Positions 1-64,000 of a stretch of DNA of 64,000 bases are shown one piece after another (position 1 is the first letter of the stretch; every line of letters begins with the position of its first letter). Under the pieces are notes generated by a model. It was not told the origin of the DNA and ran no database searches. It was given only the letters and a program-made list of their open reading frames with translations. The DNA is taken from the NCBI RefSeq assembly GCF_026241095.1, contig NZ_JAPFGB010000035.1:1-64000 (forward strand), read 5' to 3'. The stretch is from Saccharopolyspora sp. NFXS83 (lineage in GTDB: Bacteria > Actinomycetota > Actinomycetes > Mycobacteriales > Pseudonocardiaceae). The position numbers and the translations under genes are program-made.

Positions 1-636
1 CGCCCCGAGCCGGTCCGCCGCGGCGCGGCAGGAGGCCACGCCGGGCTCGTCGTCGTCCAGCGAGCTCAGGTGCACCTGCAGGTACGCCTGCCGCAAGCCC
101 TCGCGGGCCCGGTAGGCGAGCGCGGACACCCCGTTCGGCGTGAGCCCGAGCAGCGGGCCGACCTGGGCGGGCGTCTCGCCTTCGACCTCGATGTGCCACA
201 GGACCGTCTTCCAGCGCTCCGGCAGCCGTGCGAAGGCGCGCGCGGCCATCGACCGCTCCAGCCCGTCGAGCGCGGTGTCGGTGAACGGCACGCTCACCTC
301 GGCGCCGGAGACCTCGGTGACGTCCTCGGCCAGCTGCACCTTGCGTTCCCGCCGGGTGCGGTCGTAGGCGACGTGGCGCAGCGCGGTCAGCAGGTAGGCG
401 CGGAACGCGGTGGTCGGGCCGCGCCCGCCGCGCAACGTGGACAGCACCTTCGCGAACGCCTCGGACACCAGGTCGTCGGCCTCGGCCTGCGATCTCGCGA
501 CCTGCCTGGCCATGTTGTGCGCGGAGGCGACGTGGCGTTCGTAGAGCGTCCCGTAGGCCTCCGTCGAACCGTGCCGGACGGCTTCGATCAGCTCGCCGTC
601 GCTGGGACCCTGCGCTTCGGCCGGGGCTGTGGCCAC
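1..636 (-). CDS. ECF-type sigma-70 factor, 3' end beyond the window
   Basis: RNA polymerase sigma factor that would direct transcription of a stress or envelope regulon. The reading frame is open from the GTG at 636 to the window edge (212 codons). Region 2 is visible near the N-terminus (ARSQAEADDLVSEAFAKVL, then TTAFRAYLLTALRHVAYD) and region 4 later (LPERWKTVLWHIEVEGETPAQVG followed by LTPNGVSALAYRAREGLRQ). After region 4 the frame runs on with SCRAAADRLGA, which looks like the start of the zinc-finger-type extension found on some actinobacterial ECF factors. An AGGAAGG ribosome site lies about 7 bases before the GTG. The target regulon cannot be told from the sequence. Confidence 0.85.
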   Translation of the reverse strand, partial: MATAPAEAQGPSDGELIEAVRHGSTEAYGTLYERHVASAHNMARQVARSQAEADDLVSEAFAKVLSTLRGGRGPTTAFRAYLLTALRHVAYDRTRRERKVQLAEDVTEVSGAEVSVPFTDTALDGLERSMAARAFARLPERWKTVLWHIEVEGETPAQVGPLLGLTPNGVSALAYRAREGLRQAYLQVHLSSLDDDEPGVASCRAAADRLGA

Positions 637-1012
637 GCCGCACCTTCCTTTGTGTGGTCCGCTGTCCGGGATTGCCATCGTTCGGGGTTTCTGTCGCTGT
701 TCGGCTCCGCGGGCCAGGAGAACCCGGTGCGCAGCCTCGGTCGGGGCGCAGGCGGGACTCCGGCCGGCACGTCGGTCCCCTCGCCGGGGCAGGCCGTCTC
801 GTGATCGCGCGGTCCGGCGACCGGCCCTGTCCGGACACCGCCGATCGGAGCAGATCGGCTTTATCGAACCATTCGCGCCACCGGCCGTCGATCCGCCAAC
901 GTGATGCGAATCAGCGCCGCGACCATTGTGATCGACGCCTCCGGGAGCCGTGCACGCAGTGTTCCGTCATGACCGAACGCGCAGGTCGTCTCCCCGGTGA
1001 AAGGGGGTCAGG
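637..1012. other. Intergenic region between divergent genes
   Basis: 376 bases separating the divergent sigma factor and the GGDEF-like gene. It must hold both promoters. I see ribosome sites at each end but no convincing -35/-10 pair, repeat or RNA gene. Confidence 0.5.
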
Positions 1013-1813
1013 ATGAGCAATTGGATTCAGGGCTGCAACGGGGTCGATCGGGCGTTGCGGATGCGCTGGCGCACGGCGAGCCTCGCCGCGGGCTGGCCGT
1101 TCCCGAGCGACTGGGGTGTGCGGGCGGTGGACGCGGTGTGCCGGGCCGTGGCGCTGGGCGAGGACTTGACCGAGCCGCTGGGCAGGCTCGGAGCAGCGCG
1201 CGCGGAGGCGGGTGTCGGGCTGGCTGAGGCGCTGCTGGACGTGGCGGCGCTGCACGCGGTGAGCATCGACGACGGCACGGACGGCCTGGTCTCGCCCGAT
1301 CAGGACGCGGTGCCCGCCTGGTTGCTGCGCCCGGTGGCGCTCGGCTGGGCCGACGTGCAGGCCGAGTACACCGTGGGACGCGAGGTGCAGGACCCGCTGA
1401 CGGGCCTGACCACGGCGTCCTACCTGCGCACCCGGTTGCACGAGGTGTACCGGGGAGCGTTCGCGGCGGGCAGGTCCGTCGACACCGACCACGTGCTGAT
1501 CACGGTGTCGCTGGACATCTCCCCGGAAACGGGCGGCTACCCGCTGATGATGGCGATGGTGCTGGCCGCGGACGTGCTCCGGGAGGTGTTCGACTCGGGC
1601 GAGACCGTGTCGCTGCTGCGCTCCGGCACGGCCGCCGTCCTGGCCCCCCGCGAGCCGTGCCTGCGGGCCCGCTGCGACCGGGTCCGGGTGCTGGTGCACC
1701 GCCGGATAGCCGCCGACCCGGCCCTGCACCCGGTGGGCCCCGTCCGAGTCCGCCAAGAACCACTTCCGACGGATCACCCCACGGCCTGCGCCATGCTCGG
1801 CACCCTCGACTGA
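1013..1813 (+). CDS. Degenerate GGDEF-like protein
   Basis: 266-residue cytoplasmic protein of unknown function. Residues 127-132 read DPLTGL, the start signature of GGDEF diguanylate cyclase domains, and are followed by a helix (YLRTRL) as in that family. No GGDEF/GGEEF active-site motif is present further on, so it is probably not a cyclase. The preceding 125 residues form a helical region without recognisable motif. The ATG has a GGGGGTCAGG sequence just upstream. It is followed by an intergenic repeat element, so it is probably transcribed alone. It could be a nucleotide-sensing or signalling relic; the domain match is modest. Confidence 0.6.
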   Translation: MSNWIQGCNGVDRALRMRWRTASLAAGWPFPSDWGVRAVDAVCRAVALGEDLTEPLGRLGAARAEAGVGLAEALLDVAALHAVSIDDGTDGLVSPDQDAVPAWLLRPVALGWADVQAEYTVGREVQDPLTGLTTASYLRTRLHEVYRGAFAAGRSVDTDHVLITVSLDISPETGGYPLMMAMVLAADVLREVFDSGETVSLLRSGTAAVLAPREPCLRARCDRVRVLVHRRIAADPALHPVGPVRVRQEPLPTDHPTACAMLGTLD

Positions 1814-1830
1814 CACGAGAACCGGCCGAA

Positions 1831-2024
1831 GGCCCGGGCCTTGCGGCGAAGCCGTGCTTTGCGGCGAAGCCGTGCCTGGATGCGCGAAGCGCACGGCCCA
1901 CGTCGAAAAGCTGGTCACCCGCGGGTTCTCAGCGTTTCTCTCGCGAGGACAGCGATGTCGTGTGCGGCGGAGCCGCTCGCGAGATTGATCCCGCAGCGAG
2001 AGGAACGCTGAGGTTCCGCCACCC
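1831..2024 (-). repeat. Intergenic hairpin element, copy 1
   Basis: Copy in inverted orientation relative to copies 2-5. Arms CTCAGCGTTTCTCTCGC (1928-1944) and GCGAGAGGAACGCTGAG (1996-2012) pair over 17 bases with one wobble and enclose a 51-base loop. It ends with the shared edge CTGAGGTTCCGCCAC. The other half carries tandem short hairpins of the GGCGAAGCC type (1843-1900). It lies between a gene end at 1813 and purK. Confidence 0.8.
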
Positions 2025-2072
2025 GACCACCAACGCAGAATGACCGGGGCCACGAAGTAGGATCCCCTGCTC

Positions 2073-3257
2073 GTGGACCATCGCACTCGTACTCCCGTCG
2101 TCGGCATGATCGGTGGTGGGCAGCTCGCGCGGATGACCCACCAGGCCGCCATCCCCCTGGGCCAGTCCTTGAAGGTGCTGGCCGTCTCCCCGGAGGACCC
2201 GGCGGCGCTGGTCGCGCCGGACGTTCAGCTCGGTGCGCACACCGACCTGGACGCGCTGCGCACCTTCGCGCAGGGTTGCGACGCCGTCACCTTCGACCAC
2301 GAGCACGTGCCGGGCGAGCACCTGCGCGAGCTCGTCGCCGCCGGTGTCGCCGTGCATCCCGGGCCGGACGCGTTGCTGCACGCGCAGGACAAGCTGGTGA
2401 TGCGTCGCAAGCTCGCCGAGCTGGGCCTGCCGGTGCCGCCGTTCGCCGAGGTCACCGAGGTCGCGCAGGTGCTGGAGTTCGGCGCCGAGCACGGCTGGCC
2501 GTGCGTGCTCAAGACCGCCCGCGGCGGCTACGACGGGCGCGGCGTGTGGACGTTGAACACCCCGCAGAGCGCGGAGCGCGTCGTCGGCGAGCTCTTGGAG
2601 GGCGGTGCTCCGCTGCTGGTCGAGCAGCGGGTGCCGCTGCGCCGGGAACTGGCGGCGCTGGTGGCGCGGTCCCCGTTCGGGCAAGGCGCGGCGTGGCCGC
2701 TGGTGGAAACGGTGCAGTCGGACGGGATCTGCGTGCAGGTCCTCGCGCCCGCCCCCGACTCGTCCGAGCAGTTGCGCAACGAGGCCCAGGACATGGCGCT
2801 GCACATCGCCGACGCCCTGGGCGTCGTCGGGGTGCTCGCCGTGGAGCTGTTCGAGACCGACGACGGGCTCGTCATCAACGAGCTGGCGATGCGCCCGCAC
2901 AACTCGGGGCACTTCAGCATCGAAGGCGCTCGGACCTCGCAGTTCGAGCAGCACCTGCGCGCCGTGCTGGACTACCCGCTGGGCAGCACCGCGCTGACCG
3001 CTCCGGCCGTGGTGATGGCGAACGTCCTGGGCGCTCCGACCGAGCCGAAGATGGGCGTGGACGAGCGGATGCACCACCTGTTCGCACGGTTCCCGCACGC
3101 GAAGGTCCACCTGTACGGCAAGGCCGAACGCCCCGGCCGCAAGGTCGGGCACGTGACCGTCCTCGGCGACGAGATGGCCTCGACCCGCCGGGAGGCGGAC
3201 CTCGCCGCCCACTTCCTCTCCCACGGCGAGTGGGCAGACGGGCACCCGGTGCACTGA
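2073..3257 (+). CDS. purK: 5-(carboxyamino)imidazole ribonucleotide synthase
   Basis: ATP-grasp enzyme of purine synthesis that makes N5-CAIR from AIR, bicarbonate and ATP in the cytoplasm. The 394-residue protein has the N-terminal dinucleotide-like start IGGGQLARM, the ATP-grasp core with LKTARGGYDGRG, and the metal/phosphate region VELFETDDGLVINELAMRPHNSGH, all typical of PurK. It starts with GTG at 2073. purE follows 412 bases later on the same strand, split from it by a repeat element instead of being directly coupled as in many genomes. Confidence 0.96.
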   Translation: MDHRTRTPVVGMIGGGQLARMTHQAAIPLGQSLKVLAVSPEDPAALVAPDVQLGAHTDLDALRTFAQGCDAVTFDHEHVPGEHLRELVAAGVAVHPGPDALLHAQDKLVMRRKLAELGLPVPPFAEVTEVAQVLEFGAEHGWPCVLKTARGGYDGRGVWTLNTPQSAERVVGELLEGGAPLLVEQRVPLRRELAALVARSPFGQGAAWPLVETVQSDGICVQVLAPAPDSSEQLRNEAQDMALHIADALGVVGVLAVELFETDDGLVINELAMRPHNSGHFSIEGARTSQFEQHLRAVLDYPLGSTALTAPAVVMANVLGAPTEPKMGVDERMHHLFARFPHAKVHLYGKAERPGRKVGHVTVLGDEMASTRREADLAAHFLSHGEWADGHPVH

Positions 3258-3292
3258 CGTCGGTTTCTCGGGCTCGTTTTGCTCGGGTGGTT

Positions 3293-3506
3293 GGGTGGCG
3301 GAACCTCAGCGGCTTCCTCGCTGCGGGATCTTTTTCCCGAGTGGCTCCGCCACGAGGGAAAAAGCTGTCCTCGCGAGGAAGCCGCTGAGAACCCGCGGGT
3401 GAGCGGCTTTTCGACGTGGGCTAAAGCGCTTCGCGCTTTACAGGCACGGCCTTCGGCCGCAAGGCAGGCTTCGCTTCGCTCGCCCACTGCACGGCTTCGC
3501 CGCTGA
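3293..3506 (+). repeat. Intergenic hairpin element, copy 2
   Basis: Fills most of the purK-purE gap. The perfect 17-base arms CTCAGCGGCTTCCTCGC (3305-3321) and GCGAGGAAGCCGCTGAG (3373-3389) enclose 51 bases. Left edge is GGGTGGCGGAACCTCAG. Downstream are several short stem-loops with TTCG loops (GCGCTTCGCGC, GGCCTTCGGCC, GGCTTCGCC) between 3424 and 3506. Confidence 0.85.
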
Positions 3507-3669
3507 AGGTGCTGGGATCGGGTTCAGGCCGGGGTTCGGGTGCCTTCGGGGCTGCTGGTGAGATGGGCGGGTGGGGCGCGCACGTGCGGCGCCGAGACGA
3601 TCAAGGGGGAAGGCGGGGTCGGCCGGTGCGGCGAAGGCTCCGCTTCCCGGTGTGGGAGAGGAACCGGAG

Positions 3670-4191
3670 ATGACGCAGCAGCGGCCACTGGTCGGCGTGA
3701 TCATGGGCAGTGACTCGGACTGGCCGGTGATGCAGGCGGCGGGGCAGGCCCTCGCTGAGTTCGACGTGCCCTTCGAGGCCGGTGTGTACTCGGCGCACCG
3801 CACACCGCAGCGGATGCTGGACTACGCCCGCGACGCCGCCGACCGCGGCCTGCGGGTGATCATCGCCGGGGCGGGGGGAGCCGCGCACCTGCCGGGCATG
3901 GTCGCCTCCGCGACCGTGCTGCCGGTGATCGGGGTGCCGGTGCCGCTCAAGCACCTCGACGGCATGGACTCGCTGCTGTCGATCGTGCAGATGCCCGCGG
4001 GCGTGCCGGTCGCGACCGTGTCGGTCGGCGGAGCGCGCAACGCGGGGCTGCTCGCGGTCCGCACGCTTGCCGCGGACTCGGGTGAGCTGGGCGTCCGGCT
4101 GCGGGCCGCCATGGCGACCTTCCAGGCGGACCTGGAGGCGATGGTCCACGACAAGCACACGGCTCTTCAGGACCGCGTCGGCGAATCCTGA
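3670..4191 (+). CDS. purE: N5-carboxyaminoimidazole ribonucleotide mutase
   Basis: Converts N5-CAIR to CAIR, the step after PurK. The 173-residue protein shows the class I PurE signatures [11 protein letters not shown] at the N-terminus, the SAHRTP catalytic loop, and [11 protein letters not shown] followed by VIGVPV. I chose the ATG at 3670 because a GAACCGGAG ribosome site precedes it and because the family starts just before the first strand; the frame extends 33 codons further upstream without family similarity. A strong bidirectional hairpin follows the stop codon. Confidence 0.96.
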
Positions 4192-4200
4192 GCACCGCGC

Positions 4201-4234
4201 CCGGTGAGCGCCCGCGGATGCGGGCGCTCACCGG
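4201..4234. terminator. Bidirectional hairpin terminator
   Basis: CCGGTGAGCGCCCGC (4201-4215) pairs perfectly with 4220-4234 around a GGAT loop. It sits between the convergent purE and lasso-operon genes. There is no U-tract, as is common in actinobacteria. Confidence 0.8.
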
Positions 4235-4241
4235 TGATCCG

Positions 4242-4511
4242 TCATTCCTGGCCGGTGGATTCCAGCAGGGTGGCGGTGCGGAGCCGTTCGACGATCGCGG
4301 TCACGTCGTGCCTGGCGACGTGGGCCGGGATGCGGTGCCGGTCGGCGAGCTCGTTGGCGATGCGGTCGGCGTCCTGGCCGATCAGCAGGCCGCGCAGCAC
4401 CTGGGTGCCGGTCCGGTTGAGCCGCCAGCGGCGGCCGGTGCGTTCGTCGAGCAGCACGGTTCCGTCGGTGACGTCGGTGGGGTCGACGTCAGGACGCAGT
4501 CGCAGGTGCAT
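4242..4511 (-). CDS. PqqD-like RiPP leader recognition protein (lasso B1)
   Basis: 89-residue PqqD-fold protein. In lasso peptide pathways this protein (B1) binds the precursor leader and presents it to the processing enzymes. Typical features are the N-terminal DVTDGTVLLDERTGRRWRLN strand pair, the N-x-T-G-x-x-V-L-x-G-L segment and the C-terminal helices with VARHDVTAIVERL. The ATG at 4511 lies inside the end of the cyclase gene (23-base overlap), so the two are translationally coupled. In most actinobacterial lasso operons a B2 transglutaminase-like peptidase follows; here the next thing is a terminator and purE on the other strand. Confidence 0.85.
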   Translation of the reverse strand: MHLRLRPDVDPTDVTDGTVLLDERTGRRWRLNRTGTQVLRGLLIGQDADRIANELADRHRIPAHVARHDVTAIVERLRTATLLESTGQE

Positions 4512-6339
4512 CGGTCCTCCCAGCGGAGCCTCGGGTGACGCCGCGCAACCAGGTCTCGCAGCCCAGCAGGTGCTCCAAGGCGACCAGGGTGCTCGGCCCG
4601 ACGTGCGGCGCCAGCAGGTGCCTGCGCAGCACACCGGTGTCGATGAGGCCGTGCACCGCGAGTTCGGAGTCGGCGAACAGCGCCAGGATCGCGTTGCGGT
4701 TGCGGCGGAAACCGATGTGCACGTCCGCGCCGATCCCCGATTCCGGTGCGCCCGCCTTCGCCGAGCGGTGCAGCACCGCGTCCGGTGCGGTGCCGCGCAC
4801 GGCCTCGGCCAGCAGTGGCTTGTACCGCCAGGGTGACGCCCGTTCGTCGGGGCGTACGGCGATCGCCGCCTCCACCACCCGGTCGTCGTAGTACGGCAGT
4901 TCCAGCCGCACTCCGGATTCCGCGTAGCACCGGGCGAACTGCCGGTAGGCGGGTGCCGCCGTGCGCAGCGCCGCGAGCAGCTGGTGCTGCCCGCGGTGGG
5001 CCGACAGCGGCTCGGCCGCCAGCGCCGCGCCGCGCAACGCCGAACGAGCCGCGGCGACGGTCTCCGCGCTCGCCCACGGAGCCGCGCGCAGCGGTGCCAC
5101 GCCCCAGTCGAGCGCGGGCGGCTGCGTCGCGGGTGGCGGCGCGGTGAGGCGGTCGGCCTGCTCCCGCCACCAGTGCGACACGTCGTGCGCGGCGAACAGC
5201 GCGGACACCGTCGGCAGCAGCGGCCACCGGTGGCGCGTGCGGTAACCGCGCAACTGCCGAATCGTTTTCACCGGCCGGTTCCGCAGCAGCGAATGCAGAT
5301 ATCCGGGTGGCCCGTGGAAAAGTTCGTCGCCACCGAAACCGGCGAGCTGGCGGTGCACGCCGTGTTCGGCCAGGAACTCCCCGCACCGGTGAATTCTGGC
5401 GAGGCCGTGGAAAAGCGGCGACGGCTGCTCCTGGCCCATCGCGGTGCCGGGGTCGTCGAATGCCGACGGCATCTCCCGCGGGTGCAGCACCAGGTGTTCG
5501 GCGGTGGGCAATTGCTCGGCGGATTCGGCGGCGAGCCGGCTGTGCTCGTTTTCGGTGTCGGATTCCCGGCGGTTCAACGTGACCAGTTCCGGATTCCGCT
5601 CGGCGGCGAGGAAGCACAGCGAGGTCGAATCCATTCCGCCGGAGAGGTCCGCGCCGGACCGGCCCTCGGTGCGGTTCCCCACCGCCGCGTCGAGCGCCTC
5701 CCTGGTGATCCGGGCGCCGCGCCGCAGCGGGACGTCCGGTTCCGGTGGGCGCCACCAGCGCACCTGGTGCGCGCGGTCGGCCTCGATCCGCAGGTACGAG
5801 CCGGGCGGCACGGCCCGCACCCCGGACCACGCGGTGCGCTCGTCCAGCGGCGGCCCCACCGGTCCGGCGGCCACCCGCAGCGCCAGCGCGTGCTCGTCGA
5901 TGCCCGTGCCGGCCAGCTCCGCGAGCAGGTCGGCACGGTCACCGGCGATCGGCACGCCGTCGATCCGGGTGTGGAACACCTGCCGCAACCCGGAGATCCC
6001 GCCCTGCACGCGCACGTCACCGCCGACCGAGGCGGCGAGGTGCACGCCGCCCGGCAGCCGGTGCAGCACCGCGTCCAGGTCGGTGATCGAGCGCAGCCCG
6101 CGCACGATGGACGCGAGCCGGGTGGCGTCGATCGGGCAGTGCCCCAGCAGCGCCACCCGGACCGGGCCGAGCGACGCGGGGACCAGGTCCTCGAGGACGA
6201 AATGACCTACCAGCCACGGATTTCCCGAGTCGTGCGCGAGCACGATGCGGCCTTGCGGGGAGAACCGGTCGACCACCTTTTGCAGGCCCGGCACGTCGGG
6301 CAGGGTGATCCACCCTGATTGATGGTGGCGCATGCTCAT
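4489..6339 (-). CDS. Lasso-peptide macrolactam cyclase (asparagine synthetase-like)
   Basis: 616-residue homologue of class B asparagine synthetase that would adenylate a side-chain carboxylate of the core peptide and form the isopeptide ring. The N-terminal third (to about residue 215) is a glutaminase-like fold without catalytic Cys2. The synthetase half has the pyrophosphate loop SGGMDSTS (around residue 240) and FGGDELF, with the C-terminal KAGAPES segment. The ATG at 6339 overlaps the precursor stop codon as ATGA, which fixes the start and implies coupled translation. The frame stays open upstream to 6495, but that part lies over the precursor gene. Confidence 0.88.
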   Translation of the reverse strand: MSMRHHQSGWITLPDVPGLQKVVDRFSPQGRIVLAHDSGNPWLVGHFVLEDLVPASLGPVRVALLGHCPIDATRLASIVRGLRSITDLDAVLHRLPGGVHLAASVGGDVRVQGGISGLRQVFHTRIDGVPIAGDRADLLAELAGTGIDEHALALRVAAGPVGPPLDERTAWSGVRAVPPGSYLRIEADRAHQVRWWRPPEPDVPLRRGARITREALDAAVGNRTEGRSGADLSGGMDSTSLCFLAAERNPELVTLNRRESDTENEHSRLAAESAEQLPTAEHLVLHPREMPSAFDDPGTAMGQEQPSPLFHGLARIHRCGEFLAEHGVHRQLAGFGGDELFHGPPGYLHSLLRNRPVKTIRQLRGYRTRHRWPLLPTVSALFAAHDVSHWWREQADRLTAPPPATQPPALDWGVAPLRAAPWASAETVAAARSALRGAALAAEPLSAHRGQHQLLAALRTAAPAYRQFARCYAESGVRLELPYYDDRVVEAAIAVRPDERASPWRYKPLLAEAVRGTAPDAVLHRSAKAGAPESGIGADVHIGFRRNRNAILALFADSELAVHGLIDTGVLRRHLLAPHVGPSTLVALEHLLGCETWLRGVTRGSAGRTDAPATAS

Positions 6340-6467
6340 TCCATTCTTGGGTCGGTCCGGGTCACCGAGCACGTCGGGAATGAATTCACCGAGGAGCTCT
6401 CGGGTAATTCCACGATTTCCACCAGGGTGGGAGTTTCGTAGTTCTCCGAGGTGAGCTGCTCGTCCAT
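6336..6467 (-). CDS. Lasso-like RiPP precursor peptide
   Basis: 43-residue peptide directly upstream of the cyclase. The leader contains YETPTLVEI at residues 10-18, fitting the Y-x-x-P-x-L element that PqqD-like B1 proteins bind. A GGAGG ribosome site lies 5 bases before the ATG. The C-terminal part (SSSVNSFPTCSVTRTDPRME) is unusual: the later G-x-F element is absent, and the only acidic residues that could close a ring are Asp39 and the final Glu43. Codons are less GC-rich than in neighbours, as is common for precursors. Whether it yields a lasso is uncertain. Confidence 0.7.
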   Translation of the reverse strand: MDEQLTSENYETPTLVEIVELPESSSVNSFPTCSVTRTDPRME

Positions 6468-6487
6468 CAATGCCTCCGCAGCGGTTC

Positions 6488-6509
6488 GTCGGCATGGATT
6501 CATGCCGAC
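6488..6509 (-). promoter_or_regulatory. Perfect hairpin in the lasso operon leader
   Basis: GTCGGCATG (6488-6496) pairs with CATGCCGAC (6501-6509) around four bases, 21 bases before the precursor start codon. It could be an operator or a 5' UTR stem. The 11-mer CGGAGGCATTG, which holds the precursor ribosome site, is repeated near 6540-6550, where it precedes a GTG and a six-codon frame (VPPPAT). Confidence 0.45.
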
Positions 6510-6668
6510 GATCACACTGCTAGGTGGCTGGAGGGGGCACAATGCCTCCGGGTCCAGGATGACCCCATTCGGTGAAATAAGTACTAGTCACGTAACGAAT
6601 GCGCGGGGTGAAATGCGATCCGTATCGGGAGGACCGTCTCGTTCCCGGAGGCCGGGCGGTGTGCGAGC

Positions 6669-7451
6669 TCAGCCCAGCCGGTGCGCCAGGACCGCTTCGT
6701 GGGCGGTGCCGATCGGCCCGCGTTCGTCGAACAGCCGGGCGCGGGTCACGCCGATGCCGGTGGGTTCGACGGTGCGGTCCATCTCCATGCCGAGCCATTC
6801 GCCGGCGGGTTCGCGGTGCAGGTACAGGGTGATGTCGCTGTTGATCCACGGCCCGAACAGGGTGCCGATGGGGCTGCCCGCGCTGATGCAGTCCACCAGG
6901 ATCGCGACCTGGGACAGCGGGCTGGTCCGCTCGCCGGTGAGCAGGGGCAGCGGCATCCGCATCCAGGCTTGGGCGGGGGAGCCGGAGAACTGGTCGCGCA
7001 CCCAGCGGACCTGCACCACGTCGTGCACGCCCCACCGTAGCCCGAGGCCGCCCGGCAGCAGCGAGGTCTCGGCGATGTCGCCGGGCCCGGCGAACGGCGT
7101 GCGTTCGACCTCGGGTTCGCCGTCGGCTTCGCTGCGCCGCAGCACGTGCGCCGTCGCGTGCGTGACCTCGGTGCCGCCTTGGCTGAGAATGATCTCGACG
7201 ATCCGCAGCCGTTTGCCGCTGCGGATGGTGCGGGTGGCCACGGCGATGCCGCTGCGGGGCACGGGCCGGTGCAGGTCGACGGTGAGCCGGGCGACGAACA
7301 GGTCGGGTTCGTCGAGGGTGTGCTCGACCGCGCGGGCGACCAGTCCGGCGATCGGGCCGCCACCGGTGAGCTCGCCCCACGGGTTGCCCGCGGCCTCGGT
7401 GGGCACGAAGCAGTCGCCGTCGCGGAGGAACAAGGTCTCGTCAGCACGCAC
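6669..7451 (-). CDS. Acyl-CoA thioesterase family protein (double hotdog)
   Basis: 260-residue protein of the TesB-like thioesterase group that hydrolyses acyl-CoA thioesters. Two hotdog halves are seen: the first with GGGPIAGLVARAVEH and FVARLTVDLHRPVP, the second with SPLSQVAILVDCISAGSP and INSDITLYLHREPAGEWLGME, where the INSD-LYLHR segment is typical. GTG start at 7451. Divergently transcribed from the DoxX gene. The substrate is unknown, and there is no sign that it belongs to the lasso operon, which begins 201 bases after its stop. Confidence 0.85.
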   Translation of the reverse strand: MRADETLFLRDGDCFVPTEAAGNPWGELTGGGPIAGLVARAVEHTLDEPDLFVARLTVDLHRPVPRSGIAVATRTIRSGKRLRIVEIILSQGGTEVTHATAHVLRRSEADGEPEVERTPFAGPGDIAETSLLPGGLGLRWGVHDVVQVRWVRDQFSGSPAQAWMRMPLPLLTGERTSPLSQVAILVDCISAGSPIGTLFGPWINSDITLYLHREPAGEWLGMEMDRTVEPTGIGVTRARLFDERGPIGTAHEAVLAHRLG

Positions 7452-7577
7452 GCCCCGATGCTACTCATCAGTATCTTACTTTGGGTAGATGCGGCGAGCT
7501 GCGGCGTTCGGGCGACATCGCCCACCGGCGTCCGGGCGAACTTGGGGCGCGGACGGGGTGAACGGCATCTCAACCGC

Positions 7578-7610
7578 TTTTATTTGAAGGTTCATGTATA
7601 TGCTGGAGCG
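7578..7610. promoter_or_regulatory. Possible operator in the DoxX promoter region
   Basis: An AT-rich island contains TTGAAGGTTCA, a small inverted repeat, followed by TGTATATGC. It lies about 35-65 bases before the DoxX start codon in the divergent region 7452-7643. MarR/PadR-type regulators often bind such sites, but no regulator gene is near, so this is a weak call. Confidence 0.25.
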
Positions 7611-7643
7611 TCGATACCCCGAGCGTTTGTGAAAGGTGAGCTG

Positions 7644-8078
7644 ATGCAGCACCGTCTCCGCGACGTCACCGTCCTGCTGGCCAGGTTGGTCGTCGGCGTG
7701 ACCTTCGTCTTGCACGCGTACCAGAAGTTCGTGCTCAACGGCATGTCCGGTGTCGGCGCCGGTTTCGAGCAGATGGGCATCCCGCTGCCCACCGCCGCGG
7801 CCTGGTTCACCGCGCTGGTCGAACTGCTCGGCGGCCTCGCGCTGATCCTCGGCGTGCTGATGCCCGTCGCGGGCGTGCTGCTGGCCGCGGTCATGCTCGG
7901 CGCGCTGGTGACCGCGCACCTCGGCAGCGGATTCTTCTCCACCGACGGCGGATTCGAATACGTGCTGGTGCTCGCCGCGACGAGCCTCGCCCTCGGCTTC
8001 AGCGGGACGAAGTACACGCTGCAGGGCCTGTTCCAGAACCGCGACGCCGCGCAGCGCCAGGAGACCGTCGACGCGTGA
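7644..8078 (+). CDS. DoxX family membrane protein
   Basis: 144-residue integral membrane protein with four hydrophobic segments (about residues 9-29, 48-72, 74-92, 104-120). It starts with the DoxX-typical LLARLVVGVTFVLHAYQK and contains FTALVELLGGLALILGVL. Members of the family associate with quinone or thiol redox reactions and oxidative stress responses. The ATG at 7644 follows GAAAGGTGAG; longer in-frame starts overlap the divergent thioesterase gene and are rejected. Two hairpins follow its stop. Confidence 0.88.
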   Translation: MQHRLRDVTVLLARLVVGVTFVLHAYQKFVLNGMSGVGAGFEQMGIPLPTAAAWFTALVELLGGLALILGVLMPVAGVLLAAVMLGALVTAHLGSGFFSTDGGFEYVLVLAATSLALGFSGTKYTLQGLFQNRDAAQRQETVDA

Positions 8079-8091
8079 TCGAGACCTGCGG

Positions 8092-8159
8092 CGGTCGAGC
8101 CGCGCGGCCGGGCCCGCCGCGGGCAGGCTGCGGCCCGCGGCGGCGGCCCGGCTCGACCG
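8092..8159. terminator. Long hairpin after the DoxX gene
   Basis: CGGTCGAGCCG (8092-8102) pairs with CGGCTCGACCG (8149-8159); the GC-rich interior can also fold. First of two stems in the convergent DoxX/TIGR03089 gap. Confidence 0.55.
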
Positions 8160-8161
8160 GA

Positions 8162-8199
8162 GGTTCCCCGGAGCGCGGAGATCGCGGCTCCGGGGAACC
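8162..8199. terminator. Hairpin terminator between convergent genes
   Basis: GGTTCCCCGGAGC (8162-8174) pairs perfectly with 8187-8199 around 12 bases, just before the stop codon of the opposing TIGR03089 gene at 8208. Confidence 0.75.
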
Positions 8200-8207
8200 C
8201 GCCGGGG

Positions 8208-8921
8208 TCAGCCGTCGAGCTCGACGGTGGTCTTCTCGTCGGAGCGGCGCCGCTCGGCCTTCGCCGGGTCCGGATTGCTGACCTGCACCAGCGAACCCTG
8301 CGCCGACAGCACCGCCAGCAGCCCGTCGAGCACGCCGCCCGGCAACGTCCAGTCCATCGTGGACAGAACGCGCGCCCCGGAACCGATGCCCAGCTCGGTC
8401 GCGCGCGCGGCGGCGGTCCCGAGCACCTCGTCGACGGTGGCGCCCAGCAGCGCCGGTGCGCTGCCGGGGATCGACGTGCGCGGGGCGAAGTCGTCGCCGT
8501 GCACCCGGACGTCCGAGACGTAGTCCACGACCTCGGCGGGCAGCCCGCGCACCGGCCCGCCCATCGCGTCCAGCCCCACCGCGGCCACCACGTGCGCGCC
8601 CGCGCCCGACTCGACCGCCGAACCCGGCACGAACGCGACCTCGGCGCCCTTCGGGGCGTCGACCACGTGCGCCCCGCACCACCACGAACCCAGCAGCACG
8701 CCCAGCGTCTGCCAATGCGCGGGCAGCGCCACCGACACGGGCGCCCCCGGTTCCAGGTCGAACTCGTCGACCAGCCAGTTCGCCGTCTTCGCCGCCCAGT
8801 TCGCGACGGTGGCCCTGGACAGCTCGACGCGGGCGCCGGTGGCGTCGTCGTAGTGCGTGATCAACGGCCGGGGCGGTCCCGCGGCCACCATCGGCCCGAG
8901 CAATGCCTGCGTAACGCTCAT
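8208..8921 (-). CDS. TIGR03089 family protein (AMP-ligase-like N-terminal half)
   Basis: 237-residue actinobacterial protein resembling the N-terminal part of acyl-CoA synthetases: RPLITHYDDATGARVELSRATVANWAAKTANWL and VSVALPAHWQTLGVLLGSWWCGAHV. It lacks the phosphate-binding loop and the C-terminal lid, so activity is doubtful. The family is regularly found beside LCP and rhamnose genes, as here. ATG start at 8921. Its role is unknown; a structural or regulatory part in cell-wall assembly would fit the context but is inference. Confidence 0.82.
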   Translation of the reverse strand: MSVTQALLGPMVAAGPPRPLITHYDDATGARVELSRATVANWAAKTANWLVDEFDLEPGAPVSVALPAHWQTLGVLLGSWWCGAHVVDAPKGAEVAFVPGSAVESGAGAHVVAAVGLDAMGGPVRGLPAEVVDYVSDVRVHGDDFAPRTSIPGSAPALLGATVDEVLGTAAARATELGIGSGARVLSTMDWTLPGGVLDGLLAVLSAQGSLVQVSNPDPAKAERRRSDEKTTVELDG

Positions 8922-8971
8922 GCCCGCACCCTATGTCCGGGTCCGAGCGGACGGCTTCGGGGACGGCGCGG

Positions 8972-10219
8972 TCAGTTCACGCAGGGGATGCCCGCGGAGG
9001 TGATGGGCCCGGACGGTGCGGGGGCCTCGCCCTGGTGCCGGGCGGTGCCGTCGAGGTCCAGCGCAGGCCGGCCGACGACGCCGGCGGTGGGGACGAGGCC
9101 CGCGATGAAGTCGTGCACCTGCGCCGGATCCACCTTGACCACGCTCTGCCCGTGCTCGTCGCGGTCGCCGACCGAGCGCACCGGCAGCGTCACGAACCGC
9201 ACGCTGCCCGAGGCCAGTCCCTGCATCTGGGCGGCGAACCCGGTGACGTCCCAGCTCTGGTCGAGCACCACCGAGCGCCGTGCCGCGTCCTGCAGCCCGG
9301 CGAGCTTCGCCGGATCGGTGAGCGTTCCGGTGGACAGCAGCTTGTTCGCCACCGCCGCCATGAACACCTGCTGGCGCACGATCCGGTCCAGGTCGCCGCG
9401 GGGCAGGCCGTGGCGCTGCCGCACGAACGCGAGCGCGTCGCCGCCGGAGATGGTCTGGCGCCCGGCGGCGAAGTCCGCGCCGGAGTCCTTGTCGGAGGTG
9501 GCCTGGTTCAGGCACACCTCGACACCGCCGAGCGCATCGGTGACCTCGTAGAACCCGAGCAGGTTCACCTCGGCGTAGCGGTCCACCCGGACACCGGCGA
9601 GGCCCTGCACGCTCTGCACCAGCGCGCGCTGGCCCGCGAGCTGCGCGCGCCGTTCCGCGTCGGCCCCCGAACCGGAGTCGCGCCGCGCCGCGGCGGCCTT
9701 CGCCAGGCCGTACACGGCGTTGATCTTCTGGGTGCCGCCGGGCATCGCCACCGAGGTGTCGCGCGGCAGCGACACCGCCGTCGGCTGCGCTCCGTCGTGC
9801 GGGACGCGCAGCAGGACCAGCGTGTCGGTGTTGAGCCCGCTGGTGCTCTCGGTGCGCAGCTCCCGCAGGACGTCCAGCGGCAGCGGCTCGCCCTGCGCGT
9901 CGGTGCGGCTGTCGTTGCCGACCAGCAGCAGATCGGTGGCGCCGTCGTCGGCAGGCGGCGCGTCCGGCGTCTCGGTGAGCACCTCGGCGCTGCTGACCTC
10001 GCCGCTGAGCCGGTCCAGCGCGGTCCACCCGGCGGCGGTGATCGCCAGCACGCCCGCCGACAGCAGCGCGAACAGCGCCCGGCCGGTGATCCGCGCGAGC
10101 CGTCGTCCCCGGCGTCGGCGGGTGGTGGGTTCTCCCCGCGGTTCGGAGGTGTCCGCCGACCGGTCCGCGGCCTGTTCGGCCGCCTGGTCCGCGTCCCGCG
10201 GAACCTGTTCGTCGGCCAC
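8972..10219 (-). CDS. LCP family cell-wall ligase (LytR-CpsA-Psr), first copy
   Basis: Membrane-anchored enzyme of the LCP family, which transfers polyprenyl-linked glycopolymers onto peptidoglycan (arabinogalactan in mycolata and relatives). The 415-residue protein has a disordered basic N-terminus, one transmembrane segment (about residues 46-66), then the LCP domain with DLLLVGNDSRTD, SLPRDTSVAMPG, GGVEVCLNQ and the arginine signature FVRQRHGLPRGDLDRIVRQQ. It lacks the long C-terminal LytR_C domain of its neighbour but shares the very end (AGIPCVN). The two LCP genes are tandem paralogues. Confidence 0.93.
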   Translation of the reverse strand: MADEQVPRDADQAAEQAADRSADTSEPRGEPTTRRRRGRRLARITGRALFALLSAGVLAITAAGWTALDRLSGEVSSAEVLTETPDAPPADDGATDLLLVGNDSRTDAQGEPLPLDVLRELRTESTSGLNTDTLVLLRVPHDGAQPTAVSLPRDTSVAMPGGTQKINAVYGLAKAAAARRDSGSGADAERRAQLAGQRALVQSVQGLAGVRVDRYAEVNLLGFYEVTDALGGVEVCLNQATSDKDSGADFAAGRQTISGGDALAFVRQRHGLPRGDLDRIVRQQVFMAAVANKLLSTGTLTDPAKLAGLQDAARRSVVLDQSWDVTGFAAQMQGLASGSVRFVTLPVRSVGDRDEHGQSVVKVDPAQVHDFIAGLVPTAGVVGRPALDLDGTARHQGEAPAPSGPITSAGIPCVN

Positions 10220-10301
10220 GGTTCCTCCCCCGATACTGCGGCCCGTCCTCGACGGCCCGCCCCGACAGCGGGCCGACCACGAGGTTGATCCAGCTTAACC
10301 G

Positions 10302-10349
10302 GATCACCCCGCCGATCGGGCCTGTTGAGCCCGGTTCGGCGGGGTGATC
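10302..10349 (-). terminator. Terminator downstream of the second LCP gene
   Basis: GATCACCCCGCCGA (10302-10315) pairs perfectly with 10336-10349, with an inner CGGGC/GCCCG stem. It lies just after the stop codon of the LCP gene ending at 10366 and before the start of the next LCP gene, so the two are probably separate transcripts. Confidence 0.75.
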
Positions 10350-10365
10350 GGTCGTGCGGTTGCGG

Positions 10366-12150
10366 TCAGTTCACGCAGGGAACTCCACCGGCGTTGATCG
10401 GCTGCTCCGGTCCGCCCGGCTGCTGCGCGGGCCGCGGGGCGGCCTGCCTGCCGCCGTCGAGCCGGATCTGCTTGCCGCCCGCGAAGTTCTGCGTTCCCGG
10501 ACCGGCGTAATCGCTGCCCAAGTACACCTCGACGGAGCCGGCGGTGAGGTTGCTGCTCACCTTCAGCGGCAGCCCGCCGAGCGAGTCGGCGACCTGCTGG
10601 GCGACGGCCTCGTCGCCCGCCGCGTGGTAGACCAGCGAGCTCGGCATGGAGTCGGCGTTGGAGCTGCCGCCCTGGGAGAAGCCCTCCTGGCTGAGGGTGC
10701 TGAGCACTTCGCCCGCCAGGCCGGTCTTGCCGGAGGCGTTGAACACGCTGACGCTGGTGCCGCTGCGCTGCTCCTCGGCGGCCTTCGCCGCCTGCTCCTT
10801 GGCCTGGCGCTCCTCCGGGGGCAGCAGCAGGTTGTCCACGAACTGCTTGACCTCGCGGGGGTTGGCCTCGACGTCCTCGGCGCCCGATTCGCCGACGAGC
10901 TCGATGGGGATCGTCTGGAAGTCGATGTCGCCACCGGCGATACCGGACATCTGCTGGGCGAAGTCGACCACGTCCCAGCCCTGGTCCAGGACCACGGACT
11001 TCTTCAGCGCCTCCATCAGCCCGCTGAGCTTGGTGGGGTTGCTCAAGGTGCCGCCGGCGAGCATCTTGCCCGCCAGGCCGGACATGAACACCTGCTGGCG
11101 CACCACGCGGTCCAGGTCGCCGCGCGGCAGGCCGTGGCGCTGGCGCACGAACGCCAGCGCGTCGGCGCCCGCGATGGTCTGCGGGCCCGCCTCGAACACC
11201 GCGCCCGAGTAGTCGCTGTCGTCCACGTCGTCGAGCAGGCACACGTCGACGCCGCCGACGGCCGTGGTGATGTCGTGGAAGCCGAGCAGGTTGACCTCGG
11301 CGTAGTGGTCGATGCTCGCCCCGGACAGCTCCTGGATGGTCTTGATCAGGAACTTCTGGCCTTCGGCCTTGGACTGGAGTTCCAGCTGCTTGGGGTCGGT
11401 GACGCCTTCGGATTCCAGGCGGGCGCGGGCGTCGCTCTTCGCCCGGCCCATGGCCGAGTTGAGCTTCTGCTCCCCGTAACCGTTGCCGAGCTGCACCATC
11501 GTGTCGCGCGGGAAGGACACGGCGCTGGCGCGCTGACCCCCGTTGGGGATGCGCATCAGGATCATCGTGTCGGTGAGGTCGCCGCCCTCGTCATCGGTGG
11601 TGCGCAGCGACTCCAGCACGTCCTTCGGCAACGGGTTCCCGTCGGCGTCGGTGCGGCTGTCGTTGCCGATGAGCAGCACGTCGGTGGCGCCGTCGGGCGA
11701 GTTGAACCCGCTGCCGATGACGTCGCTGCCGGAGAGGCCGTTGTTCAGGTTGCGCAGCGCGCCCCACGCGTAGCCGGTGGTGCCGAGCACCAGGACCGAC
11801 AGCAGGGCCACCACGGTGCGCCCGACGGTGTTGGCTCGGCGGGACGAGCCGGGGCCGTCGGAGTCGTCCGGTGGCGGTGGTGCCGGGGGCGCCGCGGGGT
11901 TGCGCGGTCCGTCGCCCGAGGAGCGCCGCGATGCCGAGCGGTCCGGCGGGGCGGGGCGCTCGGACGGTGCGGGCCGTTCGGGGGGCGCGGGGCGGCGCGG
12001 TTCGCCGCCGCTCGGTCGTCCCGCAGGTGCGGGTCCGCCTGGCCGGGGCCTGCCCGGAGGGGCAGGTGGGCCGCCCTGCGGCCCGCGCGGGGGGACGGGC
12101 CTGCCCGGCTGCCCTGGTGGGCCACCTGGCCGTCGCGACCGGTCGTCCAC
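10366..12150 (-). CDS. LCP family cell-wall ligase with LytR_C domain, second copy
   Basis: 594-residue LCP enzyme comparable to Rv3267 by position. A long proline-, glycine- and arginine-rich cytoplasmic tail (to about residue 120) precedes one transmembrane segment; the LCP domain has DVLLIGNDSRTDADG, SFPRDTMVQL, GGVDVCLLDD and FVRQRHGLPRGDLDRVVRQQ. A C-terminal LytR_C domain follows (SVSVFNASGKTGLAGEVL), ending GGVPCVN. I chose the GTG at 12150 because CCAAGGAGG precedes it at good spacing. Divergent from rmlB with 264 bases between. Confidence 0.93.
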   Translation of the reverse strand: MDDRSRRPGGPPGQPGRPVPPRGPQGGPPAPPGRPRPGGPAPAGRPSGGEPRRPAPPERPAPSERPAPPDRSASRRSSGDGPRNPAAPPAPPPPDDSDGPGSSRRANTVGRTVVALLSVLVLGTTGYAWGALRNLNNGLSGSDVIGSGFNSPDGATDVLLIGNDSRTDADGNPLPKDVLESLRTTDDEGGDLTDTMILMRIPNGGQRASAVSFPRDTMVQLGNGYGEQKLNSAMGRAKSDARARLESEGVTDPKQLELQSKAEGQKFLIKTIQELSGASIDHYAEVNLLGFHDITTAVGGVDVCLLDDVDDSDYSGAVFEAGPQTIAGADALAFVRQRHGLPRGDLDRVVRQQVFMSGLAGKMLAGGTLSNPTKLSGLMEALKKSVVLDQGWDVVDFAQQMSGIAGGDIDFQTIPIELVGESGAEDVEANPREVKQFVDNLLLPPEERQAKEQAAKAAEEQRSGTSVSVFNASGKTGLAGEVLSTLSQEGFSQGGSSNADSMPSSLVYHAAGDEAVAQQVADSLGGLPLKVSSNLTAGSVEVYLGSDYAGPGTQNFAGGKQIRLDGGRQAAPRPAQQPGGPEQPINAGGVPCVN

Positions 12151-12414
12151 GCCGAATCCTCCTTGGGCCTGCCTGCGAGCGTTACACCTCGCCGGGGTGA
12201 TTTTCGGCGGGGTCACCGTGCAGGCTAACGGTGATCTACCGATGGGGTTGCGCGCGGGAGGGACCATCGGTGTCACTCGATCGCCGGACACGTCTGATCA
12301 CCGATTGTGGTTCGGTACCGTGCTTTCCCCGATTTCCCACGTGGCAGACTGCTCGGCGAAGACCCCGTCCGGGTCCGGATCCGCGGGTCCGTCCCACCAC
12401 TTGCGGAAGGTGTC

Positions 12415-13404
12415 ATGCGAGTTCTGATCACCGGTGGTGCCGGTTTCATCGGGTCGCACTACACGCGGCAGCTGCTCGGCGGCGCCTACCCGGAGTTCGC
12501 CGACGCCGAGGTCGTGGTGCTGGACAAGCTCACCTACGCGGGCAACAAGGCGAACCTGAGCACCGTCGCCGACGATCCCCGGCTGCGCTTCGTGCAGGGC
12601 GACATCTGCGACGCCGCGCTGGTCGGCGAGCTGATGCGCGGCGTGGACGTGGTCGTGCACTTCGCCGCCGAGTCCCACGTGGACAGATCGATCCTGGGCG
12701 CGTCGGACTTCGTGCTCACCAACGTCGTCGGTACCGACACCCTGCTGCAGGCTGCGCTGGCGGCGGAGGTGGGCAAGTTCGTGCACGTCTCCACCGACGA
12801 GGTCTACGGCTCCATCGACGAGGGCTCGTGGCCGGAGGAGCACCCGCTGGAGCCGAACTCGCCGTACTCGGCGGCCAAAGCGGGCTCCGACCTGCTGGCC
12901 CGCGCGTACTTCCGCACCCACGGGCTGCCGGTCTGCGTGACCCGCTGCTCCAACAACTACGGCCCGTACCAGTTCCCCGAGAAGATGCTGCCGCTGTTCA
13001 TCACGAACCTGCTCGACGGCAAGCAGGTGCCGCTCTACGGCGACGGCGGCAACGTGCGGGACTGGCTGCACGTGACCGACCACTGCCGGGGCATCCAGCT
13101 CGTCGCCGAATCGGGGCGGCCGGGTGAGATGTACAACATCGGCGGCGGCACCGAGCTGACGAACCGGGAGCTGACCGAGCGGTTGCTGACCGAGCTCGGC
13201 GCGGACGCCTCGATGGTGCGGTCCGTGGCGGACCGCAAGGGCCACGACCGCCGCTACTCGGTGGACCACGCGAAGATCAGCGCGGAGCTCGGCTACCGGC
13301 CGACGGTCGCCTTCGACGACGGCCTGGCCGGCACGGTCCGCTGGTACCGGGAGAACCGGGCCTGGTGGGAGCCGTTGAAGTCGGCGGCTCTGGTCACCGG
13401 ATGA
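12415..13404 (+). CDS. rmlB: dTDP-glucose 4,6-dehydratase
   Basis: NAD-dependent short-chain dehydrogenase that makes dTDP-4-keto-6-deoxyglucose, the second step of dTDP-L-rhamnose synthesis. The 329-residue protein has the Rossmann motif GGAGFIGSH, VVHFAAESHVDRS, STDEVYG, and the catalytic YSAAKAGSD. ATG at 12415 is set by the family N-terminus (MRVLITGG) and a GGAAGG ribosome site. The stop overlaps the rmlD start as ATGA. rmlA and rmlC are not in this window. Confidence 0.96.
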   Translation: MRVLITGGAGFIGSHYTRQLLGGAYPEFADAEVVVLDKLTYAGNKANLSTVADDPRLRFVQGDICDAALVGELMRGVDVVVHFAAESHVDRSILGASDFVLTNVVGTDTLLQAALAAEVGKFVHVSTDEVYGSIDEGSWPEEHPLEPNSPYSAAKAGSDLLARAYFRTHGLPVCVTRCSNNYGPYQFPEKMLPLFITNLLDGKQVPLYGDGGNVRDWLHVTDHCRGIQLVAESGRPGEMYNIGGGTELTNRELTERLLTELGADASMVRSVADRKGHDRRYSVDHAKISAELGYRPTVAFDDGLAGTVRWYRENRAWWEPLKSAALVTG

Positions 13405-14333
13405 GCTCGGTGGAACGCGGCGAGATCGCGCTGCTGGTGCCGGGAGGCCGGGGCCAGCTGGGCCGCGAGCTGCACCGCCGGGCGAAGGGGATCGCCGGGC
13501 TGGTGCACGCGCCCGGCTCGGCAGAGCTGGACATCCGCGACGCGCAGGACGTCTCGGACGAGGTGGACGCCTTCGCCGAGGCCGCGCGGGACAACAACCT
13601 GCGCCCGGTGGTGCTCAACGCCGCCGCGCACACGGCGGTGGACGCAGCGGAGAGCGAACCCGAACTGGCCGCGGCGATCAACGTGGACGGAGCGGCGGCG
13701 CTGGCCCGGGCCTGCGCGCGGCGGCGGGTTCCGCTGGTGCACCTGTCCACCGACTACGTCTTCGACGGCACCGCGGACGCGCCTTACGAGCCGACCGACG
13801 CGACGGAGCCGCGCGCGGTGTACGGGCGCACGAAGCTCGCGGGGGAGCAGGCTGTGCTCGCGGCGGCCGAGCGCGCCTGGGTGGTGCGCACGGCGTGGGT
13901 GTACGGCGCCGGGGGAGCGAACTTCGTCAAGACGATGGTCCGGCTGGCGGGGGAGCGGGACACCGTGACCGTGGTCGACGACCAGATCGGGGCGCCGACC
14001 TGGACCGGTGATCTCGCCGACGGGCTGCTGGAGCTCGCCGGCCTGCTGGCCGCGCGCCGCGATCCGGCGGAGCGGGTGCTGCACTGCACCAACGGCGGGC
14101 GGGCGAGCTGGTTCGAGTTCGCGCGCGCGGTGTTCGCCGAGATCGGCGCCGATCCGGAGCGGGTGCTGCCGTGCACCACGGCCGACTTCCCCCGTCCGGC
14201 GCCGCGGCCGGGCTATTCGGTGCTGTCGCCGCGGGCGTGGGCCGAGGCGGGCTTGAGCCCGTTGCGGGACTGGCGCAGCGCGCTGGCCGACGCCTTCCTG
14301 CAGGACGGCCCGGCGTTGCGCGGCGAGGCCTGA
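13401..14333 (+). CDS. rmlD: dTDP-4-dehydrorhamnose reductase
   Basis: Reduces dTDP-4-keto-L-rhamnose to dTDP-L-rhamnose, the donor for the arabinogalactan linker. The 310-residue protein has GGRGQLGREL near the N-terminus, VLNAAAHTAVDAAE, HLSTDYVFDG, the catalytic YGRTKLAGE and RTAWVYG. Translation is coupled to rmlB by a 4-base overlap. In M. tuberculosis wbbL and manB follow directly; here they are displaced by about 15 kb of lanthipeptide and glycosyltransferase genes. Confidence 0.95.
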   Translation: MSSVERGEIALLVPGGRGQLGRELHRRAKGIAGLVHAPGSAELDIRDAQDVSDEVDAFAEAARDNNLRPVVLNAAAHTAVDAAESEPELAAAINVDGAAALARACARRRVPLVHLSTDYVFDGTADAPYEPTDATEPRAVYGRTKLAGEQAVLAAAERAWVVRTAWVYGAGGANFVKTMVRLAGERDTVTVVDDQIGAPTWTGDLADGLLELAGLLAARRDPAERVLHCTNGGRASWFEFARAVFAEIGADPERVLPCTTADFPRPAPRPGYSVLSPRAWAEAGLSPLRDWRSALADAFLQDGPALRGEA

Positions 14334-14761
14334 CGGCGTCGAACGGCGCGGCCGGGCAGGCCCACGCGTTGCACTGATGCATGGATGTGCAGTCTTGGAG
14401 TGGCACGTGCACTTTTGAGATGTGTTGTCCGCTTTCTCGTGTACGCATTGTTGCGGGTTCGGTGTTCCTGGTATTCGTGCATTCGATTCGGCCGGTGCGA
14501 GTTCTGGCTGAACCGTTTCTCCTGGGAAGGCGGCCGTTACGGGCGAACGGGTGATTCGCGGTGGCCTCCGATTTGGCGTTTCGCGTTCTACCTCGCGGTA
14601 ACGAGACCTAAGTAGTCACTCGTTGAGTCCAGTGCGATCACCGGTTCGGCGGGTTGGCATTTTCCGGTGGCCATGAGGAAATTTCATGGCGACCGGCGAA
14701 GTGTCGTGCCGATCGGGTTGTCGCGGAAAAGTCATGATCGTTGCTCGGTGAAAGGTCTGCC
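14334..14761 (+). other. Upstream region of the lanthipeptide cluster
   Basis: 428 bases of lower GC than the surroundings, which marks it as the promoter region of the inserted cluster. A cysteine-rich open frame (14385-14615) crosses it but has no ribosome site or recognisable features. I see no clear promoter hexamers or operator. Confidence 0.5.
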
Positions 14762-17323
14762 ATGGATCTCCGGTATGAAGCATTCTGCTTCGCCGATCCG
14801 CTCTTCTACGATGAGCAGAACGGCTCTTCCGGTGATTCCGGCGGCCGAGGTGAATACGCGCGGCTGCTGGCGGTTCCCGAAGGTTCGAGCTGGCGGGACG
14901 GTTCGCTCGGGATCTGGCGGATGCTGCGACCGCAGGGCGTCGAACTGCCGGAACAGGGCTGGAAGGTGCACGTCTCGGCGACGATCGACAATGCGGAACG
15001 AGTGCTGCGCGTCGTCGGCGACCATTGTCTGCGCAATCGGGTCGCGTTCAAGCACCTGCGCGATCAGGCCGTGCTTCTGGTGCGGAACTCGAAATACGCG
15101 CCGCGCTCCGGCAGCGGAAAGTTCATCACCGCGTACCCGGTGGACGACGATCACCTGCGGACCATTCTCGTCGAGCTCTCCGCGGCGCTCGCCGGTGAAC
15201 CCGGCCCTTACATTCTGAGCGATCTCCGCTACGGCGCCGGCCCGCTCTACGTTCGATTCGGCGGATTCGAGCAGCGGTGGGCGGAACTCGGCGGAAGCCG
15301 GGTGCCCGCCGTGGAACGACCCGACGGCGTGCTCGTTCCCGACGTGCGCGGACCGGGATTCTCCGTGCCCGAGTGGGTGCGGCTGCCGGAGTTCCTCGAA
15401 CCGCACCTGGCGGCCCGCAAGAACGGCGACCCGGCGCAATTGCCGTACCGGGTGACCTCCTCGCTGCACTTCTCCAACGGCGGCGGCGTCTACCGCGCGA
15501 CCAGGGAATCCGACGGTGCCGACGTGGTGCTCAAGGAGGCCCGCCCGCACGCGGGGCTGGACCGCGACGGCACCGACGCGCCGGCCCGGCTGCGCCGCGA
15601 GCACGAAGTGCTGCGGCACCTCAGCGGCATCGAAGGCGTCCCCGAGGCGCACGAGCTGTTCCCGGTGTGGGAGCACACCTTCCTCGCGATGGAACCGATG
15701 CCAGGACGGTCGTTGGGCTCGTGGCTGGCCCGGAACTACCCGCTGACCCGGCGGCACGTCACCGCCGGCGAGCTCGCCCGCTACGCGGACCGCGCGCTGG
15801 CGCTGCTGGACCGGGTGCGGGACCTGATCGACCAGGTGCACGGGCGCGGCGTGGTGTTCGGGGACCTGCACCCGCTGAACGTGCTGGTCGACGAGGACGA
15901 CTCGGTCGCGCTGGTGGACTTCGAGATGGCCTCGCTCGACTTGGCCCCGCCGCGCCCCGCGCTCGGCGCCCCCGGATTCCGCGCGCCGCCCGGCACCACC
16001 GGGCCGGACGTCGACCGGCACGCGCTGGCCGCGCTCGCGCTGTGGCTGTTCCTGCCGCTGAACCCGCTGCTGGAACTGGCTCCCGGCAAGCTCGACGCGC
16101 TCATCACCGTCGTGCGCCGGCGCTTCGACCTGCCCGCCGAATACGGCGAAGCGCTGCGCGAACGGCTGCTGCCCGACGGCGCCGCGTCCGCGACCACCGA
16201 ACTGGACCAGCGCGCGCCGGACTGGGGCATCGTCCGCAAAGGATTCGCCGAAGGCGTGCTCGGCACCGCCACGCCCGAGCGCAGCGACCGGCTGTTCCCC
16301 GGCGACATCGAGCAATTCCGGGTCGGCGGCACCGGATTCGCCTACGGCGCGGCCGGTGTGCTGCACGCGTTGGACGTGGCCGGTGCCGGGCGCTACCCGG
16401 AGCACGAGCAGTGGCTGATCGACGCGGTGCGCCGCACGCCGCCGCAACGTCCCGGCCTGCTCGACGGCGCGCACGGCACCGCCCACGTGCTGGAGAACCT
16501 GGGGCACGGGGAAGTCGCGCTGGAACTGCTCGACGCCGCCGCGGGCCTCGCCGAACGCACCGAGGACCACGGTTACGCCGGTGGTCTCGCCGGGATCGCG
16601 CTGAACCTGCTGCACTTCGCGCACCGGCGCGACGACGGCGAATTCCTGCGCCGCGCGTTGAACATCGGCGACCGGCTCGCGACGGCGCTGCCCGCGGCGC
16701 CGCCGCCGGGCGAGGTCGGCCGGGCCGGGCTGCTCGACGGCTGGGCGGGACCGGCGCTGCTGTTCACCCACCTCCACGACGTCACCGGCGAGCGGAGCTG
16801 GCTGGACCTCGCCGACCGGGCGCTGCTGCGGGACCTCGACGAATGCGTGCGGGCCGACGACGGCGGCCTGCAGGTCCGCGACGGCGGAGCCCGCACGCTG
16901 CCCTACGCGGGGGTGGGCAGCGCGGGCATCGCCTTGGTGGCCGAGGAACTCGCGCGGCGCCACCCGGAGGCCGAATGCCTGCGGTGGCAAGGGGACCTGC
17001 TCTCCGCCTGCCTCGGCGAGTTCGTCATCCACCCCGGCCTGCTGTTCGGCCGCTGCGGCCTGCTCGCGGCGCTGGCTGCGGCGCACCGCCGCAGCCCCGA
17101 TCCCGGGTGGGCGGACGCGATCGGCGTCCACCTCGCGGCGCTGGGCGTCCATGCGCTGCCGATCGGCGACGGCGGCATCGCGATGCCCGGCAACCAGCTG
17201 CTGCGGCTCTCGACGGACGTCGCCACCGGCGGAGCGGGGGTGCTCGGAACCGTCGCCGCCGTGCTCGACGGGCACGGCCGGGTGCTGCCGTTCTTCGGCG
17301 CCGAGCCGGGGACGCCGCACTGA
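14762..17323 (+). CDS. ramC: Class III lanthipeptide synthetase (RamC/AmfT-like LanKC)
   Basis: 853-residue trifunctional enzyme that phosphorylates Ser/Thr of the precursor, eliminates phosphate to dehydroamino acids and cyclises them with cysteine. The N-terminal ~200 residues are the lyase region. The kinase domain has VVLKEARPH (Lys258), FGDLHPLNV (Asp368, Asn373) and a DFE variant of the magnesium motif (Asp386). The C-terminal LanC-like domain, from about residue 520, lacks the zinc-binding Cys-Cys-His set: where class IV enzymes have CHG it reads FGRCG, so class III. ATG 14762 is preceded by GTGAAAGG. The precursor and two exporters follow on the same strand. Confidence 0.93.
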   Translation: MDLRYEAFCFADPLFYDEQNGSSGDSGGRGEYARLLAVPEGSSWRDGSLGIWRMLRPQGVELPEQGWKVHVSATIDNAERVLRVVGDHCLRNRVAFKHLRDQAVLLVRNSKYAPRSGSGKFITAYPVDDDHLRTILVELSAALAGEPGPYILSDLRYGAGPLYVRFGGFEQRWAELGGSRVPAVERPDGVLVPDVRGPGFSVPEWVRLPEFLEPHLAARKNGDPAQLPYRVTSSLHFSNGGGVYRATRESDGADVVLKEARPHAGLDRDGTDAPARLRREHEVLRHLSGIEGVPEAHELFPVWEHTFLAMEPMPGRSLGSWLARNYPLTRRHVTAGELARYADRALALLDRVRDLIDQVHGRGVVFGDLHPLNVLVDEDDSVALVDFEMASLDLAPPRPALGAPGFRAPPGTTGPDVDRHALAALALWLFLPLNPLLELAPGKLDALITVVRRRFDLPAEYGEALRERLLPDGAASATTELDQRAPDWGIVRKGFAEGVLGTATPERSDRLFPGDIEQFRVGGTGFAYGAAGVLHALDVAGAGRYPEHEQWLIDAVRRTPPQRPGLLDGAHGTAHVLENLGHGEVALELLDAAAGLAERTEDHGYAGGLAGIALNLLHFAHRRDDGEFLRRALNIGDRLATALPAAPPPGEVGRAGLLDGWAGPALLFTHLHDVTGERSWLDLADRALLRDLDECVRADDGGLQVRDGGARTLPYAGVGSAGIALVAEELARRHPEAECLRWQGDLLSACLGEFVIHPGLLFGRCGLLAALAAAHRRSPDPGWADAIGVHLAALGVHALPIGDGGIAMPGNQLLRLSTDVATGGAGVLGTVAAVLDGHGRVLPFFGAEPGTPH

Positions 17324-17397
17324 GAACCGTGCCGCGCGCAGCGGGCGCGGCACCCACGAACCCCGGGCGGAACACCGTCCGGACAGCGAGGAAAACG

Positions 17398-17556
17398 ATG
17401 AAGGGAACGACCATGGAGATGGTTCTTCAGCTGCAGGAGCTCGACGCGCACGACGCCTCGTTCGGCGGTGGCGACGGCGGTGGCGACAACGGCAGCAACC
17501 TGAGCCTGCTGGCAGCTTGTGCGAACAGCACGGTCAGCGTGCTCACCTGCAACTGA
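17398..17556 (+). CDS. ramS: SapB/AmfS-type class III lanthipeptide precursor
   Basis: 52-residue precursor missed by length-based gene calling. The leader carries MVLQLQELD (residues 8-16), matching the hydrophobic leader box recognised by class III synthetases, then a Gly/Asp-rich spacer. The core has the double motif Ser33-x2-Ser36-x4-Cys41 and Ser44-x2-Ser47-x3-Cys51, ending CN, as in SapB of Streptomyces. SapB-like peptides act as surfactants that help aerial hyphae emerge. Start ATG 17398 follows GCGAGGAAAACG. An alternative start at 17413 would remove five residues. Confidence 0.9.
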   Translation: MKGTTMEMVLQLQELDAHDASFGGGDGGGDNGSNLSLLAACANSTVSVLTCN

Positions 17557-17563
17557 GCCTGAG

Positions 17564-17600
17564 CGTGGGAGCGGCGCAGTCCAAGTGCGCCGCTCCCACG
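17564..17600 (+). terminator. Strong hairpin after the lanthipeptide precursor
   Basis: A perfect 15-base stem starting CGTGGGAGCGGCGCA (17564-17578) with a 7-base loop, 8 bases after the precursor stop codon. It would raise precursor mRNA over exporter mRNA by termination or by 3' end protection. Confidence 0.8.
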
Positions 17601-18006
17601 TGGAGCTTGGCACGCCAGCGCCCTCCCACCCATGCGGCGGGTGGCGCAATCCCGGCACGGGCGCACGGCACCGGACCTCCGCGGACGGCTCCGCGCATTG
17701 CGGACCACTCGCGAGATCGAACACCCCGGGTGACGCGCGACCCGGAGCCGGTGAGCCCCGGGCCCGCTCCGTGTGCGCCGCCCCGATGGGGAACCCGTTT
17801 CCGCTGGTGGACTGCGATTCCTCACGACTGCGCGCGGGGGCGGGTGAAGTTCCCGACGCCGGAGGTGGTGCGGAGAGCGGCCGTGGAAGAGGCCGGTGGG
17901 ATGGGAACGAGACCGTGAGCGGGGATCAGGTGACAGGTGCGGTGAAACGATCACCTCCGGCGTGTTCCCGCGGCACGGAGCACGCGCCCGGTGCGCGGGA
18001 CGACTG
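17601..18006 (+). other. Spacer before the exporter genes
   Basis: About 400 bases with no gene that I can support. Frames crossing it lack ribosome sites and family features. It may contain a separate promoter for the two ABC genes. Confidence 0.45.
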
Positions 18007-19671
18007 ATGGTGAACGAGGACCACGTGCTGCTGTCGGCCGTGCGGGCGCGGCGCTGGGCGGTGGTGCTGCTCGCGCTGACCGCGCTGGCGGCCACCGGGT
18101 GCGCGCTGCTGGTGCCGCAGGCGCTGGCGAGGGCCGTCGACGCCGTCGTCTCGGGGGGCGGCGGCGCCGTCGGTCCCGTGCTGGTGCTGCTGGCGCTGGG
18201 CGGCGGCGGCGTGTTCGCCCGGGTGGCCGCGACGCTGCTGTCGGCGCGGATCACCGCCGCCACCACGGTCCGGCTGCGGACGAACCTCGCCGGTCACCTG
18301 GTGCGCATCGGGCACCGCGGCCCGTTCGCGGCGGGCGACTCGGTCAGCCGCATCACCGGCGATTGCGCGGGCGCGGGCCAGATCACCGCGACCCTCGTGG
18401 AGATCATCACCGCCGCGCTGCTGTCGGCGGGCGCCCTCGTCGCGCTCGCGCTGCTGGACTGGCGGATCGCGCTGGTCTACCTGGTGACGTTGCCGCCCGC
18501 GCTGCTGCTGGCCCGGTCGCACGTGCGCAGCACCGCCGCGGACCTGCTGGCCTACCAGGAGGCCTCCGGCGAGCTGGGCGCGCGGCTGCTCGACGCCGTC
18601 ACGGGGCTGCGCACCATCGCCGCCGCCGGAGTCGCCGAGCAGGAGGTGCACCGGGTGCTGCGCCCGCTGGACCGGCTGGGCGCGGCCGGTGCCGGGACGT
18701 GGCGCACGCAGGCCCGGATGATGTGGCGAGCCGGGCTGCTGCTGCCGCTGGTGCAGATCGGAGTGCTCGGCGCCGCGGGCGTCGGCGTGCTCGGCGGTCG
18801 GCTCAGCGTCGGCGACGTGCTCGCCGCGCTCGGCTACGCCACCGCGGGCATGGGGATCCTCCGGCAGTCCGCGCTGTTCACCGCCCTGTCGCGCGCCCGA
18901 TCCTGCGCGGTGCGGATCACCGAAGTGCACCGGACGAGCCCGGACCCGGTCGGCGCGCGGCCGTTGCCGTCCGGTCCGGGGGAGGTGCGGGTGAGCGGCG
19001 TCGCGGTGCGCGGCGCGCTCACCGGGATCGACCTGCTGATCCCCGCGGGCACCATCGTGGCCGTGGCCGGACGTTCCGGATCCGGCAAGTCCACGTTCGC
19101 CGAAGTGCTCGGCGGTCTGCGCCCGCCCGACCGGGGCCGGGTGCTGCTCGACGGGGTGCCGCTGCCGGAGCTCGATCCGGCCGCGCTGCGCGGTGCCGTC
19201 GGCATCGCCTTCGCACGACCGGTGCTGCTCGGCCGTACCGTGGCGACCGCGGTGTCCTACGGCGCCGACGGAGTCGACGTGGCGGCGGCCTGCCGCGCCG
19301 CGCAAGTGCACGACCTGGTGACCCGGTTGCCCGACGGCTACCTCACCCGGCTCGCCGACGCGCCGCTGTCCGGCGGCGAGGCGCAACGCCTCGGGCTGGC
19401 CCGAGCGCTGGCCCGGCAGCCGCGGCTGCTGGTGCTCGACGACGCGACGGCCGGTCTCGACACCGTCACCGAAGCCCGCGCCGAACGCGCGATGGCCGCC
19501 GCGCTGCCCGGCCGGACCCGGATCGTCGTCACCAACCGGGCGGGCACCGCCCGCCGCGCGGACCTCGTGGTGTGGCTCGACGACGGCCGGATCCGTGGCA
19601 CCGCCCCGCACGACGAGCTGTGGGCGGACCCGGACTACCGCGCGGTGTTCGCGGAAGGAGCCACGTGGTGA
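18007..19671 (+). CDS. ramA: ABC exporter, membrane plus ATPase half-transporter (RamA-like)
   Basis: 554-residue half-transporter with six membrane segments (about residues 15-300) fused to an ATPase. The ATPase has Walker A GRSGSGKST, signature LSGGEAQ and Walker B LLVLDDAT, where the usual catalytic glutamate after the Walker B aspartate is Asp. This suggests a weak ATPase site in a heterodimer with the next gene. The stop codon overlaps the downstream GTG start. Likely exports the SapB-like peptide. The ATG at 18007 has only a weak ribosome site; an in-frame start at 17896 would add 37 residues without family features. Confidence 0.88.
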   Translation: MVNEDHVLLSAVRARRWAVVLLALTALAATGCALLVPQALARAVDAVVSGGGGAVGPVLVLLALGGGGVFARVAATLLSARITAATTVRLRTNLAGHLVRIGHRGPFAAGDSVSRITGDCAGAGQITATLVEIITAALLSAGALVALALLDWRIALVYLVTLPPALLLARSHVRSTAADLLAYQEASGELGARLLDAVTGLRTIAAAGVAEQEVHRVLRPLDRLGAAGAGTWRTQARMMWRAGLLLPLVQIGVLGAAGVGVLGGRLSVGDVLAALGYATAGMGILRQSALFTALSRARSCAVRITEVHRTSPDPVGARPLPSGPGEVRVSGVAVRGALTGIDLLIPAGTIVAVAGRSGSGKSTFAEVLGGLRPPDRGRVLLDGVPLPELDPAALRGAVGIAFARPVLLGRTVATAVSYGADGVDVAAACRAAQVHDLVTRLPDGYLTRLADAPLSGGEAQRLGLARALARQPRLLVLDDATAGLDTVTEARAERAMAAALPGRTRIVVTNRAGTARRADLVVWLDDGRIRGTAPHDELWADPDYRAVFAEGATW

Positions 19672-21371
19672 GCGTCGCCGCCGACTACCGGCGTGCCCTC
19701 GCCGGGCACTGGCGCGGCTGGACGGTGCTGCTGGCCTGCTCCGCGTTGGAGGCGCTGCCCGCGCTGCTGTCCGGCACGTTCGTGCGCAACGCCGTCGACG
19801 ACGGGTTCGCCGCGGGCAGGCTCGACGTCGGCGCGGCCTGGCTGCTCACGTTCGCCGCCGCCGCCGTGCTCGGCGCCGCCGGAGTCCGGTTCGTGTGGCG
19901 GCGCATCGGCGTCATCGTGGAACCGCTGCGGGACTCGCTGGTGCGCCGGGTGGTGCGCGACGTGCTGCACGAGACCGCACCGCCGCGCGGCGGGCCGGAC
20001 GCGGCGGGCGTCGCGCGGATCACCCAGCACGTCGAGATCGTGCGGGACGCGACGGCGGGATTGCTGGTGCAGGCCCGCGGACTGCTCGTCACGGTCGCCG
20101 CCGCGCTCGCCGGTGTGGCCGCGCTGGACCCGCTGCTGCTGTGGCCGGTGGCCCCGCCGGTGCTGCTGGCGGTGGTGCTGTTCTGCGGGTTGCTGCCCGC
20201 GCTCGCCCGCAGCCAGCGGGCGCTCGCCCTCGCCGACGAGCGCACCGCGGCGGAAGCGGGCGCGGTGCTCACCGGGCTGCGCGACGTCGTCGCCTGCGGC
20301 GCGCAGGACGTGGCGACCAGCACCGTGCGCGCCGCGATCGACGAGCAGGCGCGGGCCACCATCCGGATGTCCACGGCGACCGCGCTGCGCACCCTGATCA
20401 TCGGTGGCGGCGGACTGCTGCCCGTGGTGCTGGTGCTGGCGATCACCCCGGCGGCGGTGGCGGACGGGCGCCTCACCGCGGGCACCGTGCTGGGTGCGCT
20501 GGTGTACGTGACCGCGACCTTGCAGCCCGCGCTGCACGGACTGGCCGCGACCACCGGATCGGTGCTGCTGCGGCTGATGGTGGCGCTCAACCGGCTCGGC
20601 GAGATCAGCCCCGGCACCGAACCGGACCGGCCCCGGGGCGCACCGCGCGGCGAGGACGTCGACGCGCGCGGCCTGACGCACCGCTGGGGCGACCACGCCG
20701 AACCGGTGCTGCGGGGCCTCGACCTCGGCCTGCGGCCGGGCGATCACCTCGCCGTCGTCGGCCCCAGCGGCATCGGCAAGTCCACGCTCGCCGGGCTGCT
20801 CACCGGCACCAGCGCGCCGACCGGAGGCGAAGTGCGCGTCGGCGGTGTCCCCGTCGCCGAGCTCGATCCGGCGCGGCGGCACCGGCTCATCGCCTTCACC
20901 CCGCAGGAGACGTACCTGTTCGCCGGGACGGTGCGCGAGAACCTGGCGCTGCTCGGCCCCGCGGCCACCGACGACCACCTGCTGGCGGCGGCCACCGCCG
21001 TCGGCGCCGGAGACCTCGTGCGCGAGCTCGGCGGCCTGGACGGGCCGATCCGGCACGGCGGGGAGGGGCTGTCCGCGGGCGGGCGGCAGCTGCTGGCGCT
21101 GGCCCGGGTCCACGCGAGCGAGGCGCGGATCGTGGTGCTCGACGAGGCCGCCGCGCACCTCGACGGTCCGTCGGAGGCCCGCGCCGAACGCGCCTTCGCC
21201 GCGCGCGGCGGAGTGCTGGTGGTGATCGCGCACCGGCTCGCCTCGGCGCGGCGCGCGAACCGGGTGCTGCTGCTCGACGGCGACGGCGCCCGGCTCGGCA
21301 CCCACGCCGACCTACTGGCGGACTCGACGTCCTACGCCGAACTCATGCTGGCCTGGGACGGCGAGAGCTGA
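19668..21371 (+). CDS. ramB: ABC exporter, membrane plus ATPase half-transporter (RamB-like)
   Basis: 567-residue partner of the preceding half-transporter. Six membrane segments precede an ATPase with Walker A GPSGIGKST, signature LSAGGRQ and Walker B IVVLDEAAA with intact glutamate. One consensus and one degenerate site is the usual design of heterodimeric exporters. The GTG at 19668 overlaps the upstream stop (GTGA) and has AAGGAG seven bases before it. No LuxR-type RamR regulator is present in the cluster or its flanks. A repeat element begins right after the stop. Confidence 0.88.
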   Translation: MSVAADYRRALAGHWRGWTVLLACSALEALPALLSGTFVRNAVDDGFAAGRLDVGAAWLLTFAAAAVLGAAGVRFVWRRIGVIVEPLRDSLVRRVVRDVLHETAPPRGGPDAAGVARITQHVEIVRDATAGLLVQARGLLVTVAAALAGVAALDPLLLWPVAPPVLLAVVLFCGLLPALARSQRALALADERTAAEAGAVLTGLRDVVACGAQDVATSTVRAAIDEQARATIRMSTATALRTLIIGGGGLLPVVLVLAITPAAVADGRLTAGTVLGALVYVTATLQPALHGLAATTGSVLLRLMVALNRLGEISPGTEPDRPRGAPRGEDVDARGLTHRWGDHAEPVLRGLDLGLRPGDHLAVVGPSGIGKSTLAGLLTGTSAPTGGEVRVGGVPVAELDPARRHRLIAFTPQETYLFAGTVRENLALLGPAATDDHLLAAATAVGAGDLVRELGGLDGPIRHGGEGLSAGGRQLLALARVHASEARIVVLDEAAAHLDGPSEARAERAFAARGGVLVVIAHRLASARRANRVLLLDGDGARLGTHADLLADSTSYAELMLAWDGES

Positions 21372-21387
21372 TCGTCCGCTCGCGGTG

Positions 21388-21550
21388 GCCTGCGCAGGTG
21401 TCCGGGTGGCGGCGGCCTCCTCGCCGCGGGATCGACTTCGCGAGCGGCTCTGCCGCACACGTCGTCCTCGCGCGAAGGACGCCGAGAACCCGCCGCGGTG
21501 CCGGTGTCCCGGGCGGTCGCTGCTCAGCGGGTTCGCCGCTGGCGAGACAC
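21388..21550 (+). repeat. Intergenic hairpin element, copy 3 (degenerate)
   Basis: Begins with CCTGCGCAGGTGTCCGGG, shared with copy 4, then GTGGCGG and a worn version of the arms (around 21412-21424 and 21470-21486). It keeps the later GCTGCTCAGCGGG-TTCG-CCGCTG stem. It lies 17 bases after the exporter stop codon. Confidence 0.65.
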
Positions 21551-21560
21551 GGATCGACGA

Positions 21561-21722
21561 TCATCGGCGCTGGGCGTTGAGGCAGTCGCGGAGTCGGATC
21601 AGGCCGTCCCGCAGGCGGGTCTTCACAGTGGACGCCGGTGCCGTCAGGCGTTGCGCCGCTTCCCCGTAGGTCAGGCCGCACGAAAGGATTTCTCCGCCGA
21701 GCGGTGGGAGCCGCTCGCCGCG
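21561..21722 (-). pseudogene. Remnant of an ECF sigma factor (region 4 only)
   Basis: On the minus strand one frame reads LTYGEAAQRLTAPASTVKTR (about 21615-21674) and continues LRDGLIRLRDCLNAQRR to a stop at 21561-21563. This is a clear sigma region 4.2 helix-turn-helix with the normal C-terminal ending. No start, region 2 or linker is found upstream; the frame runs into sequence near the next glycosyltransferase. It is therefore a truncated gene, possibly cut when the lanthipeptide cluster or the repeat element arrived. Confidence 0.7.
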
Positions 21723-21790
21723 GGGTGACCACGGCACGGTTAGCGGATCCGGTGGTCACGGTCCGGAGAACCCGCGGCACCGGCCGTGCA

Positions 21791-22846
21791 TCACCGGGCG
21801 CGTTCGTAGGCCCGCAGCGTCGCCTCCGCGCAGCCGCGCCAGGTGAAGCCCGCCGCGTGCGCCCGGCGGGCGGTGGCCGCGGCGGGATCGCCGGGTGCGG
21901 TGCGCTCCAGCGCGGCGCGCAGGGCGTCCGGATCGCCGTAGGGCACGAAATCGGCCAACCCGCCCGTGACCTCCCGCAGCACCGGCAGGTCCGAGCACAC
22001 CACCGGAACCCCGCACGCCAGCGCCTCCAGCGCGGGCAGCCCGAAGCCCTCGTCCCGCGAGGGCAGTACCAGCGCCCGCGCCCCGGCCACGACGCTGCGC
22101 AGTTCCCGCTCCGGCAAGTACCCGGTGCGCAGCACGTTGCGCACCTGCCGCGCCTCACCCGGACCGACGATCACCAGCGGCGGCAACCGCCGATCGTGGC
22201 CGCGCAGCAGCACGTCGACGCCCTTGCGGGGGCCTTCGGCGCCGACGAAGACGAAGTAGTCGTCCGGCAGGCCCAGCCGGTGCAGGTCGGCGCCCGGCGG
22301 GATCGCCTCGAACCACTCCGGATCCACCCCGAGCGGAGTGACGACGATGCCCTGGCGCGCCACGCCGAACCGGTCCGCGACGGTGTCGGCGACCGCTGCG
22401 CTGGGCGTGCACACCACCGCCGCTCGCCGCACCGAGGACCGCACCAGCTCGGCGAAACCGGGTTCGGCGACCTCCTCCGGCGCGTCCAGGAACGCCAGGT
22501 CGTGCACCGTCACCACGCCGCCCGCGCAGAGTGCGGGCGGCAGCACGAAGTTCGTGCCGTGCACCACGTCGGACCTGCCTGCCAGGAACTCCACCGGCGG
22601 GAACGGCAGCCGCGACCACGCCGCCCGCACCGCCCGCGCCGGCACCGGAAGACCCGCGGCCCGCACGCCCGGCGGCACCGCCCCGCGCAACGCCCGCCAA
22701 CCCCGCGCGGTGAACCCGATCGCTCGCACGTCCACATCGGACATCCGGCCGAGCTCGGCGCTCAACGAGGCCGTGTAGCGGCCGATCCCGGTCCGACTGC
22801 CCAACAGCGGAGTGCCGTCGAGCAGGACCCGCAGCCGGCTGCTCAC
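21791..22846 (-). CDS. Glycosyltransferase family 4 protein
   Basis: 351-residue GT-B fold enzyme. It starts LLDGTPLLGSRTGIGRYTASL, the acceptor-side glycine loop of this subgroup, and has the donor-site features FVGAEGPRKGVDVLLRG and PSRDEGFGLPALEALACGVPVV with the E-x7-E pair. The GTG at 22846 overlaps the stop of the upstream gene (GTGA), so the two are coupled. Sugar donor and acceptor are unknown; cell-surface polysaccharide or a teichoic-acid-like polymer is likely from context. Confidence 0.88.
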   Translation of the reverse strand: MSSRLRVLLDGTPLLGSRTGIGRYTASLSAELGRMSDVDVRAIGFTARGWRALRGAVPPGVRAAGLPVPARAVRAAWSRLPFPPVEFLAGRSDVVHGTNFVLPPALCAGGVVTVHDLAFLDAPEEVAEPGFAELVRSSVRRAAVVCTPSAAVADTVADRFGVARQGIVVTPLGVDPEWFEAIPPGADLHRLGLPDDYFVFVGAEGPRKGVDVLLRGHDRRLPPLVIVGPGEARQVRNVLRTGYLPERELRSVVAGARALVLPSRDEGFGLPALEALACGVPVVCSDLPVLREVTGGLADFVPYGDPDALRAALERTAPGDPAAATARRAHAAGFTWRGCAEATLRAYERAR

Positions 22847-25356
22847 CGCTTGCGCAGCCGATCGCCCGCCAGCCTGCGCAACCGGCCGCCCGCCCGCTTC
22901 GCGACCTCGAGCGGGCCGCCCGCGTCCAAGTACTCCCGCAGCAGCGCCACATCGCGGCGCACCGCCTCCACCCGGTCCGGCGTCTGCGTCCGGGTCAGCG
23001 GACTCGCGGCGCTCAGCCGGTCCGCCGCGGGACGCGGATCGCGGCAGAACTCCGTGAGCGGCGCCAGCACCGACTCCCAGGTGAACCGATCCCGCACCAC
23101 CTCGATGCGCTCCCGGCAGGACGCGGCGAACTCCGCGTCGTAGAGCACCTTCTCCAACGCCGCCGCCAACGCCTCCGGATCCTCCGCGGGCACGACCACG
23201 CCCAGACCCTCCTGGCGCACCAGGTCGGCGAACGAGTCGCCGTCGGTGGTCACCACCGGCAGCCCCGACCACAGGTAGTCCAGCACCCGGGTGCGGAACG
23301 CGAACGTCGTCTCCACGTGCTCGAAGTGCGAGGTGACACCGCAATCGGCGTCCAGCAGGTAGTTCTGCCGCTGCGCGTAGGGAACCCACGTCTCGTTGAA
23401 GAAGACGTGCTTGCCGGTCAAGCCCAACCTGCTCGACAGGTGCCGGGTCCGGTCGGCCATGCCCATCTCCGGCACGTCCGGATTCGGGTGCTTCATGCCC
23501 AGGAAGAACAACCGGATGTCGTGGTGGCGCTGCGCCACCTGGGACACCGCGTGCAGCAGCGTCAGCGGATCGAACCAGCTGTACACGCCACCGGCCCACA
23601 GCACGACCTTGTCGTCGGCGTCGACGCCCGGCTGCGCGCCCTTGATCGCGGGGGCGGTGCGGCGCGGCGCCACCGAGGACAAGCCGAACGGCACCACCTC
23701 CAGCAACGACCGCACCGTCGGATCCGTGTCGTAGAGGCCCGGCGTCAACCGGCCCAGCGAAGCCAGGTGCCCCAACCAGAAGTGCCGCTGCCGCTCCGAG
23801 GCGCACAGGAAGAAATCACCGCGCCGCAACTGCGCGTTCAGCACCTTCGTCACGCCCCGCAGATCGGCGGCGCGGCGCTCGTCGTCGGTGTCGCGACCCT
23901 GCTCCAGCAGCTCCAGGTGCATCGGGTCGTACACGTCGCAGACCACGATCTTCGTCGAGTCGGCGTGCTTGAGCGCGGGCACCATCTCCAGCACGTGCCC
24001 CTGCACGATCACGATGTCGGCCCAGTCCACGTGCGCGCCGAGCTCCCGCGGTTTCGCCGCCACCACCGGGAACACCGACTCCGGCGGGTTCACGTGCGCG
24101 TTCACGCTCACCAGCCGCACGTCGTGCTCGGCGCTGAGCACCTCCGCCATGTGCCAGGCGCGGATCGCCGGGCCCGCCATCCGCTCCGCCACCGCGTCCC
24201 CGGTGAGCACCGCGATCGTGCGGGGCCGCCCGAACACCTCGTCCAAGCCGAACGCCTCGACCAGCACCTCGTGCGCGGCCAGGTAGCGCGGCAGCGGGTA
24301 GGCGGGCTCCATCGCCTTGCGCATCAGCGGGACCAGGTCGGCATCGGTGCGCACCCGGGCCGCCTGCTCGACCTCGCGGGCCTCCTTCAACTGCGGCAGC
24401 AGCTCCACGAACTGGTCGATCGCCAGCATCCCCGCCAGCGCGTCCCGCGAGATCGGCACGTCGTCGTCGAAGTCCGGCCCTTCCGGGCGCCGCGCCATCT
24501 CCAGTTGCCGCGCGTCGACGTCGCCGCGCGCCGTGGCCCGGCGGATCGCCAGCGCCATCGCCGCGGGCAGCACCTTCGCCAGCGTCTCGTCCGAGACGTT
24601 CTTGTAGAGCGCGGCCAGCGCGTTGCGCTCCAGCAGGAAGTTCTCCCGCGCCGAGGACACCTCCGCCATCGACGCGTGGTGGCGGTGGAAGGTCAGCGAT
24701 CGCGGCTCGTAGCGCACCCGCCAGCCGCGCAGGTTCAGCCGCCAGCCCAGGTCCACGTCCTCGTAGAACATGAAGAAGCGCTCGTCGAAACCGCCCAGCG
24801 CCGCGAACAGCTCCGCGCGCACGAACAGCGCCGAGCCGGTGCCGAACAGCACGTCCCGCGGCGCGTCGTGCCCACCGTCGTCCGGTTCGCCCGCGTGCCG
24901 CTTGTAGCCCATGCCGAACCAGGTGAGCCCGCCGTCGACGAAGTCGACGAGCTCGCCCTCCCAGTCCAGGACCTTGCTGGCCACCGCGCCCACCGTCGGC
25001 TCCGCGCGCAGCACCGCCACCGCCGCCCGCACCCAGTCGCGGGCGGGCCGGGCGTCGTTGTTCAAGAACGCCAGCACCTGGCCGGACGCGGACCGCGCAC
25101 CCAGGTTGCAGCCCTCGGCGAAACCCAGGTTGGCGCCCGGATCCAGGACGGTGACCTGCGGGAGTCCTTGGCGGATGCGCGCCGCCTCGTCGTCGCCGGG
25201 GGAGTTGTCGACGCAGATCAGTTCCAGCCGGTCCGCCGGGTAGTCCAGCTCGTCGCGCACCGCGCGCAGGCAGGTGATCGTGTCGTCCGCGCCGCGGTAG
25301 TTGACCACGATCACGGAGACGGCAGGCAGTGCCGCGGACTCGGAGGTAACAGCCAC
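22843..25356 (-). CDS. Two-domain glycosyltransferase (GT2 fused to GT4)
   Basis: 837-residue fusion. The N-terminal GT-A domain (residues 10-270) has VSVIVVNYRGADDTITCL, the DNSPGDDEA loop, a metal-binding FLNNDARP and FFMFYEDVDLGWRLNLRGW, as in rhamnosyl- and galactosyltransferases. After a linker, the C-terminal half (about 380-770) is a GT-B domain with IRAWHMAEVL, VLWAGGVYSWFDPLTLL and a donor site around HFEHVETTFAFRTRVLDYLWSG. Two consecutive sugars could be added by one protein. It is followed in a coupled manner by another GT4. Confidence 0.88.
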   Translation of the reverse strand: MAVTSESAALPAVSVIVVNYRGADDTITCLRAVRDELDYPADRLELICVDNSPGDDEAARIRQGLPQVTVLDPGANLGFAEGCNLGARSASGQVLAFLNNDARPARDWVRAAVAVLRAEPTVGAVASKVLDWEGELVDFVDGGLTWFGMGYKRHAGEPDDGGHDAPRDVLFGTGSALFVRAELFAALGGFDERFFMFYEDVDLGWRLNLRGWRVRYEPRSLTFHRHHASMAEVSSARENFLLERNALAALYKNVSDETLAKVLPAAMALAIRRATARGDVDARQLEMARRPEGPDFDDDVPISRDALAGMLAIDQFVELLPQLKEAREVEQAARVRTDADLVPLMRKAMEPAYPLPRYLAAHEVLVEAFGLDEVFGRPRTIAVLTGDAVAERMAGPAIRAWHMAEVLSAEHDVRLVSVNAHVNPPESVFPVVAAKPRELGAHVDWADIVIVQGHVLEMVPALKHADSTKIVVCDVYDPMHLELLEQGRDTDDERRAADLRGVTKVLNAQLRRGDFFLCASERQRHFWLGHLASLGRLTPGLYDTDPTVRSLLEVVPFGLSSVAPRRTAPAIKGAQPGVDADDKVVLWAGGVYSWFDPLTLLHAVSQVAQRHHDIRLFFLGMKHPNPDVPEMGMADRTRHLSSRLGLTGKHVFFNETWVPYAQRQNYLLDADCGVTSHFEHVETTFAFRTRVLDYLWSGLPVVTTDGDSFADLVRQEGLGVVVPAEDPEALAAALEKVLYDAEFAASCRERIEVVRDRFTWESVLAPLTEFCRDPRPAADRLSAASPLTRTQTPDRVEAVRRDVALLREYLDAGGPLEVAKRAGGRLRRLAGDRLRKR

Positions 25357-25443
25357 CCCCTAAGCGTGCCCTATCCCCGCGCACCGAATGCACACAGTCC
25401 GCGAATCCGCCCAATCCCGGCACCCCGCGCGAACACCACCGGA

Positions 25444-25753
25444 GTGAACGGCCTGTTTGTCCAGTCCGGTTGGTCGAAGGGTCCGTTCACCTGGGGACGG
25501 TTGTGCGTCGGCTCTGGTGGGAGTGAGTGAACGGCCTGTTTGTCCAGTCTGGTTGGTCGAAGGGTCCGTTCACCTGGGGACGGTTGTGCGTCGGCTCTGG
25601 TGGGAGTGAGTGAACGGCCCGTTTGTCCAGTCCGGTTGGGCGAACGGTCCGTTCACCGCTACCGACTCGTCGGTCGGTGTGGGCGGAGGGGCAGGGCTGG
25701 AGTGAGTGAACGGCCTGTTCGTCCAGTCCCGGTTGGTCGAACGGTCCGTTCAC
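25444..25753. repeat. Cluster of four 47-bp dyad repeats
   Basis: Four copies of GTGAACGG...CCGTTCAC at 25444-25490, 25527-25573, 25610-25656 and 25706-25753. The first three begin exactly 83 bases apart and also share the 36-base spacer that starts CTGGGGACGGTTGTGCG, so an 83-bp unit was duplicated in tandem. Each copy can fold over most of its length. They lie after the stop codon of the gene ending at 25780 and before the start of the fusion gene at 25356; no gene is present in the 423-base gap. Confidence 0.85.
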
Positions 25754-25779
25754 CCGGTTCGGCGGGGCCGTGCCGGTGG

Positions 25780-26727
25780 TCAGCGGCCGGACCAGCGGGT
25801 CCACAGCGCGGTTCGGCCGAGCGCCGTCGGTGAGCGGCGGGCGCGCAGCGCGGCCGGGGCCATCGCGACGACCTCCGCGAGCACCCGCAGCCGCAGCACG
25901 AGGCGGAAGTTCACCGGCGGGACCGGGGCTCCGCGCAGGCGGCGAAGCGGCAGCACCGAGGTCAGCGCGGCGAAGCGGACCAGCTCGGCCGCCGCGATCC
26001 GGGCCGGGGCGCAGCGCAGGAGCATCAGCAGCCGGTTGCGCTCGTTCCACCGGTGGAACCGCGGCGACCCGGGGCGAGTGCTGGCGCCGTGCAGGTGCAC
26101 GACTCCCGCTCCGGGCACGAACACGACCCGGCCGCCGCCGAGCCGCAGCCGCCACGCGGTGTCGGTGTCCTCGTAGTAGCAGAAGAACCGCTCCGGGACG
26201 CCGCCCGCGGCGCGGAGTTCCGCGGTCCGAAGCAGCGCCGCGCCGCCGCAGAACCCGAACACCTCTTCGGCGGCTCCCGCTCCGCCGGCCGGACGATCGG
26301 TGATGTCCGCTCCGTGCCCGTCGGAGGTGAGGCGCACCCCGGCGGACTGGAGTTCGCCGTCCGGCGTGCGCATCGCGGAGGCCGCCGCCCACGCGCCGCG
26401 ATCCGCGTCGAGCGCGTCCTCCAGCGCTGCGAGCCAGCCCGGTTCCGGTGCGGCGTCGTCGTTGAGCCAGGCCACGAACGGCGTCTCGGCCCGGTGCAGT
26501 GCCGCCGCGATGCCGCCGGCGTAGCCGAGGTTCCGGGGCAGCCGCAGCACTTCCGGTTCCGACGGGTGCCGGGCGAGCAGCTCGGCGCTGCCGTCGTCGG
26601 AGGCGTTGTCCACCACCACAGTCCGATGTGGACGGTCGAGTGCGGCGACCGCGTCCAGGCACGCGGAGAGGTGCGCTCGTCCGCGCCACGTCACCACCAC
26701 GACCGTGCTGCGCACACCGCCCCGCAT
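25780..26727 (-). CDS. Glycosyltransferase family 2 protein
   Basis: 315-residue GT-A enzyme resembling the rhamnosyltransferase group. Seen: VVVVTWRGRAHLSACLDAVA, DNASDDGSAELLAR, AWLNDDAAPEPGW (metal-binding Asp pair) and ERFFCYYEDTDTAWRLRLGGGRV, with the base-like ED. ATG at 26727 precedes the first strand directly; the frame upstream is open but lacks family similarity. Flanked on both sides by 47-bp dyad repeats. The gene stands alone, divergent from the next glycosyltransferase. Confidence 0.88.
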   Translation of the reverse strand: MRGGVRSTVVVVTWRGRAHLSACLDAVAALDRPHRTVVVDNASDDGSAELLARHPSEPEVLRLPRNLGYAGGIAAALHRAETPFVAWLNDDAAPEPGWLAALEDALDADRGAWAAASAMRTPDGELQSAGVRLTSDGHGADITDRPAGGAGAAEEVFGFCGGAALLRTAELRAAGGVPERFFCYYEDTDTAWRLRLGGGRVVFVPGAGVVHLHGASTRPGSPRFHRWNERNRLLMLLRCAPARIAAAELVRFAALTSVLPLRRLRGAPVPPVNFRLVLRLRVLAEVVAMAPAALRARRSPTALGRTALWTRWSGR

Positions 26728-27213
26728 CCGAACCGCCCCTCGGCGAGCACCGCCACGCCGAACCCGACATCGCCCGAGCCCGCCGCGGCGACCTCGCCGG
26801 AACCCTAGCCCGCTCCACCTCGGAACCGTCCCGCTGTCCACACCCGGCGACGCCCGCGCCGCGCCGCGAGCGAGGTGAACGGACCGTTCGCCCAATCCGG
26901 CTGGACGAACGGTCCGTTCACCCCCTCCCTGCTCCCCGCGCGGCGGCCGAACAGTCCACGACCCCGTCCGGCAGCCCTGCAGCTGTGGACGGATCGCGTC
27001 GCTGTGGACAACTCGCGCAACCTCGCGAGACAGTGCGAACCGCATACCCGCGGAACGTCTCCGAAAACCGCGCTTGAGCTGGTGAAACGCCCCGCTCTGC
27101 CTCGGCGGTCGGCTCGCGAAATCGCGGTCGGGCGGGAGTCGAGTCGATCTTGAGGGGAGCGCAGGGGTGCTGACCTGGTGAGAAGGGCGGAAGCCGGTGG
27201 TTAAGGTGAGCAC
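26728..27213. other. Divergent intergenic region between two glycosyltransferase genes
   Basis: 486 bases. It contains one 47-bp dyad repeat (26875-26921) and otherwise nothing that I can identify. Both flanking promoters must be here. Confidence 0.5.
26875..26921. repeat. 47-bp dyad repeat, fifth copy (perfect arms)
   Basis: GTGAACGGACCGTTCG (26875-26890) pairs perfectly with CGAACGGTCCGTTCAC (26906-26921) over 16 bases with a 15-base centre. This is the most symmetric member of the family found at 25444-25753. Confidence 0.85.
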
Positions 27214-28317
27214 GTGCCTGAACTGGTGGTGATCGCGGAGCAGCTCGTCGCCGCAGTGCCCGGCGGGACGGGCCGCTACACCCGCGAACTGCTGGCGGCG
27301 TTGGCCGCGACAGCCCCCGACGGCTGGGAGGTCACCGCCGCGATCAGCCGCACCGGTGACCCCGGCCGAGCCGCCGTCGACGGCGTCGGCGCCCCGAAAG
27401 TCCTGCCGCTGCCGCGCACAGCCCTGATCGCGGCGTGGGAACGCGGCGTCCCGCTGTGGCCCGGCGGTGACTCGGTGCACGCCATGACCCCGCTCGCCCC
27501 GCCGCGCAAACGAGGCCGCGGACTCGTGGTCACGGTGCACGACACCGTGCCGTGGACGCACCCGGAGACGCTCACCCCGCGCGGAGCCACCTGGCACCGC
27601 CGCGCCATCGGCCGCGCCGCGCGGGACGCGGACACGATCGTCGTGCCGACCGAGGCCGTCGCCGCCGACCTCGCCAGCCGGACCCCGGTGCGCGCCGCGA
27701 TCCAGGTCGTCGGGGAAGGGGTGTCCCCGGCGTTGCTGGCGGAGCCCGAACCGGACCACGCGCGGATCGTCGCCGCGACGCTGCCGCCGCGCTTTCTGCT
27801 GATCATCGGCACCATCGAACCGCGCAAGGGCCACGAGCACCTCATCCAGGCGCTGGCCCGGCCCGAAGCGCCCGCGATCCCGCTGGTGATCGCCGGCGAA
27901 CCGGGCTGGGGCGATGTGGATCCGCTGCGCCTCGCCGAGCGGCACGGACTGCCCGTCGAGCGGGTGCGGGTGCTGCGCCAGGTCGGCGACGCCGAACTCG
28001 CGGTGCTGCTGCGCCACGCCACCGCGCTCGTCGCGCCCAGCCTCGCCGAGGGCTTCGGGTTGCCGCTGATCGAGGCGATGGCCGTCGGCACGCCCGTGGT
28101 GCACTCCGACGTTCCGGCGCTGGTGGAGGTCGCCGGAACGGCGGGTCTCGCGGTGCGGCGAGCCGACCCGCGTGCGCTCGCCCGCGCCCTGCGCATCGTC
28201 GTCGACGACCCGGATCAGCGCGCCAAGCTGGCCGAGGCCGGACCTCGCCGCGCGGAGCACTTCAGCTGGGGCCGCGCCGCCCGCGACGTGTGGCGGGCGC
28301 ACCTCGGCCGAACGTGA
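27214..28317 (+). CDS. Glycosyltransferase family 4 protein
   Basis: 367-residue GT-B enzyme, mannosyltransferase-like. It has AAVPGGTGRYTRELLAAL at the acceptor side, VVTVHDTVPWTHPET, ILIIGTIEPRKGHEHLIQAL-type donor strand (LLIIGTIEPRKGHEHLI) and PSLAEGFGLPLIEAMAVGTPVV with the conserved E-x7-E. GTG start at 27214. The next gene encodes a similar enzyme 55 bases later, so both are probably in one transcript with wbbL. Acceptor unknown. Confidence 0.88.
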   Translation: MPELVVIAEQLVAAVPGGTGRYTRELLAALAATAPDGWEVTAAISRTGDPGRAAVDGVGAPKVLPLPRTALIAAWERGVPLWPGGDSVHAMTPLAPPRKRGRGLVVTVHDTVPWTHPETLTPRGATWHRRAIGRAARDADTIVVPTEAVAADLASRTPVRAAIQVVGEGVSPALLAEPEPDHARIVAATLPPRFLLIIGTIEPRKGHEHLIQALARPEAPAIPLVIAGEPGWGDVDPLRLAERHGLPVERVRVLRQVGDAELAVLLRHATALVAPSLAEGFGLPLIEAMAVGTPVVHSDVPALVEVAGTAGLAVRRADPRALARALRIVVDDPDQRAKLAEAGPRRAEHFSWGRAARDVWRAHLGRT

Positions 28318-28372
28318 ACCGGATTTGCGGAACCCACCACGATCGGCTCCGGCGCCCCCGTACGCTGCACGC

Positions 28373-29524
28373 GTGCACAGAGGTGAGCCGCACCTGCTCG
28401 TCGACGCCACCGCCGTTCCCGCGGACCGCGGTGGCGTCGGTCGCTACGTCGATTCGCTGCTGGCCGCCCTCGAGCAGGACGGCGCGCACCTGAGCGTGGC
28501 CTGCCAGCCGCGGGACGCGGCGCTGTACGGGCGGCTCGCCCCGAACAGCCGGATCATCCCGGCCGCGGAGGCGGTGGCGACGCGCACGGCCCGGCTCACC
28601 TGGGAGCAGACCACGTTGCCGAGGCTGGTGCGCAGGCTCGGGGCGCAGGTGCTGCACTCGCCGCACTACACGACGCCGCTGGCGAACCCGGCCGCGTCCG
28701 TGGTCACGCTGCACGACGCGACCTTCTTCACCGACTCCGCGCTGCACTCGCCGGTGAAGGCCCGCTTCTTCCGCGCTTGGACGAAGGCCGCGCTGCGCCG
28801 CGCCACCTTGTGTGTGGTGCCCAGCGAGGCGACCGCCGACGAGCTGGCGCGCAGCGCCGGAGCCGACCGCGACGCCGTGCACGTGATGCACCACGGCGTC
28901 GACCCGGACCACTTCCACCCACCGTCGCCCGCGGAGGTCCGCGCCGTGCGGGACCGGTTGGGCCTGCGCGACCAGCCGTACGTGGCGTTCCTCGGGGCCC
29001 TCGAACCGCGCAAGAACGTGCCCGCGCTGATCAAGGGCTTCACCACCGCGGCCCGCGGTCGCGCGGACGATCCGGCGCTGGTGCTGGCCGGGCAACCGGG
29101 CTGGGACACCCGGGTGGAGCGGGCGCTGGAGGCGGTGCCGCACCGCATCCGCGTCATCCGCGCCGGGTACGTGCCGTTCGCGGAGTTGCCCGGTTTCCTC
29201 GGCGGGGCGCAGGTGGTCGCCTACCCGAGCATCGGCGAAGGCTTCGGGCTGCCGGTGCTGGAAGCGATGGCCTGCGGCGCGGCGGTGCTCACGACCGGGC
29301 GGCTGAGCCTGCCCGAGGTCGGCGGCGACGCCGTCGCCTACTGCGGCGTGGGGCCCGCCGAGATCGCGGGCGGGCTCACCGAACTGCTCGACGACCCCGC
29401 CCGGCGCTCGGCCTTGTCGACCGCCGCGCAACGCCGCGCGAAGGAGTTCACCTGGGCCGCGTGCGCGGCCGAGCACCGCGAGGCCTACTCCCGTGCGCAC
29501 CACGTGCACCGCCGCACCCGCTGA
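28373..29524 (+). CDS. Glycosyltransferase family 4 protein
   Basis: 383-residue GT-B enzyme paralogous to the preceding one. It shows DATAVPADRGGVGRYVDSLL, VVTLHDATFFTD, FLGALEPRKNVPALIKGF and PSIGEGFGLPVLEAMACGAAVL. Start GTG at 28373, chosen because the family begins there; a longer frame overlaps the previous gene. Likely co-transcribed with the upstream GT4 and with wbbL 53 bases downstream. These two genes and the minus-strand GTs suggest a surface polysaccharide built beside the linker rhamnose. Confidence 0.88.
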   Translation: MHRGEPHLLVDATAVPADRGGVGRYVDSLLAALEQDGAHLSVACQPRDAALYGRLAPNSRIIPAAEAVATRTARLTWEQTTLPRLVRRLGAQVLHSPHYTTPLANPAASVVTLHDATFFTDSALHSPVKARFFRAWTKAALRRATLCVVPSEATADELARSAGADRDAVHVMHHGVDPDHFHPPSPAEVRAVRDRLGLRDQPYVAFLGALEPRKNVPALIKGFTTAARGRADDPALVLAGQPGWDTRVERALEAVPHRIRVIRAGYVPFAELPGFLGGAQVVAYPSIGEGFGLPVLEAMACGAAVLTTGRLSLPEVGGDAVAYCGVGPAEIAGGLTELLDDPARRSALSTAAQRRAKEFTWAACAAEHREAYSRAHHVHRRTR

Positions 29525-29577
29525 CACGGGCTCACCGCCCCGAGGTCGCCGAACGCCGTTCGGCAGAATGTCCCGGC

Positions 29578-30453
29578 GTGACCGCCTCCTCCAGCAGCCA
29601 AGGCGACGAGCTCGCCATCGTCATCGTGACCTACTCGCCCGGCGAGACCCTGGACCGCAACCTCGACTCGATCAAAGCGGCCACCGACCGCCCGGTGCGC
29701 GTGATCCTCGCGGACAACGGGTCGACCGACGGGACGCCGGAACAGGCCGCCGAGACCCGCGCCGAGGTCGAATTCCTCCCGACCGGGGCGAACCTCGGCT
29801 TCGGCGGGGGAGCGAACCGCGGCGTGGCCGCCCTCGGACCCGAGGTCGGCTGGGTGGTGATCAGCAACGCGGACATCGAATGGGCACCGGGCGCGTTGGA
29901 CGAGCTGCTGGCCGCGGCCTCCCGCTGGCCGCGCGGCGGCGCCTTCGGCCCGCTGATCACGGAACCGAACGGCGACGTCTACCCGTCGGCCCGGCTGCTG
30001 CCCTCGCTGGGCCGCGGCGCCGGGCACGCGGCGTTCGGCCGGGTGTGGCCGGGCAACCCGTGGACCCGCGCCTACCGGCAGTCCGAAGCGGAAGTCGCCG
30101 AGCGCACCGCGGGCTGGCTGTCCGGTTCGTGCCTGCTGGTGCGGCGCGAGGCTTTCGACGGCGTCGACGGGTTCGACCCGCGGTACTTCATGTACTTCGA
30201 GGACGTCGACCTGGGCGACCGGCTGGGCCGCAAGGGCTGGCTCAACGTGTACGTGCCGAGCGCGCGGATCACGCACGTCGGCGGGCACGCCACGTCGAAG
30301 ACGCCCGGCAAGATGCTGGTGGAGCACCACCGCAGCGCCTACCGGTACCTCGCCGACCGGCACCGGGGCGCCGTGTGGGCGCCGCTGCGCCTCGCGCTGC
30401 GGGCCGCGCTGGCGGTCCGGGCGAGGCTGGAAGTGCGCGCGAAGGCGAAGTAG
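29578..30453 (+). CDS. wbbL: dTDP-rhamnose:GlcNAc-PP-polyprenol rhamnosyltransferase
   Basis: GT2 enzyme that adds L-rhamnose from dTDP-rhamnose to GlcNAc-PP-decaprenol, building the linker of arabinogalactan to peptidoglycan. The 291-residue protein has IVIVTYSPGETLDRNLDSIK, ADNGSTDGTPE, ISNADIEWAPGALDEL and DPRYFMYFEDVDLGDRLGRKGW, all as in WbbL. Position before GDP-mannose pyrophosphorylase matches Rv3265c-Rv3264c. Start GTG at 29578 fits the family length. A terminator follows. Confidence 0.9.
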   Translation: MTASSSSQGDELAIVIVTYSPGETLDRNLDSIKAATDRPVRVILADNGSTDGTPEQAAETRAEVEFLPTGANLGFGGGANRGVAALGPEVGWVVISNADIEWAPGALDELLAAASRWPRGGAFGPLITEPNGDVYPSARLLPSLGRGAGHAAFGRVWPGNPWTRAYRQSEAEVAERTAGWLSGSCLLVRREAFDGVDGFDPRYFMYFEDVDLGDRLGRKGWLNVYVPSARITHVGGHATSKTPGKMLVEHHRSAYRYLADRHRGAVWAPLRLALRAALAVRARLEVRAKAK

Positions 30454-30460
30454 CGCACCG

Positions 30461-30497
30461 GGTGCCGGGCGGTGCGCGCTGCGCGGCGCCCGGCACC
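30461..30497. terminator. Hairpin terminator after wbbL
   Basis: GGTGCCGGGCG (30461-30471) pairs with CGCCCGGCACC (30487-30497); loop of 15 bases. It lies 8 bases after the wbbL stop, between convergent genes. Confidence 0.75.
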
Positions 30498-30560
30498 GCG
30501 AGGTGGACGAGGCCGTCCGGCTCGCTGGACGCGCGAGGTCGCGCGGTGCCGCGAGGCGGT

Positions 30561-30992
30561 TCAGTACTGCTGGTTACGGGCGGCCCGCGACCCGAGCGGG
30601 CCGAACTGCCCGGCGCTGCGCTGCGCCTGGTACGGGTTCGGCGGCAGCTGGCCGTAGTCCTCCGCCGGCCAGCTGTACCCGTCGTTCTGCTGCTGCGAAG
30701 ACTGCTGCTGCCCGGACGGCTGCTGGGCTTGCTGCTGTCCCGCTTGCTGCTGCCCGCTCTGGGGCTGCGGTCGCTGCTCAGGGCGCTCCTGCGGCCGGGT
30801 GGCGGGCTGCGGGATGGCCATCGTCGAGTCGGCGTCGGCCGGTGCCTGGTCGGCGGCGGCGACCACGGTGCGCGGGATCCGCACGGTCGTCGAAGCGTCC
30901 ATCGGCGAGGTGGCGTTGTCCGGTGTGACGACGAACGCGCCCCGTGCCCGCGCACGAGCAAGTGTTTCGTCGGCTCGGTCCCGCGGGTCCAT
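30561..30992 (-). CDS. Glutamine-rich disordered protein of unknown function
   Basis: 143 residues, no enzyme fold visible. The N-terminal half has a conserved-looking segment, RGAFVVTPDNATSPMDASTT followed by VRIPRTVV, which may be the functional part. The C-terminal half is a low-complexity tract of Gln, Pro and Ser (residues ~75-105), with short runs such as QQQ, followed by GYSWPAEDYGQLPPNPYQAQR. No signal peptide or membrane segment. The coding frame agrees with codon bias, and the gene is convergent with wbbL. It may be a scaffold or phase-separating protein; no function is assigned. Confidence 0.65.
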   Translation of the reverse strand: MDPRDRADETLARARARGAFVVTPDNATSPMDASTTVRIPRTVVAAADQAPADADSTMAIPQPATRPQERPEQRPQPQSGQQQAGQQQAQQPSGQQQSSQQQNDGYSWPAEDYGQLPPNPYQAQRSAGQFGPLGSRAARNQQY

Positions 30993-31721
30993 AGCGGTGC
31001 CTCTCCATGCTTTCGCCGTCGGGTTCTCGGCCGCGTCGCGACCATTGCGCTACCGCGGTGCGACGCTGAGGTGCTCGCCGCACCGCGGTCCCTTCGTGTT
31101 CTCGCCGTCTCGCGGCAAAGTATTCGTGCCCCGTCCGCGTCGCGGCAGGGGGTTCGGCTTCGATCCGCGCCGCGGCGCGGATGCCGGTTCCGTTCCGCGT
31201 CGTCGCACTGTATCCGCCGCCCCCGGCCCGCGGCCGGAATTGGTGTGGGTGATCTGCCCGGTGTTCTCGTCACGTGCCGCGGGGTGGTTCCCCACCGCGA
31301 CGCGACGATCATGGTGCCACCACGGTGCGGGCCGTCGCGACGCCGAGGCAGTGGTGTCGTGACGCCGCTCGTGGCGTTCGTGCTCGAATGCGATCCGGGA
31401 CCGCCGGACGGGGCCGGCGCCTCGAACTCGCTGCCGCGGCGCCGCGGTGCCGTTCGGAGCACGGCGTCGTGCCGTGCTCCGGGATGGTCCTGCGGTGCCG
31501 TGGCGGGGTGCGGTGATCAGGCATGGAGGTGACCGATTCCACTGAGCCGGAGCCCGGTCTCCATTATGCCGCCACCATTGTCACAGTATTCCCCCCAACG
31601 GGTTTTCGTCAGGATCTACTGGGCACGCCCGGTGGCCGTTCGGGGGAGAACCCCCGGGCGGGCATCACGGCGACCCGTACCGGAGGCCGGGGCGAACCCG
31701 GCGCGAGGAAGGAGGTCCGGC
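30993..31721. other. Long divergent intergenic region upstream of GDP-mannose pyrophosphorylase
   Basis: 729 bases with no gene that I can support; the frames crossing it are arginine-rich and lack start signals. A hairpin ACCGCGGTGCG (31052-31062) / CGCACCGCGGT (31079-31089) lies upstream of the Q-rich gene. Many short CGCGTCGCGG-like motifs give it a repetitive look. A relatively AT-rich stretch at 31555-31615 probably holds the pyrophosphorylase promoter. Confidence 0.5.
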
Positions 31722-32828
31722 ATGACCGCCGGTCCCGTTGGTCCGCCCGGCCCGCTGCGCGACGCGGAGGCGGTGGTGCTGGTCGGTGGCCAGGGCGTGC
31801 GGCTTCGCCCGCTGACGCTCTCGGCGCCGAAACCGATGCTGCCCACCGCCGGAGTGCCGTTCCTGAGCCACCTGCTGGCGCGGATCAGGGCGGCGGGCAT
31901 CGAGCACGTGGTGCTCGGCACTTCTTACAAGGCGGAGGTGTTCGCCGAGCACTTCGGCGACGGCTCCGCGTTCGGGCTGGAGCTGGAGTACGTCGTCGAG
32001 GACGAGCCGCTGGACACCGCGGGCGCCATCCGCAACGTCTCGCACCTGCTGAGGGAGCGCGACGTGCTCGTGTTCAACGGGGACATCCTCTCCGGCCTCG
32101 ACCTGCGGTCCTTGGTCGACACGCATCGCAGCAGCGCGGCGGAGGTGACGTTGCACCTGGTCAAGGTGGACGACCCGCGCCAGTTCGGCTGCGTTCCGAC
32201 CGACGCCGACGGCCGGGTGACCGCGTTCCTTGAGAAGACCGAGGACCCGCCGGTCGACCAGATCAACGCCGGTTGCTACGTGTTCCGCCGGTCCGTGATC
32301 GAGGACATCCCCGCGGGTCGCCGGGTGTCGGTGGAGCGGGAGACGTTCCCCGGCCTGCTGGCCGACGGCAAGCGGTTGCAGGGCCACGTGGACTCCTCGT
32401 ACTGGCTGGACATGGGGACCCCGGCCGCGTACGTGCGGGGCTCGGCGGACCTGGTGCGCGGTGAGCTGCCGTCGGTGGCGCTGCCGGGACGGCCGGGGGA
32501 GGCGCTGGTCCTGCAGGGTGCCCGGGTGGCCGAGGACGCCGTGGTCGACGGCGGTAGCACCGTCGGAGCCGACGCCGTCGTCGAGGCGGGAGCGCACGTC
32601 ACCGGCTCCATGCTGTTCGACGGCGCGCACGTCGGCGCCGATTCCGAGGTGCGGGGCTGCGTGATCGGCGCGGGCGCCCGCATCGGCTCCGGGGTGACGC
32701 TGCGCGGCGCGGTGGTCGGCGACGGCGCGGTGGTCGGCGACGGGTGCGAACTGCTCGACGGCGTCCGCGTGTGGCCGTCGGTGGAGATCCCCGCCGGTGG
32801 CGTGCGGTTCTCGGCGGACCGGAGATGA
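31722..32828 (+). CDS. manB: Mannose-1-phosphate guanylyltransferase (GDP-mannose pyrophosphorylase)
   Basis: Makes GDP-mannose from mannose-1-phosphate and GTP for mannolipids and glycans. The 368-residue protein has the nucleotidyltransferase signature VVLVGGQGVRLRPLTLSAPKPMLP, FNGDILSGLDL, LEKTEDPPVDQINAG, and a C-terminal left-handed helix of hexapeptide repeats (about residues 265-355, VVDGGSTVGADAVVEAGAHV). ATG at 31722 has GGAAGGAGG upstream. It is the counterpart of Rv3264c. The symbol manB is also used for phosphomannomutase, which is a different gene here (44575). Confidence 0.93.
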   Translation: MTAGPVGPPGPLRDAEAVVLVGGQGVRLRPLTLSAPKPMLPTAGVPFLSHLLARIRAAGIEHVVLGTSYKAEVFAEHFGDGSAFGLELEYVVEDEPLDTAGAIRNVSHLLRERDVLVFNGDILSGLDLRSLVDTHRSSAAEVTLHLVKVDDPRQFGCVPTDADGRVTAFLEKTEDPPVDQINAGCYVFRRSVIEDIPAGRRVSVERETFPGLLADGKRLQGHVDSSYWLDMGTPAAYVRGSADLVRGELPSVALPGRPGEALVLQGARVAEDAVVDGGSTVGADAVVEAGAHVTGSMLFDGAHVGADSEVRGCVIGAGARIGSGVTLRGAVVGDGAVVGDGCELLDGVRVWPSVEIPAGGVRFSADRR

Positions 32829-32835
32829 CGAGCTG

Positions 32836-33738
32836 ATGCGCACCACCTGGTCGCCCCCGGCCCCGTTCGACCTGGCGCGGGTGCTCTCGCCGCTGCGCAG
32901 GGGCAGCGGCGATCCGACGAGTTCGGTGGCGGACTCCGGGGAGTGGTGGCTGGCGACGACCACCGCGCACGGTGCCGCGACGCTGCGGATCGCGGTGGAC
33001 CCGGCGGGCGAGGTCGCCGCCGAGGCCTGGGGCGACGGGGCGGAGGTCGTGCTCGGCCGCGTCCCGCAGCTGCTCGGCGCCGCCGATGACGACGGTGGTT
33101 TCGTCGCCGCGCACGAGATGGTCCGGCGCGGCAGGCGGGCCGCGCCGGGGATGCGGCTGTGCTCGTCCGGCCGGGTGTGGGACGTGCTGGTGGCCGCGGT
33201 GCTGGAGCAGAAGGTCACCAACCGGGAGGCGTGGCGCTCCTGGCGGGAGCTGTGCCGCCGGTTCGGCGCTCCCGCGCCGGGACCGGCGCCGCGCGGGCTG
33301 TGCGCGCCGCCGACTCCGCGCCAGGTGCGGGAGATCCGCGACTGGGAGTGGCACAAGGCGGGCGTCGACGGTGCCCGGCGGCGCACCCTGATCGCCGCGG
33401 CGGGCGTCGCGCACCGGCTGGAACGGGCCGTGGACCTCGGCGGTGCGGAAGGACGCGCGCTGCTGGAGCACGTGCCCGGCATCGGCCCGTGGACTTCGGC
33501 GGAGGTGGCGCAGCGGGCCTGGGGAGATCCGGACGCGGTCAGCGTCGGCGACTACCACCTGCCGACGATCGTGGGCCTCGCGCTCGCGAACCGGCCGATG
33601 GACGACGCGGAGATGCTCGACGCGCTCGCCCCCTACGCGGGCCACCGCCACCGCGCCGTGCGCTACTTGAACGCCGCCGGAGCCACCCGACCCCGTTTCG
33701 GCCCCCGCCTGCCCGCCCGCGACTACCGCACGCGCTGA
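32836..33738 (+). CDS. DNA-3-methyladenine glycosylase (AlkA-like, HhH-GPD)
   Basis: Base-excision repair enzyme that removes alkylated purines. The 300-residue protein has the helix-hairpin-helix LLEHVPGIGPWTSAEVAQRA followed by the catalytic-Asp segment VSVGDYHLPTIVG, as in the AlkA group. It lies 7 bases after the pyrophosphorylase stop and is probably co-transcribed; a DNA modification gene is also at this place in M. tuberculosis. The N-terminal part (to about residue 110) is the AlkA-N-like region. Confidence 0.88.
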   Translation: MRTTWSPPAPFDLARVLSPLRRGSGDPTSSVADSGEWWLATTTAHGAATLRIAVDPAGEVAAEAWGDGAEVVLGRVPQLLGAADDDGGFVAAHEMVRRGRRAAPGMRLCSSGRVWDVLVAAVLEQKVTNREAWRSWRELCRRFGAPAPGPAPRGLCAPPTPRQVREIRDWEWHKAGVDGARRRTLIAAAGVAHRLERAVDLGGAEGRALLEHVPGIGPWTSAEVAQRAWGDPDAVSVGDYHLPTIVGLALANRPMDDAEMLDALAPYAGHRHRAVRYLNAAGATRPRFGPRLPARDYRTR

Positions 33739-33763
33739 CCATCCGAGCGGACGACCGTCGTGA

Positions 33764-33783
33764 CTGCACAGTGCAGCTACAAT
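33764..33783 (+). promoter_or_regulatory. VapBC promoter with overlapping palindrome
   Basis: TACAAT (33778-33783) is a good -10 box ending 6 bases before the antitoxin ATG, so the mRNA is probably leaderless. The palindrome CTGCACAGTGCAG (33764-33776) lies directly upstream and is a likely autoregulation site for the antitoxin; half-site TGCA recurs at 33787. No good -35 is seen. Confidence 0.55.
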
Positions 33784-33789
33784 GACTGC

Positions 33790-34047
33790 ATGACGGCCAT
33801 AACGGTTCGGAACGTCCCCGACGAGATCAAGGAGCTGCTCAGCCGCGCCGCCGAGCGCAGCGGGCAGTCCATGCAGAACTACCTCCTCGTCGTTCTCGAG
33901 CGCGAGGCGAAGTTCGCGCGCAACGCGGAGATCGCCGAGATGGAACCCATCGGGGGCGGCCCGCTCAGCATGGACGAGATCGTGGACGCCGTGCGGGCGG
34001 CGCGTGGTGAGGCGCCCGGTTCGCCGGGCGAGACGGGCGTCGCGTGA
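33790..34047 (+). CDS. vapB: VapB/FitA-like antitoxin
   Basis: 85-residue ribbon-helix-helix antitoxin that neutralises the adjacent PIN toxin and represses the operon. The N-terminus ITVRNVPDEIKELLSRAAER with SGQSMQNYLL is the FitA-type RHH domain. The C-terminal part, rich in Glu and Asp, would wrap the toxin. I chose the ATG at 33790 because a -10 box sits 6 bases upstream (leaderless start) and the RHH strand begins there. Its last codons overlap the toxin start (GTGA). Confidence 0.87.
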   Translation: MTAITVRNVPDEIKELLSRAAERSGQSMQNYLLVVLEREAKFARNAEIAEMEPIGGGPLSMDEIVDAVRAARGEAPGSPGETGVA

Positions 34048-34442
34048 TCGTCGTCGACACCTCGACCCTGGTGGCGTTCTTCCTGGGCGGAGACCACAGC
34101 GGCCCGCAGATCAGGAAAACGCTGGGCGCCGACCCCGGCTGGGCCGCTCCCCCGCACCAGCCCGTCGAGCTGATGAACGTCCTCCGCGGGTTGGTGCTGG
34201 GGCGGAAGATCAGCCAGGAGTACGCCGAGAGCGCGCTTCGCCGCTGGAAGACCACCTACATCGAGAGCCTGCCGCTCACGCCGCCGGTGCTGGACCGGAT
34301 GTGGGATCTCAGGGGGAACGTCACGGCTTACGACGCGGCGTACGTCGCGGTCGCCGAAGCGCACGGGATGGCGTTGGTGACGGGTGATCGGCGGCTGGCT
34401 CGGACGGAGCGGATCCGGTGCGAGCTCCGGCTCGTGGTGTGA
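34044..34442 (+). CDS. vapC: VapC PIN-domain ribonuclease toxin
   Basis: 132-residue PIN nuclease. The acidic metal-binding residues are present: Asp5 in VVDTSTLVAF, Glu42 in PVELMNVL, the YDAAYVAVAE aspartate and TGDRRLAR near the C-terminus. Family members cut tRNA or rRNA when the antitoxin is lost. The GTG at 34044 overlaps the antitoxin stop, the usual arrangement. Ten bases separate it from the convergent NUDIX gene. Such modules are mobile, and this one interrupts the pyrophosphorylase-fbiB order. Confidence 0.9.
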   Translation: MIVVDTSTLVAFFLGGDHSGPQIRKTLGADPGWAAPPHQPVELMNVLRGLVLGRKISQEYAESALRRWKTTYIESLPLTPPVLDRMWDLRGNVTAYDAAYVAVAEAHGMALVTGDRRLARTERIRCELRLVV

Positions 34443-34452
34443 GCCGTTCTGG

Positions 34453-35037
34453 TCAGCGCAGGTGCGGGCGGGCGGCGTCGAGCAGCGGGCCGAGGTCGGA
34501 GTCCGCGGGCAGCGCGTCGATCGGCCACCAGCGCAGGTCCAGGGACTCGTCGCTGCGCACCGGCTGCGCGCCGGCGGGCGCGCGCACGAGGTAGCGCACG
34601 TCGAAGTGCCGCGTCGGCAGCCCGAGCGAGCAGGTGATCGGGTGCACGTCCACGTGCACCGGATCCGGCGCCACCACCAGCCCGTCGACCCCGGACTCCT
34701 CGGTGGCCTCGCGCAGCGCGGCATCGGCCAGCGAGGCGTCCTCCGGTTCGCAGTGCCCGCCGAGCTGCAGCCACTTCCCGACGCGCGGGTGCAGGGTCAG
34801 CATCACGTGCTCCCCGGCCGAGTCCACCAGCACGGCGGAGGCCGTCACGTGCCCCGGCGCGCACGCGCGGCGGCACGCGTCCGGGCGCGCGTCGAGCAGC
34901 GTGAGGAACGCGTGGCGCAGCGCCTCCTGCGATGCGTCGGCCGGCGCCCAGTCGCGCAGCGTGCGCACCGCGTCCGCGTGCAGCCCCTCGTCTTGCGCGG
35001 TCTCGCCGGTCACGTGGTCGCTCTGCTCCGTCGTCAC
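34453..35037 (-). CDS. NUDIX hydrolase
   Basis: 194-residue hydrolase of nucleoside-diphosphate-linked compounds. The NUDIX box is GGHCEPEDASLADAALREAT followed by EESG, with the REATEE core intact. The N-terminal helical region (residues 1-60) precedes the domain, as in a common actinobacterial subgroup beside fbiB. GTG at 35037 chosen because the upstream frame shows no family features. Substrate unknown; transcribed in the same direction as fbiBA, 97 bases after fbiB. Confidence 0.88.
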   Translation of the reverse strand: MTTEQSDHVTGETAQDEGLHADAVRTLRDWAPADASQEALRHAFLTLLDARPDACRRACAPGHVTASAVLVDSAGEHVMLTLHPRVGKWLQLGGHCEPEDASLADAALREATEESGVDGLVVAPDPVHVDVHPITCSLGLPTRHFDVRYLVRAPAGAQPVRSDESLDLRWWPIDALPADSDLGPLLDAARPHLR

Positions 35038-35134
35038 CGCACCAGTGTCCCCGACCGCCTCCGGCGGCGACGGTGCCGTCCGGCCGTCGGGCGCGCGAGG
35101 CGTTCCGACGGCCGGGTTCTCCGAGATCAGGAGA

Positions 35135-36478
35135 TCACAGCTCCACGAGGCCGTCGTCGAGGTCGCGGGGCGGGCGGGGGCCGTCGACCGGTTCGGCCGG
35201 GTGGCCGGCGGCGACCGCGCCCAGCGGCTCCCACGACTCCGGCAGCTCCAGCGCGGCCCGCACCACGTCGGGGCAGAACAACGTCGAGGACACCCAGCAC
35301 GACCCGAGCTCCTCCGCGGCCAGCGACACCAGCAGTCCCTGCACCGCGGCACCGCCCGCGACGGTGAACATGGCCCGCTCCGCCTCGGAGCGCCGCGCGT
35401 CCGGGTAGGCGTGCGAACCGTCCCGCACCAGGAACGGCAGCACCAGTTCCGGCGCCGAGTACAGCAGGTCGCCCCGGCCCACCCGGCGCTGCGCGGAGCT
35501 CTCCTCGCGGCCGTCGCCGCGCAGGTCGGTCAGCCACGCGGTGCGCATCGCGTCCAGCAGCTTCGCGCGCAGCGCCCGGTCCCGCAGCCACACGAACCGG
35601 ACCGGTTTCGTGTGGTGCGGCGCGGGAGCGGTCAGCGCGGCACCGACCGCGCGCCGCACGGCCTGCTCGTCCACCGGTTCCGCGCTGAACGAGCGCACCG
35701 ACCGGCGCACCAGCACCGCTTCCCGGCGGCCCTGCGCGAGGGCCTCGTTGGTCCCCATCCGGAACAGGTCGTGCTCCACCGGGCGGGTCAGGTCGCGGGC
35801 GGTGGAGCCGTCGTCCTCGGTGCGCAGCCCGCGCACCACCGCGACGGGCACGCCGCCGAGCTTGCCCTTCACCAGGTCCGCCGCCGCCGCGATCTCGTCG
35901 GCGATGGCGACCTCGGTGACGGCCAGCTCGTTGCCCTGCGCGTCGACGCTGCCCTCGTAGTGGTGCAGCACCCGCAGGCCCGCGGCGCCGATCGCGGCGT
36001 CGGTCTGCCCGTTGCGCCAGGTCCGGCCCATCGTGTCGGTGATCACCACGGCGACCTGCACGCCCAGCCGCTCGGCCAGCCCGGCCCGCAACCGGCGGGC
36101 CGAGGCGTCCGGGTCCTCAGGCAACAGCGCGATCCGGTCCAGCGCCACGTTCGAGGCGTCCACCCCGGACGCGGCCTGCACGATGCCCAGCCGGTTGCGG
36201 GTGATCAGCGTGTTCCGGAACCGCGCCAGCACCGCCGTCGCCTCGGAGCGCACCAGCTCGCGGCGCAGCTCCTCCCTGGCCTCCGGGTCGGCCGGGGTGC
36301 GGACCATCCGGTCCTCGGCCTTCGAGATGACCTTGCTGGTGACCACCACGACGTCTCCGTCGGACAGCCACGGCGCGTTCGCGGCGACGGAGGCCGCCAC
36401 GTCGTCGCCGGGGCCGAACTCCGGCAGGCCGGTCACCGCGAACAGCTGCAGCCCCGCGGGCGCCGCGTGATCCCTCAT
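35135..36478 (-). CDS. fbiB: Coenzyme F420 gamma-glutamyl ligase / FMN reductase fusion
   Basis: 447-residue two-domain enzyme of F420 biosynthesis. Residues 1-~245 are the CofE-like GTP-dependent glutamate ligase ([52 protein letters not shown]). Residues ~250-447 are a nitroreductase-fold domain ([40 protein letters not shown]) which reduces dehydro-F420-0. Fusion of the two is typical for actinobacteria. Its ATG overlaps the fbiA stop by 4 bases. Confidence 0.95.
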
Positions 36479-37482
36479 GACCCCTCCGGAACCGAGAGCC
36501 CGACCGCCGCGAACGAGGCCCTGGCCATCTCCGCCGTCGCGTCCACATCGGACATCAGCAGCGGCACGTCGCGCACGGTCACGCCCGGCACGTCGGCCTT
36601 GTCGCCGGTGTGCACCAGCCAGGCGTCGAGCACGCCGTCACCGGACTCCGAGCGGGAACCGTAGAGCCTGCCGACGGCCTCGGCGGAGGTCTCCACGCCG
36701 ATCGCGGTCAGGCAGGCGTCGGCCATGCCGCGCAGCGGGCGGCCGTCGATGATCGGGGACAGGCCCACCACCGGAGCCTTCGTCGAGCGCAGCGCCGCGC
36801 GGAACCCCGGAACCGCCAGCAGCGTGCCCACGCTCACCACCGGGTTCGACGGGGCCACCAGCACCACGTCCGCGTCGGCGACGGCCTCGGCCACGCCCGG
36901 CGCGAGCGTCGCCTCCTCCGCGCCGACCGGCACGATCGCGTTCGCGACCGGCTCCGCGCGGTGGCGCACCCACCACTCCTGGAAGTGCACCGCGGCCGGC
37001 TCGCCCGTGGCCGGGTCCTCGATGGCGACGTGCGTCTCCACCCGGTCGTCGCTGACCGGCAGCAGCCGCACACCGGGCCGCCAGCGATCGCACAGCGCCT
37101 CCGTCACGGCCGAGAGCGGATACCCCGCCCGCAGCATCCGGGAGCGCACCAGGTGCGTGGCGATGTCCCGGTCGCCCAGCCCGAACCAGCTCGGTTCGGC
37201 TCCGTAGGCGGCCAGCTCCTCCTTCACCGACCACGTCTCGTCGACACGTCCCCAGCCCTTCGCCGTGTCGATGCCGTCGCCGAGCGTGTACATGCAGGTG
37301 TCGAGGTCCGGGCAGACCCGCAGTCCGTGCATCCACACGTCGTCGCCGATGTTGACCACGGCGGTCACCTCGTGCGGGGACTCGCGGTCACCTCCGCCGA
37401 GCGCGGGCATGCCCAGCGCTGCTTTGACTCCCAGCAGGAACCGCGCCCCGCCCACTCCGCCGACCAGTGCTACGACCTTCAC
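36475..37482 (-). CDS. fbiA: Phosphoenolpyruvate/2-phospholactate transferase of F420 synthesis
   Basis: 335-residue CofD-like enzyme that joins the activated lactyl or pyruvyl unit to the deazaflavin Fo. It begins [22 protein letters not shown] and has [29 protein letters not shown] and the [20 protein letters not shown] segment characteristic of the family. First gene of the fbiAB pair. fbiC (Fo synthase) and fbiD are not in the window. Confidence 0.95.
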
Positions 37483-37557
37483 CCCGCGATCCTCGCACGT
37501 GGACGAGGCCCTCCGGTCGGGAACCTGGGCGCGGTCGATGTCCGCTGCGTCACCGGA

Positions 37558-38337
37558 TCAAGGCGTGCACAGCTCCGGGGACACGCTCCCGGCGGAGAGC
37601 TCCCAGAAGCGGAACGCGAGCTGGCCGACCTGGACCAGGCAGGTGTCGCCGCTGACGGCGCCGAAGATCAGGTAGGCGATGCCGAAGAACGCCTGCGCCA
37701 CCGGTCGCACCGCGAACAGCAGCAGGAACAGCACCAGCGGCGCCCACATCCGCGCCTTCTCGCCCAGCTCGCGCGCCCGGTACGACAGCCACGGCTCGAT
37801 CGCCCCGTACCCGTCCAGGCCGGGAATCGGCAGGATGTTCAGCACGAACGCGATCACCTGGAGGAACGCCAGGTAGGACAGGCCCGCGCCCAAGTACCCC
37901 GGCATCGGGAACAGCTGCACCACCGCCGTGATCAGCATCCCCAGCACCAGGTTGGTCAGCGGCCCGGCCAGCGACACCATCGACTCGGTGCGCCGGGAGC
38001 GCAGCGCGTGGTGGTTGATCCACACCGCGCCACCGGGCAGCGGAATGCCACCGGCGATCACGAACAGCAACGGCAGCACGATGCTCAGCACCGGGTCGGT
38101 GTAGCGGCGCGGATCCAGCGTCAGGTAGCCCTTCGCCTGCACCGCGCGGTCGCCACCGCGGAAGGCGGTGATCGCGTGCCCGAACTCGTGCAGGCACAAC
38201 GACGTCGCCCAACCGCCCAGCACGATCAGCACCACGCCGGTGACGCTGGCGAACGAGTTGTCGAACGTGGCCAGCACACCGCCCAGGACGGTCGCACCGA
38301 GCAGGCCGAGGAACAGGGGACTCACGCGCTTGTTCAC
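37558..38337 (-). CDS. Site-2 protease family membrane metallopeptidase (M50)
   Basis: 259-residue intramembrane protease with about six hydrophobic segments. The zinc site is present: HEFGH (in SLCLHEFGHAITAFRGGD) and the second motif LNILPIPGLDGYGAIEPW with the third ligand Asp. The GPLTNLVLG segment is also typical. GTG at 38337; the frame upstream extends but lacks membrane segments. No PDZ domain. Targets unknown; family members cut membrane-bound regulators such as anti-sigma factors. Divergent from whiB. Confidence 0.88.
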   Translation of the reverse strand: MNKRVSPLFLGLLGATVLGGVLATFDNSFASVTGVVLIVLGGWATSLCLHEFGHAITAFRGGDRAVQAKGYLTLDPRRYTDPVLSIVLPLLFVIAGGIPLPGGAVWINHHALRSRRTESMVSLAGPLTNLVLGMLITAVVQLFPMPGYLGAGLSYLAFLQVIAFVLNILPIPGLDGYGAIEPWLSYRARELGEKARMWAPLVLFLLLFAVRPVAQAFFGIAYLIFGAVSGDTCLVQVGQLAFRFWELSAGSVSPELCTP

Positions 38338-38858
38338 CCCGCCATTGTCCCCGTCCCGCGGCGGTTGCACGGGACCGGCGGGTGAAAAGCGTCGATCGGC
38401 GCTGCGCGACGCCGCCACCTGGAGTATTGGGCTGCGAACAAAAGTGCGCCGAAGTTGCGTCATGCGGCGGGCGCGGCGGGGTCCCTCAACGGGTTGGCTC
38501 CGCTTGACCGAGTGGAGCTACACCGGTGTAATCACAGCGGTGTCATTCTCCGCTGAAATGATTGCTCGGCGGCGGGTTCGCCCAGCGGTCCTCCGCTAGG
38601 CAGACCGGTCGTCAGCGGCGAATCGCGACGAATCGTCCGGATCGGTTTTCCACCTCGTGGATTCTCCGCGGCGGATTCGAAGCGGTGGCCGGGGAAAGGG
38701 AGCCCTGGTGGTGACCATGGTCGAACGGGCGGTCGCGGTGAGAGGGCCGGTGCCTTGCCCGGGCGGCGACGCGGGACGCTGCGCGCCTCGCGTCCGGAGT
38801 GCATCCCGAACGGTCCTGGGGAGGACCGCGGGGAACGGGAGCGATCGGGGGAGGACCA
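38338..38858. other. Divergent region between site-2 protease and whiB genes
   Basis: 521 bases. Apart from the whiB promoter described separately (38504-38532), I see no gene. The whiB mRNA leader would be about 320 bases long if that promoter is the main one. Confidence 0.5.
38504..38532 (+). promoter_or_regulatory. Probable whiB promoter with palindromic operator
   Basis: TTGACC (38504-38509), a 17-base spacer and TGTAAT (38527-38532) make a good housekeeping promoter. The perfect palindrome TACACCGGTGTA (38519-38530) overlaps the -10 box and is placed to act as an operator. Confidence 0.6.
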
Positions 38859-39242
38859 ATGTGGGAGACAGGTCAAGCCCACCTGATGGAACAGGGCCGC
38901 TTGATGGAACAGAGTCATCCGCTGCAGCAGGGGAACCTGATGCAATGGGGGGATCCGCAGGCGCAGGAATCCGAGACCACGGATGCCGATGTGCTCGCCC
39001 AGCTCTTCGAACTGGGTGAGCCGGAACAGGAGTGGCAAGAACGCGCATTGTGCGCGCAAACCGATCCGGAAGCGTTCTTCCCGGAGAAGGGCGGCTCCAC
39101 TCGCGAGGCCAAACGCATCTGCGCGGGCTGCGAGGTGCGGCCGGAATGCCTGGAGTACGCGCTGGAGCACGACGAGCGCTTCGGAATCTGGGGCGGGCTG
39201 TCCGAACGGGAGCGCCGCCGCCTCAAGCGACAGGCGGTGTGA
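38859..39242 (+). CDS. whiB2: WhiB family iron-sulfur transcription factor (WhiB2 type)
   Basis: 127-residue regulator that binds a [4Fe-4S] cluster and acts with the principal sigma factor; the WhiB2/WhiB type controls septation. The four cluster ligands are Cys65, Cys88, Cys91 and Cys97 (C-x2-C-x5-C in ICAGCEVRPEC), followed by the GIWGGLSERERRRLKR turn and basic tail. ATG at 38859 has GGGGGAGGA before it. Met/Gln-rich N-terminus (residues 1-35) is longer than the family minimum. Place next to fbiA and the Rv3259-like gene agrees with Rv3260c. Confidence 0.93.
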   Translation: MWETGQAHLMEQGRLMEQSHPLQQGNLMQWGDPQAQESETTDADVLAQLFELGEPEQEWQERALCAQTDPEAFFPEKGGSTREAKRICAGCEVRPECLEYALEHDERFGIWGGLSERERRRLKRQAV

Positions 39243-39464
39243 GGCCGGGCCCGGCCCCGCCGGTCCGAGCGCGGATCGGCGCCTCGCCGGGCCCGGCCTC
39301 CCACCGGCCGCTTCCTGCCCGCGCGCTCCCGGAACGGACCGGCCGCAGCCGGGATCACCGGCACCGCCCCTTCCGCGGCGCGCATTCGTGAGACAGGCTC
39401 TGAGCTGCCGGGCCTCGGTCCACTACCGTCGTGCGGTGATCGCACCACGGCAGGGGAGGACACA

Positions 39465-42400
39465 GTGGTCGGGACCGCGCCGCGCTTGAACACCGCGCCG
39501 GTAGTGGCGGTGCTGGTGTGCCACGACGGCGACCGCCGGTTGCCGGAGGTGCTGGCCGCGCTGCGCGAGCTCACCGTCCGGCCGAGGCACCTGCTCGCCG
39601 TCGACACCGGTTCCGCCGACGACACCGCGCAGCTGCTGGCCGAGGCGGCGGATCTGGTCGACGGCGTGCTGGAACTGCCGCAGGACACTGGTTTCGGCGC
39701 CGCGGTGTCGGCCGCGGCGGAGCACGCGGTGGCGCGGTGGGGCGATCCGGGCCGGTGGCTGTGGCTGCTGCACGACGACTCCGCGCCCGCCCCGGACTGC
39801 CTGCGCCAGCTGCTCGGCGTCGCCGAGCTGGACTCGACGGCCGCGGTGCTGGGGCCGCTGGGCCTGGACTGGGACGATCCGCGACTGGTGGTCGACGCAG
39901 GGGTGTCCACGGACGCCTCGGGCAATCGCCAGACCGGGATCGGGTCGGCCGAGGCCGATCCGGAACTCGACTGGGGGCTTTCCGGGCAGAGCTCCCCGGC
40001 CGCGAGCGCATCCCCCGCGGACGCCGAAGCGGATGCCGACGCCACCGAGTCCGACGACACCGCCGAATCGTCCGAAGTGGACGAGGTCGAGGCCGCGGGA
40101 TCGGCTGACGAGGACGCGCCGCCCGGTGCGGCGGACGACTCCGAGCTCGCGGACGAGTCCGCAGTGGACGGAACCGGCGAGATCGACGTGCCCCAGGGCG
40201 GGCGCGGCGCCACCGACATGCTGGCCGTGTCCGAGGTGCTGGCGGTGTCCACCGCCGGCGCGCTGATCCGGCGGGACGTCTTCGAGCGCCTCGGCGGTTT
40301 CGACGCGGCGCTGCCGCTGGGCTTCGACGACATCGACTTCGGCTGGCGGGCCAACTCCGACGGGCACCTGGTGCTGTGCGTGCCCAGTGCCCGGATGCGC
40401 CACGCCGGTGACCTGCGCGGCGGGGACCGGGTTCCGGACGCGGCGAAGCAGCGTTCGCTGCGGGCCGCCGAACGGGTCGGAGGCGTGCGCACCTTCCTGG
40501 TCAACGCCTCGTTCTGGTCGTTCGTACTGGGAGTGCCGCGATTGCTGGCGCTGTCGCTGCTGCGGGCCGCGGGCTACGCGCTGCTGTGGCGCCGCCGGGA
40601 CGTGTCCGCCGAGTTAGCAGTGGTGTCCGCGCTGGTCGGCGGCGGCATGGAACTGCGTCCGGCGCGTTCGCGGCGGCGCACCACCACACCGGCCCCGTCC
40701 GAGGTCCGCGGGCTGCTGACCAGCCGGTTGACCCGGCTGCGCAACGGGATCAGGGCCGCGTTCGCGGGACTCGTGCGCGAGCGGGTGCGGCGCGAGGTCG
40801 TGCTCGGCCGCACACCGGGCGCGCTCGGGCCAGGCCGGGTCACCGCCATCGACGACGCCGCCGTGCCCCGCTCCGTCGGGCCCGCCGCGCTGCCCGCGGG
40901 AGCGCTCGCCAAGCCCGGTGGCCGCAGGCGCAGCGTCGGCGGGCTGCGCCGCCCCACGGGCCCGGTGGTGGTGCCCGTCGAAGCGGCGCCCGTCGAGGAG
41001 TCGAAGCCACGGCCCTCACCCGTTCCCCGCGACGCCCGGTACGCGCCGGAACCGGACCGGAAGTTGCTGCTGGTGCAGGTGGACCGGCGGCGCGTGCTGC
41101 GGGAACTGCTGCTCACGCCGCCCGTGGTGCTGACCGCCGTGCTGATCGCGTTCGCGCTGGTCACGCACGGGCTCGTCGCCGAGCACGCCCGCTTCGGCGC
41201 GGAGCTGCAGGGCGGCAGGCTGCTGCCCGCCGTGGACCTGAGCACGACCTGGCGGGACTACCTCGCTTCCTGGCATCCCGTGAACGGGGGCACCGGCGCG
41301 CCCGCTTCGGCTTCGTTGCTGGTGCTCGCGATGCTGGGGACGGTGCTCGCGCCGCTCGGCGGGCCGCCCGCGGTGGTGGCGGTGCTGCTGCTGTTCGGCG
41401 TTCCGCTGGCCGGGCTCACCGCCTACGCCGCGACCCGCTCGCTGCCGATGCGGGGCACGCACCGGGCGCTGGCCGCAGGCGCGTACGCGTTGCTGCCGGT
41501 GGCGACGGCCTCGGCGGGGGAGGGACGCCTCGACGTGGTCGTGGCGCACGTCCTGGTGCCGCCGCTGCTGGCGGGCATCGCCTCGGTGATCGGGTTGTCC
41601 CGGCTGGCGATGCTGGCCCAGTCGCGGCACTGGCTGGGCACGGCGTGCGCGACGGCGCTCGGCCTGGCCGTGCTCGGGGCGTTCGCGCCGTTGGCGCAGG
41701 CGTTGCTGGTGCTGCTGGCGCTGCTCGGTTTCGTGGCGGTGCCGGGGGAGGCGCGCCGGGCGCAGCGCCGGATGGCGGGCCTGGCGGCGCTGGTGCTGCT
41801 GCCCATCGCCTGCCTGCTGCCGTGGCCGGTGGTGCTGCTGAAGCACCCGGAGCTGCTGCTGCACGGGCTCGGCGCCCGCCTCTCCGAGACGCCCGCGGGC
41901 GGCTGGCTCGCGGCGCTGAGCGCCGACGGGTCGCCCGCGACCTGGGCGGGCGGGCTGCTGGTGCTCGCGGTGCTGCTGGCGGTGGCCCTCGCGCCGAGCC
42001 GGGCGATGGTGCCGGGAGCGGTCACGGCGCTCGCCGGGTGGTCGGCGGCCGTGGTGGTGGACGTCGTCGTGGCGGAACCCCTCGCGGGCGGCCCGGCCAC
42101 CACCGGCGCGACCGGGGCGCCGTTGATCGTCGCCGCGGCGGGCCTGCTGTGGATGGTGCTGGCGGCGGGACCGATGCCGCAGCAGGTGCCTCGCCGGGTG
42201 CTCGCCGGAGCGCTGACCGGAGCCCTGCTGGTCACCGGGGTGAGCGCGGTGCTCGCCGGGCGCGGTCCGCTGCGCGGTGAACCGGCGGGCGGGACCGCGG
42301 CGCTGGCCGCGGAACTCGACGGGCCGGGCGGTCTGCTGGTGATCGAGCCGGGCTCGGCGCCCGCTCGGGTGGTCGAGGGCCGCGCACCGCACTTCGGCGA

Positions 42401-43040
42401 CGACGACCTCGTTCCGGTGCCCGGAGCGGTGCGGTGGCTGCGGGAGGCGGGGACCGAGCTGCTCTCCGGCGATCCGCAGCGGGTGCGCACCGCGCTCGCC
42501 GCCGCCGCCGCGCGAGGCGTCGGGCACGTCGCGGTGCCGGACGCGGCGACGGCGAACAGGGTGCGGACCGCGGCCGGTGACCTGGTCGCCGATCACGGCA
42601 CGCTCGGCGACGGCTCACCGGTGCTGCGGGTGCTGCTGCCCGCCGGTCCGGTGCAGCTGCTCGGACCCGACCTCGCCCGGCAGGCGCGGCTGGAGGGCGT
42701 TCCCTCACCGCAGGCCCGCCCGCTGCGAGTGCCCGCGACGCTGCCGGAGGTCGCGGTGCGAGTCTCGGACGGCGGCATCGGCCGGGTGCTGCTGCTGGCC
42801 GCCGAGCACGAGCCGGGCTGGCACGCGGAGATCGACGGCGAGGAAGCCCCGCTGGCAGAAGCATGGGGCCACCAGGTCGCGGTACCGATGCCGGACTCCG
42901 CCAGCGAGGTCCGCATCGGCTACGGCGACTCCTCCCGCACCGCACTCCTGGTCCTCCAGGCCGCCGCGATCCTCTTCACCGCCATCGGAGCCCTCCCCTC
43001 CCGCCGCCGAGAGCCGACTCCGAGCTCGTCTTCCCCCTAG
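39465..43040 (+). CDS. Giant GT2 glycosyltransferase with membrane domain and acidic insert
   Basis: 1191-residue protein. An N-terminal GT-A domain (VLVCHDGDRRLPEVLAAL, DTGSADDTAQ, LLHDDSAPAPDCL, GFDDIDFGWRANSDG) is interrupted at residues ~160-246 by a low-complexity acidic Ala/Glu/Asp/Ser stretch just before VLAVSTAGALIRRDVF. A basic linker (400-540) leads to about 12 hydrophobic segments (545-960) and an extracytoplasmic C-terminal domain (~980-1190). It resembles large actinobacterial enzymes that work on polyprenyl-linked sugars. GTG at 39465 has GGGGAGGACACA upstream. A hairpin repeat element follows the stop. Confidence 0.85.
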   Translation: MVGTAPRLNTAPVVAVLVCHDGDRRLPEVLAALRELTVRPRHLLAVDTGSADDTAQLLAEAADLVDGVLELPQDTGFGAAVSAAAEHAVARWGDPGRWLWLLHDDSAPAPDCLRQLLGVAELDSTAAVLGPLGLDWDDPRLVVDAGVSTDASGNRQTGIGSAEADPELDWGLSGQSSPAASASPADAEADADATESDDTAESSEVDEVEAAGSADEDAPPGAADDSELADESAVDGTGEIDVPQGGRGATDMLAVSEVLAVSTAGALIRRDVFERLGGFDAALPLGFDDIDFGWRANSDGHLVLCVPSARMRHAGDLRGGDRVPDAAKQRSLRAAERVGGVRTFLVNASFWSFVLGVPRLLALSLLRAAGYALLWRRRDVSAELAVVSALVGGGMELRPARSRRRTTTPAPSEVRGLLTSRLTRLRNGIRAAFAGLVRERVRREVVLGRTPGALGPGRVTAIDDAAVPRSVGPAALPAGALAKPGGRRRSVGGLRRPTGPVVVPVEAAPVEESKPRPSPVPRDARYAPEPDRKLLLVQVDRRRVLRELLLTPPVVLTAVLIAFALVTHGLVAEHARFGAELQGGRLLPAVDLSTTWRDYLASWHPVNGGTGAPASASLLVLAMLGTVLAPLGGPPAVVAVLLLFGVPLAGLTAYAATRSLPMRGTHRALAAGAYALLPVATASAGEGRLDVVVAHVLVPPLLAGIASVIGLSRLAMLAQSRHWLGTACATALGLAVLGAFAPLAQALLVLLALLGFVAVPGEARRAQRRMAGLAALVLLPIACLLPWPVVLLKHPELLLHGLGARLSETPAGGWLAALSADGSPATWAGGLLVLAVLLAVALAPSRAMVPGAVTALAGWSAAVVVDVVVAEPLAGGPATTGATGAPLIVAAAGLLWMVLAAGPMPQQVPRRVLAGALTGALLVTGVSAVLAGRGPLRGEPAGGTAALAAELDGPGGLLVIEPGSAPARVVEGRAPHFGDDDLVPVPGAVRWLREAGTELLSGDPQRVRTALAAAAARGVGHVAVPDAATANRVRTAAGDLVADHGTLGDGSPVLRVLLPAGPVQLLGPDLARQARLEGVPSPQARPLRVPATLPEVAVRVSDGGIGRVLLLAAEHEPGWHAEIDGEEAPLAEAWGHQVAVPMPDSASEVRIGYGDSSRTALLVLQAAAILFTAIGALPSRRREPTPSSSSP

Positions 43041-43366
43041 GCCTGCACAGGTGTCCGGGTGGCGGAACCTCAGCGGCTTCCTCGCTGCGGGAGCCATTTC
43101 TCATGCATGTCCGATACACAGCGAACTGGCTGTCCTCGCGAGGAAGCCGCTGAGAACCCGCCGGTGATCGGCCTGCTCTAGCTGGTGACTGCTCAGCGGC
43201 TCCGCCGCTGACAAGACGCAGACCAAGAACGCTGCTCACCTGGAACGGCAGGTGCAAAGCCAGCCTTTTCCGGCGAAGCCGTGCGTTGCGGCCGAAGGCC
43301 GTGCCTGGATGCGCGAAGCGCATAGCCCACGTCCACAAGCCGACCACCGGCTGAGGTTCCGCCACT
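43041..43366 (+). repeat. Intergenic hairpin element, copy 4 (longest, with terminal inverted repeats)
   Basis: Perfect 17-base arms CTCAGCGGCTTCCTCGC (43069-43085) and GCGAGGAAGCCGCTGAG (43138-43154). The outer ends GTGGCGGAACCTCAG (43059-43073) and CTGAGGTTCCGCCAC (43351-43365) are a perfect 15-base inverted repeat, so this copy is bounded like a small mobile element. The middle has CAGCGGCTCCGCCGCTG and GGCCGAAGGCC-type hairpins. It fills the gap between two convergent genes. Confidence 0.85.
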
Positions 43367-43378
43367 CGACCCCTGGAC

Positions 43379-43849
43379 TCACTGGCCTTCGATGACGTCC
43401 GGGTCCAGGCCTAGGTAGGTGGCCACCTGCTCGATGAGCACGTCGTGCAGCAGGTCGGCCATGTCCTGGCCGTCGCGGGCGCGCGCTTCCAGCGGTCGCC
43501 GGTAGAGCACGATGCGGGCGCGGGTCGGCAGGCCGTGGCGGTCCACCCCGGCGGGCACCAGGCGCGCCAGCGGCACGTTCGCGTCCACCACCACGTCGTC
43601 GTCCCACACGACCTTCTCGGGCGCGGTGACCTGCACCTCCGGGACCTCGTCGACGGCCACGTCGAGCTCGGTCAGCTCGGCGTGCCAGCGTTGCTCGATC
43701 GGTTCCAGGGCCTCCAGGACGATCGCGTCGAACCGCTGCGAACGGCTGCGCGCCACCGGGACCGACGACGGGTACAGGGGGCCGCGAAGGCCGCGTCCTC
43801 GACGATCCCGCCGGGCCAGCGTCCGGCGGCGATATCCACGTGCGGTCAC
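43379..43849 (-). CDS. Rv3259-like protein (metallopeptidase-fold family without HExxH)
   Basis: 156-residue protein of the minimal zincin-like family found in this locus across actinobacteria. It has the basic start RRDRRGRGLRGPLYPSSVP, RFDAIVLEALEPIEQRW, VPLARLVPAGVDRHGLPTRA and RIVLYRRPLE. The place of the zinc motif reads LLHDVLIEQVATYLGLDPD, with only the first histidine and the late Asp kept, so peptidase activity is doubtful. The GTG at 43849 matches the usual family start; GTG 43852 is an alternative. A small hairpin (43856-43873) lies right before it. Confidence 0.82.
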   Translation of the reverse strand: MTARGYRRRTLARRDRRGRGLRGPLYPSSVPVARSRSQRFDAIVLEALEPIEQRWHAELTELDVAVDEVPEVQVTAPEKVVWDDDVVVDANVPLARLVPAGVDRHGLPTRARIVLYRRPLEARARDGQDMADLLHDVLIEQVATYLGLDPDVIEGQ

Positions 43850-44087
43850 CACGGGCTGAGGGTACGCCCTCAGGCTCCCCACGGGGATGCCCGTTCGGGT
43901 CCCCTTGCGGCACCGGGTGCGAGCACGCGGTGTCACCGGATCGCCGGGCGCGACTTCAGCGCAGCGCGAACAAACCCGTCCACCAGTGCGAATGCCCCGG
44001 TGAGCGGGCTGCGGCGGCCGTGCCCGGGAAGGGCGGGCGAGGACGTTTCCGCGTGCCTCCGGCACGGGCTGGACGGAGGGCGCTATC

Positions 44088-44456
44088 GTGCCAGTCGTGC
44101 GGAGCGTGAGGCGGTGCTCGCGGACCGGGTGTACCAACCCGGCCGTTGCGACGCTTACGTATGCCTATGCGGACTCCACCGCGGTGGTCGGACCGCTGGC
44201 CACGTACGCGGAACCCCACAGCTACGACCTGTGCGAAGAGCACGCGCTGCGGCTCACGGTGCCGAAGGGCTGGGAGGTCGTCCGCTACGAGGGCGAGTTC
44301 GCGTTGCCCGACCGGTCCGTGGACGACCTGACGGCGCTCGCCGAAGCGGTCCGCGAAGCGGGGCACTCCGACCTGCCGGTGGAGTCACCGGATTTCTCGG
44401 TCGGCGGCGGCAGGCGCGGGCATCTGCGCGCGCTGCCCGACCCCCGGGACGAGTGA
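44088..44456 (+). CDS. DUF3499 family protein (Rv3258-like)
   Basis: 122-residue actinobacterial protein with two cysteine pairs that probably bind zinc: CSRTGC near the N-terminus and CEEHA (residues 49-53), around the highly conserved PAVATLTYAYADSTAVVGPLA-type core. Function unknown. GTG at 44088 has GGAGGG eight bases upstream; a later GTG at 44097 would give the shorter form usual in the family. Always found between the Rv3259-like gene and phosphomannomutase, as here. Confidence 0.88.
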   Translation: MPVVRSVRRCSRTGCTNPAVATLTYAYADSTAVVGPLATYAEPHSYDLCEEHALRLTVPKGWEVVRYEGEFALPDRSVDDLTALAEAVREAGHSDLPVESPDFSVGGGRRGHLRALPDPRDE

Positions 44457-44574
44457 GCCGGCGCGCGGAACGTGACGTGCCGCTCGTGGCCGTCGGGAGC
44501 TCTCCGCAAGATCACCGATCGCCGGTAGGCTCGGACCGCACCGAGGTTGGCCGGACTACGTAGGGATGTGCAGA

Positions 44575-45924
44575 GTGCGGGACCTGTCGGAGATCGTCAA
44601 GGCGTACGACATCCGCGGGGTGGTGGATGAGCAGCTCGACGCCGACGTGGTTCGGGAGATCGGCGCCGCGTTCACCAGGCTCGTCGGCGGTCCCGCCGTC
44701 GTCGTCGGCCACGACATGCGCGACTCCTCGCCCGGCCTGGCCGCCGCGTTCGCCGAGGGCATCACCGGCCAGGGGGTCGACGTGATCTCCATCGGGCTGG
44801 CCAGCACCGACCTGCTCTACTTCGCCTCCGGCACGCTGGAGCTGCCGGGCGCCATGTTCACCGCCAGCCACAACCCCGCTCAGTACAACGGCATCAAGCT
44901 GTGCCGGGCGGGCGCGGCGCCGGTCGGCCAGGACAGCGGCTTGTCCGAGATCCAGGAGCTCGTCGCGCACGGCGTGCCCGAGTTCCTGGGCGCGAAGGGC
45001 ACCGTGTCCGAGCGGGACATGGCCGCCGACTACGCGCGCTTCCTGCGCCACCTGGTGGACCTGCGGGAGATCCGGCCGCTGAAGGTCGTCGTCGACGCGG
45101 GCAACGGCATGGCCGGGCACACCGTGCCCACCGTGTTCGAGGGCCTGCCGGTCGAGCTGGTGCCGATGTACTTCGAGCTGGACGGCAACTTCCCCAACCA
45201 CGAGGCGAACCCGCTGGACCCGGCGAACCTGGTGGACCTGCAGGCGAAGGTGCGCGAGGTCGGCGCGGACGCGGGCCTGGCCTTCGACGGCGACGCCGAC
45301 CGCTGCTTCGTGGTGGACGAGAACGCCGACCCGGTGGCGCCGAGCGCGATCACCGCGCTGGTCGCGGCTCGCGAGCTCGCGAAGGAACCGGGCGGCACCG
45401 TCATCCACAACCTGATCACCTCGCACGCGGTCCCCGAGATCGTCGCCGAGCGCGGCGGCAAGCCGGTGCGCACCCGCGTCGGGCACTCGTTCATCAAGCA
45501 GACGATGGCCGAGACCGGGGCGATCTTCGGCGGCGAGCACTCGGCGCACTACTACTTCCGGGACTTCTGGAAGGCCGACTCCGGGATGCTGGCCGCGCTG
45601 CACGTGCTGGCCGCGCTGGGCGGTCAGGCCGGTCCGCTGTCCGGGCTGATGGCGGAGTACTCCCGCTACGCGGCCTCCGGCGAGATCAACTCGACGGTGG
45701 ACGACCAGGCGGGGCGGATGCGCGCCGTGGCCGAAACCTACCGGGACCGTCCGGACTCTCGAATCGATGAGCTCGACGGGCTTACCGTGGAGCTGTCGGA
45801 CGGTTCCTGGTTCAACCTGCGGCCCTCGAACACCGAGCCGCTGCTGCGGCTGAACGTGGAGGCGCCGGACGCCACCGCGGTCGCCGCGTTGCGCGACGAG
45901 GTGCTCGCAGTGGTGCGGGGCTGA
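44575..45924 (+). CDS. manB: Phosphomannomutase / phosphoglucomutase
   Basis: Interconverts hexose-6- and hexose-1-phosphates, feeding GDP-mannose synthesis. The 449-residue alpha-D-phosphohexomutase shows the substrate loop YDIRG, catalytic phosphoserine loop TASHNPAQYNGIK, metal loop DGDADRCF, sugar-binding GGEHSAHYYF and phosphate-binding RPSNTEPLLRLNVE. Start GTG 44575 is supported by TAGGGA eight bases before; an ATG at 44566 has none. Counterpart of Rv3257c (pmmA/manB). Confidence 0.95.
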   Translation: MRDLSEIVKAYDIRGVVDEQLDADVVREIGAAFTRLVGGPAVVVGHDMRDSSPGLAAAFAEGITGQGVDVISIGLASTDLLYFASGTLELPGAMFTASHNPAQYNGIKLCRAGAAPVGQDSGLSEIQELVAHGVPEFLGAKGTVSERDMAADYARFLRHLVDLREIRPLKVVVDAGNGMAGHTVPTVFEGLPVELVPMYFELDGNFPNHEANPLDPANLVDLQAKVREVGADAGLAFDGDADRCFVVDENADPVAPSAITALVAARELAKEPGGTVIHNLITSHAVPEIVAERGGKPVRTRVGHSFIKQTMAETGAIFGGEHSAHYYFRDFWKADSGMLAALHVLAALGGQAGPLSGLMAEYSRYAASGEINSTVDDQAGRMRAVAETYRDRPDSRIDELDGLTVELSDGSWFNLRPSNTEPLLRLNVEAPDATAVAALRDEVLAVVRG

Positions 45925-45976
45925 ACGCGTGATGCCGCCCGCTGGGCGTGGACCGGGTGTGGACTCAGGAGGGAAC

Positions 45977-46195
45977 GTGGCCGTGGCTCTGGAACCGACA
46001 TTGCTGGAGATCCTCGCCTGCCCGGGGCCGGACCACGGCGCGTTGCGCGCCGAGGTCGCCGGTGCCGCGCAGGAGGAGTACTTGACGTGCACTTCGTGCG
46101 GGCGCGGCTATCCCGTCCGGGACGGGATCCCGGTGCTGCTGCTGGAGGAGGCCGTCGGCGGCCCCGACGATCCTGGCGCGACCGGGGAGAGGTGA
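45977..46195 (+). CDS. Trm112 family zinc-ribbon protein
   Basis: 72-residue small protein. Family members are zinc-binding activators of methyltransferases or uncharacterised. It has ALEPTLLEILACPGPDHGAL and LTCTSCGRGYPVRDGIPVLL, the typical C-x2-C knuckle; the first knuckle is reduced to a single Cys followed by Pro. GTG at 45977 follows AGGAGGGAAC. Lies 6 bases before the next gene and 52 after phosphomannomutase, so part of the mannose operon. Confidence 0.87.
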   Translation: MAVALEPTLLEILACPGPDHGALRAEVAGAAQEEYLTCTSCGRGYPVRDGIPVLLLEEAVGGPDDPGATGER

Positions 46196-46201
46196 CCTCC
46201 G

Positions 46202-47275
46202 GTGCTCGACGACAGCCTCTTCGACGACCCTGACCGGCTCACCGAAGCCGATTCGCGCGGGCTGTTGCGGTCGGCCGCGCTCGCGGGCGCGCAGGTGCGC
46301 GCGGCTGCGGAGAACGTGCGCGAGGCCGGGTTCGACGACCTCGCTGACGGCAGGCCGCGCTCGCTGGTGCTGGTCTCGCGGCCCGGGCTCGGCCCGTCGG
46401 TGTGCGGGGTGCTCGCCGCGCTGGCCGGGCCGTCGTGCCCGGTCCCGGTGATCGTGGCGGAGACCGTCCCGGTGTGGGTCGGCCCGCTGGACGTGGTGTT
46501 CGCGCACACGCCCGATCCGGGTGACCCGGTGCTAGCGGACGGCGTGGCGACCGCGACCCGGCGGGGCGCCTCGGTGGTGCTGTCCGTGCCCGAGGACGGG
46601 CCGGTGGCCGCGTCCGGCGCGGGCCGCGCGAAGGTCGTGGCCCCGCGCATCCCGGTGCCCGACGAACTGACCTTCGCGCACGTGTTCACGGTGGGGCTCA
46701 GTGTGCTCATCGCGCTGGGGCTCACCCGCTGCGACACCGATCAGCTCGCCGACGAACTGGACCGGGAGGCGGAGCGCGCGCACCCCGGCCAGGAACCGCT
46801 GATGAATCCGGCGAAGGCGCTGGCGCTGCGGCTGGCCGACCACGAACCGCTGCTGTGGGGCGTGGACCAGCTGGCCACCGCCGTCGCGGGCCACGGCGCG
46901 TACGCGCTCGGCGTGCACGCGGGGCTGGCCTGCGACGTCACGAACCACGCGCAGGCGACGACCCGGTACGCCCTGTACCGCTCGGTGCGCGAATCCGGCT
47001 CGGACCTGTTCGCCGACCCCGACGTGGACCAGGGCGCGACACCGCGGGTCTTCCTGATCGGCACCCGGCACGACGCTCGCGCGGAGAACGAGGAACGCGC
47101 CGCGACCGGGTCGCTGCCGAGCGCCGACCTGATCGTTCCCGGCGAGTCGGCCCACGCGGACGCGGTGCTGCGGGTGGCGCTGCTCGCATTGCGGTTCGAT
47201 CTCGCCGCGGTCTACCTGGGCCTCGCGGCAGGCACGCTCGGAGGTCCGGGCAGGCAGGCACTGGCGGTGCGCTGA
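46202..47275 (+). CDS. SIS-domain sugar isomerase-like protein (Rv3256-like)
   Basis: 357-residue protein related to bifunctional phosphoglucose/phosphomannose isomerases. It begins LDDSLFDDPDRLTEAD, has a Rossmann-like SIS core with SLVLVSRPGLGPSVCGVLAAL and RGASVVLSVPEDGP, and a C-terminal half with VDQLATAVAGHGAYALGV. The usual catalytic His/Glu set of true isomerases cannot be located with certainty. Always lies between pmm and manA in this locus; a role in mannose-phosphate supply is likely from context. GTG at 46202. Confidence 0.8.
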   Translation: MLDDSLFDDPDRLTEADSRGLLRSAALAGAQVRAAAENVREAGFDDLADGRPRSLVLVSRPGLGPSVCGVLAALAGPSCPVPVIVAETVPVWVGPLDVVFAHTPDPGDPVLADGVATATRRGASVVLSVPEDGPVAASGAGRAKVVAPRIPVPDELTFAHVFTVGLSVLIALGLTRCDTDQLADELDREAERAHPGQEPLMNPAKALALRLADHEPLLWGVDQLATAVAGHGAYALGVHAGLACDVTNHAQATTRYALYRSVRESGSDLFADPDVDQGATPRVFLIGTRHDARAENEERAATGSLPSADLIVPGESAHADAVLRVALLALRFDLAAVYLGLAAGTLGGPGRQALAVR

Positions 47276-47475
47276 ACGGACGGGGCGGGAAAACCTTGGG
47301 CAATTACCAGGGGTGCCCCTGATGCACTGGTGGCGGAGAGGCGATGTCCTGTTCCAGGGCCGACGCCGACGATGCTGGTCGAAGCTGACGCCGAGGTAGG
47401 CGTCGTGGCGTGCGCGGTGAGCCCGGCACGCCGCAGCGGTATGCCTGACCAGCGGTGAAGAGAGCGAGAAGGACT

Positions 47476-48714
47476 GTGGAGTTACTGCGGAACGCGGTGC
47501 GCCCCTACGCGTGGGGCTCGCGTACCGCTATCGCGGATCTGCTCGGCCGGCCGGTTCCCACTCCGCACCCCGAGGCCGAGCTGTGGATGGGCGCGCACCC
47601 CGGCGACCCGTCGAAGCTGGTGCGGCCGGACGGGTCCGAGGAGTCGCTGCTGCACCTGCTCGACGCCGACCCGGCGCACCACCTGGGTCCGGTGTGCACC
47701 GGGCGTTGGGGAAGCCGGTTGCCGTTCCTGCTCAAGGTGCTCGCCGCGAACGAGCCGCTGAGCCTGCAGGCGCACCCGTCGGCGGAGCAGGCCGCGGAAG
47801 GTTTCGCGCGGGAGGAACGCGCAGGCATCCCGCGCAACGCGCCGAACCGCAACTACCCGGACCCCACGGCGAAACCGGAGCTGGTCTGCGCGCTCACCGA
47901 GTTCCACGCGCTGGCCGGTTTCCGCGAGGCGCACCGCACGGTGCGGCTGTTGGGGGAGCTGGACGTGCCGAGCCTGCGTCCGCACACCGGGCTGCTGGCG
48001 GCCCAACCGGACGCGGACGGGCTGCGGGCGCTGTTCACCACCTGGATCACGCTGCCGCAGCACTACCTGCGCGACCTGCTGCCGGAGCTGCTGGACGCGT
48101 GCGTGCGGCACGTCCGCGAGCACGGCGAGTTCGCGCTGGAGTGCCGCACCGTGCTGGAGCTGGGGGAGGCCTACCCGAACGACGCGGGCGTGCTGGCGAG
48201 CCTGCTGCTGAACCGGCTGGTGCTGCAGCCGGGCGAGGCGATCTACCTGCCCGCGGGCAACCTGCACGCCTACCTGCAGGGCACCGGGGTGGAGATCCTC
48301 GCGAACTCCGACAACATCCTGCGCTGCGGGCTCACCCCGAAGCACGTGGACGTGCCCGAGCTGCTGCGGGTGCTGGACTTCACCTGCGCCGACATGCGGG
48401 TGCACAAGGGCGAGTCGCTGGACGGGAACCTCACCGTCTACCAGACGCCCGCGGAGGAGTTCCGGCTCTCCAGGGTGGACTGGTCGCCTGCGAACTCGAC
48501 GGCGGTGCGGCTGGATTCGCACGGCCCGCAGATCCTGCTGTGCACCAAGGGCGGCGTGCGGTTGTCCACGGGCGGCCCCGGTGAGCAGCGGGTGGAGCTG
48601 GACGTGGTGAAGGGCCAGTCGGTGTGGCTGGCGGCCTCCGATCCGGCGGTGCTGGCCCACCCGGCGTGCCAGGACGGGACGGCGCAGCTGTTCCGCGCCG
48701 CCGCCGGGGCGTAG
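47476..48714 (+). CDS. manA: Mannose-6-phosphate isomerase, class I
   Basis: Zinc enzyme that converts fructose-6-phosphate to mannose-6-phosphate, the entry to GDP-mannose. The 412-residue cupin-type protein has RPYAWGSRTAIADLLGR, AELWMGAHPGDPS, PFLLKVLAANEPLSLQAHPS (zinc ligands Gln and His), KPELVCALTEFHALAGF and ILANSDNILRCGLTPKHVD. GTG 47476 chosen because the family starts with the VELLRNAVRPYAWGS strand and AGAAGG precedes it; GTG 47455 adds seven basic residues. Confidence 0.94.
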   Translation: MELLRNAVRPYAWGSRTAIADLLGRPVPTPHPEAELWMGAHPGDPSKLVRPDGSEESLLHLLDADPAHHLGPVCTGRWGSRLPFLLKVLAANEPLSLQAHPSAEQAAEGFAREERAGIPRNAPNRNYPDPTAKPELVCALTEFHALAGFREAHRTVRLLGELDVPSLRPHTGLLAAQPDADGLRALFTTWITLPQHYLRDLLPELLDACVRHVREHGEFALECRTVLELGEAYPNDAGVLASLLLNRLVLQPGEAIYLPAGNLHAYLQGTGVEILANSDNILRCGLTPKHVDVPELLRVLDFTCADMRVHKGESLDGNLTVYQTPAEEFRLSRVDWSPANSTAVRLDSHGPQILLCTKGGVRLSTGGPGEQRVELDVVKGQSVWLAASDPAVLAHPACQDGTAQLFRAAAGA

Positions 48715-48853
48715 CCACCGCCCGACGAGCCGCTCGGATCGTGGCGATCGCGCCGCCGGTGGGCCGCGAGTTGTCCGGTATCGACCTGAGTCGGCCGATC
48801 ATGCCGGTACATTCCCCGAGGACTTTTCGACCATCGGACTCGGGAGCGACATC

Positions 48854-49807
48854 GTGTCAGCAGGCGGCGGTACTAAGGCGATCCTGGCGGCTCTGGCCGC
48901 GAACGCGGGCATCGCGGTGGCCAAGTTCGGCGGGTTCCTGTTCACCGGGTCCTCGTCGATGCTCGCGGAGTCCGTGCACTCGGTCGCCGACACCTCCAAC
49001 CAGGGGCTGCTGCTGCTCGGGCAGAAGACCTCGGTGCGCAAAGCCACCGAGGAGCACCCGTTCGGCTACGGGCGGGACCGCTACTTCTACTCGTTCGTCG
49101 TGGCGTTGATGCTGTTCAGCCTGGGGTCGGTGTTCGCGCTCTACGAGGGCATCCACAAGATCCAGCACCCCGAGGAGCTGACCTCGCCGATCGTGGCCGT
49201 GGTGATCCTGGTGGTCGCCATCGCGCTGGAGTCCTACAGCTTCGCCACCGCGATCAAGGAATCCCGCGCGATCAAGGGCGGGCTCGGCTGGTGGCAGTTC
49301 ATCCGCCAGGCCAAGACGCCGGAACTGCCGGTGGTGCTGCTGGAGGACGCGGGTGCGCTGCTGGGCCTGGTGCTCGCGCTCGGCGGCGTCGGGCTGTCCG
49401 TGCTCACCGGTGACCCGGTGTTCGACGGCATCGGCACCGCGTGCATCGGCGTGCTGCTGGGCGTCATCGCGATCGTGCTCATCGTCGAGACGAAGAGCCT
49501 GCTCATCGGCGAGGGCGCGACCCGCTCGGTGCTCGACGACGTCGTGGGCGAGCTGCGTGGCGGCAAGGTGCAGAAGGTCATCCACATCCGGACCCAGTAC
49601 CTCGGCCCGGACGAGCTGCTGATCGCGGCGAAGATCGGACTGGCCCCGTCGATCACCGTCGCCGAGGTGGCCGCGGAGATCGACGACGCGGAGGCCAGGG
49701 TCCGGGCGAAGGTCCCCGCGGCCCGGCTGATCTACCTCGAACCCGACCTTGACCGAGGTGTGGACCCGGCCGCGGAGAACACGTCCGCGGTCTCGGGACA
49801 GGACTGA
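48854..49807 (+). CDS. Cation diffusion facilitator (CDF) family transporter
   Basis: 317-residue divalent cation:proton antiporter in the cytoplasmic membrane. Six hydrophobic segments; the zinc-site residues are SVHSVADTSNQ (TM2; first ligand pair partly substituted: S-x3-D instead of H/D-x3-D) and LLEDAGALLGLVLAL (TM5, with E-D). C-terminal cytoplasmic domain with VQKVIHIRTQYLGPDELLIAAKI is the dimerisation fold. GTG start at 48854. Metal could be zinc, manganese or iron. Confidence 0.88.
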   Translation: MSAGGGTKAILAALAANAGIAVAKFGGFLFTGSSSMLAESVHSVADTSNQGLLLLGQKTSVRKATEEHPFGYGRDRYFYSFVVALMLFSLGSVFALYEGIHKIQHPEELTSPIVAVVILVVAIALESYSFATAIKESRAIKGGLGWWQFIRQAKTPELPVVLLEDAGALLGLVLALGGVGLSVLTGDPVFDGIGTACIGVLLGVIAIVLIVETKSLLIGEGATRSVLDDVVGELRGGKVQKVIHIRTQYLGPDELLIAAKIGLAPSITVAEVAAEIDDAEARVRAKVPAARLIYLEPDLDRGVDPAAENTSAVSGQD

Positions 49808-50086
49808 ATCTTCGGCGATTTATCCGCTCGTGCAGGCTTTCCCGATGATCTGGGGAAAACCGGGAAATTGTCTTGTTGGCGGGCCTCCTACCTGCGGCGA
49901 CGCGCGATATGCGCACGGACAGTGATCGATCCGATGCATTCGGAGGATCACGATGTCCGCCGGGTGGACGGAGCGGTCACAGAGCATTAACGAATTGCTC
50001 CGGCCACACTGTTTTCCAGCGAATCCGGTGCAACACTCCCCCGCTAGGGTGCGTTCCACCATTCGGGTTGGAAGAGGAGGGCGACA

Positions 50087-51601
50087 GTGCCAGGGACCGG
50101 GCTGTGGCGAACAAAGTCGGTCGAGCAATCGATCAAAGATACCGATGAGCCGGACACGAAGCTCCGGAAGAACCTCGGTGCCTGGGACCTGATGGTCTTC
50201 GGCGTCTCGGTCGTCATCGGCGCAGGCATCTTCACGCTCGCCGCCTCCACGGCCGGCGACACGACGGGGCCGTCGGTGTCGTTGTCCTTCGTCATCGCGG
50301 CGATCGCCTGCGGCCTCGCCGCGGTCTGCTACGCGGAGTTCGCCTCGACCGTTCCGGTCGCGGGCAGCGCCTACACCTACTCGTACGCGACCTTCGGCGA
50401 GTTCATCGCCTGGATCATCGGCTGGGACCTGATCCTGGAGTTCGCGGTCGCGGCGGCTGCGGTGAGCAAGGGCTGGTCGAGCTACCTGCAGCAGGTGCTC
50501 GAGCTCGTCGGGATCAGCGGTGTGCCCACGAAGTTCGAACTCGGGCCGCTGCAGTTCGACTGGGGCGCCCTGCTGCTGATCGGCGCGCTGACCACCGTGC
50601 TCGCGGTCGGCACCAAGCTCTCGGCGCGGGTCAGCCTCGTCATCAGCGCCATCAAGGTCTTCGTGGTGCTGCTCGTCGTCGTGGTGGGCCTGTCCTACAT
50701 CAACGCCGACAACTACAAGCCGTTCATCCCGCCGGCCGAGTCCGCTGCGGAGGACGCCTCCAAGCTCGACCAGTCGCTGCTGTCGCTGCTGCTGGGCGGC
50801 GAGACGAGCAGCTTCGGCGTGTTCGGCCTGCTCGCGGGCGCCTCGCTGGTGTTCTTCGCGTTCATCGGCTTCGACGTGGTCGCCACCACCGCCGAAGAGA
50901 CCCGCAACCCGCAGCGCGACGCTCCGCGCGGCATCTTCGGCTCGCTGGCGATCGTCACCGTGCTGTACGTGGCCGTCGCCATCGTGGTGACCGGCATGGT
51001 CAACTACAAGCAGCTGGGCACCACGCCCGACGGTGAGAAGGCCACGCTGGCGACCGCGTTCCAGCTCAACGGCATCAGCTGGGCGGCCGGGGTCATCACG
51101 GTCGGCGCGCTGGCCGGGCTCACGACGGTCGTCATGGTCATGTTCCTCGGCCAGGTGCGCATCCTGTTCGCGATGTCCCGCGACGGCCTGCTGCCGCGCG
51201 GGCTCGCCAAGACGCACAGCGAGAACGGCACCCCGGTGCGCGCGACGCTGATCGTCGGCCTGGTCGTGGCGCTCGCCGCGGCGTTCTTCCCGGCGGACAA
51301 GCTGGAAGAGATGGTCAACGTGGGCACGCTGTTCGCGTTCATCCTGGTCTCCGCCGGTGTGATCATCCTGCGGCGTTCGCGGCCGGACCTGCCGCGCGGG
51401 TTCAAGGCGCCGTTGGTGCCGCTGATCCCGATCCTGGCGATCATCGCCTGCGTGTGGCTGATGCTGAACCTGACCGCGCTGACCTGGGTCCGGTTCATCG
51501 TGTGGATGATCGCGGGTGTGGTGGTGTACTTCCTCTACAGCCGCAAGCACTCCCGCCTCGGCGCGCAGCAGCGCGACGTGGCCTCCGGCGGTTCCGTCTA
51601 A
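50087..51601 (+). CDS. APC family amino acid permease
   Basis: 504-residue permease with 12 hydrophobic segments, of the cationic amino acid transporter type. The substrate-binding TM1 is VFGVSVVIGAGIFTLAAS and TM6 has FFAFIGFDVVATTAEETRNPQRDAPRGI, both hallmark sequences. Two extra C-terminal helices match the 14-segment CAT length only in part. GTG at 50087 follows GAGGAGGGCGACA. Position matches Rv3253c. A strong terminator follows. Confidence 0.92.
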   Translation: MPGTGLWRTKSVEQSIKDTDEPDTKLRKNLGAWDLMVFGVSVVIGAGIFTLAASTAGDTTGPSVSLSFVIAAIACGLAAVCYAEFASTVPVAGSAYTYSYATFGEFIAWIIGWDLILEFAVAAAAVSKGWSSYLQQVLELVGISGVPTKFELGPLQFDWGALLLIGALTTVLAVGTKLSARVSLVISAIKVFVVLLVVVVGLSYINADNYKPFIPPAESAAEDASKLDQSLLSLLLGGETSSFGVFGLLAGASLVFFAFIGFDVVATTAEETRNPQRDAPRGIFGSLAIVTVLYVAVAIVVTGMVNYKQLGTTPDGEKATLATAFQLNGISWAAGVITVGALAGLTTVVMVMFLGQVRILFAMSRDGLLPRGLAKTHSENGTPVRATLIVGLVVALAAAFFPADKLEEMVNVGTLFAFILVSAGVIILRRSRPDLPRGFKAPLVPLIPILAIIACVWLMLNLTALTWVRFIVWMIAGVVVYFLYSRKHSRLGAQQRDVASGGSV

Positions 51602-51612
51602 GCGACCACACC

Positions 51613-51651
51613 AACGGCCCCGCTTCCCCTGCTCGGGGGAGCGGGGCCGTT
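51613..51651 (+). terminator. Terminator after the permease gene
   Basis: AACGGCCCCGCTTCCCC (51613-51629) pairs with 51635-51651, with one wobble and a 5-base loop. It begins 12 bases after the stop codon. Confidence 0.85.
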
Positions 51652-51663
51652 CGCTTTGGGGCG

Positions 51664-51822
51664 GGGTGGCGGAACCTCACCTGTCTGCTCGCCCCGGGAT
51701 CGATTTCGCGAAGGGCTCCGCCGCACGCGCAGTCGCTGTCCTCGCGAGGAGGCGGCTGAACCCGCGGCGGTGGCCGGTTGCTCGCGCGGTCGCTGCTCAG
51801 CGGCTTCGCCGCTGGCAGGCGG
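51664..51822 (+). repeat. Intergenic hairpin element, copy 5
   Basis: Left edge GGTGGCGGAACCTCA; arms at 51676-51692 and 51744-51760 with only partial pairing but the same 51-base loop; then GCTGCTCAGCGGC-TTCG-CCGCTGGC as in copies 3 and 4. It follows the permease terminator, in the gap before the convergent hydrolase gene. The remaining bases to 51931 show nothing else. Confidence 0.75.
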
Positions 51823-51931
51823 ATCGAGGGCCGGGAACTCAGGGGGGAAGGCGCCCGGTGGTGCCGGGGTGACCGGGGCACGTTCGTTCGTGCGGTGGTC
51901 TCGTCGGTCGGGTGGGCGTGTTCCGGAGGTG

Positions 51932-54619
51932 TCAGCGGTCCGCGGCGCGCAGGGCGTTGCCGCGTTCCCACGGGGCGACCCGGCCTCGCGGGTCGGTGAT
52001 CTCCGGTAGCGCCGAGCGGGACGGGGGGTCTTCGTCGGCTGCTCGGGCGGCGGTGGAGGCCGCGGCCTCGTCCGACTCGGCGGCCTCGTCCGGATCCCAG
52101 CCCAGCAGGTCCGTCACGGTCGCGTCCTCGCCCGGTGCCGGGTCGTCCGCCGGCGCCACGCACCCGGTGGACGCGGCGGCGCCGCGGCGGGCCTCGTCGG
52201 CCTCGCTCGCTCGGTGCGGCTCGCTCAGCGCGCCGAGCGGGTCGGCGGCCTGCGCCACCGCCGTCGCCGCGGGCGTGCGCAGCGGCAACGTGGCTCCCCG
52301 GACCGGGATCTCCAATCCGGCGGCCATCGCGACCGCCCGGTCCCACTCCGGGTCCCCGCTGTAGTCCGAATGCCCCAGCACGCCCGGAACCCAGCGGCGG
52401 AACGAGAACGGTCCGCGCTGCGGATCGGGCAGCCAGTGATCGCCACCTAGCACCAGCGCGCCCGTCGGGCCCCGCGTCGCGGGCGGCAGCGGGCCGTGCG
52501 AACCGTCCGGGCGCAGCCCGACGCCGATCAGCATCCCGTCGAAGACCTGCCGGTTCCACGTGGTCACCGCGCCACCGAGCGGGTCGGTGCCGCGGCACAA
52601 CGACCGCCACCGCCCGCTGAGCGACCCGGCCAGATCGCGCAGCGACTCGTGCGGCACCACTCCGGGGAACGCCCGCGGATAGGCCCACTGCAACTGGGAA
52701 CCCGCGGTGACCAGCCCGACCCGTTCCCGGTCGGCCTCCGGCAGCGACTCCAGCAGCCGCGCCGTGGCGACCGCGGCCAGCAGGCTGCCCTGGCTGTGCC
52801 CGACCAGCACCACTCGGGTGTCCGGCTCCGCCAAGTGCTCGGCGGCGCGGGCCGCCAGTTCCGGGACGACCTTCAGCGCGTAGCACGGCGGCACCACCGG
52901 GTGCGCCTCGCGCGGCCAGAACAACGTGAGGTCGCACAGGATCCCCAGGTAGCGCCCGGCGGTGCGCTCCTTCGCGGCCAGCTGCACCATCCGCAGCAGC
53001 CCCGCCGCGAGCAGGCCCAGGGCCAGCACGCCCAGCGTGCGCAGCCAGTCCGCCCACTCGGTGCGCGGGAAGTTCCACGCCCGCAGGCCCAGCGCCAACA
53101 CGGTGCTGGCGGTGAGCACCGCCGCGACCAGCAGCAGCACGTGGTGCGAGTAGCGGCGCTGCACGTCGGCCATCCGCCAGGACCCGGCCGCGTTGCGCTG
53201 GTCCTGCTGCCTGCCCGCGTGCAGCAGCGCGACCTGAGCGGGCACGTCGTCGGTGCCGTGCGGGAACCAGCGCCTGATCAGCATCCAGCAGCCCAGACCG
53301 GCTCCGCCCACGGCCAGCAGCACGGCGGCGCTGCCCCAGAACAACGCCACGTCGTCGTAAGCGGCGGGCAGCCGCAGGAACTCCGGAGCGCCCAGCGCCT
53401 GGCGCAGGGTCAGCGCGAGGCCCGCGCCGAACCCGGCGCCCAGCATGCACGCCAACATCAGCACCGGTGCCGCCATCCAGCCGCCCGCCCACGGGCGCAG
53501 ATCGCGGGGCACCGAGGACCAGCCGGGACGCGCCAGCAGCGCCGCCGGCACCAGCAGCACCGCCATGCCCACGCAGGTCAGCAGCAGGCCGACGGTGATC
53601 ACGTCCACCGTCGAGCCGGAACCGGGCAGCGGACCGTTCAGCGATCCCGGCAGGATCGCCACCGAGAACAGCAGCACCCCCGCGGCGGCCACGACGCTCC
53701 GGCGCGCGGTGCGGCTCAGCAGCCCGCGCACCACCGCGGCGACCGGGCCCGAACCCATGCCGCTCGGGTCGTCGAGCAGCAGCGTGCCGCCGAGCGAGAC
53801 CACCAGCAGCAGCTCGGCGAACAGCCAGCGCGGATCCGCGCTCGGCGTCAGCGGCCCGCCCAGCGCCAGCACCGAGATCACCGCCAGCGCCCCGACGACG
53901 TGCAGCGCGCGCAGCGCGGGGGTGTCCGGATCGGCGACGACGTTGGCGCCCGGCAGCACCGCGGCCCGCGCCGAGTGCCGGGAGTTGTCGCCGCGTCCCC
54001 CGAACGACTTCCACGCCCCGGACACCTTCCAGGACACGCTGGAGAGCCGGTGCATCAGCAAGACGATCAGACCGAGCAGCAGCATCGCGGGCACCGCTCG
54101 TACCGAGGGAACGGCGCGCAGCGACTCCGGCACGTAGGTCAGGCATTGCGCTCCGGGCCGCAGGCACTGCGCCGCGAGCAGATCCAGCAGCACCACCGCG
54201 AGCTGCGCGACGAACAGCATGGTCAGCAGCAGCGCGCTCACCCGCAGCAGCGCGCGCAGCACGTGCGACAGCGCCCCGCCGACGGCGCTTCCGGGCTTGG
54301 GCGGGGGCAGCATCCAGTGCGCGACGTTGCTCAGCGCGAACGGGAACATCAGCGCCCAGCTGGCCTTCGCCCAGCCGCCGGAGGTCATCCCGCCCCAGAC
54401 GTAGCCTTCGACGATCCGGGGCACCGTGCGGTCGCCGGCGGTGAGCATCGGACCGGGCACCGGGCGGCGCAGCCGATCCGCGGGCCGGACGATGCGCCCC
54501 ACCCCGTCACCCGCGACGTCGACCGAGGCCACCGAGTCGGTCAGCGCATCCCCGGTGGTCCCGAGGATGCCGTGCACCCGCAGCTCGACCACGCGGGTGT
54601 CGGGCCCCGGTATCTGCAC
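51932..54619 (-). CDS. Alpha/beta hydrolase interrupted by a ~10-helix membrane domain
   Basis: 895-residue protein. Residues 10-20 form a hydrolase strand with the oxyanion-type dipeptide His16-Gly17 (ELRVHGILG). About ten membrane helices follow (from ~120 to 545). The hydrolase continues with VVLVGHSQGSLLA, nucleophile Ser609, and candidate triad partners Asp679 (RGTDPLGG) and His750 (LGHSDY). The last ~110 residues are acidic and disordered. Likely a membrane-embedded esterase or lipase; substrate unknown. GTG at 54619 has AGGAGG six bases upstream. It follows the cyclase-like gene on the same strand but with two terminators between. Confidence 0.75.
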   Translation of the reverse strand: MQIPGPDTRVVELRVHGILGTTGDALTDSVASVDVAGDGVGRIVRPADRLRRPVPGPMLTAGDRTVPRIVEGYVWGGMTSGGWAKASWALMFPFALSNVAHWMLPPPKPGSAVGGALSHVLRALLRVSALLLTMLFVAQLAVVLLDLLAAQCLRPGAQCLTYVPESLRAVPSVRAVPAMLLLGLIVLLMHRLSSVSWKVSGAWKSFGGRGDNSRHSARAAVLPGANVVADPDTPALRALHVVGALAVISVLALGGPLTPSADPRWLFAELLLVVSLGGTLLLDDPSGMGSGPVAAVVRGLLSRTARRSVVAAAGVLLFSVAILPGSLNGPLPGSGSTVDVITVGLLLTCVGMAVLLVPAALLARPGWSSVPRDLRPWAGGWMAAPVLMLACMLGAGFGAGLALTLRQALGAPEFLRLPAAYDDVALFWGSAAVLLAVGGAGLGCWMLIRRWFPHGTDDVPAQVALLHAGRQQDQRNAAGSWRMADVQRRYSHHVLLLVAAVLTASTVLALGLRAWNFPRTEWADWLRTLGVLALGLLAAGLLRMVQLAAKERTAGRYLGILCDLTLFWPREAHPVVPPCYALKVVPELAARAAEHLAEPDTRVVLVGHSQGSLLAAVATARLLESLPEADRERVGLVTAGSQLQWAYPRAFPGVVPHESLRDLAGSLSGRWRSLCRGTDPLGGAVTTWNRQVFDGMLIGVGLRPDGSHGPLPPATRGPTGALVLGGDHWLPDPQRGPFSFRRWVPGVLGHSDYSGDPEWDRAVAMAAGLEIPVRGATLPLRTPAATAVAQAADPLGALSEPHRASEADEARRGAAASTGCVAPADDPAPGEDATVTDLLGWDPDEAAESDEAAASTAARAADEDPPSRSALPEITDPRGRVAPWERGNALRAADR

Positions 54620-54901
54620 TTGTGCCTCCTGGCCATCGGATCGGTGATGATCACTTGGCAGTGATTGTCCACCGCAGATCGACTCGTGGCGAGCCCTCCG
54701 ACACCCGATTGTGACGGCCCTCGCCCCTGCCTGTCCCCGGTTCGCCAGGAGTGGCGCGGAGATCCAGGTCAGGGGCGTGCACCGCGCGTCGCGCGGGTCC
54801 GGGCGGCAGCACCGTCCGGGTGATCCCAGGCGTGTCGCGGCCGGTACCGGCCGCGGGGCGGCCGGGTTCGCCTACCCCCAGGAAGGCGAACGTGGGCCGC
54901 C
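54620..54901 (-). other. Intergenic stretch upstream of the hydrolase gene
   Basis: With the twin terminators (54902-54965) this is the 369-base gap between the cyclase-like gene and the hydrolase gene. It should contain the hydrolase promoter; I see no gene in it. Confidence 0.45.
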
Positions 54902-54965
54902 GGTCCGAGGAACCGTCCCCTCCGCGGTTCCTCGGACCCGGCCCTGCGCCCCGTCGCGCAGGGCC
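54902..54965 (-). terminator. Twin hairpin terminators after the cyclase-like gene
   Basis: GGTCCGAGGAACCG (54902-54915) pairs perfectly with 54925-54938, and GGCCCTGCGC (54940-54949) with GCGCAGGGCC (54956-54965). They begin 24 bases after the stop codon on the minus strand. Confidence 0.8.
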
Positions 54966-54988
54966 GCGCGCCGCTCCCGCACGTTCGC

Positions 54989-55825
54989 TCAGTTCTGCCC
55001 GTTGAAGCCGATGTCCCGCGCCTGTCCGACCTGGAGCACGGAACCGCCGGTGGAGCCGGAGAACTCGTTGTGCACCGTGTTGTTCACCGTGTTGGTGATC
55101 GGCTGCGGCGGATGTGCCTGTTCCGGTGCGCCCTGCTGGTCCTTCTGGAGCTGCGCGGCGTCGACCGGTGCGGCGTCGACCCCGTCGAGCGAGTCCGGGT
55201 TCACCGAGGCGGTGGGCGTGTAGAGGTAGCCGACGTCTTCGTAGCTCTTGACCTTGACGGCGCGTTCGGCGAAGCGGGCCGGGCGGAGTTTCACGTAGGC
55301 GCCGCGGATGACGTCGGTGAACACCCGCTGCGACAGGATCGCGGCGAGGAAGGTCGAGTCCGGGTCGGATTCCTCGAGGATCTTGCGGACGGGTGCGGAG
55401 TCGAGCAGGCGGTGGGTCTCGTTCATCGCGGTGGACAGTCCGCTGTCGGGGATGGGGCCGAGGTGGATGCTGGCGCGCAGCCGCAGGCGCAGGGCGCGGT
55501 CGCGGGCGCGCACGACCTCGTCGTGGTCTTGGAGCACCTCGTCGAGTTCGGTGAGGAACGGGTCGACGAGGAAGGGCACGTCGGTGGCGTCGACGCCGAA
55601 GTAGTAGCCGTCGCCGGTGGAGGTGCCGAACACCCGGTTCTCCCACAGGCGCGACAGCCCGGCCTGGTCGAGGGCCTGCGCCAGCAGGTCCGGGATGTCC
55701 CGGCTGAGCTGTTGCTGGTGCGCGCTGGGGCTGTTGCTGAAGTCCTTGGTGTCCACGGCGAACACCGCGCGGTACGGCGGCAGCTGCTTGGTGCGTCGCA
55801 CGTGGGGGCTGGTACCGGTCGACAT
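54989..55825 (-). CDS. Class III cyclase-fold protein with C-terminal amyloid-like motif
   Basis: 278-residue protein. Residues 18-205 match the class III nucleotidyl cyclase fold: VFAVDTKDFS with metal Asp25, GTSTGDGYYFGVD with Asp72, LRASIHLGPI, and N-x3-R (Asn135, Arg139) where the transition-state pair lies, so it may be active. Base specificity cannot be read. After a Gln/Pro linker the end (253-278) has NEFSGSTGGSVLQVGQARDI, resembling the RHIM-like bacterial amyloid signalling motif (G-x-V-x-Q-x-G core). ATG 55825 is preceded by CAGGAAGGAAA. Lies between a Crp-like regulator and a membrane hydrolase. Confidence 0.72.
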   Translation of the reverse strand: MSTGTSPHVRRTKQLPPYRAVFAVDTKDFSNSPSAHQQQLSRDIPDLLAQALDQAGLSRLWENRVFGTSTGDGYYFGVDATDVPFLVDPFLTELDEVLQDHDEVVRARDRALRLRLRASIHLGPIPDSGLSTAMNETHRLLDSAPVRKILEESDPDSTFLAAILSQRVFTDVIRGAYVKLRPARFAERAVKVKSYEDVGYLYTPTASVNPDSLDGVDAAPVDAAQLQKDQQGAPEQAHPPQPITNTVNNTVHNEFSGSTGGSVLQVGQARDIGFNGQN

Positions 55826-55911
55826 GGTGTTTCCTTCCTGCCTCGGCCGAGCGCTGCGCCGGATCGGCGCCGCCCGGCTCGTCGAGATCCAGCATCGAGC
55901 GGGTGTGCTGG

Positions 55912-55937
55912 GGGGGTGTCCGATTTCGGACACCCCC
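55912..55937 (-). terminator. Hairpin after the Crp-like gene
   Basis: GGGGGTGTCCGA (55912-55923) pairs perfectly with TCGGACACCCCC (55926-55937), 15 bases past the regulator stop codon on the minus strand. It separates this gene from the cyclase-like gene. Confidence 0.75.
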
Positions 55938-55951
55938 GACTATGAAGTGGA

Positions 55952-56647
55952 TCACACGTGGTCAGGTGGGCTGATCTCGGCCCGCAACGCGTCGATCTTG
56001 AGCACCTGCACTCCCTGCGGCTCGGTGCGCAGCAACCCCAGGGCGCGGAAGTCGGACAGGCTCGCCGCCACCGACGTCCGCGACATCCCCAGCAGATCGG
56101 CCAGTTCGCGCTGGGACAGCTGCACGAACCAGTCCACCTCGTCGGCCGCGGCGAGCCGGCACAGCAGCCACGCCACCTTCGACTTCACCGACAACCCGGC
56201 CAGCTCGGCGACCATGGTGCTGTTGGACCGCAACTTCGCGCTCACGTAGCGGGTGAGCTGCCGTTCGAGCCTGCGGCGGCGGATGAAGGCGGCGAACTCG
56301 GTGCCGCGCAGCAGCTGCACCGCGCACTTCGACAGGGCGTAGGCGCTGGCCGACCGGGGCTGCTGGTCCAGATCCGCCTGCTCGCCGATCACGTCGCCCG
56401 CCCAGCGCACCGCGAGCAGCGCCCGTCCCTGATCGAGCCGCGCGCCGACGATCTGGCAGGCGCCGGACAGCAGCACGAGCACGTGATCGCCGTCGTCGCC
56501 CTCCTTGAGCAGCACGTCGCCCGGTTCGTACCGGACCGGAGCGCCGACGCGCAGCAGGTCGCGCCACTCGTCCGCGGCGAGGTGATCGCGGAACGTGCGG
56601 TAGCCGTCGAGCGGGGTGGGCGCCACGGGTGTCGAGTTTTGCCGCAT
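55952..56647 (-). CDS. Crp/Fnr family regulator with cyclic-nucleotide-binding domain
   Basis: 231-residue regulator. The N-terminal beta-barrel has PVRYEPGDVLLKEGDDGDHVLVLLSG, ALLAVRWAGDVIGEQADLDQ and PRSASAYAL, where the GE-x-(6)-R-S/A phosphate cassette of cNMP sites is recognisable (Gly-Glu then Arg-Ser-Ala). The C-terminal winged helix contains LSQRELADLLGMSRTSVAAS. It may sense the product of the adjacent cyclase-like protein. I chose ATG 56647; a TTG at 56683 in frame is less likely. Divergent from tmk. Confidence 0.88.
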   Translation of the reverse strand: MRQNSTPVAPTPLDGYRTFRDHLAADEWRDLLRVGAPVRYEPGDVLLKEGDDGDHVLVLLSGACQIVGARLDQGRALLAVRWAGDVIGEQADLDQQPRSASAYALSKCAVQLLRGTEFAAFIRRRRLERQLTRYVSAKLRSNSTMVAELAGLSVKSKVAWLLCRLAAADEVDWFVQLSQRELADLLGMSRTSVAASLSDFRALGLLRTEPQGVQVLKIDALRAEISPPDHV

Positions 56648-56727
56648 CGCACCCGGATGTGAACCGTTTTCGCGCCACGTCAACCCTATCGGCGGTCTGC
56701 GCGCGGTCGCTGCGTATCGTCCTCGGC

Positions 56728-57366
56728 GTGGGGCGGCTGATCGTGATCGAAGGACTGGACGGCGCGGGCAAGCGCACGCTCGCCGCAGGGCTCACCGAGC
56801 GGCTTCGCCAGGGCGGCAGCACCGTCGCGCACGCCGCGTTCCCGCGGTATTCCGCGGACGTGCACGCCGAACTCGTCGCCGAAGCGCTGCACGGCGGCCA
56901 CGGCGACCTCGGCGAGTCCGTGCACGGCATGGCCGTGCTCTACGCGCTGGACCGGCGGGACGCGGCCGAGGAGCTGCGCGCGGACCTCGCCGCGCACGAC
57001 GTGGTGCTGCTGGACCGCTACGTCGCCTCCAACGCCGCCTACGGCGCCGCCCGGCTGCACCAGGACGCCGACGGGGAGTTCGTGCGGTGGGTGCGGGAAC
57101 TCGAGGTCGAGAGGTTCGCCGTGCCGCGGCCCGATCTGCAGCTGCTGCTGCGGGTCCCGGCCGACGTGGCGGCCTCCCGCGCCGAGCACCGGGAGCGCAC
57201 CGAGACCCGGCGCCGCGACAACTTCGAATCCGACTCCTCGCTGCAGCGGCGCTGCGGCGCGGTGTACGCGCAGCTCGCCGAGATCGGCTGGTGGTCGCCG
57301 TGGCGGGTGATCGACGGCGCCGAGCGCCTGGACTACGCCGAGCTGGCGGCCGAGATCACCGGCTGA
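56728..57366 (+). CDS. tmk: dTMP kinase
   Basis: Phosphorylates dTMP to dTDP for DNA synthesis. The 212-residue P-loop kinase has LIVIEGLDGAGKRTLAAGL, LDRYVASNAAYGAARL (DRY) and the lid region RTETRRRDNFESD. GTG at 56728 chosen from the family N-terminus; the TATCGT at 56715-56720 is well placed as a -10 box for a leaderless message. Corresponds to Rv3247c, upstream of mtrA, with no sahH between purine and kinase genes here. Confidence 0.93.
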   Translation: MGRLIVIEGLDGAGKRTLAAGLTERLRQGGSTVAHAAFPRYSADVHAELVAEALHGGHGDLGESVHGMAVLYALDRRDAAEELRADLAAHDVVLLDRYVASNAAYGAARLHQDADGEFVRWVRELEVERFAVPRPDLQLLLRVPADVAASRAEHRERTETRRRDNFESDSSLQRRCGAVYAQLAEIGWWSPWRVIDGAERLDYAELAAEITG

Positions 57367-57532
57367 AGCGCCCGGACGCCCTCGGTGATCGCGGGCGGTG
57401 CGCGCGCCGCGGCTGGTCCACGCCTTGAGTACCCCGTTCGGCGGTACAAGTCCCTCCGCGTTCGGTGCAGGCATGACGACCTGCGGTGACGATCGGCGGG
57501 TGCTGTCCGGCCCAGGAGTGAGAAGTGCAACC

Positions 57533-58219
57533 ATGTGGGGCATGAAGGCGCGCGTGCTCGTGGTGGACGACGATCCGGCCCTGGCCGAAATGCTGACCAT
57601 CGTCCTGCGGGGCGAAGGGTTCGAAACCGCTGTGGTCAGCGACGGAACCAAGGCGATGCCCGCACTGCGCGAACTGAAACCCGACGTGGTGCTGCTCGAC
57701 CTCATGCTGCCCGGCATGAACGGCATCGACGTGTGCAAGGCGATCCGCACCGAGTCCGTGGTGCCGATCGTGATGCTCACCGCCAAGAGCGACACCGTCG
57801 ACGTGGTGCTCGGCCTCGAATCCGGCGCCGACGACTACGTCGTCAAACCCTTCAAGCCGAAGGAACTCGTCGCCCGCCTGCGCGCCCGTCTGCGCCGCAC
57901 CGACGCCGAACCCGCCGAGGTGCTCGCCATCGGCGACCTCAGCATCGACGTCCCCGGCCACGAGGTGACCCGCGAGGGCGTGCCGATAGCGCTCACCCCG
58001 CTGGAGTTCGACCTGCTGGTCGCGCTGGCCCGCAAGCCGCGCCAGGTGTTCACCCGCGAAGTCCTGCTGGAGCAGGTCTGGGGCTACCGGCACGCCGCCG
58101 ACACCCGGCTGGTCAACGTCCACGTGCAGCGGCTGCGGTCCAAGGTGGAGCGCGACCCGGAACGCCCCGAGGTGGTGCTGACGGTCCGCGGTGTCGGGTA
58201 CAAGGCGGGCCCGCCGTGA
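57533..58219 (+). CDS. mtrA: Response regulator MtrA
   Basis: OmpR-type response regulator controlling DNA replication, division and cell-wall hydrolases. The 228-residue protein has the receiver domain with VVDDDP, phospho-acceptor Asp56 in VVLLDLMLPGMNG, conserved Thr and Lys (MLTAKSD, YVVKPFKPKE), and a winged helix (PLEFDLLVALARKPRQVFTR, WGYRHAADTRLVNVHVQRLR). ATG at 57533 gives exactly the known M. tuberculosis length and has a GAGAAG ribosome site; ATG 57542 is an alternative. Confidence 0.96.
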   Translation: MWGMKARVLVVDDDPALAEMLTIVLRGEGFETAVVSDGTKAMPALRELKPDVVLLDLMLPGMNGIDVCKAIRTESVVPIVMLTAKSDTVDVVLGLESGADDYVVKPFKPKELVARLRARLRRTDAEPAEVLAIGDLSIDVPGHEVTREGVPIALTPLEFDLLVALARKPRQVFTREVLLEQVWGYRHAADTRLVNVHVQRLRSKVERDPERPEVVLTVRGVGYKAGPP

Positions 58220-58238
58220 TCCCTCGGCTCAGGTCGCG

Positions 58239-60104
58239 TTGAGCGGGTGGGCGAGCCGGGGCAGGGTGCTGCGCCGGTGGGGGACGCGCGCCCGCGATGA
58301 GCTCAGGGAACGCTGGCAGCGCTTCGAACGCGTGTGGCGGCGCTCCATGCAGTTGCGCGTGGTGGTCAGCACGCTCGCGCTGTCCTCGGTGGTCATCTGC
58401 GTGCTGGGCATGGTGCTGCAGACGCAGATCACCTACCAGCTGATGACCGCGAAGGAACGCGCCGCGATCATGCAGGTGCAGTCGAGCCTGCCGGTGCTGG
58501 AGCGGGAGCTGACCGCCGTCGACCCGAACTCCGACGACGTCTCCCAGCAGCTCGAACAGGCCCTCAACCGCCTCACCACGCCCAATTCGAGCGGTTCCAC
58601 GCAGCAACCGGCCGCGGGCGCCTTCGAACCCGTGCTGGTGGACGGCGCGGGCGCCGGGTCCGAGCCGCATCCCTTCGCCGGCCCCCTGCGCGACGTGCCG
58701 GACGGACTGCGCAGGTTCGTCGAACAAGGCCAGCTGGCGAAGCAGATCACCACGGTGCCGCGCGGGACTGAACCGGTCACGATGCTGGTCGTCGGCACCC
58801 CCGTCGACAGCTCCACCCGCTCGCTGCAGGCGTACCTGCTGTTCCCGCTGACCTCGGAGAAGAGCACGCTCGGCTTCGTGCAGAGCACGCTGCTGGTCGG
58901 CGGGCTGGTGCTGGTGGTCCTGCTCGGCGCCATCACGAACCTCGTCACCCGCCAGGTGGTGCGCCCCGTGCGGCAGGCCGCGCAGAACGCCGCGCGCCTC
59001 GCCGACGGCGACCTGGACCAGCGGATGCGGGTCATCGGCGAGGACGACGTGGCCCGGCTGGCCGAGTCGTTCAACGAGATGGCCGACAGCCTCAAGCAGC
59101 AGATCAAGCAGCTGGAGGAGTTCGGCCAGCTGCAACGCCGCTTCACCTCCGACGTATCGCACGAGCTGCGCACCCCGCTGACCACGGTCCGGATGGCCGC
59201 CGACGTGCTGCACGCCTCCCGCGAGCAGTTCCCGCCCGGCTTGGCCCGCTCCACCGAGCTGCTCGTCGACGAACTGGACAGGTTCGAGGCGCTGCTGGCG
59301 GACCTGCTGGAGATCTCCCGGCTCGACGCGGGCGTCGCCGAACTCGCCGCCGAACCGCTGGACCTGCCCGCGATCGTGCAGCGCGCCGTGGACTCGGTGC
59401 GCGGCATCGCCGAGACCAGCAAGGTCCCGCTGCGCGTCGAGGTGGCGGGCGACGACCTCGACCTGGTCGGCGACGCCCGCCGCGTCGAACGCATCGTGCG
59501 CAACCTGATCGCCAACGCCATCGACCACGCCGAAGGCGGGCCGGTGGAGATCAGGTTCGGCGCCGACGACCGCGCCGTCGCCGTCAGCGTCCGCGACTAC
59601 GGCGTCGGGCTCCGCCCGGGCGAAGCGGAACTGGTGTTCACCCGGTTCTGGCGCGCCGACCCGTCCCGCAACCGCCGCACCGGCGGCACCGGACTCGGCC
59701 TGTCGATCAGCTCCGAGGACGCGCGGCTGCACGGCGGGCTGCTCGACGCGTGGGGCGAACCGGGCTCGGGATCGTGCTTCCGGCTGACGTTGCCGCGCAC
59801 GCCCGGGCAGGACTTCACCGACAGCCCGCTGGCGCTGCCCGTCGGACGGCGCATCGCCGCCCCGGGAGCGCTGCTGGCCCGCACCCTCGACGCGCAGGCC
59901 GAAGGCGAGCGGGAGGGCGCGGTCCGGGACACCGGCCCCGCACGGCTCTCCGAACCCTCCCCGCACGACTCCGCCGGGCTCGACCAGGAACGGCCGGAGC
60001 ACCCGCCGAGCGAGGACCAGGCGAGGGTCGATCAGACGAAGGCCGACCACGCCAGGACCGGTCGCGCCATCCCCGTCGAACGAGGCTGGGAGGACCTGCG
60101 ATGA
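58239..60104 (+). CDS. mtrB: Sensor histidine kinase MtrB
   Basis: Membrane kinase for MtrA. A basic N-terminus, first membrane segment (VVVSTLALSSVVICVLGMVL), an extracytoplasmic sensor of ~130 residues, a second membrane segment, HAMP, then the phospho-acceptor helix RRFTSDVSHELRTPLTTVRM and ATPase motifs NLIANAIDHA, DYGVGLRPGE, GGTGLGLSI. The C-terminal tail is Glu/Asp/Arg-rich. The start is undecided: TTG 58239 is given; GTG 58191 (inside mtrA) and GTG 58266 are in frame. The stop overlaps lpqB as ATGA. Confidence 0.93.
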   Translation: MSGWASRGRVLRRWGTRARDELRERWQRFERVWRRSMQLRVVVSTLALSSVVICVLGMVLQTQITYQLMTAKERAAIMQVQSSLPVLERELTAVDPNSDDVSQQLEQALNRLTTPNSSGSTQQPAAGAFEPVLVDGAGAGSEPHPFAGPLRDVPDGLRRFVEQGQLAKQITTVPRGTEPVTMLVVGTPVDSSTRSLQAYLLFPLTSEKSTLGFVQSTLLVGGLVLVVLLGAITNLVTRQVVRPVRQAAQNAARLADGDLDQRMRVIGEDDVARLAESFNEMADSLKQQIKQLEEFGQLQRRFTSDVSHELRTPLTTVRMAADVLHASREQFPPGLARSTELLVDELDRFEALLADLLEISRLDAGVAELAAEPLDLPAIVQRAVDSVRGIAETSKVPLRVEVAGDDLDLVGDARRVERIVRNLIANAIDHAEGGPVEIRFGADDRAVAVSVRDYGVGLRPGEAELVFTRFWRADPSRNRRTGGTGLGLSISSEDARLHGGLLDAWGEPGSGSCFRLTLPRTPGQDFTDSPLALPVGRRIAAPGALLARTLDAQAEGEREGAVRDTGPARLSEPSPHDSAGLDQERPEHPPSEDQARVDQTKADHARTGRAIPVERGWEDLR

Positions 60105-61816
60105 CGCGTCGCCGGCTGGCCGTGCTGGTGTTGGCCCTGCTCCCGCTGGGCGCCTGCGCCTCCATCCCGGAGCGGTCCGATCCGATGGCGGTGCAGCCCG
60201 TCGTGGAGGGCAACGCGCCCGGAGCCACGATGCCGGAACCGCCGCGCGGCGTGAACTCCTTCGACCTCGTGCGCAGCTTCGCCGACACCGGCTCCACCCC
60301 GGAGAGCGGTTTCGCGGCGGCCAAGGAGTACCTGACCGACGACGCCGAGCGGCGGTGGGAACCGGACAACTCGGTGCTCATCGTCGACAACATCGACACC
60401 ATCCCGGTGCCGCCGCCGCCGAACCAGCCGGAGAACGTGCAGCTCGTCAGCCTGCAGGCGGACCGGGTCGGGCGGCTGCGGCCGGACGCCTCGTTCGTCC
60501 CCGAGACCGGCCCCTACGAGGTGCAGGTCCGGGTGGAGCGGAACCGGGAAGGGCAGTGGCGGATCGCCTCGCCGCCCGAGGACATGGTGATCAGCAGGGC
60601 CTCCTTCAAGGACGGCTTCATGGCGGTGCCGATCTACTTCGCGGACCACGACGGCGGGGGTGTGGTGCCCGATCTGCGCTGGGTCGGATCCCAGCCCGAG
60701 GTCACGCTGCCGCAGCGCGTGATCGAACTGCTCATCGCGGGCCCCTCCGAGGGCTTCAAGGACGCGATGGCCAGCCAGCTCCCGCGTGGGGCCAGCACGA
60801 AGACCAACGTCAGCGAGGACGATGACGGCGCGCTGGTGGTCAACCTCAGCGGCCTCGGCGAACCCGACCTCGAATCGCGGCAGATGCTCGCCGCGCAGGT
60901 CGTGCTGTCGCTGCAGAACGTCAGCAAGGCCCGGGTCCGGTTGCAGGAGGAAGGCGTCGCGCTGCTGCCCGGCAAGCGGGACCTGCAGCCGGCGGACGTC
61001 GAGTCCTACGAGAGCGACAACGCGGTGAGCCCCGGTCTGCCCGGTCTCGCCGTGATCGGGGAACGGCTGCACGTGCTCGACGAGAACGTCCGCCCCATCC
61101 CCGGACCCGCCGGATCCGGCGCGCTGGAAGTGGTGCAGGCCGCCCAGTCCGGAGACGGTTCGCGGCTCGCCGCAGTGGCCCGCAAACCCTCCGGGATGGT
61201 GGGGCTGCGGGTCGGCCCGTACGGCGAGGACATGTCCGAGCTGCAGCCCACCGGCAGCTTCATGAGCAGGCCCACCTGGCGGGGCGACTCCGAGGTGTGG
61301 GCGGTCGTCAACGGCCGCGACGTGTTCCGCGCGGTCGACGAAGGCGGGTCGTGGGGCGTCCGGCCGGTCGATGTGGGCGAGTTCTCCGGAGGCAGGCAGC
61401 TCACCCAGCTGCGCCTGTCGCACGACGGCACCCGCGCGGCGGGCGTGGTCGACGGGCGCATCGTCGTCGGGGCGGTCGTGGACGAGGACGGGCGCGTCGC
61501 GCTGCGGCACCCGGTGACGCTGGGCGCGGACCGGGATTTCCGCGTGACGGGCGTGGACTGGCTCACGGACAAGTCCCTGGTGGCGGCCACCGACGGTTCC
61601 TCACCGGTCATGGAGGTCACCGTGGACGGCTTCGACTGGACCGAGTACGCCTCGGCGAACCTGACGCAGCCGATCAACGCCGTGACCGTCGGGCCGGGCA
61701 AGCGCGTCGTCGTGGCCGACCAGCGCTGGCTCTGGGAGGCGACCGCCTCGAACGCGGTGTGGAGCGTGCTGCCGGGCGAGATCGAGGGGAACTCGCTCCC
61801 GTTCTTCCCCGGCTGA
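60101..61816 (+). CDS. lpqB: Lipoprotein LpqB, MtrB partner
   Basis: Secreted lipoprotein that interacts with the MtrB sensor domain and influences MtrA phosphorylation. The 571-residue protein has a lipobox LPLGAC with lipidated Cys19, a GerMN-type domain (around residues 190-330, FADHDGGGVVPDLRW, LPQRVIELLIAGPS) and a C-terminal propeller-like domain ending NSLPFFPG. ATG at 60101 overlaps the mtrB stop, giving the usual mtrA-mtrB-lpqB operon. Confidence 0.95.
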   Translation: MTRRRLAVLVLALLPLGACASIPERSDPMAVQPVVEGNAPGATMPEPPRGVNSFDLVRSFADTGSTPESGFAAAKEYLTDDAERRWEPDNSVLIVDNIDTIPVPPPPNQPENVQLVSLQADRVGRLRPDASFVPETGPYEVQVRVERNREGQWRIASPPEDMVISRASFKDGFMAVPIYFADHDGGGVVPDLRWVGSQPEVTLPQRVIELLIAGPSEGFKDAMASQLPRGASTKTNVSEDDDGALVVNLSGLGEPDLESRQMLAAQVVLSLQNVSKARVRLQEEGVALLPGKRDLQPADVESYESDNAVSPGLPGLAVIGERLHVLDENVRPIPGPAGSGALEVVQAAQSGDGSRLAAVARKPSGMVGLRVGPYGEDMSELQPTGSFMSRPTWRGDSEVWAVVNGRDVFRAVDEGGSWGVRPVDVGEFSGGRQLTQLRLSHDGTRAAGVVDGRIVVGAVVDEDGRVALRHPVTLGADRDFRVTGVDWLTDKSLVAATDGSSPVMEVTVDGFDWTEYASANLTQPINAVTVGPGKRVVVADQRWLWEATASNAVWSVLPGEIEGNSLPFFPG

Positions 61817-61886
61817 TCCGGGTTCGCCGCACGCGGTCCGACGCGCCGCGGTGAGTCGGACGGCGACATCGCGCACCCTGCACGGC

Positions 61887-62702
61887 ATGAGCGGATCTCG
61901 GGAAGGGGCCGGCGAGCCCGTCGCCGCGCGGGCGCCCGGTCGGTGGCGCCGAACCGGTGACGGGCTCGCCGCCGCCGCGTCCGGGCTGATCGACCTGATG
62001 CTGCCGCTGCGCTGCGCGGGCTGCGCCCGACCTGGAACCGCGTGGTGCGGCGGGTGCGCCCGGGAACTCGGCGGGCTGCGCAAAGTGGTCCGCGCGCTGC
62101 CGGTGCCGTCGGGCTCGGCCGCCGTGCCGCCCGTGTTCGCCCTGGGCCGATATCGCGGTGCGGCGCGGCGAGCCGTCGTCTCCTACAAGGCGGCCGGCCG
62201 CCGGGACCTCGCCGATCCGTTCGGCGTCGCGATCGCGGACGGCTTGGCGGGGCTTCTCCAATGGGGCCCGAGCTCCTCCGGAAGGGCGGCGTTCGGGGCG
62301 GAGACCGTGCCTGACCTCGACCCGGCCGGGACGTGGCACTTGGTGCCCGCTCCGTCGAGGGCGATCACCTCGCGGCGGCGCGGCGGGGCGCACATGACGC
62401 GGGTCGCGGGTCGCGCCGCGGCCGTGCTCGCGGAGCGCGGCCGGGCCGCAGTGGTCGCCGACTGCCTGGTGTCCGGAGCCGGTGCTCGCGACTCGGTGGG
62501 GCTCGACCCGGCGGAACGGCTGCGCAACCTGGCCGGGCGGGTGTCGGTGCTGCCGCGGCGGGCGCCGCCGGCCGGCGCGCCGGTGCTGCTGATCGACGAC
62601 GTGCTCACCACCGGCGCCACCGCCATGAGCTCGGCGCACGTCCTGGCGCGGCACGGCGTGCCGGTCACCGCGGTGCTGGTGCTGACCGCGACCTCGGGTT
62701 GA
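61887..62702 (+). CDS. comF: ComF family phosphoribosyltransferase-like protein
   Basis: 271-residue protein with a zinc knuckle (RCAGCARPGTAWCGGCAREL, residues ~50-70) and a phosphoribosyltransferase fold ending in VLLIDDVLTTGATAMSSAHV, the PRPP loop. ComF proteins are linked to DNA uptake or recombination in Gram-negatives; the role in actinobacteria is unclear. ATG at 61887 is given because the family start is variable; GTG 61851 is also possible. Rv3242c is the positional counterpart, next to hpf. Confidence 0.88.
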   Translation: MSGSREGAGEPVAARAPGRWRRTGDGLAAAASGLIDLMLPLRCAGCARPGTAWCGGCARELGGLRKVVRALPVPSGSAAVPPVFALGRYRGAARRAVVSYKAAGRRDLADPFGVAIADGLAGLLQWGPSSSGRAAFGAETVPDLDPAGTWHLVPAPSRAITSRRRGGAHMTRVAGRAAAVLAERGRAAVVADCLVSGAGARDSVGLDPAERLRNLAGRVSVLPRRAPPAGAPVLLIDDVLTTGATAMSSAHVLARHGVPVTAVLVLTATSG

Positions 62703-63090
62703 CACGATCGTGCGTTGTCCGGCGGCCCGACATCTGAGGAACTCAGCACCGCCCTTCGTTCGTTCAGGGGGTATGAGCAGTCGACGGCACTCGCGCCCGG
62801 GCGCTCCGACCTGCGGGGGAGCTCCAGGCGCCCGCAGGGAGCCCCAAATTGGGCGGTGTCGCTCAGTGACCGCAACTCGATCACATTTAGCCCGAAAGAG
62901 TGAGGCGAGTGGTGTGGGACACGCCGTGGAAACCCCCGTCGCGAGCCTCGCGCGTCGCCCGCTCAGCCCTGTACATCACGCTCAGTGGCGGCTTGACGTC
63001 GCCCATCTCGGGGGCTGTTTCCCGTTGGCGAAGTTAGCTAACGTGCCTGCATTCAGTCGTACCCGCGCTTTGGGAAGGAGTGAGGAACCC

Positions 63091-63117
63091 ATGTCCCTGG
63101 CGCCGGAAGCGAACTGA
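63091..63117 (+). CDS. Putative leader peptide upstream of hpf
   Basis: Eight-codon frame MSLAPEAN with a strong ribosome site (GGAAGGAGTGAGG ending 4 bases before the ATG). It ends 69 bases before hpf. A hairpin overlaps its second half, so translation could control folding of the leader RNA. No function known; could be chance. Confidence 0.4.
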   Translation: MSLAPEAN

Positions 63118-63139
63118 GATCGGTCGCGGTTCCGGCGCC
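63099..63139 (+). promoter_or_regulatory. Attenuator-like hairpin in the hpf leader
   Basis: GGCGCCGGAA (63099-63108) pairs perfectly with TTCCGGCGCC (63130-63139) across 21 bases. The first arm lies inside the eight-codon leader frame, so a ribosome on it would block the stem. Confidence 0.5.
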
Positions 63140-63186
63140 GCCGTGCGGACACGTCACGGGATGTACGCAAGGAACGGAGGTCGTGA

Positions 63187-63888
63187 ATGGACATCGTCGT
63201 CAAGGGTCGCAACGTTGAGGTTCCCGAGCACTACCGGGAGCACATCGCCGACAAGCTGACCCGGCTGGAGCGCTACGACAGAAAGACCATTCGGGCGGAC
63301 GTGGAGCTGTTCCACGAACGCAATCCGCGACAGGCGAAGAGCTGCCAACGCGTGGAGATCACCCTGAAGAGCCGCGGGCCCGCCGTCCGAGCGGAAGCCG
63401 CCGCAGGGGACTTCTACGCCGCGCTCGACTCGGCGACGAGCAAGCTGGAGAACCGCCTCCGCCGCATGCACGACCGCAGAAAAGTGCACTACGGGCGGCA
63501 CAAGTCCACCTCCGTCGCGGAAGCGACCTCCGCGAACACCACGCAGACCGTCGCGGCCGGTGGTTCCACCGCGGTCGGGCTCCTCGAAGCCCCCGCCGAG
63601 GAAGTGGCTGAAGACGCCGACATGACCACCGGCGAGACCGCGATGCCCGGCTCGGACCGGGAGGTCCCCGTGCCCCGCGGCAACGCGGACGGGGACGGCT
63701 ACGAACCAGGTCGGATCGTCCGCGAGAAGGAGCACGCCGCCACGCCCATGACCGTCGACCAAGCCCTCTACGAGATGGAACTGGTCGGCCACGACTTCTA
63801 CCTGTTCTCCGACGCGGACACCGGACGCGCGAGCGTGGTGTACCGGCGCAGAGGATTCGACTACGGGGTGATCCGGCTGGCCGCCTGA
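63187..63888 (+). CDS. hpf: Long-form ribosome hibernation promoting factor
   Basis: 233-residue protein that dimerises 70S ribosomes into inactive 100S particles in stress or stationary phase. The N-terminal domain (MDIVVKGRNVEVPEHYREHI, KLENRLRRMHDRRKVHYGRH) binds the 30S decoding region; an acidic linker (residues 105-180) leads to the C-terminal dimerisation domain (MTVDQALYEMELVGHDFYLF, VVYRRRGFDYGVIRL). ATG at 63187 follows GGAACGGAGG. Rv3241c counterpart; secA usually follows. Confidence 0.95.
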   Translation: MDIVVKGRNVEVPEHYREHIADKLTRLERYDRKTIRADVELFHERNPRQAKSCQRVEITLKSRGPAVRAEAAAGDFYAALDSATSKLENRLRRMHDRRKVHYGRHKSTSVAEATSANTTQTVAAGGSTAVGLLEAPAEEVAEDADMTTGETAMPGSDREVPVPRGNADGDGYEPGRIVREKEHAATPMTVDQALYEMELVGHDFYLFSDADTGRASVVYRRRGFDYGVIRLAA

Positions 63889-63940
63889 CCGGACGATCAA
63901 CCGGGCGTCCGGCGAGTCTGCGCCAGCGCCCGACCCCACC

Positions 63941-63977
63941 GACCGTCCCCCGCGTACCGTGTGCGCGGGGGACGGTC
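63941..63977 (+). terminator. Terminator after hpf
   Basis: GACCGTCCCCCGCG (63941-63954) pairs perfectly with 63964-63977 around a 9-base loop. Confidence 0.85.
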
Positions 63978-64000
63978 GCCGTCCGGGGCCCGGTGCCGAC

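Follow-up and report, generated by a model that had tools for sequence, protein, structure and literature searches.

A class III nucleotide cyclase with a RHIM-like tail next to a Crp-type regulator suggests a bacterial alarm relay in Saccharopolyspora

Introduction

Amyloid signalosomes of bacterial NLR proteins, known as BASS, were reportedly described by Dyrka et al. in 2020, and bacterial assemblies of this type are so far known from sequence and from a few peptides. As far as the accessible text of two papers goes, one motif is placed at the N-terminus of a receptor and at the C-terminus of an effector, the two being encoded by neighbouring genes of filamentous Actinobacteria, and the motif classes include a RHIM-like one (PMC7889193, PMC8086366); BELL, CHAT and TIR are given as effectors (PMC7889193), and aggregation and Congo Red binding were seen with a BASS3 peptide and with a BASS3-like peptide of archaeal origin (PMC8086366). 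Conflict systems coupled by EADs have been described by Kaur et al. (2020, 2021): in the available portions of these papers, a STAND-type core and an effector share one adaptor, often with adjacent genes, and cNMP cyclases are found among the effectors (PMC7159879, PMC8195603). The same partial sources predict that EADs or death-like domains couple cyclases to inactive STAND proteins (iSTAND2; PMC8195603), link a CRP-like cNMP-recognising factor to some AP-ATPase peptide-processing systems, and report inactive cNMP cyclases in ternary conflict systems (PMC7159879).

Here we analyse a locus of Saccharopolyspora sp. NFXS83 in a stretch of 64,000 nucleotides from one contig of its 6.9-Mb genome (hereafter, the window), in which a preliminary description had recognised a cyclase-like protein ending in an amyloid-like motif.

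Results

The cyclase gene

The gene coordinates of the preliminary description hold, and the strand is minus (Table 1). The cyclase fold proposed for the product is supported by profile and fold matches; the monomer model is of low confidence (mean pLDDT 54.5, pTM 0.49, from an alignment of 3 sequences) and its Foldseek TM-scores are low (query-normalised, at most 0.41). The four residues that had been listed as class III signature, Asp25, Asp72, Asn135 and Arg139, are all present in the window copy; Asn135, at the position of the transition-state Asn, does not stand as a signature of the family, being found in 7 of 41 relatives, with V or I in 33. Both metal-binding Asp residues and the catalytic Arg and Lys place the protein among the class III cyclases, and it probably makes a cyclic-nucleotide signal. 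Scans of the cyclase with Pfam, NCBIfam and PADLOC gave no informative match, and Pfam Guanylate_cyc matched 0 of the 41 relatives at E up to 0.5. Of 394 genomes sampled from the class of the window, 67 have a member of the family (E up to 1e-20), and the relatives include two from Saccharopolyspora genomes. At two loci (L052:6910-9086, L054:6981-9274) a shorter second cyclase, of 195-200 aa as called and without a tail, precedes Crp and the tailed cyclase, of which it may be a partner subunit.

Table 1. Features of the locus, in window coordinates.
Feature	Position	Strand	Basis or remark
Class III nucleotide cyclase with C-terminal RHIM-like tail, 278 aa	54989..55825	-	profile and fold matches
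Asp25, first metal-binding residue	55751..55753	-	40/40 rows with a letter
Asp72, second metal-binding residue	55610..55612	-	41/41
Asn135	55421-55423	-	present in window copy; 7/41 relatives
Arg139, transition-state arginine	55409..55411	-	41/41
Lys193, in register with Lys of the canonical VKGKG stretch	55247..55249	-	41/41
Linker and tail, residues 232-278	54992..55132	-	pLDDT <50 in low-confidence monomer model
RHIM-like motif (bacterial amyloid signalling type), residues 253-272, NEFSGSTGGSVLQVGQARDI	55010..55069	-	profile and HMM
Crp/Fnr-type regulator, cNMP_binding and HTH_Crp_2	55952..56647 (ORF open to 56683)	-	domain profiles
Perfect inverted repeat, arms of 12 nt and spacer of 2 nt; proposed Crp operator	55912..55937	.	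Crp-cyclase gap
14-bp perfect hairpin just 3' of the cyclase gene, possible terminator	54902..54938	-	sequence
895-aa protein, weak lipase/hydrolase match (Lipase_3 E 6e-4, under cut-off)	51932..54619	-	next gene downstream

The RHIM-like tail

The RHIM-like character of the tail was confirmed by a profile of cyclase tails and by an HMM of receptor motifs. The profile, of 28 positions and built from 17 cyclase tails only, matched the window tail, itself one of the 17, at E 1e-9 in a search of the whole genome, and the HMM, into which only the motifs of five receptors from this genome and no cyclase had entered, recovered it from the cyclases scanned at E 4.7e-5. Nothing was found by the tail profile in the other ORFs of the window (next E 1.5), and the reversed window gave no match at E up to 5. 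On these matches and controls, a chance tail was rejected. The lack of a partner with the same motif in the window, as originally noticed, was borne out, since no other window ORF matched better than E 0.68, and the 895-aa protein was on this ground rejected as a motif-bearing partner. When the motif core was searched as a short DNA pattern, 116 matches resulted, below the 199 of its backward control.

Profile similarity to an amyloid motif, on which the preliminary description had staked its proposal, is indeed found, as the profile recovers relatives of the tail, with the core variants LQVG, VQVG and VQAG. Conservation of the tails among homologues, on which it had also relied, is partial: non-RHIM-like tails occur, many of them long, glycine-rich and diverse, and mostly they carry another motif that matches the neighbouring STAND protein.

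Motif-bearing receptors elsewhere in the genome

A search of the genome for a second protein with the motif, suggested at the outset, did succeed, with five NB-ARC/NACHT receptors located outside the window. At E below 0.1, the 17-tail profile found eight places in the genome, namely the window cyclase, a second cyclase (both tails being part of the profile that recovers them), a 142-aa protein and five ORFs of 700-797 aa. In these five the motif is close to the N-terminus and is followed by an NTPase domain; Pfam reports NB-ARC and TPR repeats in four of them (one below the NB-ARC cut-off) and NACHT in one, and PADLOC matches two of the receptors via TPR, one of them also weakly to mad8. Among the weaker motif matches are an ORF of 378 aa (E 0.0024) and two further ORFs that are STAND-like (E 0.11 and 0.28). 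Three cyclases of the window family are encoded in the genome at E up to 1, and all are motif-bearing: the receptor-only HMM gave E 3.5e-6 and 6.8e-5 for the other two, and a later motif profile that recovered all three had been built with all three included.

The 142-aa protein shows, by eye, a hydrophobic stretch, and small proteins with an N-terminal RHIM-like motif and a hydrophobic stretch, likewise by eye, were seen in three genomes of the genus group (L119:8531-8959, L228 and L235). One NB-ARC/TPR receptor (L118:7383-9473) is near AfsR (NF053617, E 1.4e-118, under the cut-off) and has the RHIM-like motif at the position of the DNA-binding domain, which in AfsR lies at the N-terminus.

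Sixteen motif ORFs were collected from five congeners and three other chosen genomes; a Walker A follows the motif in 14, and the remaining 2 are small proteins. When 56 genomes were grouped by their best cyclase (18 RHIM-tailed, 20 with another tail, 18 without a cyclase match), motif matches at E up to 0.1 were present in 18/18, 14/20 and 8/18, respectively, with 4 or more in each RHIM-tailed genome, the cyclase's own counted; the grouping considers the best cyclase, and at least one genome of the other-tail group (G029) has a second cyclase with a motif match. The occurrence of motif receptors in other-tail and cyclase-less genomes suggests that these receptors have other partners too.

The Crp-type regulator and a palindrome before the cyclase gene

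Directly upstream of the cyclase gene, on the same strand and 126 nt apart, there is a gene whose product belongs to the Crp/Fnr family (cNMP_binding E 3.5e-15, HTH_Crp_2 E 5.4e-13). Its cyclic-nucleotide cassette is intact: all 31 sequences having letters there show Gly, Glu and Arg. The perfect palindrome in the gap between the two genes is proposed to be the operator of the adjacent Crp; both the Crp partner and this likely operator were absent from the preliminary description.

The pattern TGTCC[GA]N4[CT]GGACA, defined after seeing the window palindrome, has 20 sites in 1,053,901 bases of 61 sequences, and 19 of them fall in Crp-cyclase gaps. The gaps numbered 49, which with margins of 40 and 20 nt came to 6,080 bases, and 30 of them lack the pattern. 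The remaining site precedes the called start of L072, the second cyclase in the genome of the window, by about 240 nt and the cyclase match by some 80-95 nt, and a Crp match lies just upstream there too. Among half-site permutations (n = 30) the real one had the most sites (20), followed by TCGTC with 15, the others having 3 or fewer. No site was found in the seven loci L118-L124, five of which are receptor loci. Searching the genome of the window for the 20-mer with up to 3 mismatches returned the window site (0 mismatches) and one other, at G000:C3:176598-176617 (3 mismatches), and the backward control returned 0. Since the 20-mer is nearly confined to the window site, the regulator looks local rather than global.

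Pairing of cyclase tails with STAND proteins

In related genomes the usual gene order is Crp, cyclase, STAND and c18. Crp is directly upstream of the cyclase in 31 of 40 distinct family loci (window included, duplicates merged), and no Crp is found upstream on the same strand in the other 9. A STAND-like protein is the next called gene in 22 of the 40 and in 17 of 20 loci from other families; it is not in the window. Of 10 such cis STAND proteins scanned at E up to 0.5, 9 gave a match to nSTAND3 (best 9.7e-7), which in three examined singly is below the cut-off; the Walker A of this protein has GSGR where a GK is expected. No clear family was found for c18. At three loci (L045, L046, L049) a c18-like gene and a methyltransferase-like gene, the latter presumably of FkbM type as judged by eye, are upstream of Crp.

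The cyclase tail was compared with the first 75 residues of the STAND protein in two non-overlapping sets. In set 1 (19 loci with an intact STAND call), own pairs had a mean score of 83.7 versus 38.0 for the STAND of other loci, and 0 of 100,000 permutations were as high; own STAND ranked first in 12 of 19 and second in 5. In the two exceptions its rank was 6 (L071) and 17 (L049, where the tail is RHIM and the STAND shows no such motif). The control with STAND residues 76-150 gave no signal (24.7 versus 24.3). Tails were cut after a core motif in set 1 and taken as the last 100 residues in set 2; set 1 redone in the latter way gave 83.7 versus 38.3, again with 0/100,000. Left out of set 1 were L046, L055 and L061, with truncated STAND calls, and L004, the same place as L040; L005 and L038 are also one place, and L039 is nearly identical.

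In set 2 (20 loci from other families, 17 pairs), own pairs scored 57.6 versus 36.7 (0/100,000 permutations), and own STAND was first in 8 of 17 and within three in 10 of 17. The misses include L207, L211, L214, L216 and L220; at three of these (L211, L216, L220) the STAND start had been called too late, with an in-frame stretch resembling the motif located before it. The control of tail against STAND 76-150 was mildly positive (1,621/100,000) and that with the cyclase N-terminus was flat (83,813/100,000). The shared motif may be unlike RHIM, as in the pairs AEKHDGDNNFNFGS with AEHHGDNNYTYNYTYGS at L040 and GIYQPLVFGDI with SVHRPLVFGDI at L062. Cyclase and STAND being taken as unrelated families, the likeness of their ends is the finding, and a general rule by which cyclase tail and STAND N-terminus share a motif is supported by these comparisons of sequence.

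Tail type and the presence of a cis STAND gene

Among 42 family cyclases, a cis STAND is absent in 16 and present in 2 of those with a RHIM-like tail, and present in 22 and absent in 2 of those with other tails; L038 was left out of this count, and the tail-less tandem cyclases L052 and L054 were counted as other tail with STAND. The Fisher test (p 1.2e-7) ignores kinship, and it was rejected as proof of a link: a tree of 41 cyclase cores, without L038, L073 and the loci of other families, requires 3 changes of tail type and offers only 3 independent pairs, on average 2.7 of 3 in the expected direction (p 0.25), so that the link cannot reach significance on the tree. One tail change falls inside the window's own clade, at L040 (the S. 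indica place, as L004), where STAND and c18 are located between the cyclase and the 895-aa gene and the tail is different. Nine RHIM-tailed loci without a same-strand upstream Crp (L041, L044, L047, L048, L050, L051, L053, L056 and L063) form a group, with IQVG or VQVG, then HG.

Surroundings of the locus

The position of the locus is shared by the window and its nearest relatives, as are the flanking genes, which from the sequence we take to be tmk-mtrA-mtrB-lpqB. The 895-aa protein is a doubtful member of the system; it contains a GHSQG stretch, and in the window and the nearest relatives its gene comes after the cyclase operon, which in L004/L040 means after c18. Homologues of the STAND partner are present in the genome only as fragments (G000:C23:81002-81511, one match with an internal stop), and no STAND or c18 remnant was found in window positions 45001-64000 at E under 0.79.

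Defence and Pycsar

A role in defence, as first suggested, is not supported: PADLOC had no match for the window cyclase, PycC included, at E up to 1, and none for cyclase, STAND and c18 of locus L074, and the chromosomal site is stable among relatives. The comparison with Pycsar that accompanied this suggestion fails as well. Pycsar effectors are of TIR or membrane type; there is no PycC in the genome at 1e-10, and the neighbour is a DNA-binding Crp and not a cNMP-gated toxic effector. PADLOC matches the Crp protein to PycTIR (1.4e-12) and PycC models, centred on the cNMP domain. Membership was rejected, and the window system is not Pycsar.

Discussion

In the reading that we prefer, and to which we give a probability of roughly two in three, a second-messenger relay is triggered by receptors, and the cyclase is the effector that makes its signal. 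In this relay a STAND/NLR NTPase would sense a stimulus and oligomerise, lining up its N-terminal RHIM-like motifs, and these, given their match to the C-terminal tail of the cyclase, could template it into an amyloid. Class III cyclases function as dimers, so that crowding on such an assembly would switch the enzyme on. The cyclic nucleotide would then bind the adjacent Crp-type regulator, whose cassette is intact by sequence, and the latter, acting probably as activator rather than repressor at the conserved palindrome before the cyclase gene, would let the relay control its own operon. The receptor would be encoded by the next gene in about half of the family loci and in most other-family loci examined; in the genome of the window, the receptors encoded elsewhere could feed the three RHIM-tailed cyclases.

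What the relay serves is a nearly even question. The possibility that it is real and works in development or secondary metabolism, not in phage defence, falls slightly short of an even chance: the fixed site with its constant flanking genes, the receptor matching the AfsR family, a transcription factor as output partner and the silence of PADLOC on the cyclase and on the three L074 proteins all speak for it, whereas diverse receptor-effector motif pairs and STAND receptors typify conflict systems, according to the accessible part of PMC7159879.

It is unlikely, by our estimate, that the shared motif is a homotypic non-amyloid adaptor, with a short beta-strand or solenoid patch through which STAND and cyclase pair in a defined complex and form no templated fibres. 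The length, glycine content and diversity of many non-RHIM tails would fit such a patch, and in EAD systems this role is filled by adaptors that have other folds (PMC7159879, available text); against it are the RHIM-like core and its placement at the receptor N-terminus and effector C-terminus, as in BASS (PMC7889193, in the part accessible), together with the aggregation and Congo Red binding of the BASS3 and BASS3-like archaeal peptides in the portion available of PMC8086366.

A catalytically dead cyclase domain, acting as nucleotide-binding or scaffold part, appears improbable. V or I at the transition-state Asn in most relatives, the failure of Guanylate_cyc to match and the inactive cNMP cyclases of ternary conflict systems (PMC7159879, in the text available) would agree with it, but both metal Asp, Arg139 and Lys193 are kept in every row with a letter, the window copy carries the Asn as well, and the usual neighbour is a Crp with an intact cNMP cassette. 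Least probable of all is that the system is a relic in this genome, its STAND and c18 genes gone and its tail functionless, as the STAND fragments and the lack of remnants in window positions 45001-64000 might suggest, since the motif is kept in the window and in five congeners of its clade, none with STAND nearby, and on all three family cyclases of the genome, and the operator in the window is a perfect palindrome.

Returning to the receptor-triggered relay, a broader picture can be drawn tentatively, at odds that we place below even: an amyloid-gated network in which many STAND/NLR proteins with a public RHIM-like tag converge on a few cyclases, three of them in this genome, which pass the alarm on to gene expression by a dedicated Crp switch, while in sister operons tag pairs that co-vary would serve as private, insulated channels. 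Exchange of tags would thus rewire bacteria between a shared bus and private lines. If the relay is true, it ends in a small molecule that can be measured and in a defined promoter, which makes the chain from receptor tag to transcription testable in soil bacteria, and prion-like innate signalling and cyclic-nucleotide signalling would be joined in one operon. The sequences suggest, in short, a bacterial alarm relay running from receptor clumping through a chemical message to gene expression.

Comparison with known systems

Among solved structures, the closest sequence to the window cyclase is the mycobacterial adenylyl cyclase Ma1120 (E 0.0011, a weak match over 95 profile positions), for which, unlike the window cyclase, no tail, receptor or Crp link was seen. 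Pycsar has its own cyclase family, PycC, and effectors of TIR or membrane type, whereas the partner here is a DNA-binding Crp. In full-text literature searches, which gave titles and abstract starts and covered few subscription journals, no cyclase effector with an amyloid motif was among the matches listed, and an amyloid-tagged cyclase wired to a dedicated Crp was not seen among them either. The main texts of PMC7889193, PMC8086366, PMC12261475 and PMC9815663 do not contain the word 'cyclase'; that of PMC7159879 contains neither 'amyloid' nor 'RHIM', and in that of PMC8195603 'amyloid' appears once, in a reference.

In the EAD systems, as given in the accessible portions of their descriptions, the adaptors are mostly helical EADs or death-like domains, and the ternary systems have MoxR-vWA cores; the window system differs in its RHIM-like or other short motif, its usual Crp partner and its conserved palindrome. 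Receptor-effector sharing of amyloid motifs in Actinobacteria is already known from BASS, and the window system is like BASS in having the same short motif at the effector C-terminus and at the NLR N-terminus. Its tail core resembles RHIM/BASS3, an ARD triplet being reported for BASS2 in the text available. Unlike the effectors named for BASS in the accessible part of that work, the window system combines a class III cyclase with a Crp regulator.
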